A stretch of DNA of 64,000 nucleotides from assembly GCA_009760855.2 (NCBI GenBank), contig WPIO01000003.1, positions 4,417,501 to 4,481,500 of the forward strand, read 5' to 3'. Positions 1 through 64,000 of the stretch are shown in pieces. The notes beneath the pieces were generated by a model that did no database searches, was not told the origin of the DNA, and worked only from the letters and a program-made list of their open reading frames with translations. How positions within the stretch are numbered: the stretch's first letter is position 1; each line of letters starts with the position of its first letter. This DNA is from Cristatella mucedo. Taxonomy: Eukaryota; Bryozoa; Phylactolaemata; Cristatellidae. Position numbers and translations under genes: made by a program.

Positions 1-521
1 AAGCAACGGATCGAGTTCAAAGTTTTGTCGCTCACTTTTAGGTCACTTCATTCTTTGGCTCCAGCCTATCTCTCAGATTTACTCCCCCACTAGGCCAAGC
101 ATCGTACCAGCCGCTTTTCGGAATCCAACAGTTTACCACAACCTCGTAAAAACTTCAAATCCTTTGGAGCCCGTGCATTGAGTTCGTATGCTCACAAAAC
201 CTGGAACTCCCTCCAGACTAGCGTCAGAACATCCCGTGACTTGACCACATTTAAACCTATTTAGGACAGCATAGTGGGTTTAGTGGGTCCCTGTGATTCG
301 TCCTTTATGTGCATATGCGTGCTGACACTGCATGCTGCCACTAACCACATTTTCATGCTGACTCTGTGCATGTCACGCCTAACCATGTTATTCATGCTGT
401 TTATCATGCATGATATTACTCACCATTCAATTGCATTTCCCTTTCCACCAAGTGTAAAGCGCCAAGAAAGAGATTTAGTTCTCTGAGGGCGCTTTATCAA
501 GTCCATTATTATTATTATTTT
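1..521 (+). mobile_element. LINE family A copy, 3' part, cut by window start
   Basis: This is the C-terminal domain and 3' UTR of an L2-like LINE. The first 200 bases encode the post-RT segment found in the other A copies (KQRI-FK-LS, then LAPAYLSDLL), with stop codons. The 3' UTR ends in the conserved 3' hairpin and an (ATT)n tail near 505-520. The element continues leftwards out of the window. It is a pseudogene fragment and not functional. Confidence 0.85.
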
Positions 522-1456
522 AGATTTTGGAAATCCCTCAATACTGCGATGCAATCTATAGGGAGATAATGCGATTAAAAAGCAGCTTATTAATCTTTGG
601 CTCGATCAGCCAGTATCACATGGACTTTTTTTAATAAAACAAGCAGTAAAAAATAACGTAACATATCATTATTGCTACCTCAACAAGTGAGATTGAGCAG
701 CCACTTTAAATCAGAGGATAGATAATAACACATCGCCATTAAGTTTGCTGAGGTGAGTGCCAATATAAAATGCTAATACCTTACAATACTGTCAGGTAAA
801 AGTACTTGAAAACCCAAATAATCGTCAAACGATATCAGGAGACATTGAGAAATGGCACCTTATATTTAAGTTTAATTGAAAAAAGCATTGAACTGATAAA
901 GAATACAATTTCAAGAGATGGCATAGAAAATGTCAGCAAATCAGGTCACTAACCTTTTTCTAAGGAAAATATTTGCCACTTAGTCTCCATGAGCGATTAA
1001 CCCTCACATCAAAATCCTGATAGCTTGTAAAACTAAGAGCAGTCTGAGCAACAAGAAAAGGAAAAGAGCTCATTAAAATCCAATATGTGTAATTAGCAGA
1101 AGTAAGCTACAGGCACAGACCCCGGCCGGAATTCCTACGAGTCAATCAATTCAATACTTCCCTTATCGCGAACCTTAAAAAGCAAACTAATAAACCCGCG
1201 CACGAGCTGGGTAACTACCTATTTTAGGTTTTATTTTTAGTAGAGTACTAGGAATTTTTTTTCAAAATTAGCTAAAATGTTGCTTCAAAAATAAATGGAA
1301 CTGAGGGGACTCAATTGATAGGTGAGAGCTGATGTACAATTTCCCGGGGCTCCAAGTAGAAAGGTCCTAGAAAACATCCTTGAAACAATAATAAGTTCAG
1401 TGCAGATATTTTCATAGGCGAAAAAGGCACGTCTCTGAGAAGTCATAGACACATAC
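522..1456. other. AT-rich non-coding stretch
   Basis: I see no recognisable gene, RNA or repeat between the LINE tail and the exon pair that follows. Part of 1100-1456 resembles 52410-52692 and is probably intron of family 1 on the minus strand, downstream of exon 2. Confidence 0.4.
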
Positions 1457-1567
1457 CTGGGTGGTTGTACATTATTACTGAGGGAGCTTCCGTCGGGGGT
1501 GGTGCGTACTTTGATGGGGTTGGACGAGGCAAATATGGCTCTTGAAAGATCTTGTAAAAATCTTTTG
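1457..1567 (-). CDS. Family 1 gene, left copy, exon 2 (proline-rich)
   Basis: This is a 111-nt exon candidate on the minus strand. It is bounded by an acceptor (TTTTCAG before 1567) and a donor (CCCAG|GTATGT after 1457). It enters with two bases completing a codon and leaves with one, the same phases as its paralogue at 52693-52806. The encoded stretch has a D-x-Y near its start, then P-R-P, then a shared PPPTEAP core and a terminal Y-N-H-P. Conservation of frame, splice sites and motif against a diverged copy 51 kb away supports real coding. The next exon should lie to the left, outside the window. Function is unknown; the P-rich composition suggests an extracellular or linker segment. Confidence 0.55.
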
Positions 1568-1653
1568 CTGAAAAGAAATTGGAAATGCTGCCAGAAATGA
1601 GTTGCCAGAAACCGTCTGCATTTAGTTGCTGGGCAGAGAAACGTATGACTTAC

Positions 1654-1801
1654 CGTAGTAAGATGGATGATGTGGGGCTAGGAACCATTCTTTGTTACAT
1701 CCTGAAGCACATTCCTTGAAAATTCCGAGGTAGGACATTAGGGTGCAACTAAATTTACTAAGTGTTAAATCAAGGCTACGGATAGAGCTTGAGCGTATCA
1801 T
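1654..1801 (-). CDS. Family 1 gene, left copy, exon 1
   Basis: The exon encodes 49 residues plus one base, starting at an ATG at 1801 that aligns with the ATG of the right-hand copy (53043). Shared pattern: K-F-x-C-T, then Y-L-x-x-F-x-E-x-A-x-G-C-N-K. Its middle is moderately hydrophobic and could be a weak signal peptide or signal anchor. The donor at 1654|1653 (G|GTAAGTC) is at the same position as in the paralogue and joins in frame to the exon at 1457-1567, giving an alanine codon across the junction. The upstream flank (about 1802-1830) is also conserved, with a CCGTAAAGGTAGACGC block. I do not recognise the family. Confidence 0.55.
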
Positions 1802-1899
1802 AATTTTCTCTTCGCGTCTACCTTTACGGAGTGCAGTGAGTTTTGTCAAACAATACTTTGTCTGCTGAAGATGTTTTATACACTGAGTAATAACCATTT

Positions 1900-2635
1900 A
1901 TTCTGGTCAGTAGTCTGTTTTACTAATTTACATAATTATAGGTAGCTAAATAAATTGGAACCATTTGAGTATTTGAAGTGCGCAAATTCTGAGAAACCAG
2001 CTCCTTTGAATAGTTTTGCGGATATTTCAATTCATACTTGCTCTCTATCACAGAGCCAGCGGTCAATATTATTAATGTATTGAAAGGAGTGATTCGATTC
2101 CCAAAATGTGGAAGTAGATAATTCATCGGAAACCTTTGGAGAATGGGGACCTGTTAGTTTTTTGAAATTATTATACACTACGATTCAAAGGATGTTCTGA
2201 GTTGCATTGAAATTTAAATCGGTGCTGCTGCTAATATTTTGGGGCTACAGGAAATATCCCCTTTGAATGCAACTGCAAAGTTTCACGATATAATTCAATC
2301 AGCCATCGACTGATAGCGATACTATACTCTAGCTTCACCAATAATATCCGTGCACTTTTGCTGTCTTTATTAACAATACTATATTTATTACGTCAATGTA
2401 AATGTAGCTGCATGCTCCGTGAAAGAACTAAATATCTTTCGATGCTCTAATTAAGATCGCAAAAGAGAGTATATTAGTCGGTTGTAGGTAACGTGCACAA
2501 TATCAGCTTGTATAATCGCATTACCGACGATAGCCTTTTCATAAGAATGGGCGAATGCCGTTAGGAACAGGTCGATTATTTGGCTAATTTCAAACGTCAA
2601 AGCATAATAGAATATTTTGAAGTCATTCTTGCACG
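1900..2635. other. AT-rich non-coding stretch
   Basis: I see only short unsupported reading frames here. This is probably upstream sequence or intron of the family 1 left copy. Confidence 0.35.
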
Positions 2636-2889
2636 ATGTAGTTTATCTCCGTCTGTAACTCCACAAAGCCACAAAGACTATTTGAGTGTAACGCAGGAGA
2701 GTTTTGTACAGCACACACACAGCCTAAGCGGCTTTTGGTACGCATTCGGTAGCCAACAGACTCCATCTCCCACAACAAAGAGAAAGTGATAAGCATAGCA
2801 GAGTCAGGAGAGCAGTTGAGGTAGTGAGTAGCATGGAAGTAGCAGCTCAGGACCGCTGGAAATGATGAACCATATTCGGCAACAGGAGA

Positions 2890-5680
2890 TTATTTGTCGT
2901 TGCATAAGAAATGTGGAAGCGAGTTCAACAGTTCAGGAACTGCAGAGCCAAAGCTTCTGTCGCTAACGGTCTTTATGCAGAAGAACGGAACAGCTAATTT
3001 ATTGTCAATACAGAACCTGAGGGCACGAGGAGGCTGAAACGGGTGCAGCCATTCAGCTAGGTATAGAGAAGCCAAGCCGTGGCGGGCGCTCTGTATCCGT
3101 TGATCAACCGGCAGCAATCCTATCTTTTATAGCAAAGGAGACACGCGGTCAAACCTTCGGGACTTGAAAACTAGCCATGCAGCCATATTCCCAGCCATTT
3201 GTAGTGGCTTTGTTGCTTTTGGTGGTAGCCCAACCAAAGGGAAATACAATAATCAAGGCGAGAGAGAACCAAGGAGTTAGTTAATTCTTTTGAAAGTCAG
3301 TGTGGAAGACAGCTCACAATCTTAGATAATTATAAGATGTCGTGGCTAGCTTTAGAAGCAGTCGTCTGCATGAAGCTTTATGAATTTAATCAGCTGTGAT
3401 AAGGGCACTTAAATTTCGTGCACGTGGTGATGGTTGCACAATAACATCACCTATTAGAAAAGCAAAGCCTTTTAATCAAGCCACAAGCTTAGGGCGTCCT
3501 ATGAGCAGCAGTTTGATTTTATCGTCATTTAGTTTCAAGAAGTTTTCCGACATTCAGAATCTAACGTCGGCAAGGTAAGCATTCAGTTTATCAATATCTG
3601 CCGTAGATTCCGACAGTTTGAATGATAAATACAGCTGAGTATTATTAGCGCAAAAGTGATATCCTATTCCATGGGCCTTAATCCCTTTTCACAGAGGTTG
3701 AGCATAAATAAGGAACAGCGAGGGACTGAGGACGGACCCTTGAGTTATTCCATAGGTGACCCTTCTCGAGTGTGAGACCTGAACCCACACGACATGGATT
3801 GAAAACGATCAGACAAGTACGATTTAAAGCACGCCAGTGCTTCGTCTGCCAAACCGATCGCTGTTCTCAATCGTTCAAGTAGGACATCGTGATCAATGGT
3901 ATCGAAGGCAGCTGACAGATTTAGCAGAGCTAGGGCAGTGACATTCCTATCATAGTTGCCCCATAGAATGTCGTTGGTAAAACGGCGGAGAGCAGTTTCA
4001 TCTTCATCAGCAGTGCTGCATCTTGAACCCTGATTGAAATGTTTCAAAAGTTGGATTCTTTTCAATATGTGCAACCAGCTGCCAAGCGACAATTTTTTCA
4101 AGAATCTTTGACGAAAAAGGCAGAATGGAAACTGGGTGATAGTTTGCAAGGATCTCTGTTTTAATCCAGGCTTCTAACGTATCGGTCTAACGATAGAAGA
4201 TTTGATGGTCTTGTGTACAACCCGTTTTTCGAAAGAAGCATTAAGAATCTCGGTTATGGCAGTGCCAAGTTGATCTGCCCGTAAAAATCACGGAGATTAT
4301 GGTATAGGGTCTTCAGGAGATAAGCTCTTTTTATTAGGCCTTATTAAAGTAGCCATATCCATGCAGAAACATCGGAAAACCTTTTAAGGAAGGTCGCAGG
4401 CTGTGATTCTCCTACTACTTTACGTGGAGGTGGCTTTATGAAAGCACAAGTATGCACAACTGTTTTAGTAAAGAAGGCTGACAACTTTTCGGCGGAGCCC
4501 ATAATAAATAGCAGTCAGACCTCTTAGCATTAACCAGTAAATTGCTTATAGTCTTATAAATCTTTTTTTGGTCTGACTGGCAGGAACTCAGTTTTCGGGT
4601 GAAAAAAGAAGCCCTGCCTATTTTAAGCTTCCAAATGTAAACTTGAATGAAGGCTTTGAAATTGACTAGATCTACATTACACCCCGATTTCTTAAAAAGA
4701 CTTTCAAGCCTGCCCTTAACACGGCGCGTCTTTTGAAGTTTTTTGTAAATTTAAGGGAGTATTCACGATTCTGTGTACGGATAAAATAAACGGGAGCTAG
4801 CTTGTCAAGAGTACTCTTAAGTGTCGTTTTCACTAAATCAATGAGGGTATCAAGGCTGACGGTGGAGTCTGGGTGCAGATCAAGAAGACCTGCATACCTA
4901 GTAGATTTCGAAAGTTTGTCTATGTCTATGCTTATTAAACTTCGTTGCTGGAAAAGTTCGACATTACCCTGTACAAGGGAGGAGAAACAGTAAACTAGAC
5001 AGAAAATGATCCGAGAGGGTCAGCTGCACACCACAAGGTCGGTAGGGCAGACATCCTTAATGACCTCGATATCTAGGATATGGCTACCAACGTGAGTGGT
5101 ATGATTAACGTGCTGGACCAAACCTAAATTCTCCAGGCAGTCAGGAAATGAGCATACCTGGCTGTTAATAGGGTTTTAAAAGTGAATATTTAAGTCTCCG
5201 GTAATCAGTAACGGCCTGTCACAGACAAGTATTTTAGTGAGGAGCTCCTACAACTTCTCTAGCAATACATTTACACAGCCAGCAGGAGGTCGGTGTATCG
5301 TAGCAGTGAGAGGCATTGTCTTTGTTGACGAATTGATTGCGACTGATTCAAAAGATAGCCCATGTGAAAAACTGCATATCTTATAGCTAAAAAATTCATG
5401 AACTACTATTGCAACCCCTCCACCAACCTTGTCAGAACGCATGGACTCAAAGAATGAGAACCCGGGTAGAGAGGTCTCAGATATACAGCGACTGGAAGAA
5501 GGCCAGTAAGCAGAAATGCATCTAGGTTCTCCTGGACAACCTGACCGTGAATAAATAACCCCTCGGTTTTTAGCGAGCTGATATTTAGTAGGCGCAATTT
5601 AAGATGCTGTCTAAAAACTGCGAGCCACCGATGAAGTGGCTTGCATTCAAGTCGGTGTGTTGCCGGCCAGGCAGACACGG
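2890..5680 (-). pseudogene. LINE B endonuclease/reverse transcriptase, broken
   Basis: Minus-strand fragments retain recognisable pieces of the B polyprotein. These are an endonuclease N-terminal block, the GGGVAIVV-like strand (about 5440-5390), the RT LLNLSAAFDTIDHD block (about 3930-3870) and the RFQSMSCG segment just after it. The fragments lie in different frames and carry stops. The GVPQGS and YADD regions are only seen as damaged DNA similarity. No functional product is expected. Confidence 0.8.
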
Positions 5681-6024
5681 CCCCTGCAAATTAGAATCGG
5701 AGCTTAGTAATGGTCGCCGGTAAACGTTTCACAGCTTATTGAGGCACGGCAGGTGAGCTACTAACACAAAGAGTGCTATTCAGAGCTTTCAACTTACTAG
5801 TCGTGGGTTTGATAGCCGAGCTGTTGTTGGGGCGAACGCAGGGTGCAGGCAGGTTCTAACTGATCCGCCGAAGAACACGGCCGGCAGATATCGACTAATG
5901 GCGAGATCCCAGATTGTGATTACCAGGTACTGTTTTGTGCACGATATCCGAGGACAGCTCATAATCCGTCACAGCTGAGATAGCAGCAGAATATCCGAAG
6001 ATATAGCAGAGAAATCAGGTAAAG

Positions 6025-6964
6025 TTATTAGTTATGGGCAAACCCCGTGTGATTCAGAAATTGGAAAGGCTAACACTCAAGATTAGCTCTGCCAACGTAT
6101 CTCCTGTTGAATCAGCTCGAAATCTAGGTGTCATGTTCCAAAGTGACCTCTCGTTAGACGACCACATCAGCTGCACAATCAGGTCTGCCTACTATCAGCT
6201 ACAGAGCATTGCTAAAACTCGGGTTGTTTAGATAAGGATACAACGTCTAAGTTGGTCCAGGCATTTGTGACATCCCGTCTTTACTTCTGTAACTTACTGC
6301 TTGCTGGCCTACCAGCATGTGTTATCAGGCCCTTACAGCTGGTGCAAAACACTGCAGCTAGGCTTGCCTGTCGTGAGCTTTGGAGTTGCCACCTCACACC
6401 ACTTCTCGCCTACCTGCACTGGCTCCCAGTCAAGCAACGGATCGACTTCAAGGTTTTGTCGTTCACATTTAGGTCACTTCGTTCTTTGGCTCCAGCCTAC
6501 CTCTCAGATCTACTCCCCCACCAAGTCAAGAATCGTACCAACTGCTTTGCGGAATCCAACAGTTTAACTATACCTCGTATATACCTCAAATCCTTTGGAG
6601 ACCGTGCATTGAGTTCGTATGCTCACAAAGTCTGGAACTCACTCCCGAATTGCGTCAGAACATCCCCTGACTTGACCACATTAAAAAAATAACTTAGAAA
6701 CACACTTATTTAGGACAGCATTTAGTGGGTCCCTGTGATTCGTCCTTCATGTGCATATGCGTGCTGACACTGTTGCATGCTGCCGCTAACCAAACTTACA
6801 GGCTGACCTTGTGCATGTCATCCCTAACCATGCTGTTCATTTTGTTTATCAAGCCTGATATTGCTCACGATTCAATCGCGTTTCACTTTGCAGCAGATGT
6901 AAATCTCCCAGAAAGAGATTGAGTTCTCTGAGGGCGCTTTATCAAGTGCATTATTATTATTATT
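6025..6964 (+). mobile_element. LINE family A inserted in LINE B 5' UTR
   Basis: The element starts within the post-RT region (MGKPRVIQKLERL at 6034). It runs through a C-terminal reading frame (6252-6692, LHWLPVKQRIDFKVLSF) to the A 3' end and an (ATT)n tail at about 6951-6964. Flanking B sequence resumes exactly where it stopped, with AAG repeated at both junctions (6022-6024 and 6966-6968). It is 5'-truncated, as is typical of target-primed reverse transcription. The C-terminal frame is open for 146 codons, so this copy is younger than many others. Confidence 0.9.
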
Positions 6965-7084
6965 GAAGGTCCACACTACACTAGGAGTCGCCCGATGATG
7001 CTCTCTAGCTGGGTGAGGAATTTTGCATTACATTACACGAGTTTCCGACTTTAGTAGCCCATGAACATAAGGCACAGCTTGTTC

Positions 7085-9300
7085 AGTATTTTAGGATGAT
7101 GAGGATAATATCAGTATTATATTTGTCAAGTATCCACATAGAGATTAATCTATTTTTAAGCTCCTTACATATGCTGTAGAAGTAGTACAATCAAATTGTC
7201 GGTATTACCATCCAAATTTCAACAAGAATAAGGTGGTAGAGATGGCATGCTCACTGACAACACATAAATATCGTCAGTGGTAACATGCACAGTGTCTGGA
7301 CCCAGAATCATGTAAAAGACAAATGACACTAATTGACAAAATTTCGTAAGAATCAGGAGTGAGTTCGAGGCTTTTAGAGTATGCAATTTAGAGGTTCAAG
7401 CTCCAAATCATTTAAAGTTCATTGGAAGTACTGCTAGAGAATTTAAGTAAGAAAGGAAAGCAGATCTTGCACAGCTAGCATGGCAGAGAGTTGTTCTGAT
7501 AGGTAGCCTGGAGCCTAAGAACGAAGGGAGCTAAAAGTGAGTGACCAAATCTTGAATTTATCACGCTGCTGCAGTGGGAGCTAGTGAAGGTCGGCGAGAC
7601 TGATGTGAAGTTCGCGGCAGACAAGCCCAGCGGTAGAATTTTGAACCGACTGCAAGTGCCTATTTGCTTAGGCAGATAAACTAACACCTAATGGGTGCTG
7701 GACGTTCATGAGGAACCTTTGTACATATAAGTAGAGCGGTTCGGATGTCGTATCCCTGTATAACCAAGGATGAATGAAAGGAATGCTCCTCAGAAAAAAT
7801 CGGTCAACTTGACTACGGAGCTGATGTTGTCTAGTTGAAAGGTCGAACTGGCCATCCAGATTTCATGACGATGTTACAGAAGATAAGCTAAAGCCAGTTT
7901 AAAATTTTATGCTTTCAAATTTCTGATTTAAACGTGGTTTACAATTAATAGAAACGTGAATTTAACGTCATTCAGTTGTTAAACGTTAGCTGCATTCTAC
8001 GTAAAAACGTGAGCTATACATTCAGAGATACATTCATAGAGTAAAGATAATTGGACGTGCTAGACGGCTGGGAATGTCTAAAGCATAGCTTCAGCTATAT
8101 TTCACCTGCAAAGAAGTTATAACCTTGATTGTGCTGTGAAATCACATCGGCAAGAGGAAGGTATAAATTGTGACAAGAAGCGGACCAGGACAGAGTTCTG
8201 ATTTACCTAGTACCCTAGTGACTCATTACTTGATCTTGATCTTGGCCGATGTACACAAATAATATGGAGTTTCTCTACAATATATGACGTAGGAGCAGTG
8301 ATGGCTCAACCGGTAAGGCTGTTGCTCTACCAGTCGTAGGTAGTTGGTTCAAAACCTTGGGGGCAATCCTTAGTATTAGCCGTTAAGGCTCTTCTGCCAC
8401 AATGCAAAATAGGCTGTTTAATCATGTAGTAATAATATTATTGAGCCACTGCTGTGGCGTGCTGTTTTTATACCCGGGAGAGATGAGAGGCACTCAAGAA
8501 GAACTTGGTGATAAATGGTATCAAATGCTGCCAAAAGATCAAGACAAACAAGCCGAGAGATGCTATCTATTTCTGCATTCCTGAAAAGCTCGCTAAGCAC
8601 CTGAAGCAAAATTGACTCCATGGAGTGATTAGCTGTACACTCAAACTGGAACTTACCTGTTAGTTTGACATTTCATTAATTTTTTAACTGGTCTGCCACC
8701 AATCGCTTAAGTTTCTTTAATAGGAGCTGCAATTTGGAGGCTGGAGGGAAGTTACTAAATTTCACTTGGTCTACTGTCGGTCTATTTTTTGTTATAACAA
8801 ACACAGTTTTTGAAAGGTGCAGGGATAAAAACTGAGGCTAAGAAAAAAATATTTACTATGCTAGCTAGACATTGGGGAAAAGCTATAAGAGTGGAAGAAA
8901 TGCAATAGAGTTTTGAGAGCTAGTTGTTTCATATGACTGGAAGTTCAATTTTAGAATTAGCTCACCCATGGGCACCTTGGTGACCTCATGTGCTTCCGAA
9001 ATTCACAGAATTGATGAAGAATAGCTCTGCGGCCTCTTTACTTAAGGAGTCCAGAGAGGTTGCTGCTACCTTAGGCGTGAACTCTTCCATCTTGTATATC
9101 AGGCTGGCAAAGAAACAAGAAACGCGACCGGCTAGATCCCCAAATGATCACCTGGTAAGGAGCCAACCTGGGAAGTTCCTGATTAAGGAGATGGTTAATA
9201 AGACGCCAGGATTTTGAATTGCGCATATGCGATTACACAACATTTTTGTATGGATTAAATAGCTCCTCAAGCAGCACATTCACTTCTTGCGATTGCTCTA
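7085..9300 (-). mobile_element. Old LINE A-related copy, with SINE insertion
   Basis: This is a strongly decayed minus-strand L2-like element. Family A 3' UTR similarity begins around 7085-7300. The post-RT domain is visible at 7475-7687, and the RT motif region LDLLAAFDTIYHQ at about 8540. It is colinear with another old copy at 55005-56350 up to about 9240. About 150 bases around 8294-8440 are absent from that other copy and look like an inserted SINE. The outer limits are approximate. Confidence 0.7.
8294..8440 (+). mobile_element. Candidate tRNA-derived SINE
   Basis: A box-A-like TGGCTCAACCGG (8302-8313) is followed at tRNA-like spacing by a box-B-like GGTTCAAAACC (8346-8356). A short unrelated body follows, then an A/T-rich tail (AATAATATTATT, about 8429-8440). 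The acceptor stem does not close, so it is not a tRNA gene. The surrounding LINE is continuous without this segment when compared with 55005-56350, which supports insertion. No other copy is seen in this window, so it is not confirmed as a family. Confidence 0.4.
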
Positions 9301-10112
9301 ACCATGATGTTGGCAGAATGAGGTGATCGACTCAAATGACTCATTTTCTTGTTGAGAAAGGCGAGATATTAATTCAGTGCTATTTCCAACCTCTTTTTTA
9401 TAGCCTGTCATTTTTCTAATTAGCTGTGCAATAGTTACAAGGGTTATCACATGGCACATAGAGAGAACATCGCTGAACAAATTGCGACCCAAGAAAATAG
9501 ATAGTGTTAAAAACCCTTTCTTTTTAGCTCCCCATATAATTCTCCTTATGAAATATCAATCGCTATAGTCTCAAAATGCTTAAAATTGACTGCACTCAGG
9601 ACGATTGCCTTGACGTGATTTAGTTAAGAGTGCAAGAGTATTGCACGTCTTTCTAGTGTACTAATTTGGAACCTTAAAGCTGGATTTCTCTTGTGGGTCT
9701 TCTACTTAATGATTATGGTAATTGTTGAACTTTTTTAGAAGATAGGAATAATCGGAATACGGAATTCTTTCATAAGTATGTAATCTCTCTTTGCTTCGAG
9801 TAACAACCAGGCCCATACCGATCCTATAGAGCATAGTTGGTGGTTCCAAGTTCAGTCTCTTTGTCGCCGGAAACTAATGACATCAGCTCCGATACTGCCT
9901 AGAATACACTGAACACTTCCAGGACATCCGGCTGCTACTGTCTGACAATGATTTAACTAAGTGTAAACCACTTCAATGTAGAAGTAAACGGAAAGTTTGC
10001 TCGAAACTTAATTGTATGCGAGTGGTAACGAAGAACACCGGGAGCACACAACTGAGGCATATCGGACCGTAGAACGGTGCCTGATCTAACTCGAATTGAC
10101 GACCATAGCCGT

Positions 10113-10632
10113 CTATCGCTTTGATTCTTTTAAAGAATATTGATTGAACGTCGCTAAGGAGCTACTTTTGGATGTGTTGGTTGGAATGAGTTCTCGATGA
10201 GGATTTTCTGATACAGAGCCACGGCTCTCCAACGTCTGGTGGGAAGACGACATTATCGATGCCGATGGCAAAGTCGTTGAATGGCCATTTTCTCTTAAGC
10301 TTTCACTTTCTCGCCGGACGCTAGTGATGCTTTCCGCTCTTCCAGAAGCGCCCATGGGTTTCCTTTTGGTTTCACAGCAAATGTAAGCACAGAACGTCAG
10401 GGAAAGTACCGAGATTCCCAATCCACCAACGAGCGGAGCCAATAATTGACGGAAATTTGAACCTGCAATATTCGAATTTCTCAGTACATGTACGGAATAA
10501 GATTTTAAGCCATCGCTGAAGTGCAAAAAAGACAAGCACCTGCAATTTTATATTGACATGTGGTATCGTACAATGCAGCGCCTGTTTACGATTCACATTG
10601 GAAATCGTATTACAGCATGAACTAGCATTCAC
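10113..10632 (-). pseudogene. Family 2 membrane protein, left copy, frameshifted last exon
   Basis: Two overlapping minus-strand frames together match the intact frame at 63066-63624. The first (10632 to about 10530) encodes the cysteine-containing N-terminal part (N-A-S-S-C-C-N-T-I-S-N-V). The second (10535-10113) encodes the hydrophobic segment (LLAPLVGGLGISVLSLTFCA), a CETKRK basic anchor and a serine-rich tail ending ESKR. A net loss of two bases at the homopolymer around 10525-10531, relative to the right copy, breaks the frame between them. About 110 codons of the tail show only substitutions, arguing that it was under coding constraint after duplication. Confidence 0.5.
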
Positions 10633-10819
10633 TCGGTGAATGATTATAATGCAACGAGCATGCCACGTTCTTTGTCAAGTTGAAGTATTATGACACACAG
10701 TCAATGTGTCGTACCAAAGAATGCAATGGTATGCACAATAGCAGGAATGGTGTATTACATGCCTCCGAGGAATGGCGGCTTCACTAGGCTAAGAATTAAC
10801 CTAAGTAAAGTGAGTTGTT

Positions 10820-10930
10820 TTTTTCAAACTCGATGCGTCGCTGTCGTGCAAAAAACCATGGTTCCGGTAGCGACTACAAGATTTGGTGACGCCGTTGTGA
10901 CAGTAATAGATCTGCACTGCAGACTGGAAG
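10820..10930 (-). other. Candidate upstream exon of family 2
   Basis: On the minus strand a pyrimidine-rich acceptor (TTTCCTTCCAG) is followed by an open frame containing cysteines and a V-T-K ... H-G-F-L ... D-A-S-S pattern. The right copy near 62815-62910 has the same acceptor and a matching V-T-K ... N-G-F-L ... E-A-S-S pattern, with one indel between them. The donor is not clear. It may encode extracellular sequence of the membrane protein. Confidence 0.3.
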
Positions 10931-11376
10931 GAAAACATTGCCAATGCTCTGACCTCACGAAAATGCATGACAAGATTCACCGAGAGCTTACTGAAGCTAG
11001 CTGCTTAATTATACATTTTGCAATTTTACTAGCCTAAATTCTAAAAAGGAGAGGTTACATGTTAATGAAGAATAGTGAGAGTGCACAATGTAAGAAAGCC
11101 TTGTCTGCGATCCGATTTAGGCAATCAAGTTCGACTGAGTTGAAAACTAAGTTAAGCAAGTAGCCCATAAGTGCAAAACAACTAGAAAACTCCAGCTTAT
11201 TCATTTTCTACCAAATTATTGCTTTTAGATCGTATATATATATATATATTACTACGCATTTACATAATTGCCTCATACTCTACCAGTCGAAAGTTATTGT
11301 CCGTGCCTAAGCATGTCCCATGTCCAGTAAACACATATTTGTGTCAGGATCGATTGCATACACAATAAAAATTTTT

Positions 11377-11462
11377 AATAACACACTTGATAAAGAGCCC
11401 TCAGAGAACTTAGTCTTCTTCTAGGTGCTTTAAATTTTCTGCAAAAGAAACACGATCAATAA
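11377..11462 (-). mobile_element. LINE A 3' end, shared by both duplication arms
   Basis: Only the last about 85 bases of family A are present (hairpin region, AGAGAACT block). The same fragment occupies the matching position in the other duplication arm (62282-62377, plus), so it was inserted before the duplication. Confidence 0.75.
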
Positions 11463-12318
11463 TACCATTCAGAGAGTCCATGTGGGGTATAGGTTAGATT
11501 ACCATAATCCGCACACGAGTTAGCATGTTTTTAAAAGCGTTCGCTCAACCTTTGTTAGGGTTACGATTACTGAAGGAATGTAAATACCAGAGCTTATCTC
11601 TAAAAGTTACGCAGACCCCAAAGAAATGCTGGCCAATTTTACTCGGCTGCTTTAATTTATGAACTTGGAATTTAGCTGTTATTAAAGTGGGAGACATGAA
11701 GTTACTTATTCGGTGGTAGATATGCTTCTCATAAGTTGTTTTTTCTTACAGTTTTCGGAAGCTTTCTTGCGACGACTGTTATTTTGAATTGTTAAGCGTA
11801 TTATTAAAATGGCTTGCTTCGTATGTTGGAACTCCTTAATCAAGATGCCTTTGTTTGTGGTTACACAGCTTTGTTGATTGTTTGAAGTAACGTTTGTCCA
11901 CTGACTCAGCAGGCACATTTACGCAGTAGTCTCATTTACGTAGATTACGTAGATACTCAGAAGAATCTTAGCGGCTGCTATCGCATAGCTTGGAAAGGAC
12001 AGTAACGGTTCGCCGTTTGTAAGACTTGAACTCGCAACATCATGAAGATCGTAAAGAGAGGACACTATGACTCGCGCCTAAGACCCACCGGAAGGGCATT
12101 GTTGTACTGGTCTGATCGTGCGACTTACGTGAAAGTTGGTACTGTTACTTGGGTTTTAGATTCGTAGGGGTTTCTTAATGATCTCTAATTGCTATTCCAC
12201 ACCACTTGGCTGGTAGTCATAATCTGGCTTTGAAAACTTAGCTAGCTCCTTTAGATTTTTGTCGAAACTCAGTCTCGCGACGAAAGCCTCAACTAGTTTT
12301 GTCCTATGTTAAAATCTT

Positions 12319-12346
12319 CCGGTGCCTTAAATTAAGAATAACAATG
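12319..12346 (+). repeat. 28-bp target site duplication, left copy
   Basis: This is identical to 12867-12894 (begins CCGGTGCC, ends AACAATG). The two copies flank a LINE A insertion exactly. The unoccupied site is present once in the inverted duplicate at about 61394-61420. Confidence 0.95.
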
Positions 12347-12866
12347 AGTTTTGTCGCTCACTTTTAGGTCTCTTCATTCTATGGCTCCAGCCTATCTTTC
12401 AGATATACTCCCCAATCAGGCCAAGCATCGTACCACTCGCTTTTCGGAATCCAACAGTCTGAAAATACCTCGTACAAACCTTAAATCCTTTGGAGACCCT
12501 GCATTTAGGTCGTATGCTCCCAAAGCCTGGAACTCCCTCCCGACCTGCGTCAGAACATCCCCTGACCTGACCACATTTATAAGAAACTTAAAAACACACC
12601 TATTTAGGACAGCATTTAGTGGGTCCCTGTGATTCGTCCTTGATGTGCTTATGCGTGCTGACACTGTGCATGCTGCCACTAACCACATTTGCATGCTGAC
12701 CCTGTGCATGTCACCCATAACCATATTATTCATTTTTTTTTTCAAGCATGATTTTACTTACTATTCTATTGCATATCACTTTGCAGCAAATGTAAAGCGC
12801 CTAGAAAGAGATTAAGTTCTCTGAGGGTGCTTTATCAAGTGCAATAATATTATTATTATTATTATT
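12347..12866 (+). mobile_element. Young LINE A insertion with perfect 28-bp TSD
   Basis: This is a 5'-truncated family A copy. It begins in the post-RT domain and encodes an open 93-residue frame (12351-12632, LRSLHSMAPAYLSDILPNQA). It continues through the 3' UTR and the 3' hairpin (12794-12833) to an (ATT)n tail. The perfect target duplication and the clean empty site in the other duplication arm make it one of the youngest insertions in the window. Confidence 0.95.
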
Positions 12867-12894
12867 CCGGTGCCTTAAATTAAGAATAACAATG
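12867..12894 (+). repeat. 28-bp target site duplication, right copy
   Basis: This is the second copy of the target duplication described at 12319-12346, lying directly after the (ATT)n tail. Confidence 0.95.
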
Positions 12895-12975
12895 GATATG
12901 GCTTACGATATTGGAGAAGCTAATTTAAAATATGCCTTCCAATAAGCATTCTACCGCGTTCCAGTGTTGTCTAGC

Positions 12976-13612
12976 AACTCGAATGAATTGATGCATCTTC
13001 GTTTGATCATGTGTGGATTTGGTTTGACCAAACTTTAGGTTGCAGCCTGAGCTAACCCAACCGGGTTTGCTACTAGAGCTGCTTCTATCGTGGCTGTGAA
13101 AAAGTCTTGGCGGCCGACTCAGGTCAGTTGATGCCTAGCCACTATGCGCGTTAGCCGTTGCCCTCCTGAAATACCATTCCTGGAGGGGGTGAGGGCATTT
13201 CACGACGAAGAGGTTATTTTGGCCACGCATGCAAATTAAGATAAGCCAGAGCTTGTAGAAGCCTCTATCCTTATTAAATGGAGGATAACTTTTGTGCTTG
13301 CCAGACGATCGTTCCTAAATATCCCTTGACCCTCGCTTGTGGTTTCATTTGGCCTTTACGAGCTGCAAAACCCTATGGCAGGTTAGGGCAAATTTTTTGG
13401 CTGTATAAATCCACATACCTTTAAGCCTTGATTTGTGCTGCAACAATACGAAGGGTTGGTTCTAGTTTTGCCTATAAGACTGGGTGGCTCGCAGAGCACG
13501 AAAACAGCAAAAGCTTCGCATGGACACAGAGTCCCATACGACCTGAAGGCTTGCCTTACTGCCGACGTCAGGCCGTTTACATTTTTGAATAATTATCTGC
13601 ATTAGAGTTGCG
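12976..13612. other. Non-coding stretch, no recognised content
   Basis: This is unique sequence with short unsupported reading frames only. Confidence 0.35.
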
Positions 13613-13955
13613 TTTTTAAGATTACAAGCGTTTCTATTTAAATTTACATACATTAAAATTTAATTCAATTTCTAAACTTTGAGGTAGAAAATATCTAACT
13701 GGAGAAAATCTAAAGAGATCACCTCATACATTACTGACGATGCCCGTTTGTATGTGATGAGCAAGGTTTCTTATGCGCAAGGTTACTTTTAAGATTACAA
13801 GCATTTCTATTTGATATAAATTAATTAAAATTTAATTAACTTTATACAATTTGAGGTAGAAAACATCCAACTGGGGGCAGTTTAAAGAGATTGTCTCATG
13901 CATCACTGACGATGCCTATTTCTACGTGACCAGCAAGCTTTCTTGTTAGTGAGCT
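13613..13955. repeat. 173-bp tandem duplication
   Basis: Two adjacent units (about 13613-13785 and 13786-13955) share TTTTAAGATTACAAGC, TTGAGGTAGAAAA and ATGCATCACTGACGATGCC-like blocks in the same order. The units have diverged by substitutions and small indels. Confidence 0.85.
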
Positions 13956-14300
13956 GCTTGAGACCAACGTACCTCTCTCAGCTGACTCTTCTTCCGGTAC
14001 TATAGTCGTAGTTATATCGTCCTCGCTAATTTGCTCTATAACGACAATTACTCTCTTAAAAAGAAGTCTGTCATGATGAACTTCTCAGTGAACGTACGGA
14101 TGGTGGCCGCGAGAAAATAGATACAATTTAGATTGCGTCTGTTTAAAACTCCGTACGCAACGGTCAGCAATACTTTTCAACGGCTTCATATTGAAACGGG
14201 CATTTTTTAGTGACATAATACGCAGATTCAGATTGCCAATCAAATACATTCCATTCACATATAGCGGCGGCCCAAAAATAAACTGTACATATTAGGATTT
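13956..14300. other. Non-coding stretch between tandem repeat and GC-rich block
   Basis: I see nothing recognisable here. Confidence 0.3.
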
Positions 14301-14732
14301 GAAAAACCGTGCGGCTGGATATTTCGGTGGGTGAAGTTCACGTCACTCCGTACAGCACAGGACAGGGTATTGCTTCCTGCGACGGCGGGCACGGGCGATT
14401 TACATAACTAGGCATGCCGCTCTGCGGTCGCCTTTAATCATGCACAGGATCCCAAATGAGCAATTGCGGGACGAGTGGCCAGTTCAGGCTGATTGGCTTG
14501 GGCACGAGTCCAGCATCAGCTCTCAGCTGGATCGTTCAGTCCTGCCAAGCAATTCCTCGGCGAACAAACGATATTTACCCAATGCTCGCGAGCGGGTATT
14601 ACATAAGGTTCGAGCTTCTTTAGTCGATACGAGCGCCCGAGTCAGCAGTAAAGATAGATAGTCAATGGCTAGACGGCTAAATAAAGGTTGTCCAGGCCTG
14701 CTTAAATTCGGCGTTTCCCAAATTTAACAAAA

Positions 14733-15260
14733 TTAGGCTATTTTCGGCACGACGCTGACCCTTAATTTCAGCGTCACCCCTGACAGCGTATTAGACGAGT
14801 AAAATGTTACTTTATCGATACCGCGAATGAAGCAGTAACTGGTGTAAACGGCGTCTAAACATTTACACTCTAAAGCATCGACAGGTGTAGTTTGACATAC
14901 TCTAGCGGCGTGTACGCGATACCACACACGACACCGAAGCGGGCTCAAGGACCGTTGATTCACGAGGACGCAGCGGCGGGTCAGTACGTGACTGCCCGCC
15001 GGCTTCATCGACGTTCCTATAAGATTCTTTGCCGCCCGTAACTTAAATACATACCACTTTCATAAATTGCAACAGCCTACAATCCCACGACAGTGTCGTA
15101 ATCTCAAAATAACATTCCCCCTTGATCTCAAGATCAAATCGGGAAACGAAAAACATGACATTACAACAGCGAAATTAAAATACATGCCGTCCGCAACTAT
15201 CTTCTCAATAGCACGAGGATTGTTAACGGCCGTTAGGGAAGAGGCAAGCGAAAGCACGAC
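14733..15260 (-). pseudogene. Second, decayed copy of the membrane segment
   Basis: On the minus strand 15044-15115 closely matches 17196-17262 (about five of every six bases over 63 positions). The match weakens into 14900-15040, where a V-F-E-P-A-F-like block (here V-L-E-P-A) is still visible. The frame is broken by stops. It appears to be a diverged duplicate of part of the 16765-17283 reading frame, lying downstream of it. Confidence 0.5.
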
Positions 15261-15734
15261 TTTTGCTAACTTGCCGGCTCTGCATAGGACGAGTTTTGCC
15301 GAGCACTTCAGCTTTCAACCGCATCACCGTCTCCAATTCGAGACAAATCTCTGCCCCCGCACGGGACTTCCGGCATTCGCAGTAACGTTGGCCAATGTCT
15401 TCTGGACTGCAACCGGTGTTGCCTCTCACGTCGCCCGCGAGGCAGTTGCCTCGAGCCTCGGCTCATGTACGAATGCCCTGAGCCGCTCCGTCGGCCACTC
15501 GTGCGTTATTGTCTTCGGTCTCTCGGCGTACACCTGTCGTGCCTCCTTGACGGGCGTCTCACTCACGTCATCTGCTAGCCCATCGCGTTTCTCCGTCACC
15601 AGCAGTTTGGAAGCCAAAGCGACCACAAAGTGCGCCACAATCTGTTGATGCCACTCCTCGGTCTTCGCCTCCCTACCACTCAGAAAGCATCTCTGGCGCC
15701 TTCTGGGCGAGTGTCTCTCCTGCCTCCTTCGCAC
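15230..15734 (-). pseudogene. GC-rich Ala/Glu/Arg-rich coding relic
   Basis: The minus-strand frames are charged and helix-favouring (T-P-V-K-E-A-R-Q-V-Y-A-E-R, then L-R-A-F-V-H-E). They are consistent with a decayed coiled-coil region. Base composition is clearly richer in G+C and CpG than the flanks. It is separated from a similar relic at 16139-16805 by a LINE B fragment, and the two were probably once continuous. Confidence 0.35.
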
Positions 15735-16131
15735 CCTCAGGTCCTGTGTGGACCATAAATTAGCTGTCCCATTCCTCCGCTTAAAGACAGTTGGCGACAG
15801 AAGCTTTAGCTCTGCAGGTCCTAGACTGTGGAACTCGCTTCCACAATTCTTACACAACGACATCTACTCTCCAACTGCCGACTATGGCACATCTTTTTCA
15901 GCGGTCATGAACTGCTACTTCTATGCTACTCACTACCTCAACTGCTCTCCTAACTCTGCTATGCTTCCCACTTTCTCTTTGTTGCGTGAGACGAAGTCTG
16001 TTGGCTACCGAATGCGTACCGAAAGCCGCTTAGGCTGTGAGTGCGCTATACAAAACTCTCCTGCGTAACAACCACATGGTCTTTATGACTTTGTGGAGTT
16101 GCTGACGGAGATACATTACATTACATTACAT
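15735..16131 (+). mobile_element. LINE family B, 3' fragment
   Basis: This is the last about 400 bases of family B. It contains a C-terminal frame (15748-16068: LKTVGDRSFSSAGPRLWNSL) and a 3' UTR ending in an (ACATT)n tail at 16112-16131. The frame is open to its natural stop, so this is a fairly young, heavily 5'-truncated copy. It sits inside the GC-rich block. Confidence 0.92.
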
Positions 16132-16138
16132 TCCATTA

Positions 16139-17283
16139 GCGGGCTCTTCCCGCCGCACTTCCACCGGCGCTAACCCTTCGCTTCAGGCCGCCGTCGCCTC
16201 CGAGGCCATTAGCACCAACTCGCTGGCCACCGGCGCTGTCCCGCTCTCTACCAGTTCTTTCCCAGCCGCCGCCACCTCTCTGGCATACAGAAGCTCATCT
16301 CCGGCAGACAGAGCCTCATCTCCGGCAGAGACAGAGCCTCCTCTCTGACAGACACCGCCATTTCTCTAACAGACACAGCCGTCTCTCTGGCAGTCGCACC
16401 CGGCTCACTGGCGGACGCTGCCGTCTGTCTTTTAGACGCTGCCGCCTCTCAGCCGGACGCTGCCGTCTCTGTGCCGGAGGCCTCTGCCTCGCTCGTGGAC
16501 GCCGCCTCTGCGGGCTCTGCCGCAGTCTCTGCCGCCGCCTCTTCGGGCTCCACTGGCGTCTCTGCTGGCCCTGCCTTTGTCGCCCGGCACACCATGTGCG
16601 ATTGCTGCTGCCGCTTCTGGTTGCTCTTGATGGCCTCCTCAGTCCGACCAGCGTTTACCTGATCCAAGAGCAGCAGCCGTGCTTTATCAGCCTCCACCTC
16701 CTGCCGCTTCTGCACCATCTCCGCTTTCCTGGCACTCTGCAATTCCGACCACCGAAGCCTCTCCTCACCCGCCAGGGCTTGCAAACGCCTTGACAAGTTT
16801 TGCATGCAGCTGGGAGTAGTTCTCTTGCACCAAGCTAGGAACGGTCGCAGCCAACGTTAATGCACCTCCTGCCAGGAACATAAAGATGTACGTGTGCCAC
16901 AAAGCTGGATCAACACCTCTTTCAATAAGCCTCTGCTTCGAGTCGAGCGGACAGCTTGCCAAGTCGTCCCCAACGTAGTAGTAGACGAGCATCATCTCAT
17001 GGCATGGGCTACACTGCTGCTTCTGCCAAAATAGCTTGTATTTGACATTCTCTAAGCGGCAGGTAAGCGACATTACATAGAACGCAAAAGCGGGCTCAAA
17101 GACAGAATTCGAAAATTCACACAGAAGCCACAGCAGGCCAGTACCCGACTGCCCGTCCGGCGTCATCAACGTTCTTCCACTGGCCTCTGATACCCAATAA
17201 TTATATACCACTCTCATAAATTGCATCAGCCCATAATCCAATGACAGTGTAATAGTATCAAAATAACCACAACAGGCGATCAA
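16139..17283 (-). pseudogene. Membrane plus coiled-coil protein relic, unknown family
   Basis: The minus-strand frame 17283-16765 (172 codons) has two hydrophobic stretches, GLLWLLCEF and IFMFLAGGALTLAATVPSL, the latter a good membrane helix. It is followed after one frameshift (overlap 16805-16765) by a charged, helix-rich frame to 16449 (E-E-R-L-R-W-S-E-L-Q-S-A-R-K). That frame ends in Ala/Glu-rich imperfect repeats (E-T-A-A-S type) which continue, with stops, to about 16139. The frameshift joins two parts that read naturally as one protein. I do not recognise the family. A second copy of part of the first frame lies at 14733-15260. Confidence 0.45.
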
Positions 17284-17729
17284 ATGGCTTCAAGTGGAAG
17301 ATGCCTTTCAAAGCTAGTGATAACAGATTGGTGCCTCGGTCGTCCATTTCCTACTGGTGCACAGTGAAGTCCGACTCGACCGACGTACTGTTGGCAAAAA
17401 CGGATGCCCATCCGCAACAGAACTGACGCGGAGTTTGTATGAAGATTTGAGTGATAGTTCAACGTCATCCGAAGCAGTACTGAAATCAGTCGACTGGTCA
17501 TGCCTAGCAACAGCCACATTGATAGCATCTTTGCTCGCAAGATGGCTGTACCCCTGCTCACCATGACGTCCGGTTATCGAATCTTTCCCATGTGTCGTGA
17601 TGGAAGTAGAATATGGTGTCAAACCGACAATACTGTGTCAGTTAGTGTGATGATAGCAGCAGCCGTGTTGACGGCTGTTTGGCGTTCAAACGTAAGAATG
17701 ATAAAGAAATGAACACTAGCCAGGAATCC
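17284..17729. other. Region between two minus-strand relics
   Basis: No reading frame is clearly continuous here. It may be the decayed middle of one element or an intron. Confidence 0.25.
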
Positions 17730-18537
17730 CTAAATAGGCAGGCGTAGCAACAAGGACATACAAGGCAGGTCCACGTGCCAGCTGCAGTCGCAGGCAAAAG
17801 AGAATGCCCAAGTGAAGGTGTCGCTTAGCAGCCCAGGAATGAGTTGAAGTGAAACAGAAACCGCGAGACTCACATCTCTCAAAATCATACGCCTGGTCAT
17901 ACCTGTCAAATTGAGATTTTTGGTCAATTCCTGGTGATGACGAACTACAGCCTCCGTCTGTCGGAATGATTGGCCAACTGAAACATGCTTAATTGCCAAC
18001 AGAAACCTCAATGGATTCGTAACGACAACCACACAGGGACCTTTGTTCTGAATCTTGAACTGGGCCTTCCACAATAATTCTTCTTCGACGTCATCTTGCC
18101 AAAATAAACTACCGATAAACTTCTGGACAACGGGAGCATCAATGATGAACTCAAGCTTGCAGCTAGTGCCGTCGAAGTAAGCATGCAGCATTTTGGGATT
18201 ATCAGGACGATTATCAAAGGTATTCTTTGCCTCATCCGATGCAGCTTTGTAATCGGTCCACTCACTGTAATGATTATTCTCCATATGGCTGAGATAGCTG
18301 ATCTTCCTAAACGGATGCAGGAACAGTTTGATATGCAGCGAACGTTGGCCCTTGCTAGTGGTGCCTATGCCCATGTCGAAGTCTTACCGCCCAACGAATT
18401 GCAGAACTTGCACTGCACATATACGACGGCACGATATGGGTACGGGTAATGATTTGAATGCCATATCCGAGCTCATCCTCTTTCTTGAACGGCATTGCAT
18501 GCTGTGCAGCGTTTGCGACCGTAGAAACAAACGACAT
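17730..18537 (-). pseudogene. BED-like zinc-finger, hAT-type transposase relic
   Basis: Read on the minus strand from an ATG at 18537, the frame has GYGIQIITRTHIVPSY, then after a one-base shift a C-K-F-C pair. About 40 residues further, after a second shift, comes SYLSHMENNH, giving C-x2-C ... H-x4-H as in BED-type zinc fingers. The downstream frame to 17730 includes NPLRFLLAIKHVSVGQSFRQ and TWAFSFACDCS. From memory these fit a family of hAT-related transposase-like proteins found in oomycetes and other eukaryotes, where the latter segment is the start of the RNase H-like core. There are at least two frameshifts near 18432 and 18375. The family assignment is recall, not a search result. Confidence 0.5.
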
Positions 18538-18719
18538 CTTTGTCTCTGAATCTCTCCCACACTGCTTCAACACACTCTCTCGAGACCGGTGATCACACTG
18601 AGGCACACTGTCTTGAATTAGGTGTCAGGTGGCCCCGTGAATTTCCGGAAAAATCGGTGTGTGGCCTCCAAAAGCTGAATTAAGGCTAGTCTGATGTTGT
18701 TTAAAAGCTCAGTGGAATA

Positions 18720-18840
18720 TTTAATAATAATAATAACAATAATTCACTTGATAAAGCGCCCTCAGAGAACTTAATCTCTCTCTCTAGGCGCTTTACATTT
18801 TCTGCCAAGTGAAATGCAATTGAATGGTAAGTAAAATCTG
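18720..18840 (-). mobile_element. LINE A 3' end
   Basis: Only the terminal about 120 bases of family A are present: an (ATT)n-type tail at 18722-18740 and the 3' hairpin with perfect arms (18753-18760 and 18787-18794). It is extremely 5'-truncated. Confidence 0.85.
18753..18794 (-). promoter_or_regulatory. Family A 3' hairpin
   Basis: Perfect 8-bp arms AAAGCGCC and GGCGCTTT enclose an inner AGAGA/TCTCT pairing. The same structure recurs at the 3' ends of most A copies. By analogy with L2/CR1-type LINEs it is a plausible recognition site for the element's own reverse transcriptase; that role is inferred. Confidence 0.6.
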
Positions 18841-20211
18841 TCGTGCCACCTATCACACAGAAAAATTGCTATGCTCCAACGAAAAGGAGGGTTCTGCAAC
18901 ACCCAGGATCATGACACTAGGCCATACAGAAAGAAAACTTTGAGATAGATTCTGAAAGATATGTGATCAAACATAATTAGGACCTAAATAGTATGTGCAG
19001 ATTTAAATTGAATATCAGATTATTATATCATATTTTGTTTCATTCACGTCACGTTTCGTCATTCGCGGTCTCGGTCTTGCACACGAACGAGGCTTGTATG
19101 GTCTACATGAGATCAATACCACCGTGCTCATTTTCAGATTCAGCGACAGTGACGAATGAGGCTCACGTTTTAGCTCCAAATCTGTAACTATACTTGTTGC
19201 TTGATGAGAATGTGGACGACCGCCTTTGCCACAGCCCTGTTAAGGCATTCACATCCAGCAGGCAGGTTTTATCGCTCAATTGCTGTCTCTGAGTCTTGCT
19301 TTCTGCTTCAGTCGGTATTGAGTAAAACGAGTCACTTTTATACTCGGATTGTAATTCAGAAGAGGTACCCTAGCAGACGGCCTTGACCCTATGTCACAAT
19401 CTAGTTAAGCTCGTTGGTTGTCCATCATAGAGAGGCTTTTATATTATTGTGGTTCCAGTGCTTTCTGCCCGATTGATCATTTTCAGGCCGGCTTAAGGCA
19501 GACGAAGCATTGCAAGCCAAGCCACGGCTTCATGACAGTACATCAAGTCAGATTAAAATTAACACAAACTCATATTTTGCTCATTTAAGTAGCTTTTGTA
19601 GTAATTCTTGATAAATTAATTGAATTATTCGAATAAATAATGGTTAAATTCAGGAGGGTAATAAGCTTTCAGGGTCTGCACAGCTTAACGTAGACCAAGC
19701 TCATATCAACATTATCTCTCAAGGTAGCTATGCAAAAACACCAGGTAAAAGTGCTAATCATGTGCGATGACATGATGTGGATAAGTTAGCTGCAAGCTCA
19801 AACACGAATAGGAACTACGAAATGACCGAGACAGATTAGCTATACTTGCCGATACGAGCTGGGCCTTGAGGTAAGCCGAGCACATAGGTTAATATCAGTT
19901 GAGATGCAGTATACTGTGAAAGTAAATAGCATAAAATGAGAATCTCTTAAGAAGCCCCAAATGTGTAGCAGTTCCAAATTTTAAAGTGTAATGTTTTTGT
20001 TCCTATTATTCAATTTGCCAAGCAACATTTCGGCATTGCATCTTTAGATTGAAGTATAACGAGCTCCTTAAGTAACACCGTGCACTAATAAGGTTTTTCC
20101 CACTGTTAATATATGCATCACTTTTAGGATCTTTTTTCCTTTCAAAATTTAATTAAAGTAGAATAGTCAACGTAGTGATGCCGTCAGACTGTTCTGACCT
20201 CATTATCCACT
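18841..20211. other. AT-rich non-coding stretch
   Basis: I see only short unsupported reading frames (18993-19187, 19201-19386) and no recognisable gene. Confidence 0.35.
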
Positions 20212-20303
20212 CTTAATAATAATTATAGATTTTACATAGCACCCTCAGAGAACTGATCTGTTTCTAGGCACTTTACATTTTGGCAAAGGAAGCACGATCG
20301 AAT

Positions 20304-20311
20304 TGTTAGTG
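20304..20311 (+). repeat. 8-bp hAT target duplication, left
   Basis: TGTTAGTG precedes the left terminal inverted repeat. The right-hand copy GGTTAGTG at 22613-22620 differs at one base. Eight bases is the standard hAT duplication length. Confidence 0.85.
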
Positions 20312-22612
20312 CAGACATGGGTAAAATATGGCCCGCAGACCATATACGGCCCGTTAGACTTTTTATTCCGGCCCGTCGAACTCTTCCACTTTATGTTACT
20401 AAATTAAATTTTATTCTAAAGACACCTCAATCATTTAACCTAGCTGTAATTTCCACATTTCCTAAGCAGATGGTACAACCCGAAGACATTGACCCTTGAG
20501 TGCAATGCATTACGGTTACTCTCTACTTCATTTTGTCGCTTTTTACTTTCAGCCCTTCAGTAAAATGAGCGAACCGAAGAAAAGAAAAGTAGACAGTGAG
20601 TGCTTAGTGTTCAAAGAGTGGACAACAAAATATTTTTTCACTGAAGTGAGATCAACAGCTTTACGTCTGATATGCTAAGAAACAGCTAGTTTTTAAAGAA
20701 GAATACAACATCAGCCGTCATCTTGCCACAACTACGCCACAACACTACACAACAACTACGCCAGTCAACAGTCCCCACAAGAACGGGCGGCTGCAGCTCA
20801 GAGATTGACGGCTAATCAGCAGAGTCAGCACAAACTTTTTTCAAAGACAAACTGCGATTCAAGAGTCAAGTACTGAGGCAATTTTTTACTGGGTTCGAAT
20901 TTGCAAAGGCCAGTAAGCCTTTCTCCGATGGCGAATTTTAAAAAGAATGCATGATTGAGACAGCAGATCTCTTTTGTCCGGAGAGCAAAGACAAATTTGA
21001 AAAATTAGTTTATCAAGCACAAATGTGACTCGCCGTGTGAAATTGATTGACGAAAATATAGCCAGCAAGTTAAACAAACAGGTGGAGTCGTTAAATTTTT
21101 ATTCACTAGCACTGGATGAAACTGACGACTTAAAAGACACTGGTCAGTGCTCCTAATTTTTATCTGATGGGTTAGCGACAGTTTTGAGATCACAGAGGAA
21201 TTATTGACCATGGAGTCAGTGAAAGAAAAAATGAAGGAAGAGGACTTATATAAACAGGTGTCTACTGTCATCGAGAAAAAGAGGCTAACTTGGAGTAAAC
21301 TTGCCAGCGTCACCACGGATGGATCACCAAATTTAACTGCGAAAAACGTCGAGGTGCTAAAAAGACTGCAGGAAGAAGTAAAAAACAAAAATTCTGATCA
21401 GGATGATATTTTCCTTCACTGCATCATTCATCAGGAAGTTATGTGTAGGTCTATAGTGCAGCTAAATCATGTCATGAATCCGGTCTTAAAACTTGTTAAC
21501 AATATATAAGCAAGGGGACTTCAGCATCGTCAGTTTATTGCTTCCCTGGAAAAAACCAATGCAACTAAACAGGACTTACTTTGACACTCTCGTGTGCGCC
21601 GGCTGAGTTTGCCCAAAGTCTTTCAATGTGGGAGCTGAAGGAGGGGATCGCTGCATTTTTGGAGTTAATGGGGAGATCCAACGAATTCGCCGAGATAAGT
21701 GACAAGAACTGGTTTTGTGACTTAGTGTTTGCTGTGGACATACTCTCGCGTGTGAGTGAGCTAAACACCAAGCTACAGGGAAAGATCAATTTTTGCACGA
21801 CATGTGCAAATGTTAGGGCCTTCAAATCCAAGCTTTTTTCTCCAGATACATTTCAAAAAAATCATTTACTCATTTCCCCACACTAGCTATGCAGAAAGAG
21901 GCGACCCGAAACGCCCAGAAATGCAGTAAATCACTAGACGACCTTCAAGAACAATTCTGCCGTCTTTTTTGTGACTTTAAAGAAATTGAAAAGTCACTAC
22001 AGCTGGTGTCTTTTCCCCTGTCACAAAACCCGGAAACAGCACCACAGAAGCTGCAGCTAGAACTGACAGATCTACAGCCTGACTTTGTATTGAAGGACAA
22101 GTTTAACTCTCTTAAACTGAACGAATTTTACGCTTCACTTAACGAAGCCACGTTACCAAAACTTCGGAGGATGGCACAAAAGATGCTGACGTTATTTGGC
22201 TCAACCTATGTGTGCGAACAGACATTCAGCGTTATGAACATCAACAAAGACTGTCACAAAATCAAGTTAACTGACCAACACCTCAGATCTATCTTGAGAA
22301 TTTCCACAACAACTTTAACACCAGACATTGACTAACTTGTAAAAAAAGGAGACCAACAAAACTGTTCTCGCTGAAACGGAACTGGAGTTTATTACTACAT
22401 TATTGAATAATTAAATTTGTAGTTTTTTTAGCAATAACCTAAGCACAATGTGTTTTTCTGCCTGTTAACGGCCAAATATTTTCATGTAGTGGTTTTTACA
22501 TTTAATTTATATTAGTTCACACAAGCACACCATTCTCCTATTCTGGCCCGGCCCCTCTGTCAAATTTTAGAAAACGTTGTGGCCCGCAAGTAAAAAAGTT
22601 GGCCCACCCCCG
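20312..22612 (+). mobile_element. hAT DNA transposon, GTF2IRD2/Charlie-like, defective
   Basis: This is a 2301-bp element. The left end begins CAGACATGGGTAAAATATGG and contains CGGCCCG motifs. The right end, read on the minus strand, begins CGGGGGTGGGCCAAC and contains GCGGGCCAC. Both fit the CAGGGGTGGGCAAAC...CGGCCCG terminal repeats of Charlie-type hAT elements, with mutations. It carries a decayed transposase and is flanked by an 8-bp target duplication inside a LINE A. Confidence 0.92.
20565..22335 (+). pseudogene. hAT transposase pseudogene
   Basis: The frame starts at 20565 with MSEPKKRKVDSE, which includes a PKKRKV nuclear localisation type motif. It breaks after about 38 codons. Further fragments follow in order: about 20870-21180 (damaged KPFSDGEF and ALDE-like core), 21204-21509 (WSKLASVTTDGSPNL and LHCIIHQE, the RNase H-like core) and 21581-21886 (WELKEGIAAFLE, LQGKINF). 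The intact-looking 21889-22335 encodes the C-terminal hAT dimerisation region (MLTLFGSTYVCEQTFSVMN) with its natural stop. Several frameshifts and a TAA at 21507 make it non-functional. The family resembles the transposase from which vertebrate GTF2IRD2 and ZBED/SCAND3 proteins derive. Confidence 0.9.
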
Positions 22613-24030
22613 GGTTAGTGGTAGGAGGCTCAATAAACCGCAAGAATAGTATCGTTAAAGGTAACATGCACAGGGTTGCCATGCAAGTACGTTAAGTGGC
22701 AAAGCAGGCTGTTAGCATGCATCAGCACCTATAGGAAGAATAACAGGGACCCACTAGATGTGAGTTTTTGTTTTCATTTAAATGTGGACAAGTCATTAAA
22801 TGCCGTGATGCAAGTCGGCAGTGTGTTCCAGACTTTGGGAGAGTACAAGCCATAGGCACGGTCTCCAAAGGATTTGAGATTTGTACAAGGTATAGGTAAA
22901 CATTTAGATTCGGAAAACAGGTATAGATGCTTATCCTCGCGAGGGAGTAGATCTCATAGGTAGGCTGAAGCCAGAGAATGAAAGGAGAAGTAAAGGTGGG
23001 TGTCACAAAAATACCTTGAAGTCGATGATTTGCTTGACTGGGAGCCATTGCGAGTTGATGAGAAGGTGTGACATGTTGGAACTGTGAGGCTGAGGACAGA
23101 CAAGACTACCTGCAGTGTTTTGCACCAGCTATAAGTTCGTGAGTGCACCAACCGGTAGATCAGCAAGTGTTGAGTTACAAAATTCAAAACTTGACGTCAC
23201 AAATGCATGGAACAATTTAGATGTGGTATCCCTGTCTGAAAATAACAAATTTAGCAGTGCTATATAATTGAAAGTAGGTAGAAATACCCGTGAAGCTGAC
23301 ATGGTCGTCTAATGAAAGGTCTGTTTAAATCATGGCACAGAGATTTCGTACAGATTAACCAGAAGAGTAGCCGACAGAGCCATCTTTGAGCTTTAGCCTT
23401 TTCAGTTTATGAATCACACTTTATTTACCCATATCAAGTAAGTTAATTCTATCATAATTCAACTTAAGGAAATTCGCAGCTATCCATGTGCGAATGTCAT
23501 TACTACATGCAGCTAGCGAGTCGAAAGAATTCGACGTGATGGTAGGCTGTTTAGGATAAAAGCAAATGTGCTAATGAGTGTCATCTGCATTAGAGTAAAA
23601 GCCTAGATCGTGCCCAATAATCACATCGTCAGGAGGCAGAGTATAAACCTTAAAAAAGGGGACCAAGCACAGATCACTGAGGCACAAACAATTTCAGTGG
23701 CTCCTCGGATGACCTTCATCCATTCATATCAGTACTATAGAGTCTTCCACTGAGTTAGGACCTGAAGCATTGCAGTGCAGTGCCAGTGCCAGTGCCAGTG
23801 TGGCCCAGGCGAGATTAAAGGAGCTCAAGAAGGGCTTTGTGATCGATAGTGTAGAAAGCTTCCGAAAGATCGATCAAAACAAGCAGAGATACTCTACTGA
23901 AGTCTGCAGTTCTATGAAGGTCGTTATACCCCAGAAGCAATGCTGACTCTGTGGAGTATTAGTGGAGCGATAAGCTATACAACCAGACTGCCACTGCCAA
24001 GCATGATGGAAAATGAATGATGGACAACCT

Positions 24031-28566
<4,536 letters not shown>

Positions 28567-28972
28567 TAGCAAGAGCTAGAGCTAGAGCAAGAGCTAGAGC
28601 AAGAGCAAGAGCAAGAGCAAGAGCTAGAGCAAGAGCAAGAGCAAGAGCAAGAGCAAGAGCTAGAGCAAGAGCTAGAGCAAGAGCTAGAGCTAGAGCAAGA
28701 GCTAGAGCAAGAGCTAGAGCAAGAGCAAGAGCAAGAGCAAGAGCAAGAGCAAGAGCAAGAGCTAGAGCAAGAGCAAGAGCTAGAGCAAGAGCAAGAGCAA
28801 GAGCAAGAGCTAGAGCAAGAGCTAGAGCAAGAGCAAGAGCTAGAGCAAGAGCTAGAGCAAGAGCAAGAGCAAGAGCAAGAGCTAGAGCAAGAGCAAGGCA
28901 AGAGCAAGAGCAAGAGCTAGAGAAAGAGCAAGAGCAAGAGCTAGAGCAAGAGCTAGAGCAAGAGCAAGAGCT
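28567..28972. repeat. Hexanucleotide array of GAGCAA and GAGCTA
   Basis: About 67 tandem six-base units come in just two variants, GAGCAA and GAGCTA, in an irregular order. GAGCTA never occurs more than twice in a row. There is a one-base-short unit near 28896 and a GAGAAA variant near 28922. The minus strand gives long Ala-Leu and Ser/Cys repeat frames, but nothing supports their translation. Confidence 0.98.
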
Positions 28973-31900
28973 ATACAAACATTTGTCATGGGTCGAGGCA
29001 AGCCAGATTAAATTGGCACCGCGAGAAGTCTCAAAAGTTTCAAAGGGAAACACGGGAATTTAGACCTGTCACCGGAACTAGAGTACGGCCAGATCATGAA
29101 ATATTAAAGCTATTATGAACTAGCCGACACCAAGAATCGCACGCTAGATGCATGGCTGTCGAGACTTGTTAGCCTTCTACCAGCTTGTTTTAATGGATTA
29201 GATCTCATCATCAGCCCCTCTCCACCAACCTGTCAAGAATCACAAAAAACTTTAAGGGCTCAGAAGAAAATGATATTGCGTCTAAGCAGTTAAACAGGTG
29301 TTTGAGCATTAGGCAAGTCCTTAAGTATTTGGATCAGCTCGGTTCACAGATTCTGGATTGAGAAACAAGCTACCGCAAGATTCGCTGTATATTTTTCCCG
29401 TCTAAGGATGGACTTGAAAGAGTTTAGCTAATTTCGCTAAAGTTGTAAGTGTATTTAAGCTGCACGACTTTGAGACACGTTAAGGATTGCTAGGGAAATT
29501 GATGAGTCAGAGAGTAATTTCGGTGCATGCCTCTCTAGGCTCGCTGCACGATCGGTACTTACCAAGAGGGATCCACAGGTCACTGTTACGGCTTTAACAG
29601 GTGGTAACTTAAAAGGAGCGAGTTGCTTTTAATATGTCATTTGTATAACACCCTAAGAGAGCCCAATCTCTATCCAGATGCTCTATTGTCGTCGCCGGGC
29701 TCGAGGGCTGACGACATTGACATTGATTGTTAGTAGCGAGCATCTTACCACAGCTCGTCCTCTGACAAAGACCAAGCGTGGCCCTGTGTGTGCAGGCTAT
29801 TTTTCTCTGTAGATTGCTGCTGTACCACGTTGCCTAAAGCTTCAGTGATTCCTGACATATAGGCCAGCGCCATTGCAAGCTTTGCATAAGATTTTCTACA
29901 GTGGTCTGGCACAACTGAAGAATTATTATACTCAGCAAAGGGAAGCAAATTTCAAAGAGCAGCTGCATTTTTGATAGTTTTAAGCGATTTGATATCACAA
30001 AACGCTGGCTATGCCAGTTAATCGCTAATCGAATGGCTTGGTGGGAAGATATAATCACTTCATAGCGAAGTTTGTGCTCTTGCTTATTAACTGGTATTTT
30101 TCGAGGGATTAATCCTCAACAGTAGCTAAAGTAGTTATTATTTTTCACAGGCTGTGGTTTTCACTTTAACGGCCATGGCAGTGATAATGATGAAATTCTC
30201 CAATTTTTATGAAATATTAAGAACTTGAAATTGAATACATTTTAATTAGATTCTGACTGGAAAAAGCATGGGAAACAGAATACCATGTAACTAACCCCAA
30301 ACGCTCAGCTCAGGAGGCCTACCATGCCGGTTGCCCAGTGGCATTGCTATCTGCCCGATTCGATTCGATGAGCGTCTAGGAGGAATAAGCAGGTCGCCTC
30401 ACCTAGAGCACTTACTGCTCAAGCCTACTTTCAATTACGAAGGGATTGTGAGTTCGTGACTTGAACTCGACCGAGGTACTCATACAAAAATAGGGAATTT
30501 TACTGAACGTTTTTCGCAAGCCCACAACACAGCTGCACATCTAGTTCAGTTTTATTGCCAAGCTCCTCGTGATTCGTCGCCTATACACATGACCATCAAT
30601 CTTAAACGTACGCTATAAACCTAAAACCAAGGTATAGGCATTCCAAAGCGATTATCTGCGATAGGACCGAGCAGTGAGAAATCTAAAACTCACCAGCGTG
30701 ATAATACGTAACACAGCTATATCTGTAATGAAGCTATGCGAAAACGATCTCAAAATATTAAGATGTGTTTAGGTTTTCGAGATTTACTGCCAATCTAAGA
30801 ACCAGCTGCCATATTGTGAGTCCCAAAATGCAGCCATTTTACTGACGTCAACAGCTACGTTTGAAGTAAAATAAATCCTGTTGAAAGTGCTGGCGCTGCT
30901 CCTCTGAGTAAGTGCTCACATTGTCCTTATAACAATCAAGATGATCATTGAGAATAAGGACATGCACTTTATCCGGCTGAGAAGTAGTTCTGCTGCATGA
31001 TTTCAAGCCGCTCAACGCTTTCAGTCACTAAACAGTAAGCCCCGAATTACTGCCGCAATGATGGACGCTCTTGTCTTTCTTATCTTAGCCCCAACAAGAC
31101 ACCGGGCTTGACCTATACCTCAAGCACCCTTTAGGGATCAAGTTTTATAAGATTCTCCAAAACTGCCACTGCTTATTTCGAGACCTGAAAAAAATATTTC
31201 TTGGTAACCAAAATTTGCTGTGCAGTGCTTGTATCAGCAACTTGCTAGAGTTCACCAGTGGATTCCACTTGACATAGTTGCCAACCCAGAGAACTCGGTC
31301 TGTTGGGGCCAATCTAGGTACCAGCATTGAAGAAGATGGTTTCTTCGGTCCAACAGGCACATATAGTAAGTAAATCAAACGGGATATAACTAGTGTGGAG
31401 TTTCATAAGGAGTACCATCACTTCTTTCCAGTCTCCTTTGAGCTCTCGCCAGAACCTATCAAACCTAAAAGTGTGACTTTAGCAATACCTTGATGCTGTT
31501 TTAGTCCTCAAAGATATGAAGCAACAAGTTAAGGAAAGCAAGAAACAGGCAATCTAGAGAAGCTTAAATGGAGTAGCTCACAACACCTTTCTGTGAACGT
31601 TGGCAGCGAGCATAGCTAAAGGCATTGGGATGATGATTGCAGCCTTTGCTGCATATGGAGAAAAACATGCAAGTATCAACATAGGCAGCTGGAACTAAAC
31701 TTTATTAACATGCTATGGTGGAGCTAACAAGAACTATTAAGCTTAAAGGTCTTGTAGTTTTACTATTTAAATTACTGGAAAGTACTAGTTGGAAAGTGTT
31801 ATTATTTCGATATATTAATCCACTTAACTACTGATGCTGAGCCTATACTTCTTGGAGTGATCCACAATACTGGTTGATATATCTAGTACAAAACCGCTGT

Positions 31901-32030
31901 GATTTGAATACAAAATACAGCTTTATTAAACATAAATTCAGAATATAAGCATTGAAAAATATAAATTTATTGCACAACTTTGAGAATTTTGTCAATTAAC
32001 ACGAATTCTCTCACGTCTTTTGCTGCATAT
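28973..32030. other. AT-rich non-coding stretch with LINE A remnant
   Basis: A degraded family A 3' end (-) lies at about 29632-29690. Frames at 29745-30058 (-) and 31145-31378 (-) are unsupported. I see no recognisable gene. Confidence 0.35.
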
Positions 32031-32702
32031 AAAGGTGACGTCCACACATGGATGGCAGCTAATTTTCTTAATTTGAATGATGATGAAACTATTTAACTAG
32101 TCATGGGCAAACGAAGTGTGATTCAGAAGTTGGAAAGGCTAACGCACAAGATCGGCTCTGCCAGCATATCTCCTTAGGAATCCACACGAAATCTAGGTGA
32201 CATGCTCCAAATAATAATAATAATAATGCACTTGATAAAACGCCCTCAGAGAACTCAATCTCTTTCTAGGCGCTTTACATTTGCTGCATGGGGAAATGCA
32301 ATTGAATGGTGAGTAAAATCATGCTTGATAAACAACATAAATAACATGGTTATGGGTGACGTGCACATGGTCAGCATGCAAATGTGGTTAGTGGCAGCAT
32401 GCACAGTGTCAACACGCATAAGCACATGAAGGACGAATCACAGGGACCCACTAAATGCTGTCCTAAATAGGTGTGTTTAATTTCCTTTTAAATGTGGTCA
32501 GGTCAAGGTATGTTCTGACGAAAGTCGGGAGGGAGTTCCAGGCTTTGGGAGCATACGAACTAAATGCATGGTCTCCAAAGGATTTGAGGTTTGTACGAGG
32601 TATTTGTAGGCTGTTGGATTCCGAAAAGCAGATGGTACGATGCTTGGCCTGGTGGGGGAGTAGATCTGAGAGATAAGTTAGAGTCAAAGAATAAAGGGAC
32701 CT

Positions 32703-35700
32703 AATGTATCTCCGTCAGTAACTCCACAAAGTCATAAAGACCATGTGGGCGTTACGCAGGAGAGTTTTGTATAGCACACCCACAGCCTAAGCGGCTTTCG
32801 GTACGCATTTGGTAGCCAACAGACTTCGTCTCACGCAACAAAGAGAAAGTGGGAAGCATAGCAGAGTTAGGAGAGCAGTTGAGGTAGTGAGTAGCATAGA
32901 AGTAGCAGTTCAGGACCGCTGAAAAAGATGTGCCATAGTCGGCAGTTGGAGAGTAGATGTCGTTGCCTAAGAATTGTGGAAGCGAGTTCCACAGTCTAGG
33001 ACCTGCAGAGCTAAAGCTTCTGTCGCCAACTGTCTTTAAGCGGAGGAATGGGACAGCTAATTTATTGTTCACACAGGACCTGAGGGCGCGAACAGGCTGA
33101 AACTGATGCAGCAGTTCAGCTAGGTATGAAGGAGCCAAGCCGTGGCGGGCCTTGTGGGTCAGCGTAAGAACTTTGCTCCGTATCCTTTGCTCAACCGGCA
33201 ACCATCCTAGTTCTTCCAGCAAAGGTGACGCGTGCTCAAACTGCTGGGACTTGAAGACCAGCCTTGCAGCCATATTCATAGTCCGCTGCAGTGGCATAAT
33301 AGCTTTCTTTGGTAGCCCAGCCGAAAAGAATTACAATAATCAAGCCGAGACAGAACTAAAGAGCTAGTTAAATTTTTTACAAGCCTCTATGGGAGACAGC
33401 TTCTAATCTTGGATAGGGATCGGATGTGATGGCTGGCTGTAGAGGCAGTCTTCTGAATGAAGCTTTTGAAATTGAGGCAGCTGTCGAACACGACACCTAG
33501 ATTACGAGCACGTGGTGAAGGTCGCACAATAGCATCGCCTATTAGAACAGCAAAGCCTTTTAGTCCAGCCATACGCTTAGGGTGTCCTATGAGAAGCAGT
33601 TCGGTTTTATCGTCATTTAATTTCAGGAAGTTTTCCGACATCCAGGATCGAATATCGGCAAGGCAAGCATTCAGTTTCTCAGTTGCTGCAGCAGATTCCG
33701 ACGGTTTAAATGACAAATACAACTGAGTATCATCAGCATAGAAGTGATATCCTATTCCATGGGCCTTAATCACTTTTCCCAGAGGTTGCATATAAATGGA
33801 GAACAGCAAGGGACCAAGTACTGACCCTTGAGGGACTCCACAGGTGACCCTTCACATGTTTGAGACCTGACCCCCACACGACACGGATTGAACGCGATCA
33901 GACAAGTACGATTTAAACCACGCCAGTGCTTCGTCTGCCAGACCGATCGTTGTTCTCAATCTTTCAAGCAGAACTTCGTGATCAATGGTGTCGAAGGCAG
34001 CAGTCAGATCTAGCAGAGCTAGGGCAGTGACATTCCCGTCGTCGTTGCCACGTAGAATGTCATTGTTAGCACGGAGGAGAGCAGTTTCGGTAGAGTGCTG
34101 CCTCTTGAAACCTGATTGAAATGTTTCTGACATTCTATTATTTTCAATATGTTCAACTAGCTGCTTAGCAACAATTTTTTCAAGAATCTTTGATAAGAAT
34201 GGAAGAAGGGAAACTGGGCGATAGTTTGCTAGGACCTCTGTGTCTAATCCAGGCTTTTTAAGAATAGGTCTAACGATTGCCGATTTGAATGACTTGGGGA
34301 AGATCCCTTTTCCCAAAGAAGCATTAAAAATCTTGGTTATGGCAGGGCTAAGTTGGTCTGCAAGTGAAGACCACAGAGATGAAGGTATAGGGTCTTCAGG
34401 AGACGAGCTCTTTTTGCTAGACCTTATTAAGGCAGCCACATCACAGGCAGAAACATCAGAGAATCTTTTAAGAAAGGTCACAGGTTGAGGAACGGCGATT
34501 GCTTTGGTCGGAGGGGGCTTAATGGAGGCACGAATGTGCACAATTTTTTCAGTAAAGAAGGCTGAAAACTTTTCGGCTGAGCCCTTAATATCTGGGGAGT
34601 CAGACCTGACAGCATTGGCCAGTAAATGGTTTACTGTCTTATAAATCTGTTTAGTGTCCGACTGGCAGGAATTCAGTTTTCTAATGAAAAAAGAAGCCCT
34701 GGCTTTTGTAAGCTTTCGTGTGTAAACACGAAGGAAGTCTTTAAAATTGACTAGGTCTGCCTCAGACCCCGATTTCTTGAAACGACGTTCCAGCCTGCGC
34801 TTAACACGGCGCGTCTTAAGGGATTTTTTTTGTAATTGAAAGCAATCTCGACGACTTTGAACACGGATAGAGCGAACGGGAGCATGCTTGTCAAGAGCAC
34901 TCCTGAGTGTCATGTTCATCGCATCTGTGAGGGTATCGAGGCTGCCGGTCGAGTCTGAATGCAGATCAAGAAGGCCTGCATCACAAACAGATTTCAAAAA
35001 CTTGTCCATGTCAATGCTTTGTAAGTTAAGTCGTTTGGCAAATTCGACATTGCCCTGCACGTACGAGGGAGCAGGAACAGTAAACGAGACCGAACAATGA
35101 TCTGAGAGGGTCAGTGGGCACACCACAAAGTCAGTGGGGAGGACATCCTTAGTGATCACGAGATCTAGAATGTGGCCACCGACGTGGGTGCTATGATTAA
35201 CGTGTTGGGCCAAACCACGATTCTCCAGACAGTCAAGAAATGAGCGGACCTGGCCGTTGCTAGGGTTGTCAACGTGAATATTGAAGTCTCCTACAATCAG
35301 TAGCGGCCTGTCACACACAAATATTTTAGCGAGGAACTCTGAAAACTCCTCTATAAACAAGTTTAGACAGCCAGAAGGAGGCCGGTATATCACAACGGTG
35401 AGAGGCATTGTCTTTGATGAAGACCTGATAGCAACCGATTCAAACGATGACCCATGCGAGAAACTGCACATTTTATAGCCAAACAATTCGCGAACAACAA
35501 TTGCAACCCCGCCACCAAACTTGTCAGAACGCATGGACTGATAGAATGAGAACCCGGGTGGGGTGGTCTGGGAAATACAGCTACTGGAACAAGGCGTCAT
35601 CCAGGTTTCGGTAAGCAGAAATGCATCTAGCTTCTCCTTGGCCACCTGATCGCGGATAAGTAACCCCTTGGTTTTTAGCAAGCGGACATTTAGTAGGCGG

Positions 35701-36182
35701 AATTTAAGAGGCTGTCCAACAACTGGGCGACGGCGATGAAGTGGCTCGTATTCTCTACCGTTTTCGTCCGGCCCGGCGGACACTGGCTCTTCGAATTTGA
35801 ATTGGACTTTGGTAACGGCCGTGGAACGACGTTTCACAACGTGCTGGGCTACAGCAGGTGGGCTACTACCGCAACAAGTACTACTTAGCGCTTTAAACTT
35901 ACGAGTCGTAGGTTTGATTGCCGAGCTGTTGATGGGGCGAACGCAGGATGCAGGTAGATTCTCACTGACCCGCCGGAGAAGGCCCGCCGGTAGGTATCGA
36001 CTAATGGCAACATTGCATCTTATGCTAAGCAGGTCCTGTTTTGTGTAGCATATCCGAGGACAGCTCATAAATAGTCACAGCGCAGATAGCAGCGGAATAC
36101 CCAAAGGTATTACGGAGAAATCAAGTAAAGGTCCACACCATGCTAGGAGTCGCCTGAGGCCGCTCTTTAGCGCGGGGAGGAA
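32703..36182 (-). mobile_element. Inner LINE B, full length and nearly intact
   Basis: This is a 3.48-kb element on the minus strand: 5' UTR 36182-36069, one long ORF region 36068-32752, and a short 3' UTR with a reduced tail (AATGTATCTCC at the left end). Its 5' end (TTCCTCCCCGCGC on the minus strand) matches those of the copies ending at 7020 and starting at 42930, so it is full length. It lies inside a minus-strand LINE A. Confidence 0.93.
32752..36068 (-). pseudogene. LINE B endonuclease-reverse transcriptase, two stops and a frameshift
   Basis: A 738-codon frame (36068-33852) carries an N-terminal spacer and then an AP-endonuclease domain. The domain has LLTETW with catalytic Glu, GGGVAIVV, YRPP, VGDFNIHVD, HILDLVIT and TLSDHCSVSF with the catalytic His. 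The RT domain follows with YRPVSLL, ETFQSGF and motif A LALLDLTAAFDTIDH. A TGA at 33852 replaces an Arg codon seen as AGA in the 42930 copy. The same frame continues through [10 protein letters not shown] and the YADD catalytic motif to a TAG at 33387. A one-base shift before about 33300 leads to the C-terminal domain (33297-32752, GWLPVEQRIRSKVL). All active-site motifs are present, so decay is recent and limited. No separate ORF1 is seen. Confidence 0.9.
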
Positions 36183-36481
36183 GTGAGCGACAAAATCTTG
36201 AAGTCAATCCGTTGCTTGACTGGTAGCCAGTGCAGGTCGGCGAGAAGTGGTTTGATGTGGCAACTGTGACGCTCACGACGGACAAGCCTAGCTGCAGAGT
36301 TTTGAGCCAGCTGCAATCACCTGATTGCACATGCCGGTTGGCCAGTAAGCAGTGAGTTGCAGAAGTCGAGACGGAATGGCACGAATGCATGGACCAACTT
36401 GGACGTGGTATCCTTATCTAAACAAGCCCGAATTTTAGATATGTTATGCAGCTGAAAGTAGGCAGATTTGACTGTGGAGCT

Positions 36482-36527
36482 GATGTGGTGGTCTAACGAG
36501 AGATCACTCTCGTTAGATGACCACATC
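36482..36527. repeat. Fold-back hairpin inside LINE A
   Basis: Arms 36482-36502 and 36507-36527 pair at 19 of 21 positions around a 4-base loop. In other A copies (for example 6140-6180) the second arm is absent, so a reversed copy of the neighbouring sequence has been inserted here. Confidence 0.9.
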
Positions 36528-38059
36528 GTGGAACATGTCACCTAGATTTCGAGCTGATTCAACGGGAGATATGCCAGCAGAGCCAATTTTGAGCGTCAGC
36601 CTTTCCAATTTCTGAATCGCACTGGGTTTGCCCATAACTAGTAAGTTAGTTTCATTATCCTTTAGTTTTAGAAAATTTGCTGCCATCCATGTGCGGATGT
36701 CATCAATACATGCAGCAAGTGAGTTGAGAGAGTTTGTGGTGCTCGAAGGCTGCTGGGAGGGTTCAAAGCAAAGGTGTGTTAAACAACCGTATGTCAAAAC
36801 AACCGTGTGTCATCCGCATAGAAGTGAAGGCCTAGATTCTGCTTGGAAATCACATCAGCAAGAGGGAGAGTATAAAACGTTAAACGAACCGGACCTAGCA
36901 CGGAGCCCTGTACCCCATATTTCAGAGGTACCTCGGACGATCTTTGTCCATTCGCGTCAATACTCTGGAGTCTCCCACTGAGATAGGACCTGAACCATTG
37001 CAGAGCAGTGCCAGGGATGCCCAGGCGAGATGGGAAGCGCTCGAGAAGAACTTTGTGATCAAAGTGACCGTTCTTTAGACGACCAAATCAGCTCCATATT
37101 CAAGTGTGACTACTTCCTGCTACATCTCATTGCTAACATTTTGGTTATTTAGTTAGGGATACCACATCTAATTTGGTCCGAGCATTTGTGACATCCCGTC
37201 TTGACTTCTGTAACTCAGTGTACCCTGGCCTATCGGCATGTGCAATCAGGCTTACAGCTGGTGCAAAACTCTGCAGATAGGCTCTTCTTTCGTCATTCTC
37301 ACTCTTGCCATATCATATCGCTTCTCACCGACATTCACTGGCTACCAGTCAAGCAACGGATTGACTTCAACGTTTTGCTGCTGCTCACTTCAAGGTCCCT
37401 TCATTCTTTTGCTCCAGCCTACCGTTTAGATCTATTGCCCCACCAGGCCAGGCATCATATGAACTGCTTTTCGGAAACTAACTGTTTAGCTATGGCTCCT
37501 ACAAACCTCACGTCCTTTGGAGACTGTGCATTTAGTTCGTATGCTCTTAAAGCCTGAAACTCACAACCAACTTCAGTCATGACATCCCTGTGACATGACC
37601 ACATTTAAAAAAGAAATTAAAAACGGACATATTTACGACAGCATTGAGTAGGTCTCTTTGGTTCGTCTTTCGTGTGCTTACGTGCTGAAACAGTGCTTGG
37701 TGCCACTAACCACACGTGCATGCTGACCCTAGGCATGTCACCCCTAACCATGTTATCCATATTGTTTATCCTGGATGATATCACTCACCATTCGATCGTG
37801 TTTCTTAGACAGCTAATTTAAGACTCCTACAAAGAGATTAGTTCTCTAAGGGCGCTTTATCAAGTGAATTACTTTTTTAAATTAAATTTTGCCAAAACGG
37901 TTAATAATTTCCATTTTGGAATTGAAAAGTGATACTGAAAAGCTAAAAAACTTTGATCGGTTGATTAGCTGATAGTAAGGAGAGATTGATTAAAATTTAC
38001 AGGGTTTTAAGTGGTTCTACCTGGGCGTACCTGGTTCTAACTTGCACACTTAATTCTGA

Positions 38060-38290
38060 ATTGATTTAGGAGAGGCAACTTCGGTTATTAGTAGCTATTT
38101 TGATTATAATTCGATTATAAGAAGAGCCAGTGATAGCCTTTAAAGTGTTTACCTGAGATATGCAAGGGAGACTAGTTAGCTGGTTTGAATCGTCATATAA
38201 ATTTAGAACGTTTGCTGTGTTACACGTGCGGATGTCATCAACACATGCAGCCTTCGAGTTGATTAAATTGAACATGGTGGAGGACTGAAG
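38060..38290 (-). mobile_element. LINE A fragment (post-RT region)
   Basis: A minus-strand frame (I-N-S-K-A-A-C-V-D-D-I-R-T) matches the A segment that follows the YADD region. It lies head-to-head with the plus-strand A that starts next to it. Confidence 0.65.
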
Positions 38291-39260
38291 GGATAGAAGT
38301 GAAGTTAGAAAGTTCCCTCAGGGCTCTGTGCCTTGTGTGATTGCTTTCACGGCTTTGCACTCTCTCTTTCCGTTACGATTGCCTGGCATAACTAGGCTTT
38401 CTCTGCTGTGCAGATGACACTCAGTTGAACCTTTGCTCTGATCCCTCACAGCAATCCAGCAAATTCTCTCAAATGTATTTGCTGCATTTATCACACATAT
38501 GTCCGCACGTAGATGACAGAATTTTTTTAAATTGAATGATGATAAAGTAATAATGACATCCGTATGTTGATGGCTGCAAATGTTCTGAAGTTGAACGATG
38601 TTAAAAATAACGAAGCAGTTTTGGGAAAACTAAATGGAATTCAGAAATTGCAGAAACCTAACGCTTAAAATTGGCTCTGTCAGTATATCTCCACTCGAGT
38701 ATTTACCAACTCTAGCTGTCCTGTTTCAAAGTGGATGACCAAACTAGCTTTGCAGTCAAGTCTGCCTAATTTCGGCAACATAGCATTGCTTCAACTCGGG
38801 GTTGCTTAGACCGGGATACTACATATAAACTGGTCCATGAATTTGTAAGATTCCGTCTCGTCGTTAGTCACTGCTTGTTGGTTTAATGGAGTGTGCAATC
38901 AGGTGCTTACAGATGGTGCAAAACTCAGCAGCTAGCCTTGTCAATCGTGAGTGTAGCAGCTACCACATCACATCCCGTCTCGCCGACCCACATTAGCTAC
39001 CAGTCAAGCAGTGCGTCGACATAAATATGGCTCAAGCCTTCCTTTTAGATCTATTCCCCACAATGCTGACAATATTACCGCATGCTTTTCTGAATCGCAT
39101 CGTATACCTACATCTCGCATTGACCTCAAATCATTTGGAGACCGTAACAATAGCTTTTAGGCTCCTACAGCCTGGAAATCACTCTAACTGGCATCACGAC
39201 ATCCTATTGCTTGAGGACTTTTCAAAAAGCTCAATCTCATCTACTTAACACTGCATCTTG
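38291..39260 (+). mobile_element. Decayed LINE A copy
   Basis: It begins at a damaged VPQGSV block (about 38310). A-like sequence runs on through about 38560-38720 (R-M-L-M-A-A-N, then I-Q-K-L-Q-K and I-S-P) to the C-terminal domain near 39030-39200. Numerous stops and indels are present. The 3' hairpin and tail are not recognisable. Confidence 0.65.
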
Positions 39261-41013
39261 TGGGTTAATTCAGTTAAACTTTGTTTCGTTGAATTTAATT
39301 CTACGCTAGCACAGTCTTTTACAGATTACTATAGCAAAATGCAGAACGACTATGAATTTTTTAAAACCTTGGCTAAAAGTATGCCACTCGGTAATGCACG
39401 AGTTTAACTTGGTATATTTAAAATAAATTGAGCTTGAATAGACAGTTGAGCGTAAGTAAGTAGCGTGCCCCATGGGACCTTTTAATGACTACGATTATAT
39501 CTGAGGTATTATATATGGCTATTTGAAAGCACATCCAATGCCATGGTGATCTAATTATTTCTCCGAATTCGCTATATTTTCGCATATTCGAGTGAATGCA
39601 TGAATATAGTGCTAATTTTTATCTATTGACGTAATTTTAAGAATGTTTGAACTGAAGTGAGTGATTACAGGGAAGCTAGTATGACCAAGTTAGTGGGAGT
39701 TCGCATGTAACGAGAGTAAATTGCTACGAAAAAAGTAGATGAACTGACGCTGTTTCATCAACTTGATGGTCAAGAAGCCAGATGCTTGCCTCCATATTGG
39801 TCCAGATATAGCTCCTTATGGTACTAAAGTAATGGGTAGGAACACTCAGCTAACAGATCGTATGTTGTTCCATTGAAATGGCTAGGATCGAATCTCCATC
39901 GCTTACACGTGATCAAAAGACCCGGAGCTTGATGGTTTTCTAGAGAACCAGAGTCCTGCTGCTGGCAATTGTTTCCTGCTGGAGAAATATGGGTTGTTAA
40001 CAAAAGTACTATTGTGGCACTGGCTACGTAAATGAGACTGCTAAATTAGACCACCTTTACTAAATTACTATCAGCTTTTTCTTATTTCCAGTGAACGTTG
40101 TTAGAGTGTAACTTGCTTAGCAGTCTCGGCACGATCAACTGAGTTTTAGTTAGTCAAACTTCCTAACAGAACCAGTGCCATCACTTGCCTTCTTGTGTGC
40201 CTGAGCACTCAGGAATATGCACGGCACTTGTTTTCAAATGCATGGGTGGCTAGCCTTGACATTGTGCATGCGATTAAGTCGCGGATGCTGATTCCCTGGC
40301 ATTGATTTAAAATGGGCATGGATGGATCTCTGATTCTTCCTGGGTGCTAGGGAAACGACTTATTCTGAATATTCTAGATTATATGCACAAATTTAAGGAG
40401 AATGAATATGATCTTGGCTGTATAGGAAAGGTATCTATGGCTTCAAGCTTGCGAGTAGCCCACTTTATTCAACGTCGCTAGGCAAGAAATATTGGTATTC
40501 AGTATATTTACAAACATTATCAAGATGCATTCTCATTTGCGATTTGCTATTCTCATTAGGAGAAGAGACTGGGGTTTTGAAATGCAAATTCAGTAGATAC
40601 TACTGACTAAATGGAAATAAAAATGAATGAGCTTGCAACGGGAAAAATTAATTAGAAGATCATAGAAAACTTGGCGAACTAGGGAACTCACCCAAAACAT
40701 CCATGAACAGCTGAGTAGCTACTGTAAGTTTTGATTAACGGTTGACTTACGAGTGAGCTGCTGTAACATGTAAGTTCTCATTTTACAAAGGCCACGTCAG
40801 GTAGAAAATAAAATTTCTGCGAAAGTGCAATGGTTTAAAACACAAAATAAAACGAAAAGTCATCCTATTAGGCCGTCTCATTGCTATAGCAGAGGAGCAG
40901 CCTTAGAGTCTACCACTCCTACTTGCCGATAGTAATGTAGGATTGCCTGCAGCAGGGCTCAAAATTTACTTCACAGACCTTGAAATGCAATCACACTACA
41001 GGGAGGCCAAGAC
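39261..41013. other. AT-rich non-coding stretch
   Basis: I see nothing recognisable here. Confidence 0.35.
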
Positions 41014-41483
41014 TCAAGAGAAACTTTCTAAAATGAAAATGAATGATAATCGTAAATGATAGCACACAAATTTGTATGTTGCCGTACCGCAAAGTGAAGT
41101 TCTTATTGGTTTTGAAAGCATTATCAATCGGTGACTTTTGTTTTGCCCTTTGATCAGACAGTTCACGAAGTCCGTTAATAACGAAGCATCACTTGACCAG
41201 GTGGCTTCAGCCTGAACAGTCACTCGTTGAGGTACTGTGTTCGTAGAGGTGTAGCTGTTGCAAGAATGCAAGGTCATCTGATATTTGTCTTTGAACATGC
41301 TAGGATCTTCAATGCCACATGATGCGATCCACCAATTGAAATCGTCCACTTTCCCATTTTCCCGTGCCCACATAAGTTGCATCTCAGTGTTCCTTAAATC
41401 TTGTATTGGTACCCAATAAAATACGCACGTGAAACCGAAGGGCTCAGTATTTGGCAGGCAATCCGGCATGGTGAGCTCAATAT
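41014..41483 (-). CDS. Candidate exon of an unknown, possibly extracellular protein
   Basis: On the minus strand a clean acceptor (TTCTATTGTAG, ending 41484) opens a frame of about 150 codons, unusually long for this window. It starts I-E-L-T-M-P-D-C. The first about 110 residues look like a folded extracellular domain, with spaced cysteines (P-D-C, F-T-C-V-F-Y-W-V, A-S-C-G, H-S-C-N) and several tryptophans (M-W-A-R, N-W-W-I, T-W-S). I cannot place a donor, so the 3' part may be intron read-through. Ig-like or fibronectin-like folds are possible but not demonstrated. No repeat copy exists in the window, which fits a single-copy host gene. Confidence 0.4.
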
Positions 41484-42929
41484 CTACAATAGAAAGCCGA
41501 ATTATTTTTAGTAAGGTCAGGCGATGACAGTGATTTGGTCGTCAGTCGGGCAGTAATTCAAAAGACCCGAGTGAGACCCTCAATCTGTTATAATCTATGG
41601 GTAGAGAGTATTGGAAGTGTGATCGATGTTGGCTATCTATGACTTGCTCTTCACGTTTCAGCTACTTGAATGAAACAAATTTGTTCCCAGTATTAATAGT
41701 AGCATGTCATAGATAATTCTGGCCTAAATAGGCAATAGAGAATTACATAGTCAGAAAAAAATGGCGAAGCAAGATTTATTGTTATGCTTTCGCAATGCAA
41801 TTTACCAAAGAGCGATATCCGTCCCCAAAAAATGTATGAAAACAGCGAAAACAACAGCTTGAGCCGACCATTCACACTCTCTGAAGCACCACCACGTGGT
41901 TTCGCGTGGATGGATAGCACCTTGGTGTGCAGCTACCTCTAGAATAGACTGGTACCTGAAGTCTGCCACAGACTTTCAAGCAGGGTTGGAGGGTGACACT
42001 TGGTCAACAAATCAACTGGATCTTTCTTGGCTTCCTTAATTTGCAATACACAGCCACGTTATCTTTAGTGTTTCCGTTTTCTGATCACGCCAAGTTGTAC
42101 CAGGCAGTAATTTTAGTGTCACCCTAAATATCTTTCCACAGTTGTGCTACAAGTAAATATCGATCTTTACACGTTCGCTTATAGGCTTCACGTTCGTTGG
42201 TCTGCTACATCTTCCGGTTAAATTGGCTGCATTTAATACTATAAATCACCGAGTAGGTCATGAATGAGTAAGCAAAAGACTTGCTGACTTCTTTGACATT
42301 GACTGCTACTGGCATAGGTTGTTCCTCAAAGAATACTTTTAAACGGCCGTCATCTAGTGCTCATCCAGTGAGCCCTGCAAGAAGGAGGTTTATAGGTGTT
42401 CTGTCTTTGGTCCATTTAATTTTATATACATTATTTAAATTTCCAATTCCTTATTCATGAAATTCCTGTTTCAAAATGCCTTATTCCTCCTTTCCAATTT
42501 AAAGGCTGAATACCGTCTATGCTTAAGTTTCTATGGGGATGACAAGCAGACATACATTGAGATAGTATCCTACTATCGTCTCACGTCACAGAGTACTTGC
42601 CAATCAGTTCATGCTCCAGTAGTACATATTGATATTGGGACTGCGGAGAATTGCTTCAATTGAATGACACAATGTGTTCGCAAGCGCAATAAAAATATAG
42701 TGTCACTTGAAAACTAAGAAGCCAAAACTTAATAAGCTGACTTGGAAAACAATTTTATTGTAGCCAGTCCACAGACTAAGAGCTTCCTTTTTCTAAAGGT
42801 CTTTAACTGAACAACGAATCTAGTTTTATACAGGTCTGATTAACAACGTTTCCCAAGATTGTACGGTAAAGTTTCAGACTTTTTAATTGAGAACTCTGGA
42901 ATTGAGTGTGTCCATTCATCGTTGTTTGA
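41484..42929. other. Stretch upstream of the candidate exon
   Basis: A decayed minus-strand frame at about 42400-41960 has charged segments (E-R-E-A-Y-K-R-T-C-K, A-Q-L-W-K-D-I) with stops, source unknown. No gene is assigned. Confidence 0.3.
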
Positions 42930-45900
42930 TTCCTCTCCCCGCACTAAAGAGCAGCCTCGGGCGACTCCCATCATGGTGTGGACCTTTACCTGATTTCTCC
43001 GTGATACCTTCGGGTATTCCGCTGCTATCTTCGCTGTGACTATTTATGAGCTGTCCTCGGATATGCTACACAAAACAGGACCTGCTTAGCATAAGGTGCG
43101 ATGTCGCCATTAGTCGATACCTACCAGCAGGCTTTCTCCGGCCGGTCAGTGAGAACCTTTCTGCATCCTGCGTTCGCCCTATCAATAGCTAGGCAATCAA
43201 ACCTACCAGCCATAAGTTTAAAGCGCTGAATAGTAATTGTTGCTGTTGTAGCAAACCCGCCGTAGCCCAGCACGTTGTGAAATGTCGACCGGAGGCCGTT
43301 ACTAAGGTCCAATTCAAATTCAAAGAGCCGCATCCCCCAGGCCGGATACACGCCAACGTCAATACAAGCCACTTCATCGCCATCGCCCAGTGGTTGGACA
43401 GCCTCTTAAATTCCGCCTACTAAATGCCCACTCACTAAAAACAAAGGGGTTAATTATCCGCGATCAAGTGGTCCAGGAGAAGCTAGATGCATTTCTGCTT
43501 ACCGAAACTTGGATGACGCCCTGTTCCAGTAGCTGTATTGCTGAGCTTACTCCACCCGGGTTCTCATTCTATCAGTCCATGCGTTCTGACAAAGTTGGTG
43601 GCGGGGTTGCAGTCATTGTTTGCGAATCTTTTGGTTAAAAGATGCGCAGTTTTTCGCATGGGCCATCGCTTGAATCGGTTGCAATCAGGTCTTCATCAAA
43701 GACAACGCCTCTCACTGTTGTGATATACCGGCCTCATTCTGGCTGTCTAAACTTGTTTATAGAGGAGTTTTCAGAGTTCCTCGCCAAAATATATGTGTGT
43801 GATAGGACGTTACTGATTTTAGGAGACCTCAATATTCACGTTGACAACCTAGTAACACCCAGTTCTGTTCATTTCTTAAATGTCTGGAGAATTTTGATTT
43901 GGTCCAGCTTGTCACACCACCCACGTCGGTGGCCACATTCTAGATCTCATGATCACTAAGGATGTCCTCCCCACTGACCTTGTGGTGTACCCACCGACCC
44001 TGTTAGATCATTGTTCGCTCTCGTTTACTGTTCCTGCTCACTTGTACGTACAGGGTAATGTCGAACTTGTCAAACGACGTAACTTACAAAGCATTAACAC
44101 AGACAAGTTTTGAAATCTTTTTGTGATGTAGGTCTTCTTGATCTGCATTAAGATTCGAGCGGCAGCCTTGATACCCTCACTGATGCGATTAACATGACAC
44201 CCAGGACTGCTCTTGATAACCATGCTCCCGTTCATTCTATCGGTGTTCAAAGTCGCGGAGATTCCTTTCAATTTACAAAAAAATCCTAAAGATGCGCCGG
44301 GTTACGTGCAGGCTTGAATGGCGTTTCAAGAAATTGGGGCCTGATGCAGATCCAGTCATTTTCAAAGACTTCTTTCGAGTTTACACCCGAAAGCCTAAGA
44401 AACCAGGACTTTTTTTTCATCCGAAAGCTGAATTCCTGCCAGTCGGACCTAAACAGATTTATAAGCAATAATGCTGTGAGGTCTGACTCCCCAGATATTA
44501 AGGGGTCAGCCGAAAAGTTTTCAGCCTTCTTTACCGAAAGAATTGTGCACATTCGTGCCTCCAGTAAACCCCCTCTGACTAAAGCAATCGCGGTTCCACA
44601 AACTGTGACCTTCATTGAAAGATTTTTCTAGGTTGCTGCAGAGGTCCTCGCAAACTATCGCCCAGTCTCCCTTCTTCCCTTGTCAAAGGTTCTTGAAAAA
44701 AATTGTTGCTTAGCAGCTGGTTGAACATGTTGAAAATAATGAAATGTCAGACACATTTCAATTAGGGTTTCAGAGGCAGCACTCCACTGACACTGCTCGC
44801 CTCCGTTTAAACAATGACATTCTACCTGGCAACGACGACAGGAATGTCTCTGCCCTAGCTCTGCTAGATCTGTGTGCTGCCTTCGACACTATTGATCACG
44901 ATGTACTGCTTGAACGATTGAGAACAACGATCGGTCTGGCAGACGAAGCACTGGCGTGGTTTAAATCTACTTGTCTACTTTAAATTTACTCGTCTGATCG
45001 TGTTCAATCCGTGTCGTGTGGGGGCCAGGTTTCACACACAAGAAGGGTCACCTGTGGAGTCCCTCAAGGGTCTGTACTCAGTCCCTTGCTGTGCTCCATT
45101 CATACACAACCTCTGGGAAAAGTGATCAAGGCCTATAGAATATCATATAACTTTTATGCTGACGATAATCAGTCGTATTTGTCATTCAAACCCTCGGAAT
45201 CTGCTGCAGCAACTGAGAAATTGAATGCTTGCCTTGCCGAAATTCGATCCTGGGTGTCGGAAAACTTCCTGAAATGAAATGATGATAAAACCGAACTGCT
45301 GCTCATAGGACATCATAAGCATGTGGTTGGTATCTGATTAAAAGGCTTTGCTCTTCTACTAGGTGATGCTATGGTACGACCATCACCGCGTGCTCGAAAT
45401 TAAGGTGTCATTTTCGACATTTGCCTCAATTTTAAAAACTTCATGCAGAAGACTTCTTCTACTTATAGCCATCACGTCAGATCCCTATCCATAATTAAGA
45501 GCTGTCTCCGACAGCTGCTTGTATACAAATTTAACTAGCTCTTTAGTTCTGTCTCGGCTTGATTGTTGTAATTTCCTTTTGGCTGGACTAACAAAGGAAG
45601 CTATTAGGCCATTGCAGCTGACTATGAATATGGCTGCATGGCTAGTCTTCAAGTCCTAGAGGTTTCAGCACTAGGATATATGCCGGTTGAGCCACTGATA
45701 AAGAGCAAAGTTCTTATGCTGACCCACAAGGCCCGCCACGGCTTGGCTCCTTCATACCTAGCTGAACTGCTGCATGAGTGTCAGCCTGTTCGTGCCATCA
45801 GGTCCTATGTAGACATCAAATTGGCTGTTCAATTCCTTAGCTTAAAGACCATTTGTGACAGAAGCTTTGGCTCGGGTGGTCCTAGACTGTGGAGCTCGCT

Positions 45901-46193
45901 TCCACAATTCTTACGAAAAGACAACTACTCTCCTGTTGCCGACTATGGTTCATATTTTTCAGTGGTCCTGAGCTGGTTCTTATCTACTCACTATGTCGAC
46001 TGCTCTCCTGACTCTGTGGTGCTTGTCACTTTCTCTTTGTTGAGTGAGACGAAGTCTGTTGGCTCCCGAATGCGTACCGAAAGCTGCTTAGGCTGTGAGG
46101 GGGCTATATAGAACTCCTGCACAACACCCACATGGCCTGAATGATTTTGTGGAGTTACGGGCTGAGAGACATTACACTACATTACATTACATT
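42930..46193 (+). mobile_element. LINE family B, full-length decayed copy
   Basis: This is a plus-strand copy with a complete 5' end (TTCCTCTCCCCGCAC at 42930) and an (ACATT)n-type tail ending at 46193. It is colinear with the 32703-36182 copy throughout and carries many indels. Confidence 0.93.
43390..46111 (+). pseudogene. LINE B endonuclease-reverse transcriptase, many breaks
   Basis: Endonuclease fragments lie at 43390-43638 (LLTETWMTPC, GGGVAVIV) and 43642-43959 (YRP, LGDLNIHVD, where the usual GDFN Phe is Leu). RT fragments lie at 44744-44983 (ALLDLCAAFDTIDHD) and 45011-45277 ([10 protein letters not shown], with YADD retained). The C-terminal domain lies at 45638-46111. Frameshifts separate each piece and part of the region before 44700 is deleted. 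It is non-functional. Confidence 0.88.
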
Positions 46194-47703
46194 GGCCAAA
46201 ATTCTTTTCTGCTATAACTCTCTTTTGTTCCAGTTTGTACTGAAAGATCCTTAATGTTACTGAAAAAGTCGACAGCAACTTCCAAGTTATTTTTTATAAC
46301 AGATCTGAATTGGATCAGCTGAACAAAATAATATTTCACTCTAGGTTTCAACATTCTAGCTTTAAGTACTTCATTTTATCCAAAGGTGTTAATATTGAAA
46401 TATTTTGTCCTCAAGTTGAATTTGAAGGTTTCTACTTAATTCAAAGTATCGTCGAATGCTTTGGAAACTGAGCCTTCAGCTCGTGTATACCCTAGGCTCA
46501 TTTGGCACTAAAGACTATGAAAACTTCATCCTTTAACCCAATCTAGATTGAAAAGAGCTGTAATCTCACAATATATTCTTAGCATCTTTTAAATTTGTTG
46601 AAAAACAAATTTGTGATTGCGATCAAAATATTTGAACTCAGTAGTCTTATTAGTCACTATTATGCCGGCAAGATTGTTTTGTAGCTTCTGACAAGTGCCT
46701 AGAAAGAGATTTTGTTACTATTCCTATGCACAGGTTTTACAATTTTTATCATTATTCTTAAGCAATAAGGACACGTACGAATTAACACTTGATACTCGAC
46801 CGATCTTGAATAATGACCAATGCAAATCCCACTGCGTTTGAACTAAAATTCATATGGAGAACTCATTATGCAGACTAAGGAGCATCATGCATAGATCAAT
46901 TTGAGATTGTGACTCCTGCCATACTCTTAAGCCTGAAACTAAATCACGATGCTATCAGAGGAGGTTAAACACTAAAATTAACTAAAAAGAACGAACAACT
47001 TATCAAATAAGCTTCAGCTTGTTGTAAACAGTCTTATAATAAGTCATGAATGTTCAAACTGCAATTGCTATCATGGCTATGCAGCTCAGCTATTTCTCAT
47101 ATGGAGTACATGAGTTTCTAGAAAGAGCTGTTTCTCTGCTTTGCGTGGTAAACATATTCAGCTATAACCGTGATTGCAAAGTAAAGACAAAAGCCAGTCA
47201 TATAAGTTGCAGATTGATAGGAGATTTAGAAATGACGTTCATTGGTACGAAAATACTTACAGAACTGCATACTTGCCAATTAATGAGGTGCACCCCAGCT
47301 TGGCCGAAGTCCCTTGAAAATCAAGCATCGATGAGAGAACGTTACCAGATCGGTCTTCCATAGGATTTGGGATCACAACAATGTTAAATTCATTGGGAAA
47401 ATGCAAGTTGTTATGTAAATTTTATATTATAGGCTGCACTTATTTGCTGCCTGCAAAGTCGACCACAGTCAAAAGTGACTCTCTAGCTTGTGATGACCTA
47501 TGGCTAGAGAGAATCATTCAATGTACCAAGATAAGCATCCTTATGTCCAATAGCTAAGATCGATGAATTATATTTTCTCACTTTATGTATCCAAAATTAT
47601 GATACAATGAAAAATTCGTTAGTTTTTGGAAAACAATCTATGATTAAAAATACTAGATTTCGATCAAAACGAGCAAAGCTCACCGAATAGGAATTTATAA
47701 ATC
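46194..47703. other. AT-rich non-coding stretch
   Basis: A 105-codon frame at 47046-47363 (+) has no supporting feature. Nothing is recognised. Confidence 0.35.
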
Positions 47704-47903
47704 TCAGAAAACGTAAAGTGAGACAGAAATGGTGGAGAAAGCCAAAAAGAAGTGCAACTTCAGTTTTTTAGCAAAGCGAAGAGACCAAAGATGAGGCTGA
47801 CTAGGAACTCCAGGTGTGCTGGTTTGGTCCAGGTTACGGTGCTCGCCCCTACCAAGGTCTGGTCGAGGTCGTGGGCTAGAGCCAGGTGGCATATGTGAAG
47901 CAC
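47704..47903 (-). CDS. Family 1 gene, right copy, terminal exon 3
   Basis: The acceptor TTGTATTCAG ends at 47904. The exon supplies the two bases needed to complete the glycine codon begun by exon 2 (52693-52806). It then encodes 65 residues, first Pro/Arg-rich (M-P-P-G-S-S-P-R-P-R-P) and then ending with a hydrophobic stretch (L-H-F-F-L-A-F-S-T-I-S-V) and a stop at 47704. The joined protein would be 154 residues. The join to exon 2 is inferred from phase and composition across a 4.8-kb intron that contains LINE fragments, so it is less certain than exons 1-2. There is no counterpart in the window for the left copy. Confidence 0.4.
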
Positions 47904-48129
47904 CTGAATACAAATTATGTTCTTTTAGGGTGCTGTACAAATAAATTATAATTACTTATATTTTTAGACATCCAAATTGCCACCACTTGAAGTGAGATTT
48001 AGCTACCAGTTTAAGGTAAAGAATAAATAAATCACCGTGGAATAATATTTTCTGAGATATGGAAATATGAAATACCAAGGTGTTTCAATGCTTTTATGTA
48101 AAAATAATACCTGGCATCTGAATACTATG

Positions 48130-48620
48130 AACATAATAATCGTCCGTTTGATTTAAAGCTATCAGAAAAATTAATCTCTTTGTAGGCACTTTAAATCTGC
48201 TGTAAAGTAAGCACGACGGATTGGTTGATAGTAGCTTGATTAACAAACACCAAAAATTACGTGGTTAGAAGTGCAGTGCACAAGTTCAGCATGCGAGTAT
48301 AGTTAGTGGTAGCAAGCATAAGCACACAAAGGTTGATTATAATGAACCCACTAAATGCTGTGAGCAACATATGCGTTTTTTGTACTTCTTTTGAATGCAG
48401 TCAAGTCAGGAGATATCTTGAGGCACGTGAGCCGTGAGTACCAGGCTTTGGGAGCATAAGAGCTAAAAACACTGTCTCTTAAGGATTTGATGTTTGTACA
48501 AGGTATAGGTAAACAATTTGAATCCAAAAGGCGGGTGTACGATTCTTAGCCTGATAGGGTAGTAGATCTGATAAGTATGGTGGAGCCTAAGCGTACGACA
48601 TGGGGCCCCTCGAAGCTAGC
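48130..48620 (-). mobile_element. LINE A 3' part
   Basis: This is family A 3' UTR and the end of the C-terminal domain on the minus strand, with the recurrent G-T-T-A-G-T-G-G and C-C-C-A-C-T-A-A-A-T-G-C-T-G blocks. It is moderately decayed and lies inside the inferred intron of the family 1 right copy. Confidence 0.75.
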
Positions 48621-49285
48621 GACTCGGAGCTAAGCGTTTTTGTTGCTAGGCACAAGCTGAGACTCTAGCACATCGTGTGCAGCATTACTGTTTGAGTGAT
48701 TTGCTTTTTACCTAATACATTTTTTAAACCGGAAAAGCATTGAATGTATCAGAGTATTGCTGAGTATGTGTCCTCTAATGGATTTTCCATTAGCAAAGAC
48801 AGTTTCTCCCAAAGCAACTCTGAATAAGCACACTGCCTACTCTTGCCCAGATGACACATAGTTTATCAAGGAAGCTAAATAAGTTACGCCTTCTAGGAGC
48901 AAGCTTGAAGGAGCGTAAAAAGATCAGGACTCCTGTCCAGCGACCTGCCAGTGACGAAAACTGTATATCCTACAAAGTTATCCTGGATTAAGTCTAGCTT
49001 ATAGGCAAAAATCGTCAAATCACAATTTTATCTTTTGAAAAAGCTATGCTAAAGTCGACCATCAAACGTGTGATTAACAGCTTGATCTTTGTATTTTTAC
49101 AGAAATGGAAGCATTCCATGAGGCTGTTATTTCACAGAAAAACCAATGGAGGTGCTGACCATCTAGTCCCAAGGAGAATTTGTCAGGCCAGTCTAGGTTG
49201 TTCTCGGGTCCATTTCCGGTACACATTTTCATGAATGACAGTACCGACACCATCAAGTAACTCGCGCTTAACCATTTGTAAAGAT

Positions 49286-51300
49286 CATAATAATAATAAT
49301 AGTTTTTGTAGCACCATCAATGAACTTAATCTCTTTCTCAATTTACTTTGGTTACACAGGAAACACGATCGAACGGCAAATGTCAGCATACTCTCTTTCA
49401 ACAAGCCTAATGTGATTAGAAGTGACAAGGATAGGGTGTGCATGCAAACATGGTAAGTGGTAGCATGCTTAGTGTCATCACCTATAAGAACACAAAGGAC
49501 GTCCCACGAAAGGCTGAGGTAAATAGATGCATTTTGAAACTTGGTAAGGGTAGGGGGTGCAATGACGTCAGCCGGAAGTTACCTTGAGGCTTTAGAAGTA
49601 TATGAACTAAAGTCATTGGAAGGATTTGCCGTTGGTATGCACTGTAGTTATAAGATTAGATTAAGAAAAGTGGTTAGTAAGATACTTTGCCAAGTGGAGG
49701 TGTAGATATGATAGGTGGAGTGGAGCCAAGTAATCAAGCGACCTGAAAGTGAGTCTCTAAACTCTCAAGTCGATGCTCTGCTTGACTGGGAGCAAGCTCA
49801 GGTCGGCCAGAGGAGGTGTGGCGTGGCAGCTGCAATGCTTACGACAGAATAACCTTGCTGCAAAGTTTTTTGCCAAATGTAAGCTCCTGTTTTCACGTGC
49901 CCGTTGACCAGAAAGCACTGAGTTAAATAAGTCAAGACAAGGTGTCACCAATAAATAGATCAATTTATTTGAGTTATACCAGTTTAGAGAGGCCGAATGT
50001 CAGCACTGTAGCTGAACGTAGACATACTTGATTTATTGAGCTTGTGTGGTCATCCAATCAAAGGACACTTTGAAAACGACGTTGAATTGCCTGCAGATTC
50101 GACAGGAGATATGGTGACAGAGCTGAGTTTAAGTATTAGGTTTCCACATTTTTGGAAGTCACTGGGTTGTTCCTATAACCTTTTTGAATTTTCATCATTA
50201 TTTCAACGATATTTTGCCGCCAGCCGTGTACGAATGTCATCTAAACAGACAGTAAGGAAGATGAGGGAATTCGATTAGCAATAACGCTAGAATGATTAAA
50301 GCAGAGGTACAAGTGAGTGTAATCCACATAGAAGTTTAAGGATGGATTGATCCCGGAAATGGCGTCAGTAAGAGTGAAGTATATACCATGAAAAGAGCAT
50401 GACCGAGTAGGGAGCCCTGAAGCTCTCCATACTTCAAAAATTCCTTGAATGATCTGTGTCCATTTACATTACTACGCTTGAGTCTCCAGCTGAGATAGGG
50501 CCTAAACCGTTGCAGTGCAGCACCAGTGATGCCCCGGACTGATGAGAAAATCTCGAAAAAGGACTCAGTGACCGATAGTAATGAAAGCTGTCGAAAGATA
50601 TATTGATCCGGTTGATGAGGTCACTAAGATAGAGGTGTATAACGTGAAAAGTGAAGGACCAAGCACAGAGCCCTGAGGCACTCCAAGCTTTAAAGATTCA
50701 TCGAACGATTTGTATCTATTCACGTTATTACGATGGTGTCTCCTGCTGAGGTAGGACCGATACCATTCCAGTGCAGCATTCAGGACAGATGAGAAAAGCT
50801 CGAAATAAGGCTTGGTGATCGATAGTATTGAAAGCTGCCGAAAGATTGCGAAAAACAAGCAGAGAGAAAATGCTAAGTCTGCATTCCTGAGACGGCCTTT
50901 CCACTCCCAAAGAAATGCTTACTCTGTGCGGGGATGCGCTCTAAATCAAATCTAGATATGAACTTACTTGCAAGGATGGAAGTTTCAATACTTGAGTTCA
51001 GCCGGTCTGCCACGACTCCTTGTAGTGCCTTTAATTGGAACGGTAGATTGGTTACTGGGCAAAAGTTGACCAGGTTATCTTGGTAGGGTTTTCCGGAGTT
51101 GTGGCATGGCAACAAACGTTTTGAATGGTGGTGCGATATTAATTGTGGGTAATAATGCATTGATGAGGTTAGTTAGGCATGGTAGAACTTGATGCATGCC
51201 AAGAAGAAGCATTGCAGTCGGAAAAAGGTGTACAATAATAGTTGTCTGCTTTGATTTGGATAGAAATGTCAGAATGAGGTCATCAGTGACCTCATCGAAT
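49286..51300 (-). mobile_element. Long LINE A copy with internal duplication
   Basis: The copy has an (ATT)n-type tail at 49289-49302, a decayed 3' UTR, and post-RT sequence at 49963-49757 (L-L-P-V-K-Q-S-I-D-L-R). It then has RT sequence: 50858-50565 ([10 protein letters not shown]), 50910-50728 (AAFNTIDHQ) and 51160-50873. A more upstream segment lies at 51308-51075. The RT portion at about 50400-50600 is repeated at about 50655-50850. It is a pseudogene throughout. Confidence 0.8.
50400..50850 (-). repeat. Tandem duplication of an RT segment
   Basis: The sequence around 50400-50600 (GGAGCCCTGA, TTGAATGATCTGTGTCCATT, GAAAGCTGTCGAAAG) recurs at 50655-50850 (AGAGCCCTGA, TCGAACGATTTGTATCTATT, GAAAGCTGCCGAAAG) in the same order. 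Divergence between the units is high. It may be two elements joined rather than one duplicated. Confidence 0.75.
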
Positions 51301-52692
51301 ACAGACATTAAGTTGCCGTTTAAAATTGAACGTTTCTATCTGGATCAAAAGCAAACATACTTGATGTGTGGTTATATTTTCACCCATCTTCTTTACAATC
51401 TGTCATCTCCTTTCAAGCGCCCGTTGACCTAATTCTTTGTTAAGACTTCAGAAAACATTTCTAAATCAGTTAAAAAATAATGCGTTGAGTCACTTGCGAA
51501 AAAACAGATTTACTTTGAAGGTAGCAAGTCTATAGATTAACCACGGGCTCGAAAAGAGCAATGATTATAGCCAGGGTACGGATTCACTGCTTCATGTTTC
51601 TTAACTCCATCTTTTCGAATGATCAAATCAGGTCTGAACAGACAACCCCACTAACGGTTATCTGCATAGTGCTGTTTCATTCTGGACACTTTATTTATTA
51701 TAAGGATAATTAATATCGAAATTCAGAAACAGCTGTCAGTATTAATGAATAACTAATGAACACAGATATAATTTAAAATAATATAGTTTGGTTTGTCCAT
51801 GCATATGGAACGTGATTGTTTTATTTCTGTCGGTTTCCTGTCTTTCTGTCCTCACAGAAAGATGCCTGCCATTATAGAAAATCTCGCAAGTTGGGATTTT
51901 CTGTTAAGAACTTCAGATTTGTCAAATCATCCTATTTAACCTGATATAGGTGTGTGCTCGTATGAAATACTAAGACGTTAAAACACGGTCACATAAAGAA
52001 CCGGAAAACCCAAATAACTAATGCACATTAAACTAAAGGTTAAGAATTCGCCCCAAATAGTAAAATTTTCCTGAAAAAGTACGGAACCGATACAGAATAA
52101 AATTTTAAGTGACGCCAGGGAACAATTTTTGCTAATTTAGTAAGAAAGTGGTTTTTGGTGATAAATGTATGTATACCATAAAAGCGTGAGCATGCACGGA
52201 GCCTAGGCATAAGGGGCAAATATATATCTGCCACCTATGCTATATACATGGTCAAGCTTTATATAACTATTCAAGTCTGCAAAATAAGAGAACTCTCAGA
52301 AATTAGATAGTCCCAGAAGCTAATTATTCAGTTTCAGTCGTAATTTGAAATAGAAGACAATCAACAACCGATCGAACAAGCTACCAACCAACCGATTCAA
52401 CGATCACCTAATCGTGAACCTTTAAGAGCCAACTAATAACACCGTACATAAACTCAATAAATACCTATTTTGTACGGAGAGTAGAAGAAATTGATTTCTC
52501 TTAAAAGTGTCTACCGTGTGGCTGCATACAAGATCTCGAAATAAAGCGATTCGATAACCAACCCCAGGGCTGATGATACAATTTTCGTGGATCAAGTAGA
52601 AATGCGGTGGCTAAGAAAACGATAATTAGTTCAGTGAGGATATTTGCAAAGACAAATAAAAGCGCTGTCTCGGAGAAATCATCGACACATAC
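51301..52692. other. AT-rich non-coding stretch, partly family 1 intron
   Basis: Sequence from about 52410 to 52692 resembles 1100-1456 and is intron downstream of exon 2. I see nothing else recognisable. Confidence 0.35.
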
Positions 52693-52806
52693 CTGGGTGG
52701 TTGTATACTACTGCCAAGGGAGCTTCCGTCGGTGGTGGTATGTACACTGGTGGGGGGGCTGGACGACGCAAGGGTGGCCGCGGACGCAAACCATAAATAT
52801 CCATTG
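52693..52806 (-). CDS. Family 1 gene, right copy, exon 2 (proline-rich)
   Basis: This is a 114-nt exon with acceptor CTTTTAG and donor CACCCAG|GTATGT, both matching the left copy. It enters with two bases (serine codon across the junction) and leaves with one. It encodes M-D-I-Y-G-L-R-P-R-P-P, then a PPPTEAP core, and ends V-Y-N-H-P. It is one codon longer than the left copy, consistent with an in-frame indel, as expected of coding sequence. Confidence 0.6.
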
Positions 52807-52892
52807 CTAAAAGAGTAAAAAAAAGCCGAAATGCAGCTCAAAAGAGCACACAATCTTTGCATTTAATTGCTCGCCGAACATTCGTGACTTAC

Positions 52893-53043
52893 AGTATTCG
52901 TATTGATATTGGTATAGGTCAGCAAGAAAATTCTTGTTACATCCTAAAGCATATTCATTGAAAACTTCGAGGTACATGGATACGGTGCAAATAAATTTAC
53001 AGAGCACTAAATTAGGTCTACGGCTAGAGCTTGAAAATGTCAT
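52893..53043 (-). CDS. Family 1 gene, right copy, exon 1
   Basis: The exon has an ATG at 53043, 50 codons plus one base, and donor T|GTAAGTC at 52893. It shares K-F-x-C-T, Y-L-x-x-F-x-E-x-A-x-G-C-N-K and a following leucine with the left copy, and is one codon longer. Residues 11-33 are fairly hydrophobic but carry charges, so a signal peptide is possible rather than clear. The 5' flank block CCGTAAAGGTAGACGC is conserved between copies and may be 5' UTR. Confidence 0.6.
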
Positions 53044-53110
53044 TTTTTCTCTTTGCGTCTACCTTTACGGAGAACAGCAAGATTTGCCGAACGATACGTT
53101 GGTTGCTTAA

Positions 53111-55004
53111 AATGATTTGCAAATATAAATTTATAGAAATGTATTCTTATCACTAGACTCGCTGCTAATCTGCATACTCAGAGATAGCCGTTAGAATTGG
53201 TACTGTGAGAATGAAGAAAGTTTGCCTATTTTAAGAGACCAGCTTTTCTAATACTGCTATTTTTTGAATTCTCACTTTCATTTTACCCCTACCCAGCTGG
53301 CACAACCATTATGTTATGGCAAACGGTGGTAGGTTCATGATATTCGGACAATTAATAAATGATGATTACATAATTTTTGAAAAATGTAGACTTTTTGGTT
53401 ATTTCAAAACTGTTTAAGCAAAATGGTTTTAAAAATTGTCTGATTAGCATTCCCCTTGTCGCTTGTGTATCTAACCACTAAAGAGTAAAGGTAATCCGAC
53501 TGAGTAGCGTAATAAAAGTGCCACATTTGAGCCTCACCAGCACTCGGCACTGCCTGTAGTGGGGAATAGTTTGCTTACTACAGAACTCGCATGCACGAAC
53601 TATTTTGTGAAGAGTAAGCACCGTATCCCCGAGTTGAGAACCAGGGGCTCTTTTAGTTTTCTTTCAGATTGATGCCAAAGTCATGTGTCAGTTTCAAGTG
53701 TGACAGACGCTTAAGACTGCTGTCAAGATTAACCCTAATGCCATATACTAAACACACTAAACGGCAGTGCTGCGTCGCCTAAATCGTCTTACATTAATAG
53801 CATTGTACTTGAAAATGAAGCCCCGAATCTACTGACGTTCAACGAGTTGTGTAACTGAACTTTGACGTATTCTTGGCTGATAGTTCTGCTGGATGTTACC
53901 CCTCATGACTAACTGCAGACTGTCTGACTAAATCTTAGGAGCCACGTATGGATTTGTGAGACAATAATGAACCTTATAAATCAGCGTCATTATTACTGGT
54001 CTAACACTGCTAAGAGTTCGCTATTCCTTATGTTGCGTGCTGTAATAGTGTTCTATTTTGTGAATATTAATTATAACTTGCTCTTCTATGTTGCCCCATG
54101 TGTCCAGCCAAGTGAACTGCTGAGGAACTAAACACCTGAAAACCCAAATAGGTTCGAAGAAACGTTGTTGACAAGCTGTGAAATGGAGTCGTTGTCAAGC
54201 ATCAAGATGGAGACGAAACTGCCACAAACCACACCAGCGAATAATGATTCTAAAGAAACCTTGGAATCCTCCTCATAGGAAACCGGCATGTTTGAGAGTT
54301 TTTATAAGGAATATGTTTGCATGTTGTGGGCTTCTATCCACACCCTTAGATGTAGGCTATTCCACCGGACTGCAACAAATACTCGCTTATTTCACCATTC
54401 ATCGATTACTGATAAAGAGTGCTTTGAAAGCATAATGCAAAACAAGGGAACAAGTTTGCATAGGTAGTTATCTCATTTAAGCATACTATAGGCAACGTTA
54501 GACTGGACTTATCCAAGTTGGCTCGCTGATGAGCAACACAAAATTCAGTACACTTGCAGTAGTTCTGTAGACTTCGAAACATCGATTAAGAGAATCTTTC
54601 ACGTTCTTGTATTTGCACTTACTGAACTCATGACAAGCTTGCGAGCATGCATGTCTGCATACGTGCATCAATTATTATTGATTAAGTTCGTATACTGTGG
54701 TATTATTGCAATTTTGATAGATAATTTGTACATAGTGCTGTTACCAAGCAATAAGCTTTCTTTAAAAAAAATTGCAGTTCAAATGAAAATAAAAAGTTTC
54801 TGAATTGCCAAGACGAGCCAAAATGTATACTTTTCAACGACTATAAGTGTCTGTGTGCACTGATAGATAAATCAGCACGAAATGGGTGTATAGAAGTCAA
54901 GTAGGGATGTTAAGACTGAACAAAACAATTTTCATGTATTCTTCCCTAAAACCAGGGTCAAATTTGAGCACTGCTTTTAAAAAAAATAATCATCATGCTT
55001 GATT
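53111..55004. other. AT-rich non-coding stretch
   Basis: An unsupported 85-codon frame lies at 54178-54435 (+). Nothing is recognised. Confidence 0.35.
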
Positions 55005-56350
55005 TAGGAGCTGATCTGGTCTTTTAGTGAGAAGTTACTATCGAAAAATTGAAACTAAAATGCAGGCTGGCGTTACAGGAGATAAGGGAATAGAGTCAGA
55101 TGGAGGTATTTATCTTTCGAGTTTCTGATTTGCATATGGTTTTCCTTATTATTTAGTTGATCACGACTTCACGAACTGCAAAAGACTTGAAGCCGTGGAA
55201 TAGCAAATGTGAACAATATATTCATCAAAAGATAAAAGATACCTATAGGGCTAGCTAAGTTTCAAGTTTAATAGCAACTATGTTTTATATTCATAGAAGT
55301 TACAGCTTGGACTGTGATTTGTCGTAACATATGCAAGAATGAGCTTATACGTGGTGATAAGAAGTGGACCTAGTACAAAGTTTGGATTTAGATCAATCTC
55401 AATGGTCTCCTACAATGATCTCGCCCGTTTACATCCATAGTAAGATTGGACTGAAGCAATTGTGGTGCTGTGCCATTAATACTCTGGAAAAATGGGAGGC
55501 ACCCAAGAAGAATGGCATGATAAATAGCACCAAATACTGAGGAAAGAACGCACCAAACAACCACACGAGAGCACGTCATGTCTATTTTTCTGAGAAGGCC
55601 TCAATGCAATGAAGCAATAATAATTCTATAGCGTGGTAATCTGTAAAACCAGCCTGGAAATTACCATCTGGTTCGGTTACATTTATTTCTATCAATAGAT
55701 CAACCCTATCTCGTTTCTGTTTCTTTGATAGTAAATGGGAGACGGGGAGGAAGTTGCTCAGTTTCTCTTGGCCCTTTGTTGCTACATTAAATAGTGCAAT
55801 AAATGCAGCCTTTTTGACAGGTACAGGGACAGAAACAGATGCTACGGACCTATCTATTATATGATATAGGCATGGGATAGGAGGTCAGAGTCATGTAAGA
55901 CATTGGGAATAGAGTTTTGAGGGCTAGTAGGTTTATTTGATTAGAAGATTAATTTTAGAATGAGCTAACTAATGGTCTCCTCGGCGACCTCATGTCTACT
56001 TGGCATTCAGGGAATTTAGGTATAGGAGTCTTAGGTCTTATAGTGTATAGTTAGGGACATAAGTCCAGAGGTTCTGCACGTACTTTAATTGGGAACTCTC
56101 TGACCTCGTCTATATTGCTGACAAAGAAGTTAGAAAGTGACCGAATAGATCCCAAGCATGATCACTTGGTAAGAAGGTAAAATGGAGTGGTTAAGGAGAT
56201 GGTTGATGGTAGAAATTTCAATTTTGGATTCTGCAAATGCGAATAGAGAACATATATAGGAAGGCAAACTTAGCCATAGCTAGGGTTGATTGGCATAATA
56301 TACAGTAGTTCTCGTAGGCTTATCGATGGACACTTAGTCCAGATTTTATT
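55005..56350 (-). mobile_element. Old LINE A-related copy
   Basis: This copy is colinear with 7850-9240. It holds the post-RT block near 55015-55090, an RT motif remnant (S-S-V-F-G-A-I-Y-H-A, about 55560-55520) and upstream sequence to about 56350. It is very decayed and no tail is recognised. Confidence 0.65.
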
Positions 56351-59300
56351 CGCACTTTTTCTCAAGCTTGTGCTTGGTAAACATAGCTAGTTAAAAATAT
56401 ATGGCCTACCGTAGGCCCTCGAGTACAGGTGCACAGTATGCTTAGTCAGAGATGAAAGCTTGTGTGTGTGACCGCATCTAACTAAGACAGCTGGTCTGAA
56501 AAGGATTGGGCAGCAGGGGTGAAGAAGATACTTTCGCATTGGCAGCCTCTTGTCAAGGGTCCTGAGGTTTCGCGATTTTTAGCTTTCACTGTATCTTCAT
56601 GCAGTCACATCAGCATAACTCGGCAATAATAGAGGATGAAGAGATACAATTCTTTGAAGCGAGTGTGTGATCTGGCATGTGACCTGGTTATGGGAATGGT
56701 CATGAATAGGAGCAACCAGAGCAAAAACCGTTGGTCAGTGCATTATGCCTGCCAATATCTTATCAGTCAACGAGCTCAATATTCGGCACCTTATTCAAAG
56801 CATAAGGTGTAAGGAATGAGTTTATTCGTGGAAATAAATGTTGAAATCTCTGAGACTAAGGAAATATGGATTTCTTCCATACATACTCCAGCAGAGAACG
56901 GAAGAAGCTGTAAGCAATGAAGAACTGGTGCCTTGGAAGCTATCGCTCACGGTTACCGTTCAAAAATAGCTGCTGGGGAAAATACAAATCAGGGATTTGA
57001 AATAAATGCTCACAGCGGAAAGCAGATTGTTTGAAATTGAGGAAACCACTCACTACGGTTGCGATTACACTAGTTTCAATAGATCCATTAGTTTTTAAGG
57101 AAGAAAGGCCAGTCGGTTGGAGTTGCTTATGTCGGAGTCTTCATTGATTTCCCCAAGATTTCGGTTAAAACAAACAGATCAAGATTATCATATAGAATCA
57201 TTTCACGTACAGACAATGCTACCTGAAAATATAGTCAATCTATGGTAAGATTTATAATCTCTCATAATTCAGTTTTTTCTCACGAACTTTGGTGCAGCTA
57301 AAATTCACCAAAGCGATAATCGTGTGTGTTTGCACTATCTTTTAACAAATCGGACAAGCTACCAACGTAGTTATCTTACCAGATGAAAAGTATATACACT
57401 GACCCTGAGTATATTATAAATGGGGCCCGTCCGTCTATCAACATATCCATCATTCTCCGCAGATGTTAATATAGTCGATGTATTGGCAACCAAGATTTAT
57501 TTGATGCATCTGGTATCCGACTCAATAAAATGTATCTTATAAAACAAGTTTGGCATTTTTTTCACAGACAGGGAAGGGTTGAAGGATGGTAATTTGAGCA
57601 TTCACAATGAGTAGTTGGATGTCTTTCAAAGAAAGGATAAAATCCAGTGCCACTACGTAAAAGAAAAAACTCGGAACAGCATTTTCTGGTAAACAAGAAA
57701 TGAAAGAATTCTTTAAAATTGTGTCCGAGGATACTGTTTCAGTTGGCTAAATGCATACACTAAATTAATCTACCGTCTCACGATTTCAGAAACACAGTAT
57801 AGCCTCAGTAATTAAACGAGGTTTTGGCATTTCATTTACTTGCCTAGACTTCAAGAGCAATCGTTTAGTGCTGGAAGGCTCTTTCTTTCATCAGGTAAGT
57901 TTAACTGATTTCTTAATGTTAATGCACTGTCGATTTCTTACATATTCCTAAACTGGCTGTGGCTTTTACAGCAGCATGCTGATAACAAAAAAGTCACATC
58001 TAGAACATTCCCTAAAATATCAGAGGACGCAGTTTTTTAAGGTGATCTATATAGAGGCGTAGATATGGCACAATAAAAAATCTTACATCAATGTCTTCTG
58101 ATTGTGCAGTCAAAAAATATTCTGTGAAAATCATTACTGAATCAGCACTTACATGAATACGCCAAACACGTTAAAAACAACTTAACAAATTAAACGAGCG
58201 TTCACAAAGCAAAATTTGCAGCCTAAGGGGTTACTTTAGGCCTAGCTTCATTTAAGCCAGAGTGACTTATGGCTGCTCACGATGGAGAGAGTGCAGAGAG
58301 AATTACGAAAATACAGGAGATACTAAGGGCCCTTTCCTTTACCACCATTGCTCTTGCATCGTGAATGTTTCGTACGTGAAATGCCCTATTAACCAACTCT
58401 GGCAGCAGTAACCACAGCAAAGAGTGCATTTAAGTGAAGATGGAAAAGCCATAATAGGCACATGCTAAAATTATAAATATGGATGTCACTAGGGTTCGAC
58501 GAAGCTAAATCTGCAGCCTGCTCGGGTGGAGAAGCATTAGCGAGTAGGGCAGCAAGTGAAGCCATGGAGCATGGCGACGGGATTAGTGACAGAAGCTACT
58601 ATTAATTAGCCGAATGCAGGCACGTGTTTCCTTAGCTATTACGTTGGAAAACAGATATGCCCTAAATCAATGCTAGCAATGTCGGCAACTACATTAACTA
58701 TTTGTAGGAACTTCAATTTCGTAAAAAATTGCATGTTGGAAAGGAAACACTATTGGTGCTTGGTTTCGGGAGGCGAGAATTAGATCTGCATGCCTTGCCT
58801 AATATATGCAACAAATAAGCTAAAAAAAATCATTGTGCTGATAGACCGTTGGAGCGAAAGAAAGAACCTCTGAATCGAGGCGAAATGGACTCACTTGTAC
58901 GAGGCGAGGAAAATGCATCTTAATAAAAACTGTGATTCAAAAACGACTCGGCACGGTAACATGCAAACAAATATAAATATATATATATATATGAATAAAT
59001 ATAAATAAATAAATAAATAAATATATATATAGGCTACACAAAAAAGTCATTAGGAGGTTCAGTGAATAACAAGAAAAGATTGATTGGAATACTCTGTGAA
59101 AAGCTCAGTGAAAAGTCGCCTGCTTCGGGGGCAGTGCGGCCTGCTGTCAGCCTGAACGCTCATGGTTGAACAGGTACCTAAGGATACACTTGGCCGGTCC
59201 GTTACCAAGTTTCTCACTCGTTTGTTATACGGCTTTCAGTTGGGAGCTCGAACGCATTTTAATTTCTTGTTAGTTACTCTTGGCAAAGCCTGTCATCTCA

Positions 59301-60479
59301 TTTAATTTTCTTTGGCTTTCGAAAGACAACACATTGCCTGGCTTAGAACTGCAACAAGTTTGTACTGCAAATATTCGCCTGCCTCAGCGGCTGTGCCATG
59401 CACTGCTTCCTCGTTGGAAATCTTTGCTTTGCAGCCAACTTGCAGCCTGCTTCTAAATGTGCCTGTGCGGGTTTTGACACAATTCCTATGCAGCACACGT
59501 AATACGCCAAGAAATACATGCAAAATATTTTTGGGTGAGAAGCGAACGTCATATATTATCATTTGATCGTAGTTACTTTGCTGCAAATGTGGTGCACATA
59601 GAAAGAGATTGAGTTTTCTGAGGGCGCTTTTTGAAGTGTAATAATATTGTTATTATAACATTTGAAAATCGGAAGAGGCAGCTACGCAATTCAATTCATG
59701 AGATTCTATAATCCAAAGATTCAGGTTGAGCGAGCATGGGTGACATATTTTAACTCAGAGCCTACTAAATGTGTGCACTGAAGCCATTTCTAAATAGAAG
59801 CAAAGTCTTAATCTAGCACATCTTGTAGTAGTGCACAGTAAGCCCAAACTGAAGCCAGCAAATTGCTTGGACAGCGGATCAGTCTCTCACATTTGATTTT
59901 TTCTAAATAGATAGTCCATTAGCAATACTTCATGCGGCTTAATATAATGTAAAATAAATATCAAAACATAATTAATATGTAGAGCACCTGAAGGGAAGCA
60001 AAGTTCCGTCGTGGTCCATCAACTAAACCACCAGGGTCTAGCTCACGACCTTGTTCGTCTTAGTAAGATACTATTACTTCGGTTGCTTAAGGCGAGCACT
60101 CTAACTAGAGTTCCAAACGAGGGCTACACTGTTTCTTCAAACGACTCGGACTTTTCTTTAACTTCATCAAAATCAGGTGCTGTTGCAGTTTTCTGCAGTT
60201 GATTAATTTTTGAAACACTTCTCTGGGTGACACGAACAGAAAAAAGATTCGTGGAGGTGAGTTCTTGAGCTTTGCATACATGATCCAGAGGCCATAGCCT
60301 GCATCAGTTTATATGCCAATCTTTGAGCATCGGAATGGCTTTCACGTAGTTCGTCCGAAAATATTCTCATTGTGGGTTATAGATTCAGATGGGACAATAA
60401 TGCGATTGCAATATTCCTGAAGGCTCCTAATTCAACCAATAGACCATGCCACAGGAAACAATGAGTCACTTTTATGATA
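56351..60479. other. AT-rich non-coding stretch
   Basis: This stretch contains an A/T microsatellite at about 58972-59028 and a LINE A 3' end at 59575-59665 (listed separately). I see no recognisable gene. Confidence 0.35.
59575..59665 (+). mobile_element. LINE A 3' end
   Basis: This is a plus-strand terminal fragment: AGAAAGAGATTGAGTTTTCT and GGGCGCTTT, then a T/A-rich tail (AATAATATTGTTATTAT). Confidence 0.8.
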
Positions 60480-61210
60480 TGTGCCCAGTTTGTTACTGGT
60501 TGGATGCTTGCTGGATGGCCATTCCGTGACTTTCCCATCGTTATCGACAACGTCGTCTTCCCATCAGACATTTCAGAGCCGTGGTTCTTTATCAAAAAAT
60601 CAGCATCAAGAATTAATACCGACTAACGCATCCAAAAAAGTTCCTTAACGACATTCAATCAAGATTCTTCAAAGGGATCAAAGCGATAGATGGCTACGGT
60701 CATCAATATAGTTAGATCAGGCACAGTTCTTCAGTCTGACTTGTCTCAGTTGTATGCTTCTGGTATTTTCTAATACAACTCATGGACACTGATCTTTCTG
60801 GCAAATTTTCCGTTTACTTCCTCATTAAAGTGTTTCACAATGGTAGCTAGATCATTGTCAGAGAGTAACAGCCAAAAGTCCTAGAAGTGTTCAGGGTATT
60901 TTAGGCATATCAGAGTTGGTGTGATTAGTTATAGATAACAAGAAGACCAAACTTAGAACCACCAACTAGGCTCTATAGGATAAGTCAGGTCCTGGTTTTC
61001 ACTCGAATACAAGAGATATTGTGTACTTATTGATGAGTTATCTATTCTGCCAATTTTGTATCTTTAAAACAGAGGTACAAGAGTTACCGTCATCATTAAG
61101 TTGAAGAGATACAAGAAAAGTTCTGCTGTGACGTTCCATAGTAATATGCTAGTAAAATGTGCAACACTCTTGCACTCTTAACTAAATCATTAGAAGCAAT
61201 CTTCATGAGA
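60480..61210 (+). pseudogene. Third partial copy of family 2 tail and 3' flank
   Basis: The frame from about 60513 (D-G-H-S-V-T-F-P-S-L-S) matches the serine-rich tail of the 63066-63624 copy. It is broken by loss of one base at about 60630, giving a premature TAA. The 3' flank (60690-61210) matches 63640-64000 in direct orientation. The membrane segment is absent. It is a direct partial duplicate lying just upstream of the right arm. Confidence 0.75.
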
Positions 61211-62281
61211 GCAGTATATTTTAAGCATTCTAAGACTATACTGATTGATCTTTTATATGGAGATATTTGTTTGGGGCTAGAAATAATTTTCTTTTAGTAA
61301 TACCTGTACTCTTGGGTAGCAATTTTTCGTGATAGAATGCTTATTGAAAGGCAAATTATAAAGTAGCTTCTCCGGAGTTGTAACCCATATCAATCATTAT
61401 TCTTAATTTAAGGCACCGGACAATTTTAGCATACGACAAAATGAGTACGCTGTTGTCGTTAGACTTAATGAGCAAAGATTGTCAGAGGATCTAGCTAAGC
61501 TTTTAAAAGCCAGATCAAGATTACTACACAAGCGATGCAGGCGAGCAATTAGAGATCATTAAGAAGCCCCTACGAATCTATAACCAAATTCCAGGACCTA
61601 GTTGCATGTAAGTCACATGATCACACCCCTAGAACAATGATCTTCCGGCGGGTCTTAATAAGAAGTCACGGTTTTTTCTCTTCACAATTTTCATGATGTT
61701 GCGAGTTCAAGTCTTACCTTAGGCTTGCCGTTATTTCCTTTTCTAAGGTAAGCTTTAGTAGCTTCTATGATTCTTCTGCTGCTACGTCGATGTGGTTGTT
61801 GAGTCATCCAAAAAACATTACTTCAAAACTATTAACAAAGTTGTACTACCATTTAAATGTCGTTTCAATAAAAGAGTCTCAGCACACGAAGCAAACCATC
61901 TTAATAATATGCTTAAAAATTCAAACTAACAGTCTAGGCAAGGAAATCAAGAATGATCCTTAACAACCGTTAGCAAAAACAAATTATGAGAAAAATATCT
62001 ATCGCCGAATAAAAAACTTCGTTTCTCAGACTTTCTCTATCCATCCTAACAACCTGTGAAATTTCAAGTTCATATATTTAAGCAGCCGAGTAACATCGGC
62101 CAGCATTGCTTGCGGTCTGTGCAATTGTTAGAGCTAAGCTCGGGCATTTCTATTGATTCAATGATCTTAACCCTAGAAACTGTTGAATGGAAGCTTTTAA
62201 GAAGTATACTAACTTATTTGCTGATTAGGGTAGTCTATGCTGAAACCCAGAGAGACTCTATGGATTTTATTGTGGATCGTG

Positions 62282-62377
62282 TTTCCTTAGCAGCAAATGT
62301 GAAGTGCCTAGAAAAGTATTACGTTCTCTGATGGCGTTTTATAAAGTGGATTGATATTAATATTATTATTATTAGTA
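62282..62377 (+). mobile_element. LINE A 3' end, pre-duplication insertion
   Basis: This is the terminal family A fragment with an (ATT)n-type tail. It is at the same relative position as 11377-11462 in the inverted arm. Confidence 0.8.
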
Positions 62378-63065
62378 TGTATTCAATCTTTCCTGACCAA
62401 GATATATGTTTAAGGGACATGGACATGCTTGTGCGTCGACAATAACTTTTCGCTGGTATTACTTGACACAATTACGTATTTTCATATCAAAATATATATG
62501 CGATCTAAAAGGAATAATTGAATATAAATATAATACTCTGGATATTACTAGTTTAATATTTTGCAATTACAAGCTACTTGCGTAATTTAGCTTTCCACTC
62601 AGTTGAACTTGATTGCCTAAATCTGATAGTATGCAAATGTTTCTTGCATTGTGCATATTCAGTATTCTTCATTGACTTCTGACCTCTCCTGTTTAGAATT
62701 AAGGTTAGAAAAATAGTAAAATTCAGAATGTAGCAGCTAGCTCGAGTATTCTCTCGGTGAATTTGTCTATGCATTTTCTTGAGGTCAGAGCATTGGCCTT
62801 GCTTTCTTTCCAGTCTGCTCTGCAGATCTTATTCCAGTCACAGTGACGTGACCAAAGCTTTCAGGCTCTGCTGGAATAATGGCTTTTTGTGTAGCAGCGA
62901 AGCATCTAGTTAAAATCAATTCACTTTATTCAGGTTTATGCCCAGCCTATTAAAGTCGCCAATTCTCAGAGGCATTTAATACATGATACATGCTATTGTG
63001 CAACACCATTGCAATCTCCAGAACCTAACGTGGATTGCATGACATGAAGCTTCAAATTGCCAAAG

Positions 63066-63624
63066 AACGTGGCATGCCGTTTGCATTGCAAGCATTCACC
63101 GAGTGTGTGCCAGTTCTTGCAGTTATACAATTTCTAACGTGACCAGTAAATATGCTCTGCATGATACAATATCGTATGTCAACCTAAACTTTCAGGTGTC
63201 TGTTATTTGTTTCAACTTAAGCAATCGCTTAAAAAATTATTCAATACTTGTTCTAAGAAATTGTAATCTTTCAGATTCATATATCCGTCACTTACTGGCT
63301 CCGCTCGCTGGTAGATTAGGAATCTTGGTGCTCTGCCTGACTTTCTGTGCTTACATTAGTTGTGAAACCAAAAGGGAAACCGTAAGCGCTTCTGGAAGAA
63401 CAGAAAGCATCACTAGAATCCGGCGTAAAAGTGAAGGTTTGAGAAGCGATGGCCATTCCGTGACTTTGCCATCGTTATCGATAACGTCGTCTTCCCACCA
63501 TACATTGGAGAGTCATGGTTCTTTATCAGAAAATCCTCATCAAGAATTAATTCCCACCAACGCATCAAAAAATAGTTCCATGACGACATTCAATCAGGAT
63601 TCTGGAAAGGGATCAAAGCGATAG
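63066..63624 (+). CDS. Family 2 single-pass membrane protein, last exon
   Basis: The frame is open from 63043; a plausible acceptor (CCAAAG) ends at 63065. The N-terminal part is cysteine-containing (T-W-H-A-V-C-I, A-S-S-C-S-Y-T-I-S-N-V) and would be extracellular. Then comes a hydrophobic helix (LLAPLAGRLGILVLCLTFCA, about 63290-63350), a basic stop-transfer C-E-T-K-R, and a tail of about 85 residues rich in Ser and Thr with R-R-K-S and S-E-N-P-H-Q-E-L motifs. The stop is at 63622-63624. The whole frame matches the left copy apart from one 2-base indel there, and the tail matches the third copy, so constraint on the protein is likely. Upstream exons are not defined. The family is unknown. 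Confidence 0.5.
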
Positions 63625-64000
63625 ACGACTATGGTCATTAATCGAGTTAGACCAGGCACAGTTCGTCAGTCTGACATGTCTAAGTTGTATGCTCCTGGTA
63701 TTTTCTAATACAACTCGTGGACACCGGTGTTTTGGCAAACTTTCCGTTTACTTCCTCATTAAAGTGTTTTACAATGGTAGATGAATGGTACAAGAAGAAT
63801 AGACTTAGAACCACCAACTAGGCTCTAAATAATAAGTCTGGTCCTGGTTTTCACTCGAATACAAGAGAGATTGTGTCGTTAATAATGAATTCTATGTTCT
63901 GCCAATTTTTTATCTTTAAAAAAGAGTTACAAGAATTACCGTCATCATTAAGTCAAAGAGCCACAAGACAAATTCTGCTTTGACGTTCCATAGTAGTATG

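Follow-up and report, generated by a model that had tools for sequence, protein, structure and literature searches.

The window that we analyzed, 64,000 nt of contig WPIO01000003.1 (positions 4,417,501 to 4,481,500) from the bryozoan Cristatella mucedo, contains a stretch from about 32000 to 37871 in which pieces of two repeat families, A and B, follow one another on both strands. This arrangement raises the question of whether a B element lies inside an A copy that itself lies inside another A copy and, if so, whether such a nest can date the two families, as an earlier note on this DNA had proposed. Comparison of the window with itself placed A and B copies at several sites (referred to below by number), and we aligned the four A pieces of the putative nest one by one to other A copies, including the uninterrupted copy A6. 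From the look of their proteins, both families may be LINEs of the L2/CR1-like sort; with such non-LTR elements, B shares the endonuclease and reverse transcriptase, A the 5′ truncation and both the short-repeat 3′ tails, with no difference in kind.

The innermost element, B1, occupies 32703 to 36182 on the (−) strand and is near-complete rather than complete, as the earlier note had it. B1, B2 and B3 have a common 5′ start, and the ACATT tail at the 3′ end, present as one unit in B1, is repeated as (ACATT)n in B3 and B4; the ends of B are thus defined by further copies and do not depend on the nest alone. A (−) strand open frame of 740 codons (33852 to 36074) encodes an APE-type endonuclease together with the beginning of a reverse transcriptase (PF03372, 6.6e-9; PF14529, 4e-7; PF00078, 3.6e-14), while the second part of the latter lies in a separate (−) strand frame (33387 to 33851) that contains FYADD and matches positions 116 to 194 of the 205 in PF00078 (1.2e-16). 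A C-terminal open frame on the same strand (32752 to 33330) has similar counterparts in B2, B3 and B4 and less similar ones in A copies, and gave no Pfam match at 0.01. The eight PDB sequence matches of B1 at 0.01 include human LINE-1 ORF2 chains (2e-14) and R2 (0.0014). With its reverse transcriptase, upstream APE-type endonuclease, short-repeat tail and absence of long terminal repeats (no direct repeat of at least 300 bases bounds it in the window self-comparison), B is a non-LTR (LINE) element. A scan for relatives of the 740-codon frame, made with six patterns from one protein that distant relatives would escape and in collections where a eukaryotic source is not expected, yielded no confirmed relative: 34 of the pattern matches lay in contigs of bacteria and archaea, and one in viral contigs. 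Rfam at gathering thresholds gave no matches in the window.

Family A likewise displays non-LTR traits, namely 5′ truncation, a fixed 3′ end with a short-repeat tail and variable target duplications. Specifically, A1, A6, A12 and the inner A copy of the nest all end in (ATT)n at the 3′ side; the 5′ ends differ among A6, A12 and the inner and outer A copies; and the duplications measure 4 bases where inner A entered outer A, 3 bases (AAG) where A6 entered B2, and 28–30 bases where A12 entered another repeat, C. The reverse transcriptase frames of B1 match A copies by tblastn (e.g., 36776–36531 at 7.8e-18), and this match at the protein level indicates that A and B are related. The sole A frame scanned with Pfam (6216–6692) had no match at 0.01.

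The outer A copy consists of a 5′-truncated 5′ piece (32000 to 32211) and a 3′ piece (37060 to 37871), both on the (+) strand, so that the nest begins near 32000, ~30 bases to the left of the start at 32031 given earlier. Bases 32000–32209 align without gaps to inner A 36738–36529 (80.5% identity). Against A22, the two halves of outer A are similar in identity (72.1% and 70.7%), in favor of a single split copy; against A6, they are unequal, with 83.3% over 114 bases for 32098–32211 (A6 6029–6142) and 78.0% over 820 bases for the 3′ piece (A6 6139–6953), which counts against their being one copy. The 3′ tail of outer A is decayed. Placed on A6, the left piece extends to position 6142 (window 32211), and the right piece already begins at 6139 (window 37060); the two overlap by 4 bases, CAAA, present at 32208–32211 and again at 37060–37063, where the 3′ piece opens. 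We read this overlap as a target-site duplication. The break and resumption of plus-strand A reported at 32210 and 37060 are thus real, except that the left piece extends to 32211 and the sequence resumes with an overlap, not at the next base. Beside outer A, at 38171–39265, lie older A fragments: a minus-strand fragment comes first, and the plus-strand pieces after it include a stretch that is partly repeated.

Inside outer A lies a minus-strand, 5′-truncated A copy that spans 32212–37059 as a whole, with the B element within it. Its 5′ piece (36183 to 37059) is truncated within the reverse transcriptase region, and its 3′ piece (32212 to 32702) ends in an (ATT)n tail, the first bases of which are common to the CAAA duplication of the outer copy. 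The 5′ piece matches A6 (36647–36183 against 6022–6466, 82.2%) and A22 (37060–36192, 68.4%), while the 3′ piece matches A12 (32704–32210, 89.9%), A6 (32704–32213, 86.1%) and A22 (70.7%); the two inner halves, too, are thus about equally close to A22. At the inner join, the 5′ piece reaches A6 6466 (window 36183), and A6 6469 (window 32704) is the first position of the 3′ piece, 2 bases apart; against outer A, the pieces are 1 base apart (37391 and 37393); and against A12 and A1, neither of which is broken where B sits, the join is flush, as the earlier note described for a minus-strand A interrupted by B between 32702 and 36183. The sequence of A12 and A1 at this site, GCTCACTTTTAGGTC, is explained by GCTCACTT before B plus TTAGGTC after B. 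Around B1, we found no clear target duplication at the inner join, none being distinguishable from shared T bases.

The flanks of each insert were then joined in silico, solely as an empty-site test, and single alignments were run against A6. The alignment crossed the join in both cases, with 930 columns, 13 gap positions and 78.6% identity for outer A and 963 columns, 28 gap positions and 83.8% identity for inner A; a single private insertion of the inner copy accounts for 19 of the 28 gap positions, and another 4 fall at the join itself. The A sequence duplicated or lost at either join amounts to 4 bases at most, short of the few tens of bases that the earlier note had set as the limit for its excision and alignment test. 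Its triple nest of B in A in A is accordingly real, with uninterrupted copies aligning across both joins, although the repair that it called exact comes with the 4-base overlap at the outer join and, against A6, a distance of 2 bases at the inner one. By a rough hand estimate in which a piece may start anywhere on the ~940 positions of A6, ends would meet within 4 bases in ~1% of cases and within 2 bases in ~0.5%. A chance test based on pairs of A profile hits in the window (88 in all, 10 of them within 25 bases) was dropped and provides no evidence either way, because the three profiles had been cut at the joins under test and their edges meet by construction.

The observed joins, tails, truncations and domains lead us to consider it highly probable that this locus arose by successive insertions, outer A, then inner A, then B1, by two LINE-type families active over overlapping periods; the enzymology and any absolute times are inferred. 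In the first step, an old plus-strand A would have served as the target of the 5′-truncated minus-strand A, leaving the 4-base target duplication; in the second, a near-full-length B would have entered inner A at a T run that matches the end of its own ACATT tail. The anatomy suggests that the elements moved by target-primed reverse transcription, with an endonuclease and a reverse transcriptase of their own. This mechanism is to be expected since B encodes both domains, and it would account for the short repeats at the 3′ ends, for the 5′-truncated A copies and for target duplications that are short and differ in length.

Could the same order of pieces have come from rearrangement, by inversion or recombination between the opposed A copies, or from misassembly? 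The nested copies do form an inverted repeat with arms of ~330 bases (36180–36508 and 37063–37391) between which recombination is possible, and the private 19-base insertion of the inner copy sits exactly at the family position at which outer A is broken. However, on the family axis, the two flanks of either insert come within 4 bases of each other, the (ATT)n tail of inner A ends exactly at the break, the 4-base duplication flanks inner A, and B is bounded by its own ends as known from other B copies; an inversion would not give the joins, the tail, the duplication and the B ends together, and we regard such an origin as extremely unlikely. A sequence preference of B for A, or of A for B, which would make the nests non-random, is very unlikely in our judgment. 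In its favor, one B-in-A and one A-in-B nest occur within 64 kb, and the ACATT tail unit of B1 overlaps the TT of the target, with ACATTT at the homologous position of A6. Against such targeting, the 3′ flanks of the A copies have no obvious common motif by eye (TTTGGAGC, AAGGTCC, CCGGTGCC and TTAGATTT), and the sequence that follows B4 and B3 is unlike A; moreover, both families are abundant in the window, and a preference cannot be tested on just two nests between families.

The private 19-base insertion of inner A lies at 36511–36529, on the loop side of one arm tip of the inverted repeat, and yields a near-perfect 21-base hairpin (36482–36502 with 36507–36527, a 90% inverted repeat). A6 and A22 lack the insertion at the same place, where A39 shows a gap of 30 bases and A49b gives no clean alignment. 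Its coincidence within 4 bases with the break position of outer A has a chance of ~1% by a rough post hoc hand estimate. Conceivably, the nest enabled a hairpin to form at the arm tip and copying to snap back there, with the insertion as the scar, but we think this unlikely. The outer right arm is disfavored as the template, with 5 mismatches to the 21-base arm, compared with 2 for the inner copy's own arm and 1 for A6.

Next, we asked what the nest says about time. The join coordinates support the order of outer A, inner A and B1 for the three insertions, in agreement with the earlier note, and outer A is clearly the oldest by sequence divergence as well as by nesting. Specifically, private divergence in the 3′ part of A was 0.17–0.22 for outer A (four three-copy comparisons) and 0.041–0.075 for inner A (six three-copy comparisons); in the A tree, support reached only 0.38–0.87. 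Private branches such as these, and those of B1 given next, also count the time during which a lineage was active and give no clean ages. For B1, private divergence was 0.010–0.015 over the last 390 bases when measured with its closest relative, B4, and 0.054 (0.045–0.065) when measured with B2 and B3, the latter not being separable from that of inner A. Since the comparison with B4 supports the order and that with B2 and B3 does not resolve it, divergence alone fails to order inner A and B1, and it is the nesting that gives their order. The private changes of B1 by codon position (28, 16 and 47) display a third-position excess (p = 0.0003), whereas those of B2 (83, 86 and 106; p = 0.18) and B3 (35, 49 and 46; p = 0.29) have no significant bias, so part of the 0.054 branch of B1 is probably older than its insertion.

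The same window also contains the reverse nest, an A copy within a B element. The host, B2, has its main piece at 2637 to 6024 and its 5′ end beyond the insert at 6966 to 7021, both on the (−) strand, and A6 lies between them on the (+) strand (6025 to 6965), with its 3′ (ATT)n tail at the join. When A6 is left out, the alignment of B2 crosses the join and reaches B1 36182 and B3 42929. AAG stands on both sides of A6, at 6022–6024 and at the opening of the piece beyond it, i.e., as a 3-base duplication. The private divergence of A6 (~0.08–0.10) is smaller than that of its host B2 (~0.17), as nesting predicts. As A-in-B and B-in-A nests both occur within 64 kb, the activity periods of A and B overlap instead of succeeding one another, and the relative clock for both families that the earlier note drew from the triple nest is not supported. 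With both directions present and only a handful of nests, neither family can be dated or called the older.

Nested LINEs and the use of nests as a relative clock are already established, and the nesting described here is ordinary. Zepp, a green-algal LINE, nests within itself in dense clusters; the present copies resemble it in that LINE copies are inserted in one another and differ in that unrelated sequence separates their scattered nests and that nesting occurs between families. The TinT (transpositions in transpositions) method orders the activity of retroposon families from element-in-element insertions (Churakov et al. 2010, PMC3014933). The method needs genome-wide counts of nested pairs, uses same-family nests for tuning only, and asks for minima of 18–20 bases, host pieces in one orientation and an overlap of up to 35 bases (PMC3014933). 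By those rules on size, orientation and overlap, the present nests qualify, with overlaps of 4 bases (outer) and 0 bases (inner); the genome-wide counts of that method contrast with one B-in-A, one A-in-B and one A-in-A nest here. What the triple nest offers is a clean, checkable case of layered LINE insertions with a firm order of three events at one place, and the reverse nest warns against reading any one nest as a family clock.

Two further insertions involve A copies in the window. On the A6 coordinate, A22 breaks off at 6856 (window 22626), and a tail piece of A follows from 6864 (window 20309). The stretch in between contains a hAT dimerisation domain (PF05699, 3.8e-6; 21817–22335) and, at 20304–22620, is probably a hAT-like transposon inside A22; it is flanked by an 8-base near-duplication with 1 mismatch and has weak terminal inverted repeats (6 of 14 positions mismatched). 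A12, in turn, lies in repeat C between the two copies of a perfect 28–30 base duplication (12317–12346 and 12865–12894), and a copy of repeat C near 61333–61532 is uninterrupted at the A12 site. Within repeat C, 60514–60846 and 63448–63780 are direct repeats (88%), and the copy at 9479–12341 matches 60514–63780 with the order permuted, the pattern expected of a ~2.9-kb unit that is tandem or circular. A fragment resembling the A 3′ end occurs inside repeat C at 11355–11457 and 62275–62369. Elsewhere, 28556–29063 is a long simple repeat with stop-free frames that would translate as poly(Ala-Leu) from one strand and as poly(Ala-Arg) from the opposite one.
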